In this document: positions 1-64,000 of the stretch, piece by piece
How positions within the stretch are numbered: the stretch's first letter is position 1
Layout of the letters: each line of letters begins with the position of its first letter
Assembly (NCBI RefSeq): GCF_027943255.1
Contig: NC_072897.1
Coordinates: forward strand, 38,848,044-38,912,043
DNA from: Anastrepha obliqua
Lineage: Eukaryota; Arthropoda; Insecta; Diptera; Tephritidae
Reading direction: 5' to 3'
DNA: 64,000 nt
Notes under the pieces: model-generated
The model's input: only the letters and a program-made list of their open reading frames with translations
Database searches by the model: none
Told to the model about the DNA's origin: nothing
Made by a program: the position numbers and the translations under genes

Positions 1-1219
1 CTTTAAAATAACGTCTGGATCTATCGGCGTATTAATTGTTTTAACGTTTAAACAGGCTTCTTGTTTGTCGAATTCTCCATCAGGCCCTAGCGGTAGTCGT
101 GATAGCGCGTCTGCATTTCCATTTTCAGTAGTTTTGCGATATTTGACATCGTACTTATATGACATGAGCGTTATGGCCCAGCGTTGCAACCGATGTGACG
201 TCATTGTTGGTAATTGGCTGCTTGGGTTAAATATGCTAACCAGCGGTTTGTGGTCAGTTATTAACGTGAATGGTCTACCATAAAGATATTGGTGAAACCG
301 TTTAACCCCAAAAATGATAGATAAGCCTTCTTTTTCTATTTGGCTGTATCGAACTTGATGTTTGTCAAGCGTCTTTGATGCAAAAGCGATTGGCCGCTCA
401 CTGCCATCAGGATAGGTGTGCGAAAGCACTGCACCAATGCCATAAGATGAAGCATCAGTGGCAAGCACTAGAGGTAATTGCTCGTCGTAGTGCGCAAGTT
501 GCGTGGCGTTAAGAATATGCTCCTTAAGTGATGTGAACGCTTGTTGTTGTTTTGGACCCCACGTAAATGGGACGTTTTTTCGGCGTAGCATATTGATAGG
601 GGCAGATATCTGGGAGAAGTTTGGTATAAAATTATGGTAATAGTTAACCTTACCCATGAATGCTTCGACCTGCTTGATGTTTTTTAGTGGCTTAAGATCT
701 CTTACCGCTACCAGGCCGGATTCGTCTGGCAAAATTCCACCTGCGCTGATTTGTCGACCCAGATACTCGATCTTTTCCTGGAGAAAAAAACACTTTTGCT
801 GTTTGAATTTAATACCGTTGCTTTGAAGAACTTGGAGAATGTTTTCGACGCGTTGCATGTGCTCATCGAATGTTGGCGCTGTGATGATGATGTCATCAAG
901 ATAATTGCCACACCCTTCGATGCCTTGTATAAGTTGCTCGAGATACCTTTGAAAAATTGCTGGCGCGCTGGCTATTCCATACGGAAGACGTTGATACTGA
1001 TATAGCCCCAACGGCGTGTTGACTACCATGATTGCTTTTGAATCATCGTCTAGCTCCATCTGCAGATACGCGTCCTTAAGATCAATCTTAGAAAAGTTTT
1101 GACCGCAGCGAATTGCGTGAAATAGACTTTCACGTGTAGGCGATGGATATTGCTCTATATCTATTTGCGCGTTGACAGCTTGTTTAAAATCACCGCATAT
1201 ACGTACTGACCCATCAGTG
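1..1219 (-). pseudogene. Gypsy-A reverse transcriptase and RNase H, partial
   Basis: Minus-strand pol fragment that would act in element cDNA synthesis. Starting next to the Harbinger at 1219, it encodes the RT motif ending RICGDFKQAVN, the SKIDLKDAYLQM block, the catalytic YLDD followed by IIITAP, and the start of an RNase H domain with TDASSYGIGAVLS. The window edge truncates it within RNase H; the identical right copy continues through integrase. The upstream part of the same ORF lies at 4581-5130 beyond the Harbinger, so this piece has no start codon of its own and cannot be expressed as it stands. Assignment to Ty3/gypsy is secure. Confidence 0.92.
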
Positions 1220-1254
1220 GTGCGATTCACTAACACATTTTATCGATATTCGCT
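1220..1254 (+). repeat. Harbinger left terminal inverted repeat
   Basis: Positions 1220-1234 are the exact reverse complement of 4566-4580. Weaker similarity, including a shared TTATCGAT core, continues to about 1254. Confidence 0.85.
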
Positions 1255-1478
1255 TTGTTATCTTTCCTTAACCACAATTTTTACGATTTTGCTATTCAGT
1301 AACCCATTTCATTACGAAAATCGACAAGACAAAATCAGCTGTTTGGTTAACCTGTCGATTATCGCGAACTAAACGACAATAATTTTGGTGTTGTTAAATC
1401 AAACGATAAAGAAGAATTAGTGATTTTAATCAAAACTGTGAAATTAGATGAAAAAAAACTTATTTAAAAAGCGTGAGT

Positions 1479-2743
1479 ATGGCGTTTGAGTATTTGGCTT
1501 ACGATTTATCGCGTGGAGAGGAGGAAGTGAGCCCTCAAATAGTTGATCGAAGTTTGCTCCGGCATGTGGACAATCCTTTCGATTTGGATGCAGGGGAGTT
1601 CCAGAAGTTATTCCGTTTAACTCCAGACTTGACTGAGGACGTAGTTTCGCAGCTTGACAGCCATCTGAGAGGTTCCAGAGTAACAGCGATTTCGACTGAA
1701 AAACAGGTAAATTTGGTAACATTCAAGCTAATTCAGTTCTAAATTCTGCCTTTATACAACTAGGTTCTAGCTGCACTGCGATTTTTTGCAACCGGGTGTT
1801 ATCAACGACCCGTAGGTGAGCAATGGGGAATATCTATGAGCCAGTCGTCCGTTAGCCGTAGCATTCATCGGGTAACAGCTGCAATCAACAGCTCCATGTT
1901 TTGCGCAAAGGTGAGATTTCCCATGACCCAAGTGGAGCGGCAAGCGGCAAAAGAAATTTTTGCTTCAGCAACCTCCCCGTTTGTGGGAGGTACCATTGGA
2001 GCTATAGATTGCACGCACGTGTCAATTTTGGCCCCGAAACGTCATGAAGAAGCGTATGTCAACCACCACGGCTACCATTCGCTTAATGTCCAAATGGTAA
2101 CAACATAATTTGTAAAGTATTCAAGAATCAAGATTCCCTTTTAATGTTTTACAGATATGTGATCCTACACTTAAAATTTTGAACGTAAATGCCAAATTTC
2201 CGGGAGCACGGCACGATTCATACATTTGGAGTTCCTCTGCGGTGCGAATGGTTATGCAACGGAATTTTGAAATTGGAAACCATAACTTGTTTTTGATTGG
2301 TAGGCTTTTTAATCTATTAATAAATATATTTAAATAAAAATAAGGGAATTAAAAATCAAAAATTCTCTGCAGGTGATTCCGGGTACCCTTTGGAGCCTGG
2401 GCTGATGACTCCTCTAACAAACCAACCGGAAGGTACTCCGAAATTCTTGTACAATGAGGCATTGTGCAAAGCTCGTAACCCAGTTGAGAGACTTTTTGGT
2501 GTTCTTAAGGCAACGTGGCGGTGCTTGTCTCAACAAAGGACACTCTTGTACGATCCAGGATTTACTGGACAAGTAGTTAACGCGTGCTCAGTTTTACATA
2601 ATATTCGTTTAAGAGAAGGAATATACCAGACCGAAAATGAGTTCACAGAGCCCAGAACAAACGACGTTTTTGTAAACCAAGATGCACCATCCTCAACAGC
2701 AAAGCGCATCCAAGACCGACTGATTGCTAATTTTTTTACTTAA
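1479..2743 (+). CDS. HARBI1-like DDE transposase, 4 exons
   Basis: Predicted nuclease that cuts and joins Harbinger ends. I read four exons, 1479-1706, 1764-2096, 2155-2299 and 2373-2743. All introns are GT-AG and keep the frame, giving 358 residues, close to the roughly 350 of HARBI1-type proteins. An N-terminal helix-turn-helix-like part (SMSQSSVSRSIHRV, residues about 100-113) precedes the DDE_Tnp_4 catalytic domain. Visible acidic residues are D158 in GAIDCTHV, D237 in DSGYPLEPG and E274 in NPVERLFGVLK. The start is the ATG at 1479; an in-frame GTG six bases upstream is not a eukaryotic start. No stop or missing motif was found, so it may be functional. The partner gene at 3176-4242 converges on it. 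Splice sites are predicted by eye. Confidence 0.87.
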
Positions 2744-3175
2744 ATACTAATATATTTTCACTCATAATCATTCCGCATACATATCTATGTGAACACTCGG
2801 GTATAAAAAGTTAAAACATTTTTATATTTATTGTTAAAACGTTTTATTGAACAAAATTACATGCAGATTCAATAAAAAATAAATAAATAAAAATTCAGTC
2901 TTTAACTTCAGTTTACATACAGTTTTAGGTTACAGGCACATAAATCTATATATGTATATAGGTATGCATAAGCGTATGTACACATGGTTTATAAATTCAA
3001 AGGTCAGTCTATTTGTAAAAACGAAAACAATACATTCTAATTCATTTAATTAATGTTACTTAACATTACCACAGCATGTTTACTTATAAAATTCAAATAA
3101 AAAGAAACTTCAGGTACTAAAATAAACATTATGTATATATGCACATAAAAAGGAACTGCGGAATTGGTTTCTAAT

Positions 3176-4242
3176 CTACATACGGTAGATTGCATTCGTT
3201 AGATTGTTGAATGCTTCTACGGTAGCGCTTAATCCATTCCCCAATACGGCTATTGCCTCCGCCATCATTTTATTAGCCTGAGCAATTGCAGAGCTGCTTT
3301 CGGCTAAGATCTATTAAAAAATAGCAAGAACAATTAATAAAATGCCACTTTTATGTGTTGAAAATAAATTACCTTTAAAGCATCTGCTTGTTGTTTCGCG
3401 ACTTCTACTGTTTCTATACTCGACTGGGCTAGCATCTATTAAAAAACAATCAGCAATGGACAAACATAATAAAATTATTTTACATTAAGTTCAAAAGACA
3501 TTACCTTTAGTGCATCTGCCTGTTTTTCGGCTATCTCCAAAAATTTCTTCCGAGCATTACCGTCTTCTTCCATGCGCTTTCGTTTCAAGCTCGCCCGTGG
3601 TGTTCTCCTGTCTGAGATATGGGAATTACCTGACCTCAGCGTGAAATTCTCTGCCAGTGGCGTCCGTAAAGGCGACGGGGCTTCCAAAATCACCCTTTCA
3701 TCTTCCACTTCGACACCCATTTGGATTACCTAAAAATTTACACACCAGTAAGTTACACTTTAAAACATACACTTCATACAATTTACCTCCTCCAGTGGAA
3801 TATTTTCAGGGGTTGAATCGTGGCCCTTCATATACTCCTCCCCTATGAGAGCAGACACCCGCCTCTCGAATTCCGTTAGGGGCTCCTCACTGATAGGCCT
3901 GTTTCCCGTTAAAGCTTGTTGCCTTCGCCTATTCCGTGCTTTAATGCTGGTGCGGCTTTTTAAGTCCCGCCATACCTTTTTAGGGAAATTATTAACAACT
4001 CTCTACTTTTAAGTAATAACACAATATTTTCTTACCGTTTGCCATTGATTCACCGTCTTCACCGCTCCACCCAGACTATTTAATTTTGTTGCAAGCTCGC
4101 TCCACTTTTTATCGCACTCAAACTTACCATGGAGGCTGTGGAACCTAGATCCTGCTAGACCCGGGACTTCCATTAGGTAGTCAAGCAGGTGATTTAGCTG
4201 CTCGGATGTGGCACGGCTTCTTTTGGTAGCTGTCGATGTCAT
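3176..4242 (-). CDS. Harbinger Myb/SANT-like DNA-binding protein, 5 exons
   Basis: Second Harbinger gene. In this superfamily the Myb-like partner binds the transposon ends and helps bring the transposase to the nucleus and target. Minus-strand exons 4242-4036, 3975-3787, 3729-3505, 3435-3373 and 3310-3176 join in phase 0 to give 272 residues. The N-terminal half resembles the zeste/Myb_DNA-bind_5 type: SEQLNHLLDYLMEVPGLA, then a KKWSELATKLNSL helix and NQWQTVWRDLKSRTS across the first intron. A basic patch (RNRRRQQ) follows. The C-terminal exons encode repeated Ala- and Gln-rich helices (two copies close to KQQADALK) likely to form a coiled coil. The ATG at 4242 opens the frame. Function is inferred from family and context. 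Confidence 0.75.
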
Positions 4243-4490
4243 TCTAAAGCAATATACAAAAATTATTAATAAAACAATAAATTGAAATAAGCAGTTATTT
4301 TATTGTACTTACTTTGTACATATATTTTTGGTAAAAAACACTCACTGCATTTAATAGTTTGGCGTCTATGTTTTTTTGTTTCTCTTCTTCATGTTATTCG
4401 CTCATTCTGACATTTAATTTGACAAAGATGCCACTCTCTATCAGTTTGAATAAATAGAAGAAAACAGCTGTTCAGTGTTAGTTAACATAA

Positions 4491-4580
4491 GTTAGTGAAT
4501 AGCACAATCGACAGTGCAATCGACAAATACTGAAGAGAAAAATAACAATTTTCGAATCGATAAGAGTTAGTGAATCGCAC
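4491..4580 (-). repeat. Harbinger right terminal inverted repeat and subterminal copy
   Basis: The terminal 15 bp (4566-4580) mirror 1220-1234. A near copy of the same 15-mer (14 of 15) lies 75 bp inward at 4491-4505 in direct orientation. Such subterminal repeats are plausible binding sites for the transposase or Myb partner; that role is inferred. Confidence 0.75.
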
Positions 4581-5128
4581 TACAGGTTTAGGTACAAGTA
4601 CTATAGGCGATGCCCATTGCGAAAACCTGATTGGTTTCCAAATTCCGGCGTTTGTAAGTCTTTCTGCTTCTTTTTTGAACGCAGACATTTGCGAAAATGG
4701 CATTTTCCGGCTTTTGAAAAACTTAGGCGTTGCGTTTGCTTTTAACTGCACGGTAGCTTTGAAATTTTTTATTGTGCCAAGTGCTGGAGTAAACACCTCA
4801 CTATACTTCTCACAAAGCGCGTCCACTTGTTTCACTTCTTTCTGGGTGATTTTTGAAATTTGCTTTATTTCAAACCCAAATTGTTTGAACAAATCCACAC
4901 CAAAAAGATTGTCACCACTCTCAACGTTAGCTACCACAATATCGACTTGTTTTATTTTGCTACCACATTTCACAGTTGCACACAGTTCACCCAGCACTGG
5001 AATATGCTTTTCACCGAACCCGTATAAAATTCTTTTAGTTGCGCGAAGTTTTGGGCTATTTATTTGTTTATATGTATTTAAGTTCATCACCGAAATTGTA
5101 GCACCTGAATCCATTTGAAATTTTATAA
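4581..5128 (-). pseudogene. Gypsy-A protease and start of RT
   Basis: Middle part of the Gypsy-A gag-pol reading frame, between the mariner (right) and the Harbinger (left). It encodes an aspartic protease with catalytic DSGA in KFQMDSGATISVMN, followed by the hydrophobic FGVDLFKQFGFEI block. It then reads into the RT N-terminus, including FSQWASPIVLVPKP, where the Harbinger interrupts it. No internal stop is seen, so the two insertions are the only lesions in this segment. Its product would process the polyprotein and begin the RT fold. Confidence 0.9.
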
Positions 5129-5130
5129 TA

Positions 5131-5652
5131 GGTCTATGGATAAGTTCGTGCGGTTTTACAACAGATGGCGTAACTTGATTATTATTCCATCGATCCACAT
5201 TTCCAAACATTCATTGGAGAGCTACTGTCGTAAGGCACAAACGTCAGTATAAGTTTTTTATTTGAAGCGTAAACAACAATATTTTTACCACACTTGAAAA
5301 TGTCGAATTTCGTGCCAAATAATGTGTTTTTGCGGGGAATTCTTTAATATGAAGAAAAAAGCAGCCGAAAGTCATCGTATCTTGGTGGAAGTTTATGGTG
5401 AGCATGCTCTAGCTGAGCGAACGTGCCAGAAGTGGTTTGCACGCTTTAAAAGTGGTGATTTTGGCCGCGCCGCCAAAGTTCATGGATACCGAATTGGAGG
5501 AATTGCTCGATCAAGATCCGGCTCAAACGCAAGAAGAGGTTGCAAAAACTTTGGGAGTTGATCAATCAACCATTTCCAAACGTTTAAAAGCCATGGGAAT
5601 GATCCGAAATTCAAATTTCGAAAAAAAAACCGCACGAACTTATTCATAGACC
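5131..5652 (+). mobile_element. Mariner element, internally deleted
   Basis: A 522-bp Tc1/mariner-type insertion with inverted termini. The left end begins GGTCTATGGATAAGTTCGTG; the right end is its complement with one difference. It is flanked by TA on both sides (5129-5130 and 5653-5654), the family's target duplication. Full-length mariners are about 1.3 kb. This one keeps the 5' leader and roughly the first 100 transposase codons, then jumps to the right terminus. It lies near the gag-protease boundary of Gypsy-A, and outside it the gypsy frame is open on both sides. Confidence 0.9.
5300..5610 (+). pseudogene. Mariner transposase N-terminal fragment
   Basis: Remains of the DNA-binding half of a mariner transposase. 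An ATG at 5300 starts MSNFVPNN, but the frame soon stops. The next frame gives KKAAESHRILVEVYGEHAL followed by WFARFKSGDF (first helix-turn-helix). A further shift gives ELEELLDQDPAQTQ and QSTISKRLKAMGMI (second helix-turn-helix). The catalytic DDD domain is absent. At least two frameshifts plus the deletion leave no functional product, so the element could only move with help in trans. Confidence 0.88.
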
Positions 5653-5654
5653 TA

Positions 5655-6679
5655 TTAATTTTTCCGAAAATTTGCAAACTAATGTAGTTTTTATTATTTT
5701 CTGCTTCTACAACTCCTGTTACACTGTGCACTGTATCGATATTGTGAATATGTTGATTTGCTTTTTTGTTTTTATTTTTGTTCTCGTGGAAGTTTTTGCT
5801 TTGTTTACTCATACACACTTGCACTATATGGCCTTTTTTACCACATTTGTTACATATTGCGTTTCTGAATTTGCAGCTTTGTCGCGAATGAGAACTGCCA
5901 CAACCCGAGCAAGATTTAAATTTTGACAAATTCCCGGTAATGCAATTTGCGTTTGTTTTTTGAACATTCACAGCGTTAACTGGAATTTCTTTTTCACTCA
6001 CTTCTTCTTTGATTGCTTGTACTGTTTTTGTTGTTGCTTCAAACGACTCAGCTATGAGCATGACGTCGGCAAGGGTAGGTTGTAATTTTTGAAGCCAAGC
6101 GGAGCGGACAGCGTCGTGTGGTGTATGCGTGATGAGCTGGTCGCGGATCATCTCATCGATGTTTGTGTGAGAGCAGTTAATTGCGGAGCACACGAACTGA
6201 CACTCTCTTGCAAGACCACGAAGTTCGGCTACATACTCTCTGTAAGATTGGTGCGGCTTCATGTCCCGTTTAAAAAAATCGTAACGTGCTGCGATGATGT
6301 GTCGCCTTGACTGGAAATGTTCTGTTAACTTTTCCGTTAATTCTTTGAATGTTTGTTCTTGCAATTTAGTACTTCCAAAAAGATTTTTTAGAAGTTCAAA
6401 GACTTCTGCACCAATCCACGACAAGAAGAAGGATTTTTTCTTTTCCGCACAATTGACACCGTATGCACTGAAATGCTGGTTGAGTTGTTCCAAATATGAC
6501 TCCCATGTCTGCTGGTCTTTGGCAAACTTCGGGAATGAAGGCACTATGGTAGAAGTTGTACCATCTGCTTGCTTTTCAAGCAGCGCCTTCATCCACTTAT
6601 TTTGCTGTTCAAGCAAATTTTTCGCGAACTCTTTCTGTTCGCTTAAGAGTTTTTTTAAAACTTCACTGTCGTTCGACAT
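5655..6679 (-). pseudogene. Gypsy-A Gag, open up to the mariner insertion
   Basis: Structural protein of Gypsy-A. The ATG at 6679 begins MSNDSEVLKKLLSEQKEF, an N-terminal helical stretch. A capsid-like region follows (FPKFAKDQQTWESYLEQLNQ and RYDFFKRDMKPHQSYREYV). Two zinc knuckles come next: CSGCGSSHSRQSC with spacing C-x2-C-x3-H-x4-C, and CNKCGKKGHIVQVC with canonical C-x2-C-x4-H-x4-C. A Lys/Asn-rich stretch then leads into the frame that continued into protease before the mariner landed. The frame stays open into mariner DNA, so a hybrid tail would be read. Gag itself has no internal stop. Confidence 0.9.
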
Positions 6680-6711
6680 TACTCATACACAGTTTTTTCC
6701 TCGTCGCCAAT

Positions 6712-6924
6712 TGAAATAAATGAAACCGAATTGAAATAAGTGAGACCGAATTGAAAATAAGTGAGACCGACGCGCTTCCATCTAAAACTGCACTGCTTTA
6801 TTTAATCCTTTCATTTCTATACAGAGTTGCATAATTTGCCAGTGTTACCTAAGTAATAAGGTGTAAGCAGTGTTGCATAACAACTTACATATAAGTTATA
6901 TACATATAACTATAATTTATAACA
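6712..6924 (-). repeat. Gypsy-A 5' LTR (left copy)
   Basis: A 213-bp TG...CA repeat identical to 38817-39029 and 47096-47308. Read on minus it contains AATAAA and ends with about three imperfect 20-bp repeats of CGGTCTCACTTATTTCAATT. The minus-strand sequence next to it (TTGGCGACGAGG, ending at 6711) is where the primer-binding site should be; I could not name the tRNA. CATCC at 6925-6929 is the target duplication, shared with 38812-38816 in the other copy. Confidence 0.93.
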
Positions 6925-8175
6925 CATCCGATTGCCTGGTGAATAGAACTCCTCAGGGATTCTGTTATTTCGGGTAAGTTTTTGTCCCAGTGAGTATGAT
7001 CGTCTTTTAAATATGACCGTATACCTGCAATAATGGATTGATTGACTCGCTCGCTGGCATTTGCTTGTGGACTGTACAAGGCCGTGTAAATATGTCTAAT
7101 ACCACGTTCGGCAAGTAGATTGTTAAATTGGGAGGGTTTAAATTGTTTGCCGTTGTCACTTAGAATAATCTCCGGAGATCCAGATAATTGAAGTATTAAA
7201 ATTCCTAATAGCCTTCAATAAGGGAAATTTTGTGAGATCATCAAGGACAATCAAAATTCCTGTATTTCCTTGCCTAGATCTGGGATATGGACCAAGTAAA
7301 TCAATATATAACTTTTGAAACGGGCGTTGGACAGTATAGTGAACAGACATCGGTGGTCGTAAAGTAACATTCGGCGCTTTGCTTTGTTGACAAATGTCGC
7401 ATTGACCAACAAATTCTTTTACGTCCACAGTCATATTAAGCCAATAAAGGTTCAACCGTAATCGCTCTAAAGTTTTTGCAATGCCTCCATGACATTTATT
7501 TGGCGGGCAATGGGCATGTTCTATTGCTTGTCGAACTAACGTTTTTGGTATCCACAACTTCCAATTGAATTCTTCACGTGCTGGGTTTCCATCTGGATGT
7601 TCGGTTCGTTTGTAAACATGACCATCAATGATTTGAAGATCGGGTAAGCGGCTTTCATTATTTCGAATATTATTTATTAAATTTTTATATTCATCAGCTA
7701 AAAAATCGGACGAATTCAGATCAAAAAGCGGATGGACTTCTAACTCATTAATTTCCTCAAAATTCTGACGGGACAGACTGTCTGGCACAATATTTAGTGA
7801 ACCTTTTCGGTGTTCGATTTTAAACCTATATCCTTGTAGTTTAAGTGACCACCGAGCTAGTCTGCTCGATAAATCGGTTTGACGCATAAGCCATTGTAAA
7901 CTGGCGTGATCGGTTACGATAGTGAAGTCTTGCCCCTCCACATAAGCTCTAAACTCTTTTAAACTAAGGATAGCAGCAAGGCACTCTAGTTCGGTGACGC
8001 TGTAGTTACTTTGAGCCTTACTTAATTTCTGAGAAAAGTAAGCAATTGGTACCTCGACATCTTCGTCATTGTTTTGTGACAATACTGCACCAACACCGAG
8101 CTTACTGGCGTCACATTGAATTGTAAAGGGTTTCTCGTAATTTGGGCTGGCTAGAACTGGAGCAGAACATAGCAT
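6925..8175 (-). pseudogene. Gypsy-B RNase H and integrase, frameshifted and truncated
   Basis: From 8175 the frame encodes RNase H (FTIQCDASKLGVGAVLSQ, then YSVTELECLAAI and IVTDHASLQWLM) and the integrase zinc finger with the H-H-C-C arrangement ending GQCDICQQSK. It then reaches the first catalytic Asp in YIDLLGPYP. Compared with internal region 2, about 35 bp are missing near 7184, between two short CA matches. This shifts the frame before the second catalytic Asp; the rest (YSPQANASERVN and on) continues in another frame to Gypsy-A. The 5' end is also out of frame with RT, see the next entry. Non-functional. Confidence 0.9.
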
Positions 8176-9881
8176 TCCTCATTCCAAGAAAAATTTTTAC
8201 CTTTCTTTAATAAATTGGTTAATGGGCTTGTTATCGCGGCAAAGTTGTCAATAAAACGGCGGTACCAACCTGCCATTCCTAAGAAACGTCGTAATAGTTT
8301 TACATTCGTCGGTACGGGGTAGTTTGTTACAGCTGAAATTTTATCAGGATCAGTTTTGAGTGTTCCATCTCCAACGATATATCCAAGATATTTTACCTCT
8401 TTTATACAAAATTTACTTTTTTCTATATTTATTGTTAAACCAGCTTTCCTTAAGTGATAAGCAACTTCGGATAAAACGGACATGTGTATGTTGAAATCTA
8501 CTGACACAATTAAAAGATCATCTAAATATACAAAAACTTGGTTTTTTAATTGAGGAGGGATAACGCGATCCATTAGGCGACAGAGTGCTTGAGGGGCGTT
8601 ACATAAACCAAAAGGCATGGCACAGTATCGGTAAAGCGGACGATTAGGAACGGTAAAACAGGTGAAGTCTCGAGAACTATCCGAGAGAGGTATCTGCCAA
8701 AAAGCACGACGCAGATCCAATGAACTTATGTATTTTGCTTTCGGTATCCTACTTAATATTCCATCAATGTGAGTTAGAGGATATGCGTCCTTGATAGTAA
8801 CGCTATACACTTTTCGTGAATCAAGGCACAGACGGACTTTATTTGGCTTTTTCACTAAAACAATCGGACTAGACCATGGACTATTCGGAGATTCTTCAAT
8901 TACACCTAATTTGAGCATCTCGTCGATTTCAGCGTGAACAAGTTTTTCTACTGCAGGGGATATTGGGAAGTATCGTTGTTTTATCGGACGGACACCAGGT
9001 TGAAGTTCAATTACATATTCCATTAAAGAAGTTTTTCCTAATCCTTCTTTCTCGAAGCTTGGAAATCTATTTTTAACAACGTCTAGCTGTCGTTGCTGTT
9101 CATTACTTAAACAAAGTGTATTTTCCTCACGTCTTGTTTCAAGACAAATTTCCGAGATAACATGTGGAGCAATTTTAAATTTACTCCAAAAGTCGACTCC
9201 AAGTATAACTTCTTGTGAAACGCTCGGTACAACAAAAAATTTTATTATATGGTTCTTGTTTTCAAATACAACATTTAAGTCTACCGTACCAAAAACTACT
9301 TGTTCCTTTCCATCTGCAGTACAGACAGACGTTGTGTGCTTGCATATATGTTTTCGTTTGCAAATGTCTTCCGCTAAAGATGAACCTAAACAAGAGACTT
9401 GAGCTCCGCTATCTAAAAGTCCTAAATACTCGGAATCCAGAATTTTAATTTTGGCATAAGGCCTTAAGTCGCAAGATTCGTGTTTAATGGAACAAACAAG
9501 ATGATTCACGATTTTACGATTCTTTTTAATTGTTTTCCAAAACTTTCTTAAGCGTACTGAAGATCGGCTACTAGTTGGTGACGGTTTATTGTTGGTATCA
9601 AAAATTTGTTTTCTAATCTTGTAGTAATTATTAAGTCGAACGTCATAGGGAATAATTGTATGCACATACGGATTACTTTTATCGAATTTGTGGGCACGTA
9701 TGAGTGACGTTGCGTAGTCATCGTTTTGGGACTTGCCCCTTCGTATGAGCACTTTCTTCACATTTGATTCTTCTTGTCGTTGCGAGGGTTCTGTGTTGAA
9801 GCCTCGCTCATTTTCAAGTTTCCCGGACTGCACGATGGGCATTTTGGTCGATAAACTTCTGGCATTCCACAACCATAGCAA
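8151..9881 (-). CDS. Gypsy-B protease and reverse transcriptase ORF
   Basis: The pol ORF lies in the -1 frame relative to Gag and overlaps its end, as in elements that make Gag-Pol by -1 frameshifting. The protease has catalytic DSGA in LGLLDSGAQVSCLG and the later ILGVDFW. RT motifs are WSSPIVLVKKPNKVRLCLD, YISSLDLRRAFWQIPL, MPFGLCNAPQALCRLMD and catalytic YLDDLLIV, followed by the thumb block FLGMAGWYRRFIDNF. The ORF stops just after FSWNEECY. RNase H resumes in another frame 25 bp earlier. By comparison with related elements a few codons appear deleted there, and the same lesion occurs in all three copies. RT itself looks intact. Confidence 0.9.
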   Translation of the reverse strand: MLWLWNARSLSTKMPIVQSGKLENERGFNTEPSQRQEESNVKKVLIRRGKSQNDDYATSLIRAHKFDKSNPYVHTIIPYDVRLNNYYKIRKQIFDTNNKPSPTSSRSSVRLRKFWKTIKKNRKIVNHLVCSIKHESCDLRPYAKIKILDSEYLGLLDSGAQVSCLGSSLAEDICKRKHICKHTTSVCTADGKEQVVFGTVDLNVVFENKNHIIKFFVVPSVSQEVILGVDFWSKFKIAPHVISEICLETRREENTLCLSNEQQRQLDVVKNRFPSFEKEGLGKTSLMEYVIELQPGVRPIKQRYFPISPAVEKLVHAEIDEMLKLGVIEESPNSPWSSPIVLVKKPNKVRLCLDSRKVYSVTIKDAYPLTHIDGILSRIPKAKYISSLDLRRAFWQIPLSDSSRDFTCFTVPNRPLYRYCAMPFGLCNAPQALCRLMDRVIPPQLKNQVFVYLDDLLIVSVDFNIHMSVLSEVAYHLRKAGLTINIEKSKFCIKEVKYLGYIVGDGTLKTDPDKISAVTNYPVPTNVKLLRRFLGMAGWYRRFIDNFAAITSPLTNLLKKGKNFSWNEECYVLLQF

Positions 9882-9937
9882 AAGACAGTTCTGTCAGCCA
9901 GACAGTCAAAATATCTGTGTCCTTCGGTTTTGCAGTT

Positions 9938-10606
9938 CTAGCAAATTAATTTAGAATGACTAGGATACTTTGTAATCTCATCGATTTCGCACTCTAGTTG
10001 TTCTCGAACAGCGTCTTCGACTGTTAGTTCATTGGCAAAGCGACGTAAGTATTGTCGCTGATTTAAAACTGGTAATGAATTGGTAGATCGATTGATTTCA
10101 TTTGCCAGGCTTTCACCTTTCAGACAAAGCCTGCGCAATTCTGCTATGGAATTTATTTGCACATCTAACAATTGTTGTCGCACCCGAGGTCTTAAATTAT
10201 GTTGCAAAATTTCTACCAGTTCGATTTCGGGCAAAGGGGATTGTAATGATTCAGCAATTTTAAGAACTGCATTTCTAAAATCATCAAAACTTTCGATAGC
10301 CCCTTGTTTTCTATTGCGGACTAGTTCTTTAATTTCAAAATCGCTTCTGTGTTGTTGAAAATTGGTACGCAATGCTTGGCAAAGTGAAGGCCAGGTGACA
10401 CGTTCAACTGAGCGACGATATCTCCAATACCAATCCTTTGCTTCATTGATAAATAGACTTTGCACATGCTCACACAGTAAATTAAAATTTCCCCCTAACG
10501 TGTCGATCACTTGACACTCAATGCGGTATAAAAAGCTATCTACTGCTAACTTTGATGAGCCGTCAAATTTTATATCCCAGTTGGATATTAATTGGGCTAT
10601 TCTATA
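9938..10606 (-). pseudogene. Gypsy-B Gag capsid region
   Basis: Gag lies in the -1 frame relative to the RING ORF and overlaps it by 10 nt. It opens with an ISNWDIKFDG stretch typical of this gypsy Gag group. A helical capsid follows (LCEHVQSLFINEAKDWYWRY, RVTWPSLCQALRTNF, SFDDFRNAVLKIAE, RVRQQLLDVQINSIAELR). The frame ends at a TAG inside the first zinc knuckle (the codon after IC). The downstream residues CKTEGHRYFDC and CYGCGTP lie beyond the stop. No ATG fits well at the start, which supports read-in from the RING ORF before a 1-nt change. Internal region 2 lacks this stop but has a different lesion. Confidence 0.85.
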
Positions 10607-11313
10607 TTACCTGAGTTGGGAACATTAGACATGTCACTGAATCGTAAATTATCAATATTCCTGTGAAAATTTTGGTTAGAATTGTTTGCTAAATTCGGAA
10701 TATCTCTAGGCCAAAAAGGAGTTGAGTTATCCTGATGTGTATTCGGTTGGTGAACGTTCACATTTGGACTGATGTTAGCTGCAGGTTGAGATGATTGACC
10801 ATTTAGATTTAATCGACCTAATATGTTTGCCACGGTATTTTCGAGGTTCTCTTCAATTAGCTGTGAAACACGATTTTCCAAATCGTTGAAAAGAGTTGCC
10901 TGTCGCGCTGATATCACGGCGGTTACAATATTCCGTACTCGGTTATCTTCCTCATTGGAGCTGGTATTGCCATCTTGTGTATTGGGAACAGGTAAGCTTG
11001 CTGCACCATCAGAGCGATGTTCTTCATTACGTTCCGCAGAAGGCAATTCTAAGTCTCTAATAGGATTGTCTGATCGAAAAGCTCTAGCCCTAGTACGCGC
11101 ACCAGTATTTTGTGAAAAATCTCTGCTATTATATTTGGCATGGCACTGTGGACAAGACGTGTTTCTTTTAAGCCAGGTTAAAAGACATGATCGGTGGAAA
11201 CGATGGGAACAAACTGTCATTAAAATATCATCGCGTTCTGAAAAGCTGACTTTGCATATTGTGCACACATTAGCCTGTGGTGGCAAATGCTCATTACTAT
11301 GACGCAAGAACAT
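10597..11313 (-). CDS. Gypsy-B RING-H2 finger ORF upstream of Gag
   Basis: 238 codons from ATG at 11313. Residues 17-57 form a complete RING-H2 zinc finger: Cys17, Cys20, Cys35, His37, His40, Cys43, Cys54, Cys57, with spacing C-x2-C-x14-C-x-H-x2-H-x2-C-x10-C-x2-C. The hydrophobic residue after Cys17 (Ile19), Trp47 and Pro55 match positions that contact E2 enzymes in known RING ligases, so ubiquitin-ligase activity is plausible. Residues about 75-125 are polar and disordered-looking. Residues 125-165 could form a helix or coiled coil (RQATLFNDLENRVSQLIEEN). The tail is Asn/Pro rich. It stops 10 nt into the Gag frame, so the ancestral protein was probably a RING-Gag fusion. All three window copies have the same stop. 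Role and origin are inferred. Confidence 0.85.
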   Translation of the reverse strand: MFLRHSNEHLPPQANVCTICKVSFSERDDILMTVCSHRFHRSCLLTWLKRNTSCPQCHAKYNSRDFSQNTGARTRARAFRSDNPIRDLELPSAERNEEHRSDGAASLPVPNTQDGNTSSNEEDNRVRNIVTAVISARQATLFNDLENRVSQLIEENLENTVANILGRLNLNGQSSQPAANISPNVNVHQPNTHQDNSTPFWPRDIPNLANNSNQNFHRNIDNLRFSDMSNVPNSGNIE

Positions 11314-11801
11314 TTTGAGAAAAAAAAAATGTAATATATTGACGACAAAAAAAAAATAGTACTAATTCCAAAATTTCCAAAAAAAAAAATTCGATTCAAT
11401 TTAATTACGCAGTCTCGTATAGAAACTAAACAAATAAAAATTTAAAAAGAATATACGGGATAAGTGGTACACACTCAATCAAATTTGATGATACCCTGTA
11501 TTGAAAAAAAAAGAAATTTACTAAACTATAAATCCAAAAATATTATGATAAATCCAAAGACGATTATTTAAAAAAAAAACAAAAATCAAAACTATTCTTG
11601 AAAAGCTATAAATAAGTAGGTTGCAAAAAAAAATCCTGTATCAACTTGCTTTAATCAAAAGCAAAAAAAAAATCAAGTATTTATATATGAAAAATAACTG
11701 AAATGGTCTAATTCATCGGTCGTGTGATGATCTGGTTGGCTTAAGAGATCCTAGGCTAGAGTAAAGTAGGTAGTCAGTATGTTGGCAAAAAAAAACACAA
11801 A
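11314..11801 (-). other. Gypsy-B untranslated leader, part
   Basis: AT-rich sequence with several A8-A9 runs between the RING ORF and the Helitron. It is the 5' leader on the minus strand; it continues after the Helitron only in the right copy (54654-55229). No gene seen. Confidence 0.8.
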
Positions 11802-12147
11802 TCTATACTAATATTATAAAGAGGAAAACTTTGTTTGTTTGTTTGTAACGAATAGGCTCAAAAACTACTGGACCGATTTTAAAAATTCTTTCACCATTCG
11901 AAAACTACATTATCCAGGAGTAACATGGATTACATTTTATTTTGGAAAAAATAGGGTTCCGTAAGATATTTGGATTTTTCGGACACAAACTGAAAAAAAT
12001 CTTATATATAAGATAAAGTCAACTTTTTGTGTGTGTTCGCTAACCGGCCGTGTCTGCACCGAATTAAACCAAACTTACACACATAGTTAAGAAGGTATTG
12101 AAGATGGTTTCCGTATAGTTTGGATACCTATTGGTGGATAGGGCTCG

Positions 12148-13530
12148 AGATATAGGTCAAAACGTGGACCCGGGTAACCTTCGGATGTGTATGTACAATA
12201 TGGGTATCAAATGGAAGCTGTTGGTGAATGCTTTAGTTCAGAGTATTTTTCATGCCGCTCCGTGACTAGGGTCTCGAGATAGAGACCAAAACGTGGACCC
12301 TAGAATGTGTATGTACAATATGGGTATCAAATGGAAGCTGTTGGTGAATGCTTTAGTACAGAGTATTTTTCATGCCGCTCCGTGACTGGGGTCTCGAGAT
12401 ATAGGTCAAAACGTGGACCCGGGTAACCTTTGGATGTGTATGTACAATATGGGTACCAAATGGAAGCTGTTGGGGAATGCTTTAGTTCAGAGTATTTCCA
12501 TCCGCTCCGTGACTAGGGTCTCGAGATAGAGACCAAAACGTGGACCCTAGAATGTGTTTGTACAATACGGATATCAAATGAAAGCTGTTGATAAGTGCTT
12601 TAATACGGGGTAATTTTCATACCTATTGATGACTGGGATCTGGAGATATATGCCAAAACGTGGACCCGCCGTGTCTTTGCACCGAATTAAACCAAACTTA
12701 CACACATTGTTAAGGAGGTATTGAAGATGGTTTCCGTATAGTTTGGATACCTATTGGTAGAAAGGGTCTCGAGATATAGGTCAAAACGTGGACCCGGGTA
12801 ACCTTTGGATGTGTATGTACAATATGGGTATCAAATGGAAGCTGTTGGTGAATGCTTTAGTTCAGAGTATTTCCATCCGCTCCGTGACTAGGGTCTCGAG
12901 ATAGAGACCAAATCGTGGACCCTAGAATGTATTTGTACAATATGGGTATCAAATGAATGCTGTTGATAAGTGCTTTAATACGGGGTAATTTTCATACCTA
13001 TTGATGACTAGGGTCTCGAGATATAGGTCAAAACGTGGACCCGGCTAACCTTCGGACGTGTATGTACAATATAGGTATCAAATGAAAGCTGTTGATAAGT
13101 GCTTTAATACGGGGTAATTTTCATACCTATTGATGACTAGGGTCTCGAGATATAGGTCAAAACGTGGACCCGGGTAACCTTAGGACGTGTATGTACAATA
13201 TGGGTATCAAATGGAAGCTGTTGGTAAATGCTTTAGTTCAGAGTATTTTTCATGCCGCTCCGTGACTAGGATCTCGAGATAGAGACCAAAACGTGGAGCC
13301 TAGAATGTGTTTGTACAATATGGATATCAAATTGAAGCTGTTGGTGAATGCCTTAGTACAGAGTATTTTTCATGCCGCTACGTGACTGGGGTCTCGAGAT
13401 ATAGGTCAAAACGTGGACCCGGGTAACCTTTGGTTGTGTATGTACAATATAGGTATCAAATGAAAGCTGTTGATAAGTGCTTTAATACGGGGTAATTTTC
13501 ATACCTATTGATGACTAGGGTCTCGAAATA
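12148..13530 (+). repeat. Helitron minisatellite, alternating 120- and 128-bp units
   Basis: Units begin near GTCTCGAGATA. Observed starts 12271, 12391, 12518, 12638, 12765, 12893, 13013 and 13142 give spacings of about 120 and 127-129 bp in alternation. The longer unit carries CCCGGGTAACCTT, the shorter one CCCTAGAATG, so the true period is a dimer of about 248 bp. A longer block containing CCGTGTCTTTGCACCGAATT recurs near 12665 and 13550. Confidence 0.85.
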
Positions 13531-13599
13531 TATGCCAAAACGTGGACCCGCCGTGTCTTTGCACCGAATTAAACCAAACTTATGCACATTGTTAAGTAA

Positions 13600-13810
13600 G
13601 TATTGAAAATGGGTTTCGTAAAGTTTGGTTGTAATTCGGAGCAGTGGCAACGGGTACAGCGTTCTTTTGAGCCAGCCATAATGTCGCTTACTTTTTTAAC
13701 GCTTGGGGCGGAACTGAACTGTCAAATTGACAGTGTTAGTTACAATGTGTCAATATTTCTTTCTGATTTGGATGCCATATGGAAAAAACGTAAGTGCAAC
13801 ATGTAAAAAT
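13600..13810 (+). other. Conserved Helitron 3' segment resembling a captured 5' exon
   Basis: Single-copy sequence after the minisatellite, kept in every Helitron of the window. It reads openly from an ATG at 13609, has a near-palindrome ACTGTCAAATTGACAGT, and ends at AAACGTAAGT, a good splice donor. It could be a captured promoter and first exon of a host gene, but chance cannot be excluded. The reverse-strand 64-codon ORF here is not supported. Confidence 0.35.
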
Positions 13811-14309
13811 TGTTTGTGAATTTTTTTGGAGTGGATTTTGGAACAGTGAATAATTTCTTACGAAATTTGAGAATTTAATGTGAAATCCGAATGAAATTAT
13901 GTGTTCGTGGAAAAAACAATTTTTTTCGTTTTTTTTTTTTTTAAATATAAATGGATAATGGTTAAAAAAGCTCCAATGCTTAATAAAACATATAAATTGA
14001 AACGAAAAATTCATGGATGATCAGGAAAAAAGACGATTGTTTATTCATATGCGTTGATTTGAAATTTAAAAACAATCTTCTTTTTTCTTGATTTTCAATT
14101 TATATTTTATATTTACTCAAAAACAAATAGAAAAACAAAAAATAGCGTTTATGCCAAAGCGCTTGAATAAAGAATAAAGAAATAAATAATATGAAAACCA
14201 TATATTTTCTGTTCTAAACCATATCTATTCTATTTTAGTGTGCCCAGCGAAGGGGGCCGGTTTTGCTAGTATTATATATGGAGAGATAACAATAAATTAA
14301 TTTACTTAC

Positions 14310-14451
14310 CCAAGTTTAGAGTTGGAACCGCTCCATTCTTAAAATATTTTGGTCCCACGGCATCCTTCTCAAAATGTTTATTGCATACAAATGAATTATG
14401 CATTGGTATTTGCATTGAGGGTGAGATCCGTCTGCCATAGAATCTGCCAAT
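14310..14451 (-). pseudogene. THAP-like zinc finger exon, 3' half
   Basis: Minus-strand open stretch of about 47 codons ending at a splice donor (GTAAGT complement at 14304-14309). It reads SFVCNKHFEKDAV and then KNGAVPTLNL. The CxxHF pair and the AVPT ending are hallmarks of the second half of a THAP domain, the C2CH DNA-binding module of P-element transposases and many host proteins. The N-terminal half (the first Cys pair and Trp) is absent: an in-frame stop lies at 14452 and a LINE fragment follows. The next exon would lie to the left, which is now the Gypsy-B/Helitron block. It could be a host THAP gene or a P-like transposon; I cannot tell which. Confidence 0.5.
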
Positions 14452-14479
14452 TTATTTGCTGATTTTTTTGCTCTAATTT

Positions 14480-15990
14480 TCAACCCGACTTAGACTCCGA
14501 TTCTAGTTTGCCCTCTAATAGTTTTTCACCTCTCAATTTTGGGACTTTGTGCCTATCTGTTACTGATGTCGTCAAGGGTATTATGAAGCTCAAGTCTACA
14601 ACGAAAACTGACTCGGATGGCCTCTCGGGCATTTTGCTGAAGAACTGCTTGTGTCTCGCTGAGCCTCTTACAATTATATTTAATAAATCGTTGTCCTCTG
14701 GTATCTTTGTTGACGACTGGAAATTTACTTCCGTTACGCCTATATTTAAGAGTGGAAATAAAAACGATGTTAGCAATTACAGACCGATTTGGAAGCTTTC
14801 GTCTATCTCAAAACTTTTTGAGATAACAGTGAATGATAAGTTATATTTTGCTGTCAAAGGCCTAATATCTACTAACCAGCATGGTTTCGTTGCAAGTCGC
14901 TCCACTGTCACTAATTTGTCTATTTTCAATGATGCATTTCAGCCTTCCAGAACAGATCTCAAGTTGATGCAATTTATACAGACTTCTCTAAAGCGTTTGA
15001 CAAAGTATCCCACCGAATACTCTTGTCGAAGCTTGCATCATTGGGTATACGTTTTTGTCGTGGATCAAATCATATTTGTCCAACAGGCACTGCGTTGTAG
15101 CCGTTGATAATACGACATCCCGACATCCCGACTCTGAAAAGTTGCAAACCGACTTGCACAATGTCCGGAACTGGTGCTATTTAAACCGTTTGTCACTAAA
15201 TATTAGCAAATGCTTTCACGTAAAATATGCTAAATCAAACAATACTTTACATACTTCGTATAGTATTGCTGGCTTACCTTTGCAATCCGTTGAGGAAATT
15301 AAAGACTTAGGCGTTATTTTCGACTCTAAACTGAATTTCACCAGCCATGTTAACCACGTCATAAGACGATCATATGCGATGCTAGCATTCGTACGCCGAA
15401 ATTATTCTGCATTTACCAACCCACACACTCTCAAAACATTGTATTGTGCTTTTGTTAGATCAAGATTAGAGTATGCCGCTATTATTTGGAGACCGTACCA
15501 AATAGGTCTGTCTAATCGGATTGAGAGAGTTCAGAAAGTATTTCTTCGTTTTGCGCTCCGATCTTTAAACTTTTCTGAACCTGTACCATCGTACCGCTCT
15601 CGATGTTTATTGATTGACTTAAAACCACTTGATAGCAGACGATCTATCGTGCTCTTTTATTATTCGTATCATTTCTGGATCTATTGATTGTCCTTCCCTT
15701 TTAAGTAAAATTCAATTTAATATACCCAATATGAGGCTCCGACAGTACGAAACCTTTAAAATTGGCTTCTCGAGAACCAACTGTTGGGTGAATGCTCCGA
15801 TTCCTAGGGCATGTGCAGATTTAAATATGTTTTTCAATTCTTCTGGTGCTGATTTTACATGGCATCTTAGTCAATCATCTTAAATCGTTCTTTTCTTAGC
15901 AACTGCTAAACTATTGTACATTAGCTTAATATAGTCTGTAAGAATGTATCCATTCAAAGACAATAAATAAATAAATAAAATAAATAAAAA
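14480..15990 (+). pseudogene. Jockey/CR1-like LINE reverse transcriptase, decayed
   Basis: 5'-truncated non-LTR retrotransposon. Early RT blocks are readable: TDSDGLSGILLKNC, DDWKFTSVTPIFKSGNK, SNYRPI and NQHGFVASRSTVTNL. Frameshifts follow before TDFSKAFDKVSH and WIKSYLSNRHCVVAVD. The stretch that should carry the catalytic [YF]ADD is missing: sequence jumps at a duplicated GACATCCC near 15117-15130 to LQTDLHNVRNWCYLNRLSLN. The C-terminal thumb and tail run to a stop at 15881. The element ends in (TAAA)n at about 15963-15990, typical of a simple-repeat LINE tail. The clade call is from motif style only. Inactive. Confidence 0.8.
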
Positions 15991-16695
15991 AATGCATTCA
16001 TAGGCGCAGCTGTAGCGGCCTTGATTATTTACCCGCGACAGCGCTGAACAGTTCAAATATTAAAAAGCACAACAGAAACAAATTCATTGATAAGTTCGAG
16101 CTCATACATAGGTATATCTACGAGTAAAGTACTTTCATTCATAAAACGAGCCGCCATATGCCAATTTTCTGGACCATTCGAGAATAGTCAACATTGGAAT
16201 ATTTCGCTTTGAATTATTTGCCAATATTTGGTAAATCTTGAATTTTTGTCATGTCAAATGGTCGCGGCTCCGTACATATGTAAGCATCAATATATGTATG
16301 TAAATACGTCTTTCTAAATGCTCGACAACCGCAGTTGCTGTGCGTCAAATGCGCGCATGAGCATACAGCAAGTTGCAGAAAACAACATAATCAGCTTTAA
16401 AAAAAAGTTCTGTGTCAGACATTTCAATACTAGGAGAAAATTTCGAAATAATTATTTTATGTTCGCTGATAGTAGGTAAATAGTTAATTAGTATATTACT
16501 TTACGTACATATCTAGTTCTTGAATTGATAAAAAGTGCATAAAAACATATGCATGTATCTGCAAGGTTAGAAACTTATAATATGTTCACATATAAGTAGA
16601 TGATCTAGTTTTTCGCGCTTAACTCAAAATCTGTAATTAAAAAGCGCGATTTCCCATACAAAATTTCTCTCCCAAAATTTGAGATAATAAAATAA
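15991..16695. other. Unassigned AT-rich DNA
   Basis: Between the LINE tail and the probable Helitron start. It contains short TATGTA microsatellite runs. I see no ORF, RNA gene or repeat shared with the rest of the window. Confidence 0.5.
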
Positions 16696-17011
16696 TCCTA
16701 GATAATAACAATACTTTTCGACATACAGCCCTGTGTTATCGATAATTATTATTACGAATGTAAGGAGAAACATCTTAGCTTAGAACCAGCAGACGGACAT
16801 AGGATACTTTTTATCCCATTCGAACGCGTTTCCGTGAAGTCACTATAAAATGTGGTATAACAAAAACGCATCTGATATGGAATGACAAAACGCAAATGAC
16901 AGCTAAACGTAATTTTGTCTATGGTTAACTAGAAAATTTGATAATATAAATTTTGTCAGAAATATATATATAATCACATTAATTTGTATTCTCTTTGAAT
17001 CATCATTATCA

Positions 17012-17478
17012 ATGCCGCGACCAAGGCGATCGAATCTTTCCCGACAAAGCCGTAATGCAAGAAGGATACGAAACATTGCGAATGAAAGGACTGAAGAAGC
17101 GCAAGGAATTGCCCGTGAAGAGCGCCGCGTTAGTATGGCTCGACTTCGTTCTTCTCAATCACAAGAACAAAGCGAGGCAGCCCGTGAAACGGCTCGGTTG
17201 GTAATGCGAAATCGTCGAGCGAATAACAGAGATCAACAAGTAGATCATTTTCGACGCACAAGAAGAGAATTATCAAGTACTGATTTGAATCGAGCAGCGT
17301 TTCGATATGATTGCAACACTGATTACTGCTTGCATCCTAGCGTTTGCATTGGGCCCATGAACGTTGTTTGCGAGTATTTTGGCGCATTGAAGTTTTCCGG
17401 AGAAACGCCCGCATTGTGCTGCTTTAGTGGAAGAGTGAAATTGCCATTATTGGCTTTTTTGGAGGCGCAATGCTTTTA
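17012..17478 (+). pseudogene. Helitron Rep-helicase, N-terminal part fused to helicase fragment
   Basis: ATG at 17012 starts MPRPRRSNLSRQSRNARRI, a basic N-terminus. A Gln/Glu/Arg-rich segment follows, then the Helitron N-terminal zinc region HPSVCIGPMNVVCEYFGALK and CCFSGRVKLP. About 9 codons later a different frame encodes GGAMLLL, which belongs to the helicase, so several kilobases (Rep HUH domain and most of the helicase) are deleted between them. The helicase frame continues after the Gypsy-B array at 62093 with VDFRQTLPVIP. The Helitron was therefore already a deletion derivative, or the deletion happened separately. Confidence 0.8.
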
Positions 17479-17482
17479 CTGT
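17479..17482. repeat. Target duplication of the whole Gypsy-B array, left
   Basis: CTGT here and again at 62087-62090. It directly abuts TGTTATG (LTR1 start) on this side and GTACA (LTR3 end) on the other. The 4-bp duplication spans helicase codons of the host Helitron. Confidence 0.85.
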
Positions 17483-18136
17483 TGTTATGTGACCATAGGT
17501 GATTTCTGGTAGGCTTGCTTGTGGTGATGGTCTGTCACTGCGCCGTGTGCACTCGCTTGTGTCCCGGAGCTTCAGTATGTGGGTTCGGAAACGCAGCAGC
17601 AGAGCCAAGCTACCATCATAACTATCGCCACACTAGATAAACTAAATAAATTGCACACGGAGAAAATTAGAAACTGCCAACATACGTAACTTCCACCTAC
17701 AGTCCTAAAAGGCCTAGGAATCCTTAAGCCTGGCAGCGCATGTGAATGTCGTGTGGCTGCTCTATACCCACCCTACCTTGGCTTTGTAGATGTAAATAAA
17801 GCCCCATTAGATCATCTACACTTCCTCCGAAATCAGACCAAAATTATGAAAAAATCTAGTAAATCATTTTCATTACAATATTTATTAACAAATTATCAAA
17901 ATTATCAAAAATAAGTATATTTTAAACAATGGCGTACTAACATTATTTTGTGGGTGTACATTAACTTACTAAAACTGCCCTACCTCAACATTTTCTTTAA
18001 TATATGTATGTGGTCATTAACCCGAAAAAAAAATATATTAAATAATCTTCAAAGTATGTATATAAGGAAACAAAAGGAACGAAATGGAATAACCGAAAAT
18101 ATCAAAGTAAGTATACGTACGTATGGATGTACATTA

Positions 18137-20637
18137 TCTATACTAATATTATAAAGAGGAAAACTTTGTTTGTTTGTTTGTTTGTTTGTTTGTTTGTTTG
18201 TTTGTTTGTAACGATTAGGCTCAAAAACTACTGGACCGATTTTAAAAATTCTTTCACCATTCGAAAACTACATTATCCAGGAGTAACATGGATTACATTT
18301 TATTTTGGAAAAAAATAGGGTTCCGTAAGATATTTGGATTTTTCGGACACAAACTGAAAAAAATCTTATATATATATTAAAATAAAGTCAACTTTTTGTG
18401 TGTGTTCGCTAACCGGCCGTGTCTGCACCGAATTAAACCAAACTTACACACATAGTAAAGAAGGTATTGAAGATGGTTTCCGTATAGTTTGGATACCTAT
18501 TGGTGGATAGGGCTCGAGATATAGGTCAAAACGTGGACCCGGGTAACCTTCGGATGTGTATGTACAATATGGGTATTAAATGGAAGCTGTTGGTGAATGC
18601 TTTAGTTCAGAGTATTTTTCATGCCGCTCCGTGACTAGGGTCTCGAGATAGAGACCAAAACGTGGACCCTAGAATGTGTATGTACAATATGGGTATCAAA
18701 TGGAAGCTGTTGGTGAATGCTTTAGTACAGAGTATTTTTCATGCCGCTCCGTGACTGGGGTCTCGAGATATAGGTCAAAACGTGGACCCGGGTAACCTTT
18801 GGATGTGTATGTACAATATGGGTATCAAATGGAAGCTGTTGGTGAATGTTTAGTTCAGAGTATTTCCATCCGCTCCGTGACTAGGGTCTCGAGATAGAGA
18901 CCAAAACGTGGACCCTAGAATGTGTTTGTACAATACGGATATCAAATGAAAGCTGTTGATAAGTGCTTTAATACGGGGTAATTTTCATACCTATTGATGA
19001 CTGGGATCTGGAAATATATGCCAAAACGTGGACCCGCCGTGTCTTTGCACCGAATTAAACCAAACTTACACACATTGTTAAGGAGGTATTGAAGATGGTT
19101 TCCGTATAGTTTGGATACCTATTGGTAGAAAGGGTCTCGAGATATAGGTCAAAACGTGGACCCGGGTAACCTTTGGATGTGTATGTACAATATGGGTATC
19201 AAATGGAAGCTGTTGGTGAATGCTTTAGTTCAGAGTATTTCCATCCGCTCCGTGACTAGGGTCTCGAGATAGAGACCAAATCGTGGACCCTAGAATGTAT
19301 TTGTACAATATGGGTATCAAATGAATGATGTTGATAAGTGCTTTAATACGGGGTAATTTTCATACCTATTGATGACTAGGGTCTCGAGATATAGGTCAAA
19401 ACGTGGACCCGGGTAACCTTCGGACGTGTATGTACAATATAGGTATCAAATGAAAGCTGTTGATAAGTGCTTTAATACGGGGTAATTTTCATACCTATTG
19501 ATGACTAGGGTCTCGAGATATAGGTCAAAACGTGGACCCGGGTAACCTTCGGACGTGTATGTACAATATGGGTATCAAATGGAAGCTGTTGGTAAATGCT
19601 TTAGTTCAGAGTATTTTTCATGCCGCTCCGTGACTAGGATCTCGAGATAGAGACCAAAACGTGGAGCCTAGAATGTGTTTGTACAATATGGATATCAAAT
19701 TGAAGCTGTTGGTGAATGCCTTAGTACAGAGTATTTTTCATGCCGCTACGTGACTGGGGTCTCGAGATATAGGTCAAAACGTGGACCCGGGTAACCTTTG
19801 GTTGTGTATGTACAATATAGGTATCAAATGAAAGCTGTTGATAAGTGCTTTAATACGGGGTAATTTTCATACCTATTGATGACTAGGGTCTCGAAATATA
19901 TGCCAAAACGTGGACCCGCCGTGTCTTTGCACCGAATTAAACCAAACTTATGCACATTGTTAAGTAAGTATTGAAAATGGGTTTCGTAAAGTTTGGTTGT
20001 AATTCGGAGCAGTGGCAACGGGTACAGCTTTCTTTTGAGCCAGCCATAATGTCGCTTACTTTTTTAACGCTTGGGGCGGAACTGAACTGTCAAATTGACA
20101 GTGTTAGTTACAATGTGTCAATATTTCTTTCTGATTTGGATGCCATATGGAAAAAACGTAAGTGCAACATGTAAAAATTGTTTGTGAATTTTTTTGGAGT
20201 GGATTTTGGAACAGTGAATAATTTCTTACGAAATTTGAGAATTTAATGTGAAATCGGAATGAAATTATGTGTTCGTGGAAAAAACAATTTTTTTCGTTTT
20301 TTTTGTTTTAAATATAAATGGATAATGGTTAAAAAAGCACCAATGCTTAATAAAACATATAAATTGAAGCGAAAAATTCATGGATGATCAGGAAAAAAGA
20401 CGATTGTTTATTCATATGCGTTGATTTGAAATTTAAAAACAATCTTCTTTTTTCTTGATTTTCAATTTATATTTTATATTTACTCAAAAAACAAATAGAA
20501 AAACAAAAAATATTGTTTATGTCAAAGCGCTTGAATAAAGAATAAAGAAATAAATAATATGAAAACCATATATTTTCTGTTCTAAACCATATCTATTCTA
20601 TTTTAGTATGCCCAGCGAAGGGGGCCGGGTTTGCTAG
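18137..20637 (+). mobile_element. Non-autonomous Helitron in LTR1
   Basis: 2501 bp with TC start, CTAG end and the same family core as 11802-14269. It is inserted between A and T; the empty site reads ACATTA^TTCTTTATAAA in LTR2 (about 28536) and LTR3. Its 5' (TTGT)n tract has about ten units, against three in the 11802 copy. Confidence 0.92.
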
Positions 20638-21440
20638 TTCTTTATAAATAAGTTCTCTCAAACAAAAAAAAAACTGTTATTGCAAATTGCTGCATACTAT
20701 ACTTCCATACATACGTCTACATGAATTTAAATGAGCGGGAGAGTGAATATTAACATAAAATAAGGAATATAAAGAATTAGCAATTGCACTTACATATTGG
20801 TGTCGACATAGCAGTCCAACGATGCGTAGAAGGCCTCCTCGCTGTGTGGTTGTTGCTAGATTTTGTGTGCGTTAATTTATATTAGGGTGTTCCTTTATTA
20901 TGATAAATTCACTTATTTAAAATTCTTTTTTTCTTTTTCTTTTAATCCGATTTCTGTTCCATTTAAGGGAAAAACATTATATTTACAAAATATTTATAAA
21001 GTTGTAAAGAAAAATAAAAAAAAGCAAAAAAAACTATGTTGAGGGAGGTTAATAATGTTAGCATATATACATATATGCACACGAAAAAAATTAAGCAACA
21101 AAAATTATTTAACTATCATGATTTGAAAGTTTTTTCACAAAATTCTTAAAAATTGAATAACTATTCACTAGTTTCGATTTTAATTTAATTCAAAAGCATT
21201 TCGTTTTTTTTTTTTTCTTTTTCTTTTTCTTTTTTTTTTTTCTTAACTGTGGCTTTTAACAGTTAACAACTGTTAATCATTGTATGTATATATATATATA
21301 CATATATAATATATATATAAAGCGTTCGAAGAACCGCAAAAAGAAGCGCAAAAAGTTAGCTTAAACCCATAAACATATTTTCACAAAACACTGGTTTTTG
21401 AAAAAAAAAAACTTTTGGGAAACTTGGAAAACTTTGAAAA

Positions 21441-21448
21441 CTTTTATA
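21441..21448 (-). promoter_or_regulatory. TATA box of Gypsy-B LTR1
   Basis: TATAAAAG on the minus strand, about 490 nt downstream of the U3 end at 21938. It is the only clear TATA element in the LTR, so transcripts probably start about 25-30 nt further on. Equivalents lie in LTR2 (two) and LTR3. Confidence 0.55.
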
Positions 21449-21938
21449 CTGCTGTGGTACGTATGAGAGTACGCCTAGGTGTGGATGAATCCGTTGTGGC
21501 AGTGGATATTAACGGCCGACTGCCTTGAAGAAATTCTGTAAGGTGAAAGTATATACGCATATACTTGTATTAAAATTTACTTAAAATGTATTAACGAAAA
21601 ATTTCGGTGGAAAAGAACCTTACCAAAAATGATGATGCCTTAAACGATAGCTCCAATTTATTCCTTTTTGTTTTACCGTATGCTAGGTTGTTTTGTATAC
21701 GTGTGCACGCCTCGATGGATTTGTAGTGAATAAAACTACGTCGGCTGAGCTTAAACTTAACAGCCAAAAAGGGAAACTTTCACTACTTTCGTTAAGGTAA
21801 TCATGATCGGCTGGGATATTTTCTCGCTGTGTTTAATTTGTATATAGAAGACATACATGTGTTTCGTTCGTGTGTATGAGCATAAGGATGATGGAAATTA
21901 GAAGAAATTAAGAAAATGTGCACATGTACCACGGTACA

Positions 21939-21955
21939 CACCCCCCCACCTAAAG
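21939..21955 (-). promoter_or_regulatory. Gypsy-B polypurine tract
   Basis: Minus-strand CTTTAGGTGGGGGGGTG directly abutting the 3' LTR, where plus-strand DNA priming is expected. Confidence 0.75.
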
Positions 21956-21973
21956 TGTTGGTGCGGTGTAGAT

Positions 21974-23665
21974 TCAATATTTATTTGCACGTATATCTTT
22001 CCCGTGATAAACTCCTCTTTTTCCGCTGACTTCATCACTCAATTCATACATACAATTGCCTTTTACACCAATTACTTTGGCTTTAATGAATTTCGGAGAA
22101 AATTTGGCGCACAGTTTTTTCGACGCGTCACTCATAGTGAAATTTCTACGGTAAACGGTATCACCAATTTTAAAATTCCTGAACGTACTTCTCAAATTAT
22201 AGCGTTTTGCTGAGTTATCAAAAGCCTTCTTAATATTTTCAATGACTGATTTGCGTATTAATTTAAGTCGGTCGGTTCTATCTACGACGTTCTCATCTAG
22301 TGCTTCCAATTTTCGTATCAGCACATATTCGCTTGCGTGTGCTAGCATTTGTTGACCAAAAAGAGCAAAATAAGGGGTGCATCCGATTGACTGGTGAATA
22401 GAACTCCTCAGGGATTCTGTTATTTCGGGTAAGTTTTTGTCCCAGTGAGTATGATCGTCTTTTAAATATGACCGTATACCTGCAATAATGGATCGATTGA
22501 CTCGCTCGCTGGCATTTGCTTGTGGACTGTACAAGGCCGTGTAAATATGTCTAATACCACGTTCGGCAAGTAGATTGTTAAATTGGGAGGCTTTAAATTG
22601 TTTGCCGTTGTCACTTAGAATAATCTCCGCAGATCCAAAGATGCTAAAAACATGTTCTTTCAAAAAGTTGCAGATAATTGAAGTATTAAAATTCCTAATA
22701 GCCTTCAATAAGGAAAATTTTGTGAGATCATCAAGGACAATCAAAATTCCTGTATTTCCTTGCCTAGATCTGGGATATGGACCAAGTAAATCAATATATA
22801 ACTTTTGAAACGGGCGTTGGACAGTATAGTGAACAGACATCGGTGGTCGTAAAGTAACATTCGGCGCTTTGCTTTGTTGACAAATGTCGCATTGACCAAC
22901 AAATTCTTTTACGTCCACAGTCATATTAAGCCAATAAAGGTTCAACCGTAATCGCTCTAAAGTTTTTGCAATGCCTCCATGACATTTATTTGGCGGGCAA
23001 TGGGCATGTTCTATTGCTTGTCGAACTAACGTTTTTGGTATCCACAACTTCCAATTGAATTCTTCACGTGCTGGGTTTCCATCTGGATGTTCGGTTCGTT
23101 TGTAAACATGACCATCAATGATTTGAAGATCGGGTAAGCGGCTTTCATTATTTCGAATATTATTTATTAAATTTTTATATTCATCAGCTAAAAAATCGGA
23201 CGAATTCAGATCAAAAAGCGGATGGACTTCTAACTCATTAATTTCCTCAAAATTCTGACGGGACAGACTGTCTGGCACAATATTTAGTGAACCTTTTCGG
23301 TGTTCGATTTTAAACCTATATCCTTGTAGTTTAAGTGACCACCGAGCTAGTCTGCTCGATAAATCGGTTTGACGCATAAGCCATTGTAAACTGGCGTGAT
23401 CGGTTACGATAGTGAAGTCTTGCCCCTCCACATAAGCTCTAAACTCTTTTAAACTAAGGATAGCAGCAAGGCACTCTAGTTCGGTGACGCTGTAGTTACT
23501 TTGAGCCTTACTTAATTTCTGAGAAAAGTAAGCAATTGGTACCTCGACATCTTCGTCATTGTTTTGTGACAATACTGCACCAACACCGAGCTTACTGGCG
23601 TCACATTGAATTGTAAAGGGTTTCTCGTAATTTGGGCTGGCTAGAACTGGAGCAGAACATAGCAT
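21974..23665 (-). CDS. Gypsy-B RNase H and integrase, internal region 2
   Basis: 563-codon open frame, the best-preserved copy. RNase H comes first (IQCDASKLGVGAVLSQ, ELECLAA, VTDHASLQWLM, DSLSR). The integrase zinc finger follows, ending CDICQQSK. The integrase core has Asp in YIDLLGPYP, Asp in ILSDNGKQF and Glu in QANASERVN, the D-D-E triad that joins cDNA to the target. The C-terminal region (RNFKIGDTVYRRNF, SPKFIKAKVIGVKGNCMYEL) resembles the GPY/F-type tail. It has no chromodomain and ends 36 bp from the LTR. The 5' start is artificial: the frame should continue from RT, but a small deletion near 23650 breaks it. It is translatable only with correction of that break. Confidence 0.9.
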   Translation of the reverse strand: MLCSAPVLASPNYEKPFTIQCDASKLGVGAVLSQNNDEDVEVPIAYFSQKLSKAQSNYSVTELECLAAILSLKEFRAYVEGQDFTIVTDHASLQWLMRQTDLSSRLARWSLKLQGYRFKIEHRKGSLNIVPDSLSRQNFEEINELEVHPLFDLNSSDFLADEYKNLINNIRNNESRLPDLQIIDGHVYKRTEHPDGNPAREEFNWKLWIPKTLVRQAIEHAHCPPNKCHGGIAKTLERLRLNLYWLNMTVDVKEFVGQCDICQQSKAPNVTLRPPMSVHYTVQRPFQKLYIDLLGPYPRSRQGNTGILIVLDDLTKFSLLKAIRNFNTSIICNFLKEHVFSIFGSAEIILSDNGKQFKASQFNNLLAERGIRHIYTALYSPQANASERVNRSIIAGIRSYLKDDHTHWDKNLPEITESLRSSIHQSIGCTPYFALFGQQMLAHASEYVLIRKLEALDENVVDRTDRLKLIRKSVIENIKKAFDNSAKRYNLRSTFRNFKIGDTVYRRNFTMSDASKKLCAKFSPKFIKAKVIGVKGNCMYELSDEVSGKRGVYHGKDIRANKY

Positions 23666-25371
23666 TCCTCATTCCAAGAAAAATTTTTACCTTTCTTTAA
23701 TAAATTGGTTAATGGGCTTGTTATCGCGGCAAAGTTGTCAATAAAACGGCGGTACCAACCTGCCATTCCTAAGAAACGTCGTAATAGTTTTACATTCGTC
23801 GGTACGGGGTAGTTTGTTACAGCTGAAATTTTATCAGGATCAGTTTTGAGTGTTCCATCTCCAACGATATATCCAAGATATTTTACCTCTTTTATACAAA
23901 ATTTACTTTTTTCTATATTTATTGTTAAACCAGCTTTCCTTAAGTGATAAGCAACTTCGGATAAAACGGACATGTGTATGTTGAAATCTACTGACACAAT
24001 TAAAAGATCATCTAAATATACAAAAACTTGGTTTTTTAATTGAGGAGGGATAACGCGATCCATTAGGCGACAGAGTGCTTGAGGGGCGTTACATAAACCA
24101 AAAGGCATGGCACAGTATCGGTAAAGCGGACGATTAGGAACGGTAAAACAGGTGAAGTCTCGAGAACTATCCGAGAGAGGTATCTGCCAAAAAGCACGAC
24201 GCAGATCCAATGAACTTATGTATTTTGCTTTCGGTATCCTACTTAATATTCCATCAATGTGAGTTAGAGGATATGCGTCCTTGATAGTAACGCTATACAC
24301 TTTTCGTGAATCAAGGCACAGACGGACTTTATTTGGCTTTTTCACTAAAACAATCGGACTAGACCATGGACTATTCGGAGATTCTTCAATTACACCTAAT
24401 TTGAGCATCTCGTCGATTTCAGCGTGAACAAGTTTTTCTACTGCAGGGGATATTGGGAAGTATCGTTGTTTTATCGGACGGACACCAGGTTGAAGTTCAA
24501 TTACATATTCCATTAAAGAAGTTTTTCCTAATCCTTCTTTCTCGAAGCTTGGAAATCTATTTTTAACAACGTCTAGCTGTCGTTGCTGTTCATTACTTAA
24601 ACAAAGTGTATTTTCCTCACGTCTTGTTTCAAGACAAATTTCCGAGATAACATGTGGAGCAATTTTAAATTTACTCCAAAAGTCGACTCCAAGTATAACT
24701 TCTTGTGAAACGCTCGGTACAACAAAAAATTTTATTATATGGTTCTTGTTTTCAAATACAACATTTAAGTCTACCGTACCAAAAACTACTTGTTCCTTTC
24801 CATCTGCAGTACAGACAGACGTTGTGTGCTTGCATATATGTTTTCGTTTGCAAATGTCTTCCGCTAAAGATGAACCTAAACAAGAGACTTGAGCTCCGCT
24901 ATCTAAAAGTCCTAAATACTCGGAATCCAGAATTTTAATTTTGGCATAAGGCCTTAAGTCGCAAGATTCGTGTTTAATGGAACAAACAAGATGATTCACG
25001 ATTTTACGATTCTTTTTAATTGTTTTCCAAAACTTTCTTAAGCGTACTGAAGATCGGCTACTAGTTGGTGACGGTTTATTGTTGGTATCAAAAATTTGTA
25101 TTCTAATCTTGTAGTAATTATTAAGTCGAACGTCATAGGGAATAATTGTATGCACATACGGATTACTTTTATCGAATTTGTGGGCACGTATGAGTGACGT
25201 TGCGTAGTCATCGTTTTGGGACTTGCCCCTTCGTATGAGCACTTTCTTCACATTTGATTCTTCTTGTCGTTGAGAGGGTTCTGTGTTGAAGCCTCGCTCA
25301 TTTTCAAGCTTCCCGGACTGCACGATGGGCATTTTGGTCGATAAACTTCTGGCGTTCCACAACCATAGCAA
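23641..25371 (-). CDS. Gypsy-B protease and RT, internal region 2
   Basis: Same 576-codon frame as 8151-9881 with very few substitutions (for example Ile for Lys in the RIQIFD stretch). Protease DSGA and RT YLDD are intact. It overlaps the end of Gag (25248) by 124 nt in the -1 frame. The same premature end after WNEECY shows that this lesion predates the duplication of the internal regions. Confidence 0.9.
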   Translation of the reverse strand: MLWLWNARSLSTKMPIVQSGKLENERGFNTEPSQRQEESNVKKVLIRRGKSQNDDYATSLIRAHKFDKSNPYVHTIIPYDVRLNNYYKIRIQIFDTNNKPSPTSSRSSVRLRKFWKTIKKNRKIVNHLVCSIKHESCDLRPYAKIKILDSEYLGLLDSGAQVSCLGSSLAEDICKRKHICKHTTSVCTADGKEQVVFGTVDLNVVFENKNHIIKFFVVPSVSQEVILGVDFWSKFKIAPHVISEICLETRREENTLCLSNEQQRQLDVVKNRFPSFEKEGLGKTSLMEYVIELQPGVRPIKQRYFPISPAVEKLVHAEIDEMLKLGVIEESPNSPWSSPIVLVKKPNKVRLCLDSRKVYSVTIKDAYPLTHIDGILSRIPKAKYISSLDLRRAFWQIPLSDSSRDFTCFTVPNRPLYRYCAMPFGLCNAPQALCRLMDRVIPPQLKNQVFVYLDDLLIVSVDFNIHMSVLSEVAYHLRKAGLTINIEKSKFCIKEVKYLGYIVGDGTLKTDPDKISAVTNYPVPTNVKLLRRFLGMAGWYRRFIDNFAAITSPLTNLLKKGKNFSWNEECYVLLQF

Positions 25372-26095
25372 AAGACAGTTCTGTCAGCCAGACAGTCAAA
25401 ATATCTGTGTCCTTCGGTTTTCCAGTTCCAGCAAATTAATTTAGAATGACTAGGATACTTTGTAATCTCATCGATTTCGCATTCTAGTTGTTCTCGAACA
25501 GCGTCTTCGACTGTTAGTTCATTGGCAAAGCGACGTGAGTATTGTCGCTGATTCAAAACTGGTAATGAATTGGTAGATCGATTGATTTCATTTGCCAGGC
25601 TTTCACCTTTCAGACAAAGCCTGCGCAATTCTGCTATGGAATTTATTTGCACATCTAACAATTGTTGTCGCACCCGAGGTCTTAAATTATGTTGCAAAAT
25701 TTCTACCAGTTCGATTTCGGGCAAAGGGGATTGTAATGGTTCAGCAATTTTAAGAACTGCATTTCTAAAATCATCAAAACTTTCGATAGCCCCTTGTTTT
25801 CTATTGCGGACTAGTTCTTTAATTTCAAAATCGCTTCTGTGTTGTTGAAAATTGGTACGCAATGCTTGGCAAAGTGAAGGCCAGGTGACACGTTCAACTG
25901 AGCGACGATATCTCCAATACCCATCCTTTGTTTCATTGATAAATAGACTTTGCACATGCTCACACAGTAAATTACAATTTCCCCCAACGTGTCGATCACT
26001 TGACACTCAATGCGGTATAAAAAGCTATCTACTGCTAACTTTGATGAGCCGTCAAATTTTATATCCCAGTTGGATATTAATTGGGCTATTCTATA
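25248..26095 (-). pseudogene. Gypsy-B Gag, internal region 2
   Basis: Capsid and nucleocapsid in one frame. The TAG found in the zinc knuckle of the other copies is absent here, and the frame reads CWNWKTEGHRYFDC and then CYGCGTPEVYRPKC. The first knuckle has Trp where the second Cys should be; the other copies keep that Cys but have a stop next to it. A 1-nt deletion near 25985 shifts the frame close to the N-terminus, so the upstream 26095-25988 part is in another frame. Gag is broken differently in the two internal regions. Confidence 0.85.
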
Positions 26096-26802
26096 TTACC
26101 TGAGTTGGGAACATTAGACATGTCACTGAATCGTAAATTATCAATATTCCTGTGAAAATTTTGGTTAGAATTGTTTGCTAAATTCGGAATATCTCTAGGC
26201 CAAAGAGGAGTTGAGTTATCCTGATGTGTATTCGGTTGGTGAACGTTCACATTTGGACTGATGTTAGCTGCAGGTTGAGATGGTTGACCATTTAGATTTA
26301 ATCGACCTAATATGTTTGCCACGGTATTTTCGAGGTTCTCTTCAATTAGCTGTGAAACACGATTTTCCAAATCGTTGAAAAGAGTTGCCTGTCGCGCTGA
26401 TATCACGGCGGTTACAATATTCCGTACTCGGTTATCTTCCTCATTGGAGCTGATATTGCCATCTTTTGTATTGGGAACAGGTAAGCTTGCTGCACCATCA
26501 GAGCGATGTTCTTCATTACGTTCCGCAGAAGGCAATTCTAAGTCTCTAATAGGATTGTCTGATCGAAAAGCTCTAGCCCTAGTACGCGCACCAGTATTTT
26601 GTGAAAAATCTCTGCTATTATATTTGGCATGGCACTGTGGACAAGACGTGTTTCTTTTAAGCCAGGTTAAAAGACATGATCGGTGGAAACGATGGGAACA
26701 AACTGTCATTAAAATATCATCGCGTTCTGAAAAGCTGACTTTGCATATTGTGCACACATTAGCCTGTGGTGGCAAATGCTCATTACTATGACGCAAGAAC
26801 AT
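26086..26802 (-). CDS. RING-H2 finger ORF, internal region 2
   Basis: Same 238-codon ORF as 10597-11313. All eight zinc ligands and Trp47 and Pro55 are conserved. The few substitutions (Lys for Gln and Ile for Thr in the PNTKDGNISS stretch, Pro for Ser near NGQPSQP, Leu for Phe in STPLWPRD) all lie outside the RING. The ORF ends at the same stop, in the same -1 relation to Gag. Confidence 0.85.
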   Translation of the reverse strand: MFLRHSNEHLPPQANVCTICKVSFSERDDILMTVCSHRFHRSCLLTWLKRNTSCPQCHAKYNSRDFSQNTGARTRARAFRSDNPIRDLELPSAERNEEHRSDGAASLPVPNTKDGNISSNEEDNRVRNIVTAVISARQATLFNDLENRVSQLIEENLENTVANILGRLNLNGQPSQPAANISPNVNVHQPNTHQDNSTPLWPRDIPNLANNSNQNFHRNIDNLRFSDMSNVPNSGNIE

Positions 26803-27877
26803 TTTGAGAAAAAAAAAATGTAATATATTGACGACAAAAAAAAAATAGTACTAATTCCAAAATTTCCAAAAAAAAAAATTCGATTCAATTTAATTACGCA
26901 GTCTCGTATAGAAACTAAACAAATAAAAATTTAAAAAGAATATACGGGATAAGTGGTACACACTCAATCAAATTTGGTGATACCCTGTATTGAAAAAAAA
27001 AGAAATTTACTAAACTATAAATCCAAAAATATTATGATAAATCCAAAGACGATTATTTAAAAAAAAAAACAAAAATCAAAAGTATTCTTGAAAAGCTATA
27101 AATAAGTAGGTTGCAAAAAAAAAATCCTGTATCAACTTGCTTTAATCAAAAGCAAAAAAAAAAAAAATCAAGTATTTATATATGAAAAATAATTGAAATG
27201 GTCTAATTCATCGGTCGTGTGATGATCTGGTTGGCTTAAGAGATCCTAGGCTAGAGTAAAGTAGGTAGTCAGTATGTTGGCAAAAAAAAAGACAAATCGG
27301 TTATAATCTTATCAATCGAAAATTATAAGGTTCCGATTTTTTGTTTGTTTTTAATTTAGAATAACTAATTATCAAAAGAGAGAATATAAAATTGTTATGA
27401 GAAAAAAAATGTAATCAAGACTTTTGTAATTAATATATGTAAATTGACAAAGCTACTGGTAAGCAAGCTGGCATGTAGCCATTAAATTCCAAGTAGTCTA
27501 TAACTAAAAAAAAACAAAAGCCTGAAAATGGTTAATTAAATTATTTACGTCGTTGTTGTTATACAATATCCTCAGCGGTCAATTTCTTAGACATAAAGCC
27601 TGTCGAAAATTGCAATTCCAGCGTTGAAATTTCTGCAGAACAAAACTATAAAACCAAAATATTAAATTTGTAACTTGTCATAGTCTAAGCATTTAGCTAT
27701 ACACTATGAATTCAAAAGTTTACATATTATTTTTATTAATTTCAAAAGCAAATCAGAAAGACAAAAAAAAATTATTCCAAGTACGAATAGTGTTTTGGAG
27801 ACCACAAATAGTGTTGAGCAGTTGGCAGCTACAAATAGCCGCAGTCTTGTGGGCCCCACGTTGGGCGCCATTTTATC
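26803..27877 (-). other. Gypsy-B leader, uninterrupted
   Basis: About 1.07 kb between the 5' LTR and the RING ORF, AT-rich with A-runs. It contains the primer site at its LTR end and the empty Helitron site at 27296/27297. The + strand ORF crossing the primer site is not supported. Confidence 0.8.
27853..27870 (-). promoter_or_regulatory. Gypsy-B primer-binding site, tRNA-Lys type
   Basis: Minus-strand TGGCGCCCAACGTGGGGC, 7 nt from the end of the LTR. It is complementary to the 3' end expected of insect tRNA-Lys, including CCA pairing. The tRNA identity rests on recall of the lysine primer sequence. Confidence 0.8.
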
Positions 27878-29031
27878 TGTTATGTGACCATAGGTGATTT
27901 CTAGTAGGCTTGCTTGTGGTGATGGTCTGTCACTGCGCCGTGTGCACTCGCTTGTGTCCCGGAGCTTCAGTATGTTGGTTCGGAAACGCAGCAGCAGAGC
28001 CAAGCTACCATCATAACTATCGCCACACTAGATAAACTAAATAAATTGCACACGGAGAAAATTAGAAACTGCCAACATACGTAACTTCCACATACAGTCC
28101 TAAAAGGCCTAGGAATCCTTAAGCCTGGCAGCGCATGTGTATGTCGTGTGGCTGCTCTATACCCACCCTACCTTGGCTTTGTAGATGTAAATAAAGCCCC
28201 ATTAGATCATCTACACTTCCTCCGAAATCAGACCAAAATTATGAAAAAATCTAGTAAATCATTTTCATTACAATATTTATTAACAAATTATCAAAAATAT
28301 CAAAAATAAGTATATTATATTTTAAACAATGGCGTACTAACATTATTTTGTGGGTGTACATTAACTTACTAAAACTGCCCTACCTCAACATTTTCTTTAA
28401 TATATGTATGTGGTCATTAACCCGAAAAAAAAATATATTAAATAATATTCAAAGTATGTATATAAGGAAACAAAAGGAACGAAATGGAATAACCGAAAAT
28501 ATCAAAGTAAGTATACGTACGTATGGATGTACATTATTCTTTATAAATAAGTTCTCTCAAACAAAAAAAAACTGTTATTGCAAATTGCTGCATACTATAC
28601 TTCCATACATACGTCTACATGAATTTAAATGAGCGGGAGAGTGAATATTAACATAAAATAAGGAATATAAAGAATTAGCAGTTGCACTTACATATTGGTG
28701 TCGACATAGCAGTCCAACGATGCGTAGAAGGCCTCCTCTCTGTGTGGTTGTTGCTAGATTTTGTGTGCTTTAATTTATATTAGGAGGATGGTTCCATGTG
28801 TAGAAGTCCACGCAAGTGGGGAAAGTTACTGATCGCCATTCACTTGGGAGTGGCCAGGACGATTCTTCTACATATGGTTCAAGTAGCTCACAACGTCCGG
28901 GATTAGCCCACGTATCCTCTGGTTAGCTTCCGAACACCCGTCCGGGAGTGAGCTAAAGTGAGAAGGCGAAGCATCCCAGCATAGCTGGTTGTGCGCTAGA
29001 TTTGGCATCCACCACTTAAAAATCCCCCCCA

Positions 29032-29742
29032 ATGAAAAGAGGCATAAAGCCTCGGATCAGAACTTCCTATACTGATGACGACCCCCGCAAACGCACTAAG
29101 GCTATCGATTTGAGGCTATTCACCTGGAATGCCCGGTCCCTTAATGGGGAAGGTGCCTCTGCCCGGCTGGTTGATGTCCTCGTGAGAGTAAAGGCTGACA
29201 TCACTGCCATCCAAGAGATGCGATGGACGGGGCAAGGTAAGAAAAACATAGGACCTTGCGACGTCTACTACAGCTGCCATGTAAAGGAGCGCAAATTCGG
29301 TGTCGGATTTGTTGTGGGAGAGAGACTTCGTCGCCAAGTACTGTCGTTCACTCCGGTGGACGAGCGTCTCGCAACAATCCGCATCAAAGCGCGATTTTTT
29401 AACATCTCGCTAATTTGCGCCCACGCCCCGACGGAAGAGAAGGACGATGCGACCAAGGATTCTTTCTATGAGCGCTTGGAACGTTCCTATGAGCGCTGCC
29501 CCCGCCACGACATAAAAATCGTGCTTGGCGACTTCAACGCCAGGGTGGGCAAGGAGGGAATTTTTGGTCCCACAGTCGGAAAATTCAGCCTGCACAACGA
29601 AAGATCCGGTAACGGACAGAGGCTGATCGACTTCGCCGGGGCCCGAAACATGGTAGTCTGTAGCACCAGATTCCAGCATAAGAAGATTCACCAAGCTACG
29701 TGCATCTACCTACGCAAAGAATGTTCGTCATGGAAAAGCTGA
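29032..29742 (+). pseudogene. RTE endonuclease domain, C-terminal end deleted
   Basis: ATG at 29032 starts a short basic leader. The APE-type endonuclease that nicks target DNA follows: FTWNARSLNGEGA, ADITAIQEMRW with catalytic Glu, ICAHAPTEEKDD, and IVLGDFNARVGKEG with catalytic Asp/Asn. After HKKIHQAT about 170 bp present in the LTR3 copy are missing. That deletion removes the NQIDHV and SDHYLV motifs, including the catalytic Asp-His pair, and shifts the frame. It leaves an inactive endonuclease. Confidence 0.88.
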
Positions 29743-31842
29743 AATCACAACCGACAGCCAGAAGAATCGCCACTCGACTCTCACTCCTGCTCTCAGAGAG
29801 TACTGCCCAACAAAACGGCATGCACGAACAATGGAGCAACATTTCTCGTTCTTTACGTACCGCCGCCGAAAAAGAAATTCGATCCCGGCGAGCACGAAAA
29901 AACAATTGGTACGACGAGGAATGTCATGCTGCCGCAGAAAGAAAGGATGCCGCCTATAGAGCCACGCTGCGATCGGGCGCAACGCGAGCCATGTGGGATC
30001 GCTACAGAGAGCTAAAAAAGGAAGAGAGACGTATTATCCGACAGAAGAAACGAGAGGCCGAAATACGTGAGTGCGAGGAGCTTGAGATGCTGGCCAATAG
30101 GAACAACGCCCGAAAATTTTACCAGAAAGTTCGGCGGCTTACAGAAGGTTTTAAGACCGGGGCGTTGTCCTGTAAGAACAAAGACGGCGATCTGGTGACT
30201 GACGTACAGAGCAATCTTAAATTATGGAGGGAACACTTCTCGAACCTGTTAAACGGTGACAGCTGCGCATGTCATAGAGAATGTGAAGATCCCGATACCC
30301 CAATCGTTGACGACGGAATTGTCGTTCCGTTACCCGACCATGACGAGGTGAGAATAGCAATATCACGGCTAAAGAACAACAAAGCCGCGGGCGCCGACGG
30401 ACTGCAAACATGGCGGCGAGGAGCAGGTAAGGTGCATGCATCAGCTCCTATGCAGAATATGGTCGGATGAAAGCATGCCTGCCGATTGGAATTTAAGTGT
30501 GCTCTGCCCAATCCATAAGAAGGGCGATCCTGCAATTTGTGCCAATTACCGCGGGATTAGTCTTCTAAATATCGCCTATAATGTTCTAGCGAGCGTATTG
30601 TGTGAAAGGCTGAAGCCCACCGTCAACCAATTGATTGGACCTTATCAGTGTGGCTTCAGACCTGGAAAGTCTACCATCGACCAAATATTCACAATACGCC
30701 AAATCTTGGAAAAGACCCATGAAAGGAGAATCGACACACACCATCTTTTCGTCGACTTCAAAGCTGCATTCGACAGTACGGAAAGGAGTTACCTGTATGC
30801 CGCTATGTCTGAATTTGGTATCCCCGCAAAACTAATACGGCTATGTAAGATGACGTTGCTCAACACCAGCAGCGCCGTCAGAATTGGGAAGGACCTCTCC
30901 GAGCCGTTTGATACGAAACGAGGTTTCAGACAGGGTGACTCGCTGTCGTGTGACTTCTTTAACCTGATGTTGGAGAGCATCGTACGAGCCGCAGAACTTA
31001 ATCGCTCAGGCACAATTTTTTATAAGAGCGTACAATTGCTGGCGTATGACGATGATATTGACATCATCGGCCTTAACAACCGCGCTGTTAGTTCTGCCTT
31101 CTCCAAACTGGATAAAGAGGCAAAACGAATGGGTTTGGTGGTGAACGAGGACAAAACGAAGTACCTCCTGTCTTCAAACAAACAGTCGGCGCACTCGCGT
31201 ATCGGCACCCACGTCACTGTTGACAGTTATAATTTTGAGGTTGTAAAAGACTTCGTGTATTTAGGAACCAGCATTAACACCGATAACAATGTCAGCCTTA
31301 AAATCCAACGTAGAATCTCTCTTGCCAACAAGTGCTACTTTGGACTAAGTAGGCAATTGAGCAGTAAAGTCCTCTCTCGACGAACAAAACTAACACTCTA
31401 CAAGACTCTCATCATGCCCGTCCTAACGTATGGCGCAGAAGCTTGGACGATGACAACATCCGATGAAGCGACGCTTGGAGTGTTCGAGAGAAAGATTCTG
31501 CGTAAGATTTTTGGACCTTTGCACGTTGGCAACGGTGAATATCGCAGACGATGGAACGATGAGCTGTATGAGCTTTACGACGACATAGGCATAGCGCAGC
31601 GAATAAAGATCCAGCGGCTTCGTTGGCTGGGTCATGTCGTCCGAATGGATACAAACGCTCCGGCTTTGAAAGTATTCGATGCGGTACCAGCTGGTGGTAG
31701 CAGAGGAAGAGGAAGGCCTCCTCTGCGTTGGAAAGATCAGGTGGAGAAGGACTTGGCTTCACTTGGTGTGTCCAATTGGCGCCGGTTAGCACGAGAAAGA
31801 AATGACTGGCGCGCTTTGTTAATCTCGGCCAAAATCGCGTAA
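29700..31842 (+). pseudogene. RTE reverse transcriptase, frameshifted, YADD mutated
   Basis: A basic linker (RELKKEERRIIRQKKREAE) leads to RT. A small lesion near 30410, after KNNKAAGADGLQ, shifts the frame; the same lesion is in the LTR3 copy. RT then runs from 30436: SVLCPIHKKGDP, ANYRGISLLNIAYN, GFRPGKSTIDQIF, LFVDFKAAFDS (catalytic Asp) and RGFRQGDSLSCDFFN. The YADD box reads YDDD (AYDDDIDII, about 31045), a change expected to impair catalysis; the LTR3 copy keeps YADD. The C-terminus carries RLRWLGHVVRM and GRGRPPLRWKDQV, typical of RTE-type elements. Stop at 31842. Confidence 0.87.
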
Positions 31843-32487
31843 GCGGTTATCGCGCCAATTAAGAAGAAGAAGAATTTATATTACGGTGTTCCTTTATTAT
31901 GATAAATTCACTTATTTAAAATTCTTTTTTTCTTTTTCTTTTAATCCGATTTCTGTTCAATTTAAGGGAAAAACATTATATTTACAAAATATTTATAAAG
32001 TTGTAAAGAAAAATAAAAAAAAGCAAAAAAAACTATGTTGAGGGAGGTTAATAATGTTAGCATATATACATATATGCACACGAAAAAAATTAAGCAACAA
32101 AAATTATTTAACTATCATGATTTGAAAGTTTTTTCACAAAATTCTTAAAAATTGAATAACTATTCACTAGTTTCGATTTTAATTTAATTCAAAAGCATCT
32201 CGTTTTTTTTTTCTTTTTCTTTTTTTTTTCTTAACTGTGGCTTTTAACAGTTAACAACTGTTAATCATTGTATGTATATATATATATACATATATAATAT
32301 ATATATAAAGCGTACGAAGAACCGCAAGAAGAACCGCTCGGAAAACCGCTCGAACAACCGCTCGAAGAACCGCAAAAAGAACCGCAAAAAGAAGCGCAAA
32401 AAGTTAGCTTAAACCCATAAACATATTTTCACAAAACACTGGTTTTTGAAAAAAAAAACTTTTGGGAAACTTGGAAAACTTTGAAAA

Positions 32488-32495
32488 CTTTTATA
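32488..32495 (-). promoter_or_regulatory. TATA box, beta part of LTR2
   Basis: TATAAAAG on the minus strand, equivalent to 21441-21448. In the chimeric LTR2 the Helitron and a second promoter segment lie upstream of it, so its natural U3 is separated from it. Confidence 0.45.
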
Positions 32496-32770
32496 CTGCT
32501 GTGGTACGTATGAGAGTACGCCTAGGTGTGGATGAATCCGTTGTGGCAGTGGATATTAACGGCCGACTGCCTTGAAGAAATTCTGTAAGGTGAAAGTATA
32601 TACGCATATACTTGTATTAAAATTTACTTAAAATGTATTAACGAAAAATTTCGGTGGAAAAGAACCTTACCAAAAATGATGATGCCTTAAACGATAGCTC
32701 CAATTTATTCCTTTTTGTTTTACCGTATGCTAGGTTGTTTTGTATACGTGTGCACGCCTCGATGGATTTG

Positions 32771-35700
32771 TCTATACTAATATTATAAAGAGGAAAACTT
32801 TGTTTGTTTGTTTGTTTGTTTGTTTGTTTGTTTGTTTGTAACGAATAGGCTCAAAAACTACTGGACCGATTTTAAAAATTCTTTCACCATTCGAAAACTA
32901 CATTATCCAGGAGTAACATGGATTACATTTTATTTTGGAAAAAAATAGGGTTCCGTAAGATATTTGGATTTTTCGGACACAAACTGAAAAAAATCTTATA
33001 TATATATTAAAATAAAGTCAACTTTTTGTGTGTGTTCGCTAACCGGCCGTGTCTGCACCGAATTAAACCAAACTTACACACATAGTAAAGAAGGTATTGA
33101 AGATGGTTTCCGTATAGTTTGGATACCTATTGGTGAATGCTTTAGTTCAGAGTATTTTTCATGCCGCTCCGTGACTAGGGTCTCGAGATAGAGACCAAAA
33201 CGTGGACCCTAGAATGTGTATGTACAATATGGGTATCAAATGGAAGCTGTTGGTGAATGCTTTAGTACAGAGTATTTTTCATGCCGCTCCGTGACTGGGG
33301 TCTCGAGATATAGGTCAAAACGTGGACCCGGGTAACCTTTGGATGTGTATGTACAATATGGGTATCAAATGGAAGCTGTTGGTGAATGCTTTAGGTTAGA
33401 GTATTTCCATCCGCTCCGTGACTAGGGTCTCGAGATAGAGACCAAAACGTGGACCCTAGAATGTGTTTGTACAATACGGATATCAAATGAAAGCTGTTGA
33501 TAAGTGCTTTAATACGGGGTAATTTTCATACCTATTGATGACTGGGAACTGGAAATATATGCCAAAACGTGGACCCGCCGTGTCTTTGCACCGAATTAAA
33601 CCAAACTTACACACATTGTTAAGGAGGTATTGAAGATGGTTTCCGTATAGTTTGGATACCTATTGGTAGAAAGGGTCTCGAGATATAGGTCAAAACGTGG
33701 ACCCGGGTAACCTTTGGATGTGTATGTACAATATGGGTATCAAATGGAAGCTGTTGGTGAATGCTTTAGTTCAGAGTATTTCCATCCGCTCCGTGACTAG
33801 GGTCTCGAGATAGAGACCAAATCGTGGACCCTAGAATGTATTTGTACAATATGGGTATCAAATGAATGCTGTTGATAAGTGCTTTAATACGGGGTAATTT
33901 TCATACCTATTGATGACTAGGGTCTCGAGATATAGGTCAAAACGTGGACCCGGGTAACCTTCGGACGTGTATGTACAATATAGGTATCAAATGAAAGCTG
34001 TTGATAAGTGCTTTAATACGGGGTAATTTTCATACCTATTGATGACTAGGGTCTCGAGATATAGGTCAAAACGTGGACCCGGGTAACCTTAAAACGTGTA
34101 TGTACAATATGGGTATCAAATGGAAGCTGTTGGTAAATGCTTTAGTTCAGAGTATTTTTCATGCCGCTCCGTGACTAGGATCTCGAGATAGAGACCAAAA
34201 CGTGGAGCCTAGAATGTGTTTGTACAATATGGATATCAAATTGAAGCTGTTGGTGAATGCCTTAGTACAGAGTATTTTTCATGCCGCTACGTGACTGGGG
34301 TCTCGAGATATAGGTCAAAACGTGGACCCGGGTAACCTTTGGTTGTGTATGTACAATATAGGTATCAAAGGAAAGCTGTTGATAAGTGCTTTAATACGGG
34401 GTAATTTTCATACCTATTGATGACTGGGATCTGGAAATATATGCCAAAACGTGGACCCGCCGTGTCTTTGAACCGAATTAAACCAAACTTACACACATTG
34501 TTAAGGAGGTATTGAAGATGGTTTCCGTATAGTTGGGATACCTATTGGTAGAAAGGGTCTCGAGATATAGGTCAAAACGTGGACCCGGGTAACCTTTGGA
34601 TGTGTATGTACAATATGGGTATCAAATGGAAACTGTTGGTGAATGCTTTAGTTCAGAGTATTTCCATCCGCTCCGTGACTAGGGTCTCGAGATAGAGACC
34701 AAATCGTGGACCCTAGAATGTATTTGTACAATATGGGTATCAAATGAATGCTGTTGATAAGTGCTTTAATACGGGGTAATTTTCATACCTATTGATGACT
34801 AGGGTCTCGAGATATAGGTCAAAACGTGGACCCGGGTAACCTTCGGACGTGTATGTACAATATAGGTATCAAATGAAAGCTGTTGATAAGTGCTTTCATA
34901 CGGGGTAATTTTCATACCTATTGATGACTAGGGTCTCGAGATATAGGTCAAAACGTGGACCCGGGTAACCTTCGGATGTGTATGTACAATATGGGTATCA
35001 AATGGAAGCTGTTGGTGAATGCTTTAGTTCAGAGTATTTTTCATGCCGCTCCGTGACTAGGGTCTCGAGATAGAGACCAAAACGTGGACCCTAGAATGTG
35101 TATGTACAATATGGGTATCAAATGGAAGCTGTTGGTGAATGCTTTAGTACAGAGTATTTTTCATGCCGCTCCGTGGCTGGGATCTCGAGATATAGGTCAA
35201 AACGTGGACCCGGGTAACCTTTGGATGTGTATGTACAATATGGGTATCAAATGGAAGTTGTTGGTGAATGCTTTAGTTCAGAGTATTTCCATCCGCTCCG
35301 TGACTAGGGTCTCGAGATAGAGACCAAAACGTGGACCCGGGTAACCTTCGGACGTGTATGTACAATATAGGTATCAAATGAAAGCTGTTGATAAGTGCTT
35401 TAATACGGGGTAATTTTCATACCTATTGCTGACTAGGGTCTCGAAATATATGCCAAAACGTGGACCCGCCGTGTCTTTGCACCGAATTAAACCAAACTTA
35501 CACACATTGTTAAGGAGGTATTGAAGATGGTTTATGTATAGTTTGGATACCTATTGGTAGAAAGGGTCTCGAGATATAGGTCAAAACGTGGACCCGGGTA
35601 ACCTTTGGATGTGTATGTACAATATGGGTATCAAATGCAAGCTGTTGGTGAATGCTTTAGTTCAGAGTATTTTTCATGCCGTTCCGTGACTAGGGTCTCG

Positions 35701-37071
35701 AGATAGAGACCAAATCGTGGACCCTAGAATGTATTTGTACAATATGGGTATCAAATGAATGCTGTTGATAAGTGCTTTAATACGGGGTAATTTTCATACC
35801 TATTGATGACTAGGGTCTCGAGATATAGGTCAAAACGTGGACCCGGGTAACCTTCGGACGTGTATGTACAATATAGGTATCAAATGAAAGCTGTTGATAA
35901 GTGCTTTAATACGGGGTAATTTTCATACTTATTGATGACTAGGGTCTCGAGATATAGGTCAAAACGTGGACCCGGGTAACCTTCGGACGTGTATGTACAA
36001 TATGGGTATCAAATGGAAGCTGTTGGTAAATGCTTTAGTTCAGAGTATTTTTCATGCCGCTCCGTGACTAGGATCTCGAGATAGAGACCAAAACGTGGAG
36101 CCTAGAATGTGTTTGTACAATATGGATATCAAATTGAAGCTGTTGGTGAATGCCTTAGTACAGAGTATTTTTCATGCCGCTACGTGACTGGGGTCTCGAG
36201 ATATAGGTCAAAACGTGGACCCGGGTAACCTTTGGTTGTGTATGTACAATATAGGTATCAAATGAAAGCTGTTGATAAGTGCTTTAATACGGGGTAATTT
36301 TCATACCTATTGATGACTAGGGTCTCGAAATATATGCCAAAACGTGGACCCGCCGTGTCTTTGCACCGAATTAAACCAAACTTATGCACATTGTTAAGTA
36401 AGTATTGAAAATGGGTTTCGTAAAGTTTGGTTGTAATTCGGAGCAGTGGCAACGGGTACAGCTTTCTTTTGAGCCAGCCATAATGTCGCTTACTTTTTTA
36501 ACGCTTGGGGCGGAACTGAACTGTCAAATTGACAGTGTTAGTTACAATGTGTCAATATTTCTTTCTGATTTGGATGCCATATGGAAAAAACGTAAGTGCA
36601 ACATGTAAAAATTGTTTGTGAATTTTTTTGGAGTGGATTTTGGAACAGTGAATAATTTCTTACGAAATTTGAGAATTTAATGTGAAATCGGAATGAAATT
36701 ATGTGTTCGTGGAAAAAACAATTTTTTTCGTTTTTTTTTGTTTTAAATATAAATGGATAATGGTTAAAAAAGCACCAATGCTTAATAAAACATATAAATT
36801 GAAGCGAAAAATTCATGGATGATCAGGAAAAAAGACGATTGTTTATTCATATGCGTTGATTTGAAATTTAAAAACAATCTTCTTTTTTCTTGATTTTCAA
36901 TTTATATTTTATATTTACTCAAAAACAAATAGAAAAACAAAAAATATTGTTTATGTCAAAGCGCTTGAATAAAGAATAAAGAAATAAATAATATGAAAAC
37001 CATATATTTTCTGTTCTAAACCATATCTATTCTATTTTAGTATGCCCAGCGAAGGGGGCCGGGTTTGCTAG
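32771..37071 (+). mobile_element. Long Helitron at the LTR2 recombination junction
   Basis: 4301 bp, the longest Helitron of this family here, with TC start and CTAG end. Extra minisatellite units account for the gain over the 2.1-2.5-kb relatives. The right flank is the LTR1 insertion site (TTCTTTATAAA). The left flank is a different LTR position, GATTTG, with G instead of the usual A before TC. That mismatch of flanks and the enlarged repeat core suggest a chimera from crossing over between Helitrons, or a joining event at the Helitron 5' end. Confidence 0.88.
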
Positions 37072-37872
37072 TTCTTTATAAATAAGTTCTCTCAAACAAA
37101 AAAAAAAACTGTTATTGCAAATTGCTGCATACTATACTTCCATACATACGTCTACATGAATTTAAATGAGCGGGAGAGTGAATATTAACATAAAATAAGG
37201 AATATAAAGAATTAGCAATTGCACTTACATATTGGTGTCGACATAGCAGTCCAACGATGCGTAGAAGGCCTCCTCGCTGTGTGGTTGTTGCTAGATTTTG
37301 TGTGCTTTAATTTATATTAGGGTGTTCCTTTATTATGATAAATTCACTTATTTAAAATTCTTTTTTTCTTTTTCTTTTAATCCGATTTCTGTTCCATTTA
37401 AGGGAAAAACATTATATTTACAAAATATTTATAAAGTTGTAAAGAAAAATAAAAAAAAGCAAAAAAAACTATGTTGAGGGAGGTTAATAATGTTAGCATA
37501 TATACATATATGCACACGAAAAAAATTAAGCAACAAAAATTATTTAACTATCATGATTTGAAAGTTTTTTCACAAAATTCTTAAAAATTGAATAACTATT
37601 CACTAGTTTCGATTTTAATTTAATTCAAAAGCATTTCGTTTTTTTTTTTCTTTTTCTTTTTCTTTTTTTTTTTCTTAACTGTGGCTTTTAACAGTTAACA
37701 ACTGTTAATCATTGTATGTATATATATATATACATATATAATATATATATAAAGCGTTCGAAGAACCGCAAAAAGAAGCGCAAAAAGTTAGCTTAAACCC
37801 ATAAACATATTTTCACAAAACACTGGTTTTTGAAAAAAAAAAACTTTTGGGAAACTTGGAAAACTTTGAAAA

Positions 37873-37880
37873 CTTTTATA
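37873..37880 (-). promoter_or_regulatory. TATA box, alpha part of LTR2
   Basis: TATAAAAG on minus in normal distance from the U3 end at 38370. Transcription from here would run into Helitron and RTE DNA before reaching internal region 2. Confidence 0.5.
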
Positions 37881-38405
37881 CTGCTGTGGTACGTATGAGA
37901 GTACGCCTAGGTGTGGATGAATCCGTTGTGGCAGTGGATATTAACGGCCGACTGCCTTGAAGAAATTCTGTAAGGTGAAAGTATATACGCATATACTTGT
38001 ATTAAAATTTACTTAAAATGTATTAACGAAAAATTTCGGTGGAAAAGAACCTTACCAAAAATGATGATGCCTTAAACGATAGCTCCAATTTATTCCTTTT
38101 TGTTTTACCGTATGCTAGGTTGTTTTGTATACGTGTGCACGCCTCGATGGATTTGTAGTGAATAAAACTACGTCGGCTGAGCTTAAACTTAACAGCCAAA
38201 AAGGGAAACTTTCACTACTTTCGTTAAGGTAATCATGATCGGCTGGGATATTTTCTCGCTGTGTTTAATTTGTATATAGAAGACATACATGTGTTTCGTT
38301 CGTGTGTATGAGCATAAGGATGATGGAAATTAGAAGAAATTAAGAAAATGTGCACATGTACCACGGTACACACCCCCCCACCTAAAGTGTTGGTGCGGTG
38401 TAGAT

Positions 38406-38816
38406 TCAATATTTATTTGCACGTATATCTTTCCCGTGATAAACTCCTCTTTTTCCGCTGACTTCATCACTCAATTCATACATACAATTGCCTTTTACAC
38501 CAATTACTTTGGCTTTAATGAATTTCGGAGAAAATTTGGCGCACAGTTTTTTCGACGCGTCACTCATAGTGAAATTTCTACGGTAAACGGTATCACCAAT
38601 TTTAAAATTCCTGAACGTACTTCTCAAATTATAGCGTTTTGCTGAGTTATCAAAAGCCTTCTTAATATTTTCAATGACTGATTTGCGTATTAATTTAAGT
38701 CGGTCGGTTCTATCTACGACGTTCTCATCTAGTGCTTCCAATTTTCGTATCAGCACATATTCGCTTGCGTGTGCTAGCATTTGTTGACCAAAAAGAGCAA
38801 AATAAGGGGTGCATCC
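38406..38816 (-). pseudogene. Gypsy-B integrase C-terminus, cut off by Gypsy-A
   Basis: The last 124 codons of integrase (MLAHASEYVLIRKLEALDEN to the stop at 38406) match internal region 2. The frame is separated from the catalytic core by the 8.5-kb Gypsy-A insertion. CATCC at 38812-38816 is the left target duplication. Confidence 0.9.
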
Positions 38817-39029
38817 TGAAATAAATGAAACCGAATTGAAATAAGTGAGACCGAATTGAAAATAAGTGAGACCGACGCGCTTCCATCTAAAACTGCACTG
38901 CTTTATTTAATCCTTTCATTTCTATACAGAGTTGCATAATTTGCCAGTGTTACCTAAGTAATAAGGTGTAAGCAGTGTTGCATAACAACTTACATATAAG
39001 TTATATACATATAACTATAATTTATAACA
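38817..39029 (-). repeat. Gypsy-A 3' LTR
   Basis: Identical by eye to 47096-47308. The internal side shows a purine-rich CAGGGTGAAGTAG on minus, next to the LTR at 39030, consistent with a polypurine tract. Confidence 0.92.
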
Positions 39030-39136
39030 CTACTTCACCCTGAAAGAAAATGAGTACATAAAAGATAACTTAATATAACTGTATACAATACAAAAATTCA
39101 TTGGTATACAAAATAATACAAAGCAACATTTTACGA
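39030..39136. other. Gypsy-A 3' untranslated stretch
   Basis: 107 bp between the pol stop and the LTR. It is too short for an envelope gene. Confidence 0.8.
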
Positions 39137-41603
39137 TTATTTACGAAAATCTTTCGCTTCATAGCGATTAATATTCTGTCGAGTACGTGCACTTCTGCGA
39201 AGTTGGAGATCACCTTGTGATGAGCTATCTTCCATAGGCTGCCCGTTCGGTTCTTCAGGTGTCGATGTAGAGTCGTCTGCTTTCGGAACCCAAGTTACCA
39301 AATCTGATTCTTCTTGAGAACTTACGTTGGTGCTAACGCTGGATTTAAGTTGGTTTACATGTCGTTTCAAGTACCCGTAGGAAGTCTTCACGACGTAGAG
39401 CATTTTTCCGAGTTGCCTTGTAATTATGCCTTGTAACCACTTTTCCCCTTTAGCGTAGTTTCGAGCGAAGATCGGTTCGTTTATGCAGAACTTGCTTTTG
39501 CGTGCTCCATCTTTTGTTTTTACCGTCGATGTTTCGAAAATCTGGCTTAACAAAGTTCGTACCGGTCTGCCATGTAGAATTTCGGCAGGCGATTTTCCCT
39601 CAGCGTTAGGCATGGAACGATATGTCGATAGGTACTTTGTTACAGCTGCTCTTAGCTGTAGTCCGTCGTCAACGTTTTTCTTCACGGCGGATTTGAACGT
39701 CCTAACAAATCTTTCAGCAAGACCGTTAGATGCCGGATGGAACGGTGCGCTAGTTAAGTGCTTAATACCCAGATGAGCGCAGAAAGTCTTAAACTCCTCT
39801 GATGTGAGCTGTGGACCGTTGTCACTTACGAGAGTGTTTGGAATTCCTTCGATAGCGAAAATTGCAGCTAGCGCAGAAATTGTATCAGCTGTAGTTGTAG
39901 TCGTCAGTTGAGCAATGAATGGAAATTGCGAGAATGCATCCACACAAATGAGTCACATAGAACCGAAAAACGGGCCTGCAAAGTCGACGTGGACCCTTTC
40001 CCATGGATGGTGTGGTTCAGGCCAACCTTCGTATTCTCGTGCTGGAGCAGGGTTTACAGCTTTGCATATGTCGCACTTTGCAGCGAGCTTGGCAATATCG
40101 TTGTCGATGTCCACCCACCATACGTGTTGTCTGGCTAATTGTTTCATCCTGGATGTACCCCAGTGACCATCATGAAGTAATTGAAGAACTTGTTGTTTCG
40201 AAGATGCTGGAATAACTACACGGGTATGTTCCGCTTGAAAACATAGAAGATTGTTAATTATTGTCAAAGAATTTTTCCTATTGAAAAATGAACGAAGATC
40301 AGAGTCTTGAGGAGGTAGCTTTTCTGGCCACCCATTTTTGACAAAGGCTGTAGCTCGGCGTAGAATGGCATCTTTCCCGGCGTGCTTTAAAATAACGTCT
40401 GGATCTATCGGCGTATTAATTGTTTTAACGTTTAAACAGGCTTCTTGTTTGTCGAATTCTCCATCAGGCCCTAGCGGTAGTCGTGATAGCGCGTCTGCAT
40501 TTCCATTTTCAGTAGTTTTGCGATATTTGACATCGTACTTATATGACATGAGCGTTATGGCCCAGCGTTGCAACCGATGTGACGTCATTGTTGGTAATTG
40601 GCTGCTTGGGTTAAATATGCTAACCAGCGGTTTGTGGTCAGTTATTAACGTGAATGGTCTACCATAAAGATATTGGTGAAACCGTTTAACCCCAAAAATG
40701 ATAGATAAGCCTTCTTTTTCTATTTGGCTGTATCGAACTTGATGTTTGTCAAGCGTCTTTGATGCAAAAGCGATTGGCCGCTCACTGCCATCAGGATAGG
40801 TGTGCGAAAGCACTGCACCAATGCCATAAGATGAAGCATCAGTGGCAAGCACTAGAGGTAATTGCTCGTCGTAGTGCGCAAGTTGCGTGGCGTTAAGAAT
40901 ATGCTCCTTAAGTGATGTGAACGCTTGTTGTTGTTTTGGACCCCACGTAAATGGGACGTTTTTTCGGCGTAGCATATTGATAGGGGCAGATATCTGGGAG
41001 AAGTTTGGTATAAAATTATGGTAATAGTTAACCTTACCCATGAATGCTTCGACCTGCTTGATGTTTTTTAGTGGCTTAAGATCTCTTACCGCTACCAGGC
41101 CGGATTCGTCTGGCAAAATTCCACCTGCGCTGATTTGTCGACCCAGATACTCGATCTTTTCCTGGAGAAAAAAACACTTTTGCTGTTTGAATTTAATACC
41201 GTTGCTTTGAAGAACTTGGAGAATGTTTTCGACGCGTTGCATGTGCTCATCGAATGTTGGCGCTGTGATGATGATGTCATCAAGATAATTGCCACACCCT
41301 TCGATGCCTTGTATAAGTTGCTCGAGATACCTTTGAAAAATTGCTGGCGCGCTGGCTATTCCATACGGAAGACGTTGATACTGATATAGCCCCAACGGCG
41401 TGTTGACTACCATGATTGCTTTTGAATCATCGTCTAGCTCCATCTGCAGATACGCGTCCTTAAGATCAATCTTAGAAAAGTTTTGACCGCAGCGAATTGC
41501 GTGAAATAGACTTTCACGTGTAGGCGATGGATATTGCTCTATATCTATTTGCGCGTTGACAGCTTGTTTAAAATCACCGCATATACGTACTGACCCATCA
41601 GTG
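39137..41603 (-). pseudogene. Gypsy-A RT, RNase H and integrase with one stop codon
   Basis: Continuous minus-strand frame from the Harbinger to a stop at 39137. It encodes RT with YLDDIIITAP, the thumb block FMGKVNYYHNFIPNF, and RNase H with LATDASSYGIGAVLS and LITDHKPLVSIF. Integrase follows, with a zinc finger ending CDICKAVNPAP, core Asp in VHVDFAGPF, Asp in LVSDNGPQLTS and Glu in SNGLAERFVRTFK. A TGA at 39953-39955, shortly after the first core Asp, ends the frame; reading resumes at once in the same frame. The C-terminal tail is polar and shows no chromodomain. Without the stop and the two insertions the polyprotein would be open. I judge it recently disabled. Confidence 0.92.
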
Positions 41604-41862
41604 GTGCGATTCACTAACACATTTTATCGATATTCGCTTTGTTATCTTTCCTTAACCACAATTTTTACGATTTTGCTATTCAGTAACCCATTTCATTACG
41701 AAAATCGACAAGACAAAATCAGCTGTTTGGTTAACCTGTCGATTATCGCGAACTAAACGACAATAATTTTGGTGTTGTTAAATCAAACGATAAAGAAGAA
41801 TTAGTGATTTTAATCAAAACTGTGAAATTAGATGAAAAAAAACTTATTTAAAAAGCGTGAGT

Positions 41863-43127
41863 ATGGCGTTTGAGTATTTGGCTTACGATTTATCGCGTGG
41901 AGAGGAGGAAGTGAGCCCTCAAATAGTTGATCGAAGTTTGCTCCGGCATGTGGACAATCCTTTCGATTTGGATGCAGGGGAGTTCCAGAAGTTATTCCGT
42001 TTAACTCCAGACTTGACTGAGGACGTAGTTTCGCAGCTTGACAGCCATCTGAGAGGTTCCAGAGTAACAGCGATTTCGACTGAAAAACAGGTAAATTTGG
42101 TAACATTCAAGCTAATTCAGTTCTAAATTCTGCCTTTATACAACTAGGTTCTAGCTGCACTGCGATTTTTTGCAACCGGGTGTTATCAACGACCCGTAGG
42201 TGAGCAATGGGGAATATCTATGAGCCAGTCGTCCGTTAGCCGTAGCATTCATCGGGTAACAGCTGCAATCAACAGCTCCATGTTTTGCGCAAAGGTGAGA
42301 TTTCCCATGACCCAAGTGGAGCGGCAAGCGGCAAAAGAAATTTTTGCTTCAGCAACCTCCCCGTTTGTGGGAGGTACCATTGGAGCTATAGATTGCACGC
42401 ACGTGTCAATTTTGGCCCCGAAACGTCATGAAGAAGCGTATGTCAACCACCACGGCTACCATTCGCTTAATGTCCAAATGGTAACAACATAATTTGTAAA
42501 GTATTCAAGAATCAAGATTCCCTTTTAATGTTTTACAGATATGTGATCCTACACTTAAAATTTTGAACGTAAATGCCAAATTTCCGGGAGCACGGCACGA
42601 TTCATACATTTGGAGTTCCTCTGCGGTGCGAATGGTTATGCAACGGAATTTTGAAATTGGAAACCATAACTTGTTTTTGATTGGTAGGCTTTTTAATCTA
42701 TTAATAAATATATTTAAATAAAAATAAGGGAATTAAAAATCAAAAATTCTCTGCAGGTGATTCCGGGTACCCTTTGGAGCCTGGGCTGATGACTCCTCTA
42801 ACAAACCAACCGGAAGGTACTCCGAAATTCTTGTACAATGAGGCATTGTGCAAAGCTCGTAACCCAGTTGAGAGACTTTTTGGTGTTCTTAAGGCAACGT
42901 GGCGGTGCTTGTCTCAACAAAGGACACTCTTGTACGATCCAGGATTTACTGGACAAGTAGTTAACGCGTGCTCAGTTTTACATAATATTCGTTTAAGAGA
43001 AGGAATATACCAGACCGAAAATGAGTTCACAGAGCCCAGAACAAACGACGTTTTTGTAAACCAAGATGCACCATCCTCAACAGCAAAGCGCATCCAAGAC
43101 CGACTGATTGCTAATTTTTTTACTTAA
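41863..43127 (+). CDS. HARBI1-like transposase, right copy
   Basis: Exons 41863-42090, 42148-42480, 42539-42683 and 42757-43127, identical in sequence to the left copy, with the DDE residues D158, D237 and E274 present. Open and spliceable. Two identical copies in one window mean either could be the source of activity. Confidence 0.87.
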
Positions 43128-43559
43128 ATACTAATATATTTTCACTCATAATCATTCCGCATACATATCTATGTGAACACTCGGGTATAAAAAGTTAAAA
43201 CATTTTTATATTTATTGTTAAAACGTTTTATTGAACAAAATTACATGCAGATTCAATAAAAAATAAATAAATAAAAATTCAGTCTTTAACTTCAGTTTAC
43301 ATACAGTTTTAGGTTACAGGCACATAAATCTATATATGTATATAGGTATGCATAAGCGTATGTACACATGGTTTATAAATTCAAAGGTCAGTCTATTTGT
43401 AAAAACGAAAACAATACATTCTAATTCATTTAATTAATGTTACTTAACATTACCACAGCATGTTTACTTATAAAATTCAAATAAAAAGAAACTTCAGGTA
43501 CTAAAATAAACATTATGTATATATGCACATAAAAAGGAACTGCGGAATTGGTTTCTAAT

Positions 43560-44626
43560 CTACATACGGTAGATTGCATTCGTTAGATTGTTGAATGCTT
43601 CTACGGTAGCGCTTAATCCATTCCCCAATACGGCTATTGCCTCCGCCATCATTTTATTAGCCTGAGCAATTGCAGAGCTGCTTTCGGCTAAGATCTATTA
43701 AAAAATAGCAAGAACAATTAATAAAATGCCACTTTTATGTGTTGAAAATAAATTACCTTTAAAGCATCTGCTTGTTGTTTCGCGACTTCTACTGTTTCTA
43801 TACTCGACTGGGCTAGCATCTATTAAAAAACAATCAGCAATGGACAAACATAATAAAATTATTTTACATTAAGTTCAAAAGACATTACCTTTAGTGCATC
43901 TGCCTGTTTTTCGGCTATCTCCAAAAATTTCTTCCGAGCATTACCGTCTTCTTCCATGCGCTTTCGTTTCAAGCTCGCCCGTGGTGTTCTCCTGTCTGAG
44001 ATATGGGAATTACCTGACCTCAGCGTGAAATTCTCTGCCAGTGGCGTCCGTAAAGGCGACGGGGCTTCCAAAATCACCCTTTCATCTTCCACTTCGACAC
44101 CCATTTGGATTACCTAAAAATTTACACACCAGTAAGTTACACTTTAAAACATACACTTCATACAATTTACCTCCTCCAGTGGAATATTTTCAGGGGTTGA
44201 ATCGTGGCCCTTCATATACTCCTCCCCTATGAGAGCAGACACCCGCCTCTCGAATTCCGTTAGGGGCTCCTCACTGATAGGCCTGTTTCCCGTTAAAGCT
44301 TGTTGCCTTCGCCTATTCCGTGCTTTAATGCTGGTGCGGCTTTTTAAGTCCCGCCATACCTTTTTAGGGAAATTATTAACAACTCTCTACTTTTAAGTAA
44401 TAACACAATATTTTCTTACCGTTTGCCATTGATTCACCGTCTTCACCGCTCCACCCAGACTATTTAATTTTGTTGCAAGCTCGCTCCACTTTTTATCGCA
44501 CTCAAACTTACCATGGAGGCTGTGGAACCTAGATCCTGCTAGACCCGGGACTTCCATTAGGTAGTCAAGCAGGTGATTTAGCTGCTCGGATGTGGCACGG
44601 CTTCTTTTGGTAGCTGTCGATGTCAT
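43560..44626 (-). CDS. Harbinger Myb/SANT-like protein, right copy
   Basis: Exons 44626-44420, 44359-44171, 44113-43889, 43819-43757 and 43694-43560, the same 272-residue product as 3176-4242. It converges on the transposase gene. Confidence 0.75.
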
Positions 44627-44964
44627 TCTAAAGCAATATACAAAAATTATTAATAAAACAATAAATTGAAATAAGCAGTTATTTTATTGTACTTACTTTG
44701 TACATATATTTTTGGTAAAAAACACTCACTGCATTTAATAGTTTGGCGTCTATGTTTTTTTGTTTCTCTTCTTCATGTTATTCGCTCATTCTGACATTTA
44801 ATTTGACAAAGATGCCACTCTCTATCAGTTTGAATAAATAGAAGAAAACAGCTGTTCAGTGTTAGTTAACATAAGTTAGTGAATAGCACAATCGACAGTG
44901 CAATCGACAAATACTGAAGAGAAAAATAACAATTTTCGAATCGATAAGAGTTAGTGAATCGCAC

Positions 44965-45512
44965 TACAGGTTTAGGTACAAGTACTATAGGCGATGCCCA
45001 TTGCGAAAACCTGATTGGTTTCCAAATTCCGGCGTTTGTAAGTCTTTCTGCTTCTTTTTTGAACGCAGACATTTGCGAAAATGGCATTTTCCGGCTTTTG
45101 AAAAACTTAGGCGTTGCGTTTGCTTTTAACTGCACGGTAGCTTTGAAATTTTTTATTGTGCCAAGTGCTGGAGTAAACACCTCACTATACTTCTCACAAA
45201 GCGCGTCCACTTGTTTCACTTCTTTCTGGGTGATTTTTGAAATTTGCTTTATTTCAAACCCAAATTGTTTGAACAAATCCACACCAAAAAGATTGTCACC
45301 ACTCTCAACGTTAGCTACCACAATATCGACTTGTTTTATTTTGCTACCACATTTCACAGTTGCACACAGTTCACCCAGCACTGGAATATGCTTTTCACCG
45401 AACCCGTATAAAATTCTTTTAGTTGCGCGAAGTTTTGGGCTATTTATTTGTTTATATGTATTTAAGTTCATCACCGAAATTGTAGCACCTGAATCCATTT
45501 GAAATTTTATAA
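44965..45512 (-). pseudogene. Gypsy-A protease and RT start (right copy)
   Basis: As 4581-5128: protease DSGA and the first RT block, open but separated from the rest by the Harbinger and mariner. Confidence 0.9.
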
Positions 45513-45514
45513 TA

Positions 45515-46036
45515 GGTCTATGGATAAGTTCGTGCGGTTTTACAACAGATGGCGTAACTTGATTATTATTCCATCGATCCACATTTCCAAACATTCATTG
45601 GAGAGCTACTGTCGTAAGGCACAAACGTCAGTATAAGTTTTTTATTTGAAGCGTAAACAACAATATTTTTACCACACTTGAAAATGTCGAATTTCGTGCC
45701 AAATAATGTGTTTTTGCGGGGAATTCTTTAATATGAAGAAAAAAGCAGCCGAAAGTCATCGTATCTTGGTGGAAGTTTATGGTGAGCATGCTCTAGCTGA
45801 GCGAACGTGCCAGAAGTGGTTTGCACGCTTTAAAAGTGGTGATTTTGGCCGCGCCGCCAAAGTTCATGGATACCGAATTGGAGGAATTGCTCGATCAAGA
45901 TCCGGCTCAAACGCAAGAAGAGGTTGCAAAAACTTTGGGAGTTGATCAATCAACCATTTCCAAACGTTTAAAAGCCATGGGAATGATCCGAAATTCAAAT
46001 TTCGAAAAAAAAACCGCACGAACTTATTCATAGACC
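45515..46036 (+). mobile_element. Deleted mariner (right copy), with frameshifted transposase fragment
   Basis: As 5131-5652, flanked by TA at 45513-45514 and 46037-46038. The transposase remnant runs from the ATG at 45684 to about 45994 and lacks the catalytic domain. Confidence 0.9.
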
Positions 46037-46038
46037 TA

Positions 46039-47063
46039 TTAATTTTTCCGAAAATTTGCAAACTAATGTAGTTTTTATTATTTTCTGCTTCTACAACTCC
46101 TGTTACACTGTGCACTGTATCGATATTGTGAATATGTTGATTTGCTTTTTTGTTTTTATTTTTGTTCTCGTGGAAGTTTTTGCTTTGTTTACTCATACAC
46201 ACTTGCACTATATGGCCTTTTTTACCACATTTGTTACATATTGCGTTTCTGAATTTGCAGCTTTGTCGCGAATGAGAACTGCCACAACCCGAGCAAGATT
46301 TAAATTTTGACAAATTCCCGGTAATGCAATTTGCGTTTGTTTTTTGAACATTCACAGCGTTAACTGGAATTTCTTTTTCACTCACTTCTTCTTTGATTGC
46401 TTGTACTGTTTTTGTTGTTGCTTCAAACGACTCAGCTATGAGCATGACGTCGGCAAGGGTAGGTTGTAATTTTTGAAGCCAAGCGGAGCGGACAGCGTCG
46501 TGTGGTGTATGCGTGATGAGCTGGTCGCGGATCATCTCATCGATGTTTGTGTGAGAGCAGTTAATTGCGGAGCACACGAACTGACACTCTCTTGCAAGAC
46601 CACGAAGTTCGGCTACATACTCTCTGTAAGATTGGTGCGGCTTCATGTCCCGTTTAAAAAAATCGTAACGTGCTGCGATGATGTGTCGCCTTGACTGGAA
46701 ATGTTCTGTTAACTTTTCCGTTAATTCTTTGAATGTTTGTTCTTGCAATTTAGTACTTCCAAAAAGATTTTTTAGAAGTTCAAAGACTTCTGCACCAATC
46801 CACGACAAGAAGAAGGATTTTTTCTTTTCCGCACAATTGACACCGTATGCACTGAAATGCTGGTTGAGTTGTTCCAAATATGACTCCCATGTCTGCTGGT
46901 CTTTGGCAAACTTCGGGAATGAAGGCACTATGGTAGAAGTTGTACCATCTGCTTGCTTTTCAAGCAGCGCCTTCATCCACTTATTTTGCTGTTCAAGCAA
47001 ATTTTTCGCGAACTCTTTCTGTTCGCTTAAGAGTTTTTTTAAAACTTCACTGTCGTTCGACAT
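46039..47063 (-). pseudogene. Gypsy-A Gag (right copy)
   Basis: As 5655-6679: ATG at 47063, capsid and two zinc knuckles. The frame runs into the mariner instead of protease. Confidence 0.9.
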
Positions 47064-47095
47064 TACTCATACACAGTTTTTTCCTCGTCGCCAAT

Positions 47096-47308
47096 TGAAA
47101 TAAATGAAACCGAATTGAAATAAGTGAGACCGAATTGAAAATAAGTGAGACCGACGCGCTTCCATCTAAAACTGCACTGCTTTATTTAATCCTTTCATTT
47201 CTATACAGAGTTGCATAATTTGCCAGTGTTACCTAAGTAATAAGGTGTAAGCAGTGTTGCATAACAACTTACATATAAGTTATATACATATAACTATAAT
47301 TTATAACA
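47096..47308 (-). repeat. Gypsy-A 5' LTR (right copy)
   Basis: 213 bp, TG...CA. The CATCC duplication follows at 47309-47313. Confidence 0.93.
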
Positions 47309-48559
47309 CATCCGATTGCCTGGTGAATAGAACTCCTCAGGGATTCTGTTATTTCGGGTAAGTTTTTGTCCCAGTGAGTATGATCGTCTTTTAAATATGA
47401 CCGTATACCTGCAATAATGGATTGATTGACTCGCTCGCTGGCATTTGCTTGTGGACTGTACAAGGCCGTGTAAATATGTCTAATACCACGTTCGGCAAGT
47501 AGATTGTTAAATTGGGAGGGTTTAAATTGTTTGCCGTTGTCACTTAGAATAATCTCCGGAGATCCAGATAATTGAAGTATTAAAATTCCTAATAGCCTTC
47601 AATAAGGGAAATTTTGTGAGATCATCAAGGACAATCAAAATTCCTGTATTTCCTTGCCTAGATCTGGGATATGGACCAAGTAAATCAATATATAACTTTT
47701 GAAACGGGCGTTGGACAGTATAGTGAACAGACATCGGTGGTCGTAAAGTAACATTCGGCGCTTTGCTTTGTTGACAAATGTCGCATTGACCAACAAATTC
47801 TTTTACGTCCACAGTCATATTAAGCCAATAAAGGTTCAACCGTAATCGCTCTAAAGTTTTTGCAATGCCTCCATGACATTTATTTGGCGGGCAATGGGCA
47901 TGTTCTATTGCTTGTCGAACTAACGTTTTTGGTATCCACAACTTCCAATTGAATTCTTCACGTGCTGGGTTTCCATCTGGATGTTCGGTTCGTTTGTAAA
48001 CATGACCATCAATGATTTGAAGATCGGGTAAGCGGCTTTCATTATTTCGAATATTATTTATTAAATTTTTATATTCATCAGCTAAAAAATCGGACGAATT
48101 CAGATCAAAAAGCGGATGGACTTCTAACTCATTAATTTCCTCAAAATTCTGACGGGACAGACTGTCTGGCACAATATTTAGTGAACCTTTTCGGTGTTCG
48201 ATTTTAAACCTATATCCTTGTAGTTTAAGTGACCACCGAGCTAGTCTGCTCGATAAATCGGTTTGACGCATAAGCCATTGTAAACTGGCGTGATCGGTTA
48301 CGATAGTGAAGTCTTGCCCCTCCACATAAGCTCTAAACTCTTTTAAACTAAGGATAGCAGCAAGGCACTCTAGTTCGGTGACGCTGTAGTTACTTTGAGC
48401 CTTACTTAATTTCTGAGAAAAGTAAGCAATTGGTACCTCGACATCTTCGTCATTGTTTTGTGACAATACTGCACCAACACCGAGCTTACTGGCGTCACAT
48501 TGAATTGTAAAGGGTTTCTCGTAATTTGGGCTGGCTAGAACTGGAGCAGAACATAGCAT
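47309..48559 (-). pseudogene. Gypsy-B RNase H and integrase core, internal region 3
   Basis: As 6925-8175, with the 35-bp deletion near 47568 that shifts the frame before the second catalytic Asp. Here the C-terminal remainder is present beyond Gypsy-A at 38406-38816. Confidence 0.9.
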
Positions 48560-50265
48560 TCCTCATTCCAAGAAAAATTTTTACCTTTCTTTAATAAATT
48601 GGTTAATGGGCTTGTTATCGCGGCAAAGTTGTCAATAAAACGGCGGTACCAACCTGCCATTCCTAAGAAACGTCGTAATAGTTTTACATTCGTCGGTACG
48701 GGGTAGTTTGTTACAGCTGAAATTTTATCAGGATCAGTTTTGAGTGTTCCATCTCCAACGATATATCCAAGATATTTTACCTCTTTTATACAAAATTTAC
48801 TTTTTTCTATATTTATTGTTAAACCAGCTTTCCTTAAGTGATAAGCAACTTCGGATAAAACGGACATGTGTATGTTGAAATCTACTGACACAATTAAAAG
48901 ATCATCTAAATATACAAAAACTTGGTTTTTTAATTGAGGAGGGATAACGCGATCCATTAGGCGACAGAGTGCTTGAGGGGCGTTACATAAACCAAAAGGC
49001 ATGGCACAGTATCGGTAAAGCGGACGATTAGGAACGGTAAAACAGGTGAAGTCTCGAGAACTATCCGAGAGAGGTATCTGCCAAAAAGCACGACGCAGAT
49101 CCAATGAACTTATGTATTTTGCTTTCGGTATCCTACTTAATATTCCATCAATGTGAGTTAGAGGATATGCGTCCTTGATAGTAACGCTATACACTTTTCG
49201 TGAATCAAGGCACAGACGGACTTTATTTGGCTTTTTCACTAAAACAATCGGACTAGACCATGGACTATTCGGAGATTCTTCAATTACACCTAATTTGAGC
49301 ATCTCGTCGATTTCAGCGTGAACAAGTTTTTCTACTGCAGGGGATATTGGGAAGTATCGTTGTTTTATCGGACGGACACCAGGTTGAAGTTCAATTACAT
49401 ATTCCATTAAAGAAGTTTTTCCTAATCCTTCTTTCTCGAAGCTTGGAAATCTATTTTTAACAACGTCTAGCTGTCGTTGCTGTTCATTACTTAAACAAAG
49501 TGTATTTTCCTCACGTCTTGTTTCAAGACAAATTTCCGAGATAACATGTGGAGCAATTTTAAATTTACTCCAAAAGTCGACTCCAAGTATAACTTCTTGT
49601 GAAACGCTCGGTACAACAAAAAATTTTATTATATGGTTCTTGTTTTCAAATACAACATTTAAGTCTACCGTACCAAAAACTACTTGTTCCTTTCCATCTG
49701 CAGTACAGACAGACGTTGTGTGCTTGCATATATGTTTTCGTTTGCAAATGTCTTCCGCTAAAGATGAACCTAAACAAGAGACTTGAGCTCCGCTATCTAA
49801 AAGTCCTAAATACTCGGAATCCAGAATTTTAATTTTGGCATAAGGCCTTAAGTCGCAAGATTCGTGTTTAATGGAACAAACAAGATGATTCACGATTTTA
49901 CGATTCTTTTTAATTGTTTTCCAAAACTTTCTTAAGCGTACTGAAGATCGGCTACTAGTTGGTGACGGTTTATTGTTGGTATCAAAAATTTGTTTTCTAA
50001 TCTTGTAGTAATTATTAAGTCGAACGTCATAGGGAATAATTGTATGCACATACGGATTACTTTTATCGAATTTGTGGGCACGTATGAGTGACGTTGCGTA
50101 GTCATCGTTTTGGGACTTGCCCCTTCGTATGAGCACTTTCTTCACATTTGATTCTTCTTGTCGTTGCGAGGGTTCTGTGTTGAAGCCTCGCTCATTTTCA
50201 AGTTTCCCGGACTGCACGATGGGCATTTTGGTCGATAAACTTCTGGCATTCCACAACCATAGCAA
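48535..50265 (-). CDS. Gypsy-B protease and RT, internal region 3
   Basis: Same translation as 8151-9881. Protease DSGA and RT YLDD are intact; the same premature end occurs before RNase H. Confidence 0.9.
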   Translation of the reverse strand: MLWLWNARSLSTKMPIVQSGKLENERGFNTEPSQRQEESNVKKVLIRRGKSQNDDYATSLIRAHKFDKSNPYVHTIIPYDVRLNNYYKIRKQIFDTNNKPSPTSSRSSVRLRKFWKTIKKNRKIVNHLVCSIKHESCDLRPYAKIKILDSEYLGLLDSGAQVSCLGSSLAEDICKRKHICKHTTSVCTADGKEQVVFGTVDLNVVFENKNHIIKFFVVPSVSQEVILGVDFWSKFKIAPHVISEICLETRREENTLCLSNEQQRQLDVVKNRFPSFEKEGLGKTSLMEYVIELQPGVRPIKQRYFPISPAVEKLVHAEIDEMLKLGVIEESPNSPWSSPIVLVKKPNKVRLCLDSRKVYSVTIKDAYPLTHIDGILSRIPKAKYISSLDLRRAFWQIPLSDSSRDFTCFTVPNRPLYRYCAMPFGLCNAPQALCRLMDRVIPPQLKNQVFVYLDDLLIVSVDFNIHMSVLSEVAYHLRKAGLTINIEKSKFCIKEVKYLGYIVGDGTLKTDPDKISAVTNYPVPTNVKLLRRFLGMAGWYRRFIDNFAAITSPLTNLLKKGKNFSWNEECYVLLQF

Positions 50266-50321
50266 AAGACAGTTCTGTCAGCCAGACAGTCAAAATATCT
50301 GTGTCCTTCGGTTTTGCAGTT

Positions 50322-50990
50322 CTAGCAAATTAATTTAGAATGACTAGGATACTTTGTAATCTCATCGATTTCGCACTCTAGTTGTTCTCGAACAGCGTCT
50401 TCGACTGTTAGTTCATTGGCAAAGCGACGTAAGTATTGTCGCTGATTTAAAACTGGTAATGAATTGGTAGATCGATTGATTTCATTTGCCAGGCTTTCAC
50501 CTTTCAGACAAAGCCTGCGCAATTCTGCTATGGAATTTATTTGCACATCTAACAATTGTTGTCGCACCCGAGGTCTTAAATTATGTTGCAAAATTTCTAC
50601 CAGTTCGATTTCGGGCAAAGGGGATTGTAATGATTCAGCAATTTTAAGAACTGCATTTCTAAAATCATCAAAACTTTCGATAGCCCCTTGTTTTCTATTG
50701 CGGACTAGTTCTTTAATTTCAAAATCGCTTCTGTGTTGTTGAAAATTGGTACGCAATGCTTGGCAAAGTGAAGGCCAGGTGACACGTTCAACTGAGCGAC
50801 GATATCTCCAATACCAATCCTTTGCTTCATTGATAAATAGACTTTGCACATGCTCACACAGTAAATTAAAATTTCCCCCTAACGTGTCGATCACTTGACA
50901 CTCAATGCGGTATAAAAAGCTATCTACTGCTAACTTTGATGAGCCGTCAAATTTTATATCCCAGTTGGATATTAATTGGGCTATTCTATA
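50322..50990 (-). pseudogene. Gypsy-B Gag, internal region 3
   Basis: As 9938-10606: the capsid is open and a TAG lies in the first zinc knuckle. Confidence 0.85.
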
Positions 50991-51697
50991 TTACCTGAGT
51001 TGGGAACATTAGACATGTCACTGAATCGTAAATTATCAATATTCCTGTGAAAATTTTGGTTAGAATTGTTTGCTAAATTCGGAATATCTCTAGGCCAAAA
51101 AGGAGTTGAGTTATCCTGATGTGTATTCGGTTGGTGAACGTTCACATTTGGACTGATGTTAGCTGCAGGTTGAGATGATTGACCATTTAGATTTAATCGA
51201 CCTAATATGTTTGCCACGGTATTTTCGAGGTTCTCTTCAATTAGCTGTGAAACACGATTTTCCAAATCGTTGAAAAGAGTTGCCTGTCGCGCTGATATCA
51301 CGGCGGTTACAATATTCCGTACTCGGTTATCTTCCTCATTGGAGCTGGTATTGCCATCTTGTGTATTGGGAACAGGTAAGCTTGCTGCACCATCAGAGCG
51401 ATGTTCTTCATTACGTTCCGCAGAAGGCAATTCTAAGTCTCTAATAGGATTGTCTGATCGAAAAGCTCTAGCCCTAGTACGCGCACCAGTATTTTGTGAA
51501 AAATCTCTGCTATTATATTTGGCATGGCACTGTGGACAAGACGTGTTTCTTTTAAGCCAGGTTAAAAGACATGATCGGTGGAAACGATGGGAACAAACTG
51601 TCATTAAAATATCATCGCGTTCTGAAAAGCTGACTTTGCATATTGTGCACACATTAGCCTGTGGTGGCAAATGCTCATTACTATGACGCAAGAACAT
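50981..51697 (-). CDS. RING-H2 finger ORF, internal region 3
   Basis: Same translation as 10597-11313, with all eight zinc ligands present. It overlaps the Gag frame by 10 nt in -1. Confidence 0.85.
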   Translation of the reverse strand: MFLRHSNEHLPPQANVCTICKVSFSERDDILMTVCSHRFHRSCLLTWLKRNTSCPQCHAKYNSRDFSQNTGARTRARAFRSDNPIRDLELPSAERNEEHRSDGAASLPVPNTQDGNTSSNEEDNRVRNIVTAVISARQATLFNDLENRVSQLIEENLENTVANILGRLNLNGQSSQPAANISPNVNVHQPNTHQDNSTPFWPRDIPNLANNSNQNFHRNIDNLRFSDMSNVPNSGNIE

Positions 51698-52185
51698 TTT
51701 GAGAAAAAAAAAATGTAATATATTGACGACAAAAAAAAAATAGTACTAATTCCAAAATTTCCAAAAAAAAAAATTCGATTCAATTTAATTACGCAGTCTC
51801 GTATAGAAACTAAACAAATAAAAATTTAAAAAGAATATACGGGATAAGTGGTACACACTCAATCAAATTTGATGATACCCTGTATTGAAAAAAAAAGAAA
51901 TTTACTAAACTATAAATCCAAAAATATTATGATAAATCCAAAGACGATTATTTAAAAAAAAAACAAAAATCAAAACTATTCTTGAAAAGCTATAAATAAG
52001 TAGGTTGCAAAAAAAAATCCTGTATCAACTTGCTTTAATCAAAAGCAAAAAAAAAATCAAGTATTTATATATGAAAAATAACTGAAATGGTCTAATTCAT
52101 CGGTCGTGTGATGATCTGGTTGGCTTAAGAGATCCTAGGCTAGAGTAAAGTAGGTAGTCAGTATGTTGGCAAAAAAAAACACAAA
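51698..52185 (-). other. Gypsy-B leader, internal region 3, first part
   Basis: As 11314-11801. The leader resumes at 54654 after the Helitron. Confidence 0.8.
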
Positions 52186-54653
52186 TCTATACTAATATTA
52201 TAAAGAGGAAAACTTTGTTTGTTTGTTTGTAACGAATAGGCTCAAAAACTACTGGACCGATTTTAAAAATTCTTTCACCATTCGAAAACTACATTATCCA
52301 GGAGTAACATGGATTACATTTTATTTTGGAAAAAATAGGGTTCCGTAAGATATTTGGATTTTTCGGACACAAACTGAAAAAAATCTTATATATAAGATAA
52401 AGTCAACTTTTTGTGTGTGTTCGCTAACCGGCCGTGTCTGCACCGAATTAAACCAAACTTACACACATAGTTAAGAAGGTATTGAAGATGGTTTCCGTAT
52501 AGTTTGGATACCTATTGGTGGATAGGGCTCGAGATATAGGTCAAAACGTGGACCCGGGTAACCTTCGGATGTGTATGTACAATATGGGTATCAAATGGAA
52601 GCTGTTGGTGAATGCTTTAGTTCAGAGTATTTTTCATGCCGCTCCGTGACTAGGGTCTCGAGATAGAGACCAAAACGTGGACCCTAGAATGTGTATGTAC
52701 AATATGGGTATCAAATGGAAGCTGTTGGTGAATGCTTTAGTACAGAGTATTTTTCATGCCGCTCCGTGACTGGGGTCTCGAGATATAGGTCAAAACGTGG
52801 ACCCGGGTAACCTTTGGATGTGTATGTACAATATGGGTACCAAATGGAAGCTGTTGGGGAATGCTTTAGTTCAGAGTATTTCCATCCGCTCCGTGACTAG
52901 GGTCTCGAGATAGAGACCAAAACGTGGACCCTAGAATGTGTTTGTACAATACGGATATCAAATGAAAGCTGTTGATAAGTGCTTTAATACGGGGTAATTT
53001 TCATACCTATTGATGACTGGGATCTGGAGATATATGCCAAAACGTGGACCCGCCGTGTCTTTGCACCGAATTAAACCAAACTTACACACATTGTTAAGGA
53101 GGTATTGAAGATGGTTTCCGTATAGTTTGGATACCTATTGGTAGAAAGGGTCTCGAGATATAGGTCAAAACGTGGACCCGGGTAACCTTTGGATGTGTAT
53201 GTACAATATGGGTATCAAATGGAAGCTGTTGGTGAATGCTTTAGTTCAGAGTATTTCCATCCGCTCCGTGACTAGGGTCTCGAGATAGAGACCAAATCGT
53301 GGACCCTAGAATGTATTTGTACAATATGGGTATCAAATGAATGCTGTTGATAAGTGCTTTAATACGGGGTAATTTTCATACCTATTGATGACTAGGGTCT
53401 CGAGATATAGGTCAAAACGTGGACCCGGCTAACCTTCGGACGTGTATGTACAATATAGGTATCAAATGAAAGCTGTTGATAAGTGCTTTAATACGGGGTA
53501 ATTTTCATACCTATTGATGACTAGGGTCTCGAGATATAGGTCAAAACGTGGACCCGGGTAACCTTAGGACGTGTATGTACAATATGGGTATCAAATGGAA
53601 GCTGTTGGTAAATGCTTTAGTTCAGAGTATTTTTCATGCCGCTCCGTGACTAGGATCTCGAGATAGAGACCAAAACGTGGAGCCTAGAATGTGTTTGTAC
53701 AATATGGATATCAAATTGAAGCTGTTGGTGAATGCCTTAGTACAGAGTATTTTTCATGCCGCTACGTGACTGGGGTCTCGAGATATAGGTCAAAACGTGG
53801 ACCCGGGTAACCTTTGGTTGTGTATGTACAATATAGGTATCAAATGAAAGCTGTTGATAAGTGCTTTAATACGGGGTAATTTTCATACCTATTGATGACT
53901 AGGGTCTCGAAATATATGCCAAAACGTGGACCCGCCGTGTCTTTGCACCGAATTAAACCAAACTTATGCACATTGTTAAGTAAGTATTGAAAATGGGTTT
54001 CGTAAAGTTTGGTTGTAATTCGGAGCAGTGGCAACGGGTACAGCGTTCTTTTGAGCCAGCCATAATGTCGCTTACTTTTTTAACGCTTGGGGCGGAACTG
54101 AACTGTCAAATTGACAGTGTTAGTTACAATGTGTCAATATTTCTTTCTGATTTGGATGCCATATGGAAAAAACGTAAGTGCAACATGTAAAAATTGTTTG
54201 TGAATTTTTTTGGAGTGGATTTTGGAACAGTGAATAATTTCTTACGAAATTTGAGAATTTAATGTGAAATCCGAATGAAATTATGTGTTCGTGGAAAAAA
54301 CAATTTTTTTCGTTTTTTTTTTTTTTAAATATAAATGGATAATGGTTAAAAAAGCTCCAATGCTTAATAAAACATATAAATTGAAACGAAAAATTCATGG
54401 ATGATCAGGAAAAAAGACGATTGTTTATTCATATGCGTTGATTTGAAATTTAAAAACAATCTTCTTTTTTCTTGATTTTCAATTTATATTTTATATTTAC
54501 TCAAAAACAAATAGAAAAACAAAAAATAGCGTTTATGCCAAAGCGCTTGAATAAAGAATAAAGAAATAAATAATATGAAAACCATATATTTTCTGTTCTA
54601 AACCATATCTATTCTATTTTAGTGTGCCCAGCGAAGGGGGCCGGGTTTGCTAG
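52186..54653 (+). mobile_element. Non-autonomous Helitron in Gypsy-B leader (right copy)
   Basis: As 11802-14269, but here both flanks are Gypsy-B leader (ACAAA left, TCGGTTATAA right). This shows a clean insertion between A and T relative to internal region 2. Confidence 0.93.
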
Positions 54654-55229
54654 TCGGTTATAATCTTATCAATCGAAAATTATAAGGTTCCGATTTTTTG
54701 TTTGTTTTTAATTTAAAATAACTAATTATCAAAAGAGAGAATATAAAATTGTTATGAGAAAAAAAATGTAATCAAGACTTTTGTAATTATGTAAATTGAC
54801 AAAGCTACTGGTAAGCAAGCTGGCATGTAGCCACTAAATTCCAAGTAGTCTATAACTAAAAAAAAACAAAAGCCTGAAAATGATTAATTAAATTATTTAC
54901 GTCGTTGTTGTTATACAATATCCTCAGCGGTCAATTTCTTAGACATAAAGCCTGTCGAAAATTGCAATTCCAGCGTTGAAATTTCTGCAGAACAAAACTA
55001 TAAAACCAAAATATTAAATTTGTAACTTGTCATAGTCTAAGCATTTAGCTATACACTATGAATTCAAAAGTTTACATATTATTTTTATTAATTTCAAAAG
55101 CAAATCAGAAAGACAAACAAAAATTATTCCAAGTACGAATAGTGTTTTGGAGACCACAAATAGTGTTGAGCAGTTGGCAGCTACAAATAGCCGCAGTCTT
55201 GTGGGCCCCACGTTGGGCGCCATTTTATC
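54654..55229 (-). other. Gypsy-B leader, internal region 3, second part with primer site
   Basis: Matches 27297-27877. The tRNA-Lys primer site is at 55205-55222, 7 nt from LTR3. Confidence 0.85.
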
Positions 55230-56383
55230 TGTTATGTGACCATAGGTGATTTCTAGTAGGCTTGCTTGTGGTGATGGTCTGTCACTGCGCCGTGTGCACT
55301 CGCTTGTGTCCCGGAGCTTCAGTATGTGGGTTCGGAAACGCAGCAGCAGAGCCAAGCTACCATCATAACTATCGCCACACTAGATAAACTAAATAAATTG
55401 CACACGGAGAAAATTAGAAACTGCCAACATACGTAACTTCCACATACAGTCCTAAAAGGCCTAGGAATCCTTAAGCCTGGCAGCGCATGTGTATGTCGTG
55501 TGGCTGCTCTATACCCACCCTACCTTGGCTTTGTAGATGTAAATAAAGCCCCATTAGATCATCTACACTTCCTCCGAAATCAGACCAAAATTATGAAAAA
55601 ATTTAGTAAATCATTTTCATTACAATATTTATTAACAAATTATCAAAAATATCAAAAATAAGTATATTTTAAACAATGGCGTACTAACATTATTTTGTGG
55701 GTGTACATTAACTTACTAAAACTGCCCTACCTCAACATTTTCTTTAATATATGTATGTGGTCATTAACCCGAAAAAAAAAAATATTAAATAATATTCAAA
55801 GTATGTATATAAGGAAACAAAAGGAACGAAATGGAATAACCGAAAATATCAAAGTAAGTATACGTACGTATGGATGTACATTATTCTTTATAAATAAGTT
55901 CTCTCAAACAAAAAAAAACTGTTATTGCAAATTGCTGCATACTATACTTCCATACATACGTCTACATGAATTTAAATGAGCGGGAGAGTGAATATTAACA
56001 TAAAATAAGGAATATAAAGAATTAGCAGTTGCACTTACATATTGGTGTCGACATAGCAGTCCAACGATGCGTAGAAGGCCTCCTCTCTGTGTGGTTGTTG
56101 CTAGATTTTGTGTGCTTTAATTTATATTAGGAGGATGGTTCCATGTGTAGAAGTCCACGCAAGTGGGGAAAGTTACTGATCGCCATTCACTTGGGAGTGG
56201 CCAGGACGATTCTTCTACATATGGTTCAAGTAGCTCACAACGTCCGGGATTAGCCCACGTATCCTCTGGTTAGCTTCCGAACACCCGTCCGGGAGTGAGC
56301 TAAAGTGAGAAGGCGAAGCATCCCAGCATAGCTGGTTGTGCGCTGGGTTTGGGACCCGCCACTTAAAAAGCCCCCCCCCCCCA

Positions 56384-57973
56384 ATGAAAACAGCAACAAA
56401 GCCTCGGATGAGAACTTCCAACACTGATGACGACCCCTGCAAACGAAATAAGGAATACGATTTGACGGCATGCACCTGGAATGTCCGGTCCCTTAATGGG
56501 GAAGGTGCCTCTGCCCGGCTGGTTGATGTCCTCGTGAGAGTAAAGGCTGACATCACTGCCATCCAAGAGATGCGATGGACGGGGCAAGGTAAGAAAAACA
56601 TAGGACCTTGCGACGTCTACTACAGCTGCCATGTAAAGGAGCGCAAATTCGGTGTCGGATTTGTTGTGGGAGAGAGACTTCGTCGCCAAGTACTGTCGTT
56701 CACTCCGGTGGACGAGCGTCTCGCAACAATCCGCATCAAAGCGCGATTTTTTAACATCTCGCTAATTTGCGCCCACGCCCCGACGGAAGAGAAGGACGAT
56801 GCGACCAAGGATTCTTTCTATGAGCGCTTGGAACGTTCCTATGAGCGCTGCCCCCGCCACGACATAAAAATCGTGCTTGGCGACTTCAACGCCAGGGTGG
56901 GCAAGGAGGGAATTTTTGGTCCCACAGTCGGAAAATTCAGCCTGCACAACGAAAGATCCGGTAACGGACAGAGGCTGATCGACTTCGCCGGGGCCCGAAA
57001 CATGGTAGTCTGTAGCACCAGATTCCAGCATAAGAAGATTCACCAAGCTACCTGGCTGTCTCCTGATCGAAAAACGCGTAACCAGATCGATCATGTTGTG
57101 ATAGATGGAAGACACGCTTCTAGTGTATTAGATGTACGTGCGATCCGAGGACCCAACATCGACTCGGATCATTACCTTGTTGCAGCCAAACTGCGCACAC
57201 GCCTCTGTGCAACAAAAAACGTACATCTACCTACGCAAAGAATGTTCGACATCGAAAAGCTGAAATCACAACAGACCGCCAGAAGATTCGCCACTCGACT
57301 CTCACTCCTGCTCTCGGAGAGCACTGCCCAACACAACGGCATGCGCGAGCAATGGAGCAACATTTCTCGTTCCCTACGTACCGCCGCCGAGGAAGAAATC
57401 GGATTCCGGCGAGCCCGAAAAAACAATTGGTACGACGAGGAATGTCATGCTGCCGCCTATAGAGCCACGCTGCGATCGGGCGCAACGCGAGCCATTTGGG
57501 ATCGCTACAGAGAGCTAAAAAAGGAAGAGAGACGTATTATCCGACAGAAGAAACGAGAGGCCGAAATACGTGAGTGCGAGGAGCTTGAGATGCTGGCCAA
57601 TAGGAACATCGCCCGAAAATTTTACCAGAAAGTTCGGCGGCTTACAGAAGGTTTTAAGACCGGGGCGTTGTCCTGTAAGAACAAAGACGGCGATCTGGTG
57701 ACTGACGTACAGAGCAATCTTAAATTATGGAGGGAACACTTCTCGAACCTGTTAAACGGTGACAGCTGCGCATGTCATAGAGAATGTGAAGATCCCGATA
57801 CCCCAATCGTTGACGACGGAATTGTCGTTCCGTTACCCGACCATGACGAGGTGAGAATAGCAATATCACGGCTAAAGAACAACAAAGCCGCGGGCGCCGA
57901 CGGACTGCAAACATGGCGGCGAGGAGCAGGTAAGGTGCATGCATCAGCTCCTATGCAGAATATGGTCGGATGA
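56384..57973 (+). pseudogene. RTE endonuclease and linker, complete endonuclease
   Basis: From ATG at 56384 the APE endonuclease is complete: TWNVRSLNGEGA, IQEMRW, LGDFNARVG, RNQIDHVVIDG and DSDHYLVAAKLRT, including the catalytic Asp-His missing in the LTR2 copy. The basic linker follows. The frame ends at 57973 through the same small lesion after KNNKAAGADGLQ. Leading residues differ from the LTR2 copy (KEYDLTACTWN against KAIDLRLFTWN). Confidence 0.88.
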
Positions 57974-58039
57974 AAGCATGCCTGCCGATTGGAATTTAAG
58001 TGTGCTCTGCCCAATCCATAAGAAGGGCGATCCTGCAAT

Positions 58040-58836
58040 TTGGGATTGGGAATTGGGAAGGACCTCTCCGAGCCGTTTGATACCAAACGAGGTTTCAGAC
58101 AGGGTGACTCGCTGTCGTGTGACTTCTTTAACCTGATGTTGGAGAGCATCGTACGAGCCGCAGAACTTAATCGCTCAGGCACAATTTTTTATAAGAGCGT
58201 ACAATTGCTGGCGTATGCCGATGATATTGACATCATCGGCCTTAACAACCGCGCTGTTAGTTCTGCCTTCTCCAAACTGGATAAAGAGGCAAAACGAATG
58301 GGTTTGGTGGTGAACGAGGACAAAACGAAGTACCTCCTGTCTTCAAACAAACAGTCGGCGCACTCGCGTATCGGCACCCACGTCACTGTTGACAGTTATA
58401 ATTTTGAGGTTGTAAAAGACTTCGTGTATTTAGGAACCAGCACTAACACCGATAACAATGTCAGCCTTAAAATCCAACGTAGAATCTCTCTTGTCAACAA
58501 GTGCTACTTTGGACTAAGTAGGCAATTGAGCAGTAAAGTCCTCTCTCGACGAACAAAAGTAACACTCTACAAGACTCTCATCATGCCCGTCCTAACGTAT
58601 GGCGCAGAAGCTTGGACGATGACAACATCCGATGAAGCGCGCTTGGAGTGTTCGAGAGAAAGATTCTGCGTAAGATTTTTGGACCTGGTGGTAGCAGAGG
58701 AAGAGGAAGGCCTCCTCTGCGTTGGAAAGATCAGGTGGAGAAGGACTTGGCTTCACTTGGTGTGCCCAATTGGCGCCGGTTAGCACGAGAAAGAAACGAC
58801 TGGCGCGCTTTGTTAATCTCGGCCAAAATCGCGTAA
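58040..58836 (+). pseudogene. RTE reverse transcriptase, palm deleted
   Basis: The sequence jumps from the KKGDPAI codons straight to IGKDLSEPFDTKRGFRQGD. This loses the fingers and motif A with its catalytic Asp. YADD is intact here (LLAYADDIDII). After IFGP, about 170 bp including RLRWLGHVVRM are missing, and the tail GRGRPPLRWKDQVEKDL continues in another frame to 58836. Inactive. Confidence 0.87.
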
Positions 58837-59297
58837 GCGGCTATCGCGCCAATTAAGAAGAAGAAGAATTTATATTAGGGTGTTCCTTTATTATGATAAA
58901 TTCACTTATTTAAAATTCTTTTTTTCTTTTTCTTTTAATCCGATTTCTGTTCAATTTAAGGGAAAAACATTATATTTACAAAATATTTATAAAGTTGTAA
59001 AGAAAAATAAAAAAAAGCAAAAAAAACTATGTTGAGGGAGGTTAATAATGTTAGCATATATACATATATGCACACGAAAAAAATTAAGCAACAAAAATTA
59101 TTTAACTATCATGATTTGAAAGTTTTTTCACAAAATTCTTAAAAATTGAATAACTATTCACTAGTTTCGATTTTAATTTAATTCAAAAGCATCTCGTTTT
59201 TTTTTTTCTTTTTCTTTTTTTTTTTCTTAACTGTGGCTTTTAACAGTTAACAACTGTTAATCATTGTATGTATATATATATATACATATATAATATA

Positions 59298-61402
59298 ATA
59301 GTAAACCCGGCCCCCTTCGCTGGGCACACTAAAATAGAATAGATATGGTTTAGAACAGAAAACATATGGTTTTCATATTATTTATTTCTTTATTCTTTAT
59401 TCAAGCGCTTTGGCATAAACAATATTTTTTGTTTTTCTATTTGTTTTTGAGTAAATATAAAATATAAATTGAAAATCAAGAAAAAAGAAGATTGTTTTTA
59501 AATTTCAAATCAACGCATATGAATAAACAATCGTCTTTTTTCCTGATCATCCATGAATTTTTCGTTTCGATTTATATGTTTTATTAAGCATTGGAGCTTT
59601 TTTAACCATTATCCATTTATATTTAAAAAAAAAAAACGAAAAAAATTGTTTTTTCCACGAACACATAATTTCATTCGGATTTCACATTAAATTCTCAAAT
59701 TTCGTAAGAAATTATTCACTGTTCCAAAATCCACTCCAAAAAAATTCACAAACAATTTTTACATGTTGCACTCACGTTTTTTCCATATGGCATCCAAATC
59801 AGAAAGAAATATTGACACATTGTAACTAACACTGTCAATTTGACAGTTCAGTTCCGCCCCAAGCGTTAAAAAAGTAAGCGACATTATGGCTGGCTCAAAA
59901 GAACGCTGTACCCGTTGCCACTGCTCCGAATTACAACCAAACTTTACGAAACCCATTTTCAATACTTACTTAACAATGTGCATAAGTTTGGTTTAATTCG
60001 GTGCAAAGACACGGCGGGTCCACGTTTTGGCATATATTTCGAGACCCTAGTCATCAATAGGTATGAAAATTACCCCGTATTAAAGCACTTATCAACAGCT
60101 TTCATTTGATACCTATGTTGTACATACACGTCCGAAGGTTACCCGGGTCCACGTTTTGACCTATATCTCGAGACCCTAGTCATCAATAGGTATAAAAATT
60201 ACCCCGTATTAAAGCACTTATCAACAGCTTTCATTTGATATCCGTATTGTACAAACACATTCTAGGGTCCACGTTTTGGTCTCTATCTCGAGACCCTAGT
60301 CACGGAGCGGATGGAAATACTCTGAACTAAAGCATTCACCAACAGCTTCCATTTGATACCCATATTGTACATACACATCCAAAGGTTACCCGGGTCCACG
60401 TTTTGACCTATATCTCGAGACCCTTTCTACCAATAGGTATCCAAACTATACGGAAACCATCTTCAATACCTCCTTAACAATGTGTGTAAGTTTGGTTTAA
60501 TTCGGTGCAAAGACACGGCGGGTCCACGTTTTGGCATATATTTCCAGATCCCAGTCATCAATAGGTATGAAAATTACCCCGTATTAAAGCACTTATCAAC
60601 AGCTTTCATTTGATATCCGTATTGTACAAACACATTCTAGGGTCCACGTTTTGGTCTCTATCTCGAGACCCTAGTCACGGAGCGGATGGAAATACTCTGA
60701 ACTAAAGCATTCACCAACAGCTTCCATTTGATACCCATATTGTACATACACATCCGAAGGTTACCCGGGTCCACGTTTTGACCTATATCTCGAGACCCCA
60801 GTCACGGAGCGGCATGAAAAATACTCTGTACTAAAGCATTCACCAACATCTTCCATTTGATACCCATATTGTACATACACATTCTAGGGTCCACGTTTTG
60901 GTCTCTATCTCGAGACCCTAGTCACGGAGCGGCATGAAAAATACTCTGAACTAAAGCATTCACCAACAGCTTCCATTTGATACCCATATTGTACATACAC
61001 ATCCGAAGGTTACCCGGGTCCACGTTTTGACCTATATCTCGAGCCCTATCCACCAATAGGTATCCAAACTATACGGAAACCATCTTCAATACCTTCTTAA
61101 CTATGTGTGTAAGTTTGGTTTAATTCGGTGCAGACACGGCCGGTTAGCGAACACACACAAAAAGTTGACTTTATTTTAATATATATATACGATTTTTTTC
61201 AGTTTGTGTCCGAAAAATCCAAATATCTTACGGAACCCTATTTTTTCCAAAATAAAATGTAATCCATGTTACTCCTGGATAATGTAGTTTTCGAATGGTG
61301 AAAGAATTTTTAAAATCGGTCCAGTAGATTTTGAGCCTATTCGTTACAAACAAACAAACAAACAAACAAACAAAGTTTTCCTCTTTATAATATTAGTATA
61401 GA
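59298..61402 (-). mobile_element. Non-autonomous Helitron in LTR3, reverse orientation
   Basis: 2105 bp, reading TCTATACTAAT from 61402 and ending at 59298. The empty site is the (AT)n stretch of LTR1 near 21305. The 3' end is CTAT instead of CTAG, and its (TTGT)n tract has about six units. It is the only Helitron of the family here on the minus strand. Confidence 0.88.
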
Positions 61403-61588
61403 TATATAAAGCGTTCGAAGAACCGCAAGAAGAACCGCTCGGAAAACCGCTCGAACAACCGCTCGAAGAACCGCAAAAAGAACCGCAAAAAGAAGCGCAA
61501 AAAGTTAGCTTAAACCCATAAACATATTTTCACAAAACACTGGTTTTTGAAAAAAAAAACTTTTGGGAAACTTGGAAAACTTTGAAAA

Positions 61589-61596
61589 CTTTTATA
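61589..61596 (-). promoter_or_regulatory. TATA box of LTR3
   Basis: TATAAAAG on minus. As the 5' LTR of the array this is the promoter expected to drive Gypsy-B, but the reversed Helitron lies about 190 bp downstream, inside the transcribed part. Confidence 0.5.
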
Positions 61597-62089
61597 CTGC
61601 TGTGGTACGTATGAGAGTACGCCTAGGTGTGGATGAATCCGTTGTGGCAGTGGATATTAACGGCCGACTGCCTTGAAGAAATTCTGTAAGGTGAAAGTAT
61701 ATACGCATATACTTGTATTAAAATTTACTTAAAATGTATTAACGAAAAATTTCGGTGGAAAAGAACCTTACCAAAAATGATGATGCCTTAAACGATAGCT
61801 CCAATTTATTCCTTTTTGTTTTACCGTATGCTAGGTTGTTTTGTATACGTGTGCACGCCTCGATGGATTTGTAGTGAATAAAACTACGTCGGCTGAGATT
61901 AAACTTAACAGCCAAAAAGGGAAACTTTCACTACTTTCGTTAAGGTAATCATGATCGGGTGGGATATTTTCTCGCTGTGTTTAATTTGTATATAGAAGAC
62001 ATACATGTGTTTCGTTCGTGTGTATGAGCATAAGGATGATGGAAATTAGAAGAAATTAAGAAAATGTGCACATGTACCACGGTACACTG

Positions 62090-63012
62090 TCTGTCGACTT
62101 CCGCCAAACACTGCCAGTAATTCCAAGATCAACGGCTGCTGACGAAATAAATCATCGAATCTATGGCGCTATGTGAAGAAACTTCAGCTGACAACAAACA
62201 TGAGAGTTGCATTACTTAATGATACATGTACATCTACTGAAGATTTCTCTGAGCAATTACTGACTATCGGTAATGGTCGAGTACCTGTCGACGAATCGAG
62301 CGGATTGATTTCATTTCCTCAGAATTTCTGTAAATTTGTCTCATCGAAAGACGAACTTATCAATAAAGTATTCCCAAACATCATTAATAACTACAATTAA
62401 TAATTGGTTGAGTGAGCGAGCAATTTTAGCGGCTAAGAATAAAGGTGTAGATGACCTAAACTACATAATTAAAAATGATATCATTGAAACAATGCATTCA
62501 TTCAAATCCATTGACTGTGTAACGAATGAAGATGAAGTCACCAACTATCCTATTGAGTTGTTAAACTCCTTGGATGTGCCTGGCTTACCACCGCACAATT
62601 TACGCCTAAAAGTTGGTTCCGTAGTAATCATGCTTCGAAACATAAGCCCACCAAAACTTTGCAACGGTACGCGTTTGGTGGTAAATAAATTGATGAACAA
62701 TGTGATTTACGCGACGATACTCAAAGGAAAATTCGAAGGTGAAGAAGTTCTCATTCCGAGGATCCCGATGATCCTAACCGATCTTCCGTTTGAGTTTAAA
62801 AGATTTCAATTTCCGATCTGTCTTACATTCGCCATGACCACAAATCACAAGGCCAATCCTCGAAAGTTTGTGGTCTGAATCTAGAAAATCAATGTTTCTC
62901 ACATGGTCAATTATATGTTGCATGTTCACGGGTCGGAAAACCATCTGCGTTGTTTGTTCTTGCACCTGATAATAAAGCAAAAAATGTCGTTTATCACAAG
63001 GTGCTTAACTGA
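62090..63012 (+). pseudogene. Helitron PIF1-like helicase, C-terminal part, frameshifted
   Basis: End of the Helitron Rep-helicase. Blocks in order and in shifting frames are VDFRQTLPVIPRSTAADEI, then LWRYVKKLQLTTNMRVALLND, a stretch from about 62220 to 62390 ending VFPNII, then NWLSERAILAAKNKGVDDLN, LNSLDVPGLPPHNLRLKVG and VIMLRNISPPKLCNGTRLVV. The final helicase motif region (CGLNLENQCFSHGQ, LYVACSRVGKPSALFVLAP) ends at a stop at 63010-63012. At least three frame breaks occur. Together with the missing Rep and Walker regions this makes the Helitron inactive. Confidence 0.87.
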
Positions 63013-63104
63013 AAAGTGCAATCTATTAAAGCTTCATTGAAATACTTGAATATTAAAAAAATTAACTTAATAAAATCAAAAATCTGCTTTTTTATTGCTT
63101 CTAG

Positions 63105-63133
63105 GGCGGAACAAAGTTCGCCGGGTCAGCTAG
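63105..63133 (+). terminator. Helitron 3' hairpin and CTAG end
   Basis: GGCGGAAC and GTTCGCC form a stem around a short loop (63105-63122), and the last 11 nt end in CTAG. This is the standard Helitron transposition terminator. Confidence 0.85.
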
Positions 63134-64000
63134 TAATTCTAATAAAATATTTGTTAAATATTATTAATTAGGGATTCATTTTACAGAAAACAGCGTGTGT
63201 CCATAAACGTTTTGTCCTCTTATTACTTTTTATAAAATGTAATATAGAATATCTCACGCGCATTGCTGCCATAATTTGTTGCATACGGATTTCCTCCAAC
63301 ATCATATATACATAGGTATATGCGCATATGAATACATATAAATTCACTTATTTGTATTTGCATTTGCTATCTTCCTGTGGTCTTGAATAATTTCTCTATG
63401 AGGTTATTAATTTGATATGCTTGAAGAATTTATAATAAAACCAATGTATCATCATCATCCTTACCGAATTTATAATTAGTGACGACAAGTTGTTAATAAT
63501 ACCAGTTATTTTAAGATTTTTAGTATTAATTTATTATTATACAATATATGAACGAAAAAAAGTATGTATATAAACATACATACATACAATTTCGCGCAGT
63601 TGTCATAAAAAATCAAAAAGAACAAATCTTATATGTAAATATGCAAACAAATTATATGGACATATCAAATGAACAAATCTATTCTGTACGCAAGCTAATG
63701 TAAACTATATTTTTTCACACTTGCGTATCACTCTCTCCCTCTCATTTCTCTCCGGCAGCCATATTAATTAATGCCCTATTGTTAACTTGTAGTGAAGTAA
63801 CTTCTGAGTTGAACTTCTTACCCGTGTTTTGTTAGAGCCCAAAATGAGGAACAGGCCGGGACTTCGCCTTCTCTATAATTTTCGTTCTCTGGTAAGAGCA
63901 GCGATTTGTGACCTCAGACTTGAAATTTCCTGTGAATTCATTTCGGTGTCGATGGCTAGTGGTGGGCGAAATATGTATGTAATATAGAAAAGAGAATAAA
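63134..64000. other. Right flank, no gene seen
   Basis: AT-rich DNA with TATGTA and CATACA microsatellite runs. I see no ORF longer than about 60 codons, no RNA gene and no match to the repeats of this window. Confidence 0.5.

What the first reader, a model, noticed from the sequence alone, without database searches (positions are those of the whole stretch)
10597..11313. RING-H2 finger joined to the Gag of a Ty3/gypsy retrotransposon
The ORF directly upstream of Gypsy-B Gag holds a complete RING-H2 finger (ligands at 17, 20, 35, 37, 40, 43, 54, 57) with E2-contact-like Ile19, Trp47 and Pro55, then a polar linker. Gag follows in the -1 frame with a 10-nt overlap and no convincing ATG, so the ancestor was probably a RING-Gag polyprotein. 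Substitutions between the two diverged internal regions spare the RING. I do not recall a RING at the Gag N-terminus as a described gypsy feature. A ligase on the particle could act in Gag turnover, budding or degradation of host defence proteins; that is inference.
Basis: partly seen in the sequence, partly recalled or inferred. Interest (0 to 1): 0.87.

Follow-up and report, generated by a model that had tools for sequence, protein, structure and literature searches.

The report
RING finger fused to retrotransposon Gag
A jumping gene in this genome (likely a fly's) encodes its particle protein, Gag, with a RING finger at the front, a fold predicted to tag proteins with ubiquitin; many related elements carry the same kind of fusion, which a 2013 paper already mentions for a blowfly element, but its function seems untested.

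Summary
The 238-residue ORF carries a RING-H2 finger (Pfam E 4.7e-11). It is not a separate gene but the front of a Ty3/gypsy Gag cut off by a frame break shared by all three window copies. Elsewhere in the same genome an unbroken copy reads RING, linker, capsid and zinc knuckles in one ORF of 509 aa. RING-Gags are widespread: of 52 database hits 38 carry the RING, 8 begin after it, 2 distant ones lack it, 4 are unrelated RING proteins. In a 35-row alignment all eight zinc ligands are invariant; the linker has no invariant column. AlphaFold predicts a RING that superposes on E2-bound RNF165 and an Arc/PEG10-type capsid. The E2-contact Trp is kept in 18 of 35 rows, so ligase activity is likely for one subclade and doubtful for the rest. 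The novelty claim fails in part: a 2013 paper reports a RING finger in the Gag of Osvaldo and of a blowfly element (PMC3630058). Added here: breadth, conservation, and the split at the E2-contact residue. Function remains inferred.

The parts
10597..11313 (-). ORF of 238 aa, copy 1: RING-H2 finger plus linker; N-terminal part of a frame-broken Gag
11140..11268 (-). RING-H2 finger, residues 16-58
   Evidence: Pfam; AlphaFold pLDDT about 95 in the same region of an unbroken copy
10822..10959 (-). Region matching a predicted long helix in the linker, residues 119-164
   Evidence: AlphaFold of the unbroken copy in L010, pLDDT about 82-88
9761..10594 (-). Rest of Gag in another frame: capsid domain and zinc-knuckle region, with a further stop (the ORF ends at 9938)
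   Evidence: Retrotrans_gag and Ty3_capsid weak hits; ORF end; DNA alignment to the L010 Gag ORF runs to 9761
8151..9881 (-). Pol part: aspartic protease and reverse transcriptase
   Evidence: RVT_1 1.8e-30, gag-asp_proteas 2.1e-06
7156..8175 (-). Pol part: RNase H and integrase zinc-binding region; the frame breaks downstream
   Evidence: RT_RNaseH 1.3e-39, Integrase_H2C2 1e-16
26086..26802 (-). Copy 2 of the RING-linker ORF, 98% identical, same frame break
50981..51697 (-). Copy 3 of the RING-linker ORF, 100% identical to copy 1, same frame break
27878..28784 (-). Part of the 5' LTR of copy 2; LTR ends in CACATAACA at 27878
27853..27870 (-). Primer-binding-site-like sequence TGGCGCCCAACGTGGGGC, 7 bases inside the LTR (match to tRNA-Lys is recalled, not tested)

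Best explanation
The window ORF is the front part of a Ty3/gypsy Gag whose unbroken copies in the same genome read RING finger, linker, capsid and zinc knuckles in one frame, and this RING is predicted to work as a ubiquitin ligase carried on the Gag particle. Shown: the fusion, its presence in many related proteins, and strong conservation of the zinc-binding residues. Predicted: the RING fold, a long linker helix and an Arc/PEG10-type capsid. Inferred: Gag molecules assemble through the capsid, so the RINGs would be clustered at the N-terminal (matrix) position of the particle; there they would recruit a host UbcH5-type E2 and ubiquitylate either neighbouring Gag (turnover, release or trafficking) or host proteins that touch the particle. 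The window copies themselves look dead: the frame is broken between RING-linker and capsid, and they likely multiplied by segmental duplication.
For: Single-frame RING-Gag ORFs in this genome: 509 aa in L010 and 520 aa in L006, whose last residues follow a deletion. Of 52 database hits 38 bear the RING. In the 35 aligned rows 10 of 43 RING columns are invariant, against 0 of 172 linker columns and 15 of 168 capsid columns. Mean column identity: RING 0.56, capsid 0.63, knuckles 0.66, linker stretches about 0.3-0.4. Between the L010 copy and window copy 1 the RING has 0 changes, the linker 16 nonsynonymous and 1 synonymous, the capsid 5 and 10 (RING against linker, nonsynonymous, one-sided p = 0.019). 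The model's RING superposes on E2-bound RNF165 (TM 0.90 by target, 0.7 A over 46 columns, rank 27, E 0.010) and its capsid on dArc and PEG10. Trp47 is kept throughout one 17-member subclade of a capsid-only tree (support 0.81), 14 of the 17 with Arg58.
Against: No biochemistry and no expression data. Trp47 is missing in 17 of 35 rows, replaced by H, S, Y, F, C, V or A; this family has His, not Arg, at position 58, the usual linchpin place (role of both residues recalled). Within-genome counts are small: against L010 other copies do differ in the RING (L011 by 1 nonsynonymous, L012 by 2 and 1 synonymous, L015 by 2), all private; over 14 copies RING changes are 0 shared and 5N:2S private; RING against all other Gag gives only p = 0.028. 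A low-lysine linker, which would fit a ligase, is equally low in RING-less relatives. A shared fold shows no function.
Confidence: 0.58

Rival explanations
1. The RING is a structural zinc module of Gag: a matrix-like piece for self-association or partner binding, without ligase activity, at least outside the Trp47 subclade.
For: All eight zinc ligands are invariant in 35 of 35 rows while the E2-contact Trp is kept in 18 of 35 and position 58 varies among R, K, H, Q, N and G. The divergent member P0037, without the Trp, is still predicted with a confident RING fold.
Against: Position 19 stays I, V or L and Pro55 is invariant; Trp47 is kept in the whole subclade that holds this element, mostly with Arg58. 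Some active RINGs lack a Trp at this place (recalled). The P0037 RING also superposes on E2-bound RNF165.
Confidence: 0.32
2. A host RING gene landed by chance next to Gag at this one locus.
For: The window alone shows two ORFs in different frames.
Against: 44 matching stretches on contigs 1, 4, 5, 6 and 9 (some are pieces of one copy, and the last three, at 22-40% identity, are probably other RING genes), unbroken one-frame copies, and 38 RING-bearing relatives in the database.
Confidence: 0.01
3. The -1 overlap is a programmed frameshift, so the RING-linker is also made as a separate protein.
For: The overlap recurs in the three window copies.
Against: These copies look like segmental duplicates (window 1-14270 and 40385-54654 are 99.99% identical), so they likely count once; unbroken copies and the aligned relatives read straight through.
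Confidence: 0.02

Closest known systems
Cv_Isis-like of Calliphora vicina and Osvaldo of Drosophila buzzatii (Osvaldo lineage of Ty3/gypsy; PMC3630058, passages seen)
   Same: Gag of 531 aa with a RING finger domain in Cv_Isis-like; RING said to be present in Osvaldo; second ORF is pol; Cv_Isis-like lacks env
Isis of Drosophila buzzatii (as told in PMC3630058)
   Same: Osvaldo lineage; Gag 40% identical to that of Cv_Isis-like
   Different: Said to lack the RING and to have env
RNF165/RNF38/RNF126-type RING-H2 ligases
   Same: RING-H2 sequence and predicted fold, E2-contact Ile and Trp
   Different: Host ligases, not Gags; their usual Arg at the place of His58 is recalled
dArc1/dArc2 and PEG10 capsid domains
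   Same: Predicted capsid fold
   Different: Domesticated host genes without a RING (recalled)
TRIM5-type restriction factors and arenavirus Z protein (recalled)
   Same: RING linked to capsid binding, or RING in a matrix protein
   Different: No homology tested here; a working analogy only

Membership tests
RING-H2 finger domain | C3H2C3 ligand pattern with curated-model score above cut-off | tested here: met
   zf-RING_2 43.2 bits against cut-off 27.3
RING E3 ubiquitin ligase | E2-dependent ubiquitin transfer | not testable with these tools
   needs biochemistry
RING E3 ubiquitin ligase | E2-contact residues (I19, W47, P55 and linchpin R/K58; roles recalled) | tested here: inconclusive
   I, W and P present, His at 58 in this family; W in 18 of 35 rows
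Ty3/gypsy LTR retrotransposon | Gag, then pol in the order PR-RT-RNaseH-IN | tested here: met
   Pfam hits in this order in the window; integrase zinc-binding domain and, below its cut-off (3.9e-06, partial), integrase core in L010
Ty3/gypsy LTR retrotransposon | LTRs and primer binding site | tested here: met
   LTR L009:553-1820 with TG...CA ends, PBS-like sequence 7 bases inside; tRNA match not tested
Osvaldo lineage of Ty3/gypsy | Placement with Osvaldo/Ulysses/Isis in a pol tree | not testable with these tools
   no Osvaldo, Ulysses or Isis sequence was at hand
Osvaldo lineage of Ty3/gypsy | RING in Gag, as reported for Osvaldo and Cv_Isis-like (not a strict marker: Isis is said to lack it) | tested here: met
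   PMC3630058
Osvaldo lineage of Ty3/gypsy | PBS to tRNA-Lys (recalled) | tested here: inconclusive
   PBS-like sequence seen; the search for the tRNA gene did not complete
Insect endogenous retrovirus (errantivirus) | env ORF after pol | tested here: not met
   in L010 no ORF of 80 aa or more on the + strand was listed between the end of pol (8932) and the next LTR (about 9667); one copy only

The most novel reading that the evidence does not exclude
Ty3/gypsy elements of a large, old clade carry their own ubiquitin ligase on the particle, in the place where retroviruses have matrix: a weapon or a self-timer built into Gag. One subclade kept the full E2-docking surface, while the others kept the zinc fold but changed the docking residue, perhaps to use other E2s.
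Probability: 0.4. Interest if true: 0.78.

Novelty: new member of a known kind. Interest (0 to 1): 0.5.

Why it matters
A ubiquitin ligase fused to the capsid protein of a retrotransposon would mean that the element, and not only its host, brings ubiquitin into the contest over particles, the mirror image of TRIM5-type restriction (recalled). The feature was noted in one sentence in 2013 (PMC3630058), and the listings and passages seen from the ten paper searches made here showed no follow-up; the family alignment and the Trp47 split give a direct set of proteins to test.

Full report
WHAT IS THERE. Pfam zf-RING_2 scores 43.2 bits against a cut-off of 27.3, E 4.7e-11, and the best solved-sequence matches are the RINGs of RNF126, RNF38 and RNF24. 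Downstream on the same strand lie the capsid part of a Gag (Retrotrans_gag and Ty3_capsid, both weak), then protease, reverse transcriptase, RNase H and an integrase zinc-binding region.

THE FRAME. It holds three copies of the ORF (starts at 11313, 26802 and 51697), all ending after the same residues. Copies 1 and 3 lie in stretches that are 99.99% identical over 14,270 bases, so the cluster most simply grew by segmental duplication and the shared frame break is one event. Copy 1 has a further stop in its Gag remainder, whose ORF ends at 9938. Elsewhere in the genome, on contig 6 near 12.73-12.75 Mb, RING, linker, capsid and two zinc knuckles are read in one unbroken ORF (509 aa in L010; 520 aa in L006, where the last residues follow a deletion of about 220 bases relative to other copies). 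At L005 the frame also runs from the RING into the capsid before a later break. So the overlap is damage, and the ancestral protein is RING-Gag. I name no change that would mend it.

THE ELEMENT. Comparison of copies puts the LTR at L009 553-1820 (1268 bp, TGATTAACAG...CACATAACA), followed by 7 bases and a primer-binding-site-like sequence, TGGCGCCCAACGTGGGGC in window copy 2 and slightly different in L009. That this pairs with tRNA-Lys is recalled; the search for the tRNA gene did not complete. The array at 12.67-12.80 Mb holds units of about 5.6 kb that stop inside the integrase, and one longer spacing of 7843 bases. In L010 no ORF of 80 aa or more was listed on the + strand between the end of pol and the next LTR, so no env was seen there; other copies were not checked for env.

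RELATIVES. A search with the 520-aa protein gave 46 proteins, and one with the 35-row alignment gave 52. Of the 52, 38 bear the RING; 8 (P0009, P0023, P0024, P0025, P0034, P0044, P0045, P0051) begin after the place of the RING, so they cannot tell; P0048 and P0050 are distant and have long N-terminal parts without a RING (Pfam); P0053-P0056 are unrelated RING proteins that match over 9% of the query. Named hits are Rhagoletis pomonella (P0009) and Lucilia cuprina (P0023) in these searches and Ceratitis capitata (P0002, which keeps only the end of the finger); most others come from unnamed assemblies. Pfam on the 47-row set A2 finds zf-RING_2 in 39 and Retrotrans_gag in 42 at E up to 0.01. The host of this window was not identified; a fly is likely from these names only.

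CONSERVATION. For the alignment I gave 34 of the 46 proteins plus L006; the 12 left out were short pieces, RING-less, or half-length. Because rows were chosen as full-length RING-Gags, the 35 of 35 for the ligands is conditional on that choice; the point is that identity to L006 goes down to 28% while every ligand, Phe39 and Pro55 stay. Ten of 43 RING columns are invariant, 0 of 172 in the linker, 15 of 168 in the capsid. Within the genome, the L010 copy and window copy 1 differ at no RING codon (14-60), at 16 nonsynonymous and 1 synonymous places in the linker, and at 5 and 10 in the capsid; three other copies do differ from L010 in the RING (L011 1 nonsynonymous; L012 2 and 1 synonymous; L015 2). 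Among 14 young copies, changes shared by more than one copy are 0 in the RING, 21N:3S in the linker, 10N:13S in the capsid and 2N:4S in residues 401-490; changes private to one copy are 5N:2S, 26N:6S, 20N:13S and 21N:10S. This fits constraint on the RING while the element moved and free decay afterwards, but numbers are small (p = 0.019 one-sided, 0.028 and 0.038).

HOW IT LIKELY WORKS. The N-terminal place of the RING is that of matrix in retroviral Gag (recalled). Assembly through the capsid would cluster many RINGs, which usually favours ligase activity (recalled). I infer a particle-borne ligase acting on Gag itself or on host proteins that meet the particle. For it: the E2-contact Ile, Trp and Pro are present, and Trp47 marks a whole subclade of 17 (support 0.81) in a tree built from the capsid-to-knuckle part alone; one further Trp row, P0031, lies outside at a poorly supported place (0.25). 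Of the 18 Trp rows 14 have Arg58. Against it: 17 of 35 rows have another residue at 47, and this family has His at 58. The rival, a structural zinc module, stays open.

LITERATURE. Ten searches were made in the held PMC library. [quoted passage not shown] PMC12910113 (passages) lists a RING domain in a figure legend on Drosophila virilis elements, without saying in the passages seen which element. PMC3391268 (passages) places Woot of Tribolium in the Osvaldo lineage. PMC4411706 (passages) discusses RING fingers fused to transposases of the Transib/Chapaev line and to RAG1, whose RING has ligase activity. PMC12992720, PMC5408442 and PMC7334843 (passages) say nothing of a RING in Gag in what I saw. 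No listing or passage that I saw tests a Gag-borne RING for activity; most papers of subscription journals are not held.

VERDICT. A real, conserved RING-Gag fusion, a new member of a kind already noted in print. 

Noticed in passing
window 1-14270 and 40385-54654: Part of a higher-order duplication with a period of 40,384 bases, 99.99% identical (one mismatch over 14,270 bases); the RING copies inside likely multiplied with it.
   Followed up: partly
window 12048-13662 and 18417-20030: Satellite-like repeats with 129- and about 249-base spacing near the element, in the stretch where the 5' part of copy 1 is interrupted.
   Followed up: no
window 14508-15687 (+): Two ORFs that look like pieces of a non-LTR reverse transcriptase (by eye).
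   Followed up: no
G000 contig 6, 12.67-12.80 Mb (L009, L010, L013, L016-L025): Tandem array of RING-Gag elements, with units of about 5.6 kb truncated in the integrase, plus one longer 7843-base spacing.
   Followed up: partly
L046 and L047: Distant RING-less Gag ORFs begin with a stretch that resembles a SAP domain (recalled, no family search), another possible added head on a Gag.
   Followed up: no
PMC3630058 supplementary legend: A Pao element (Pao_Cv1) is also marked with a RING finger, so RING may have been gained more than once by LTR elements, or the label may be a zinc-binding look-alike.
   Followed up: no
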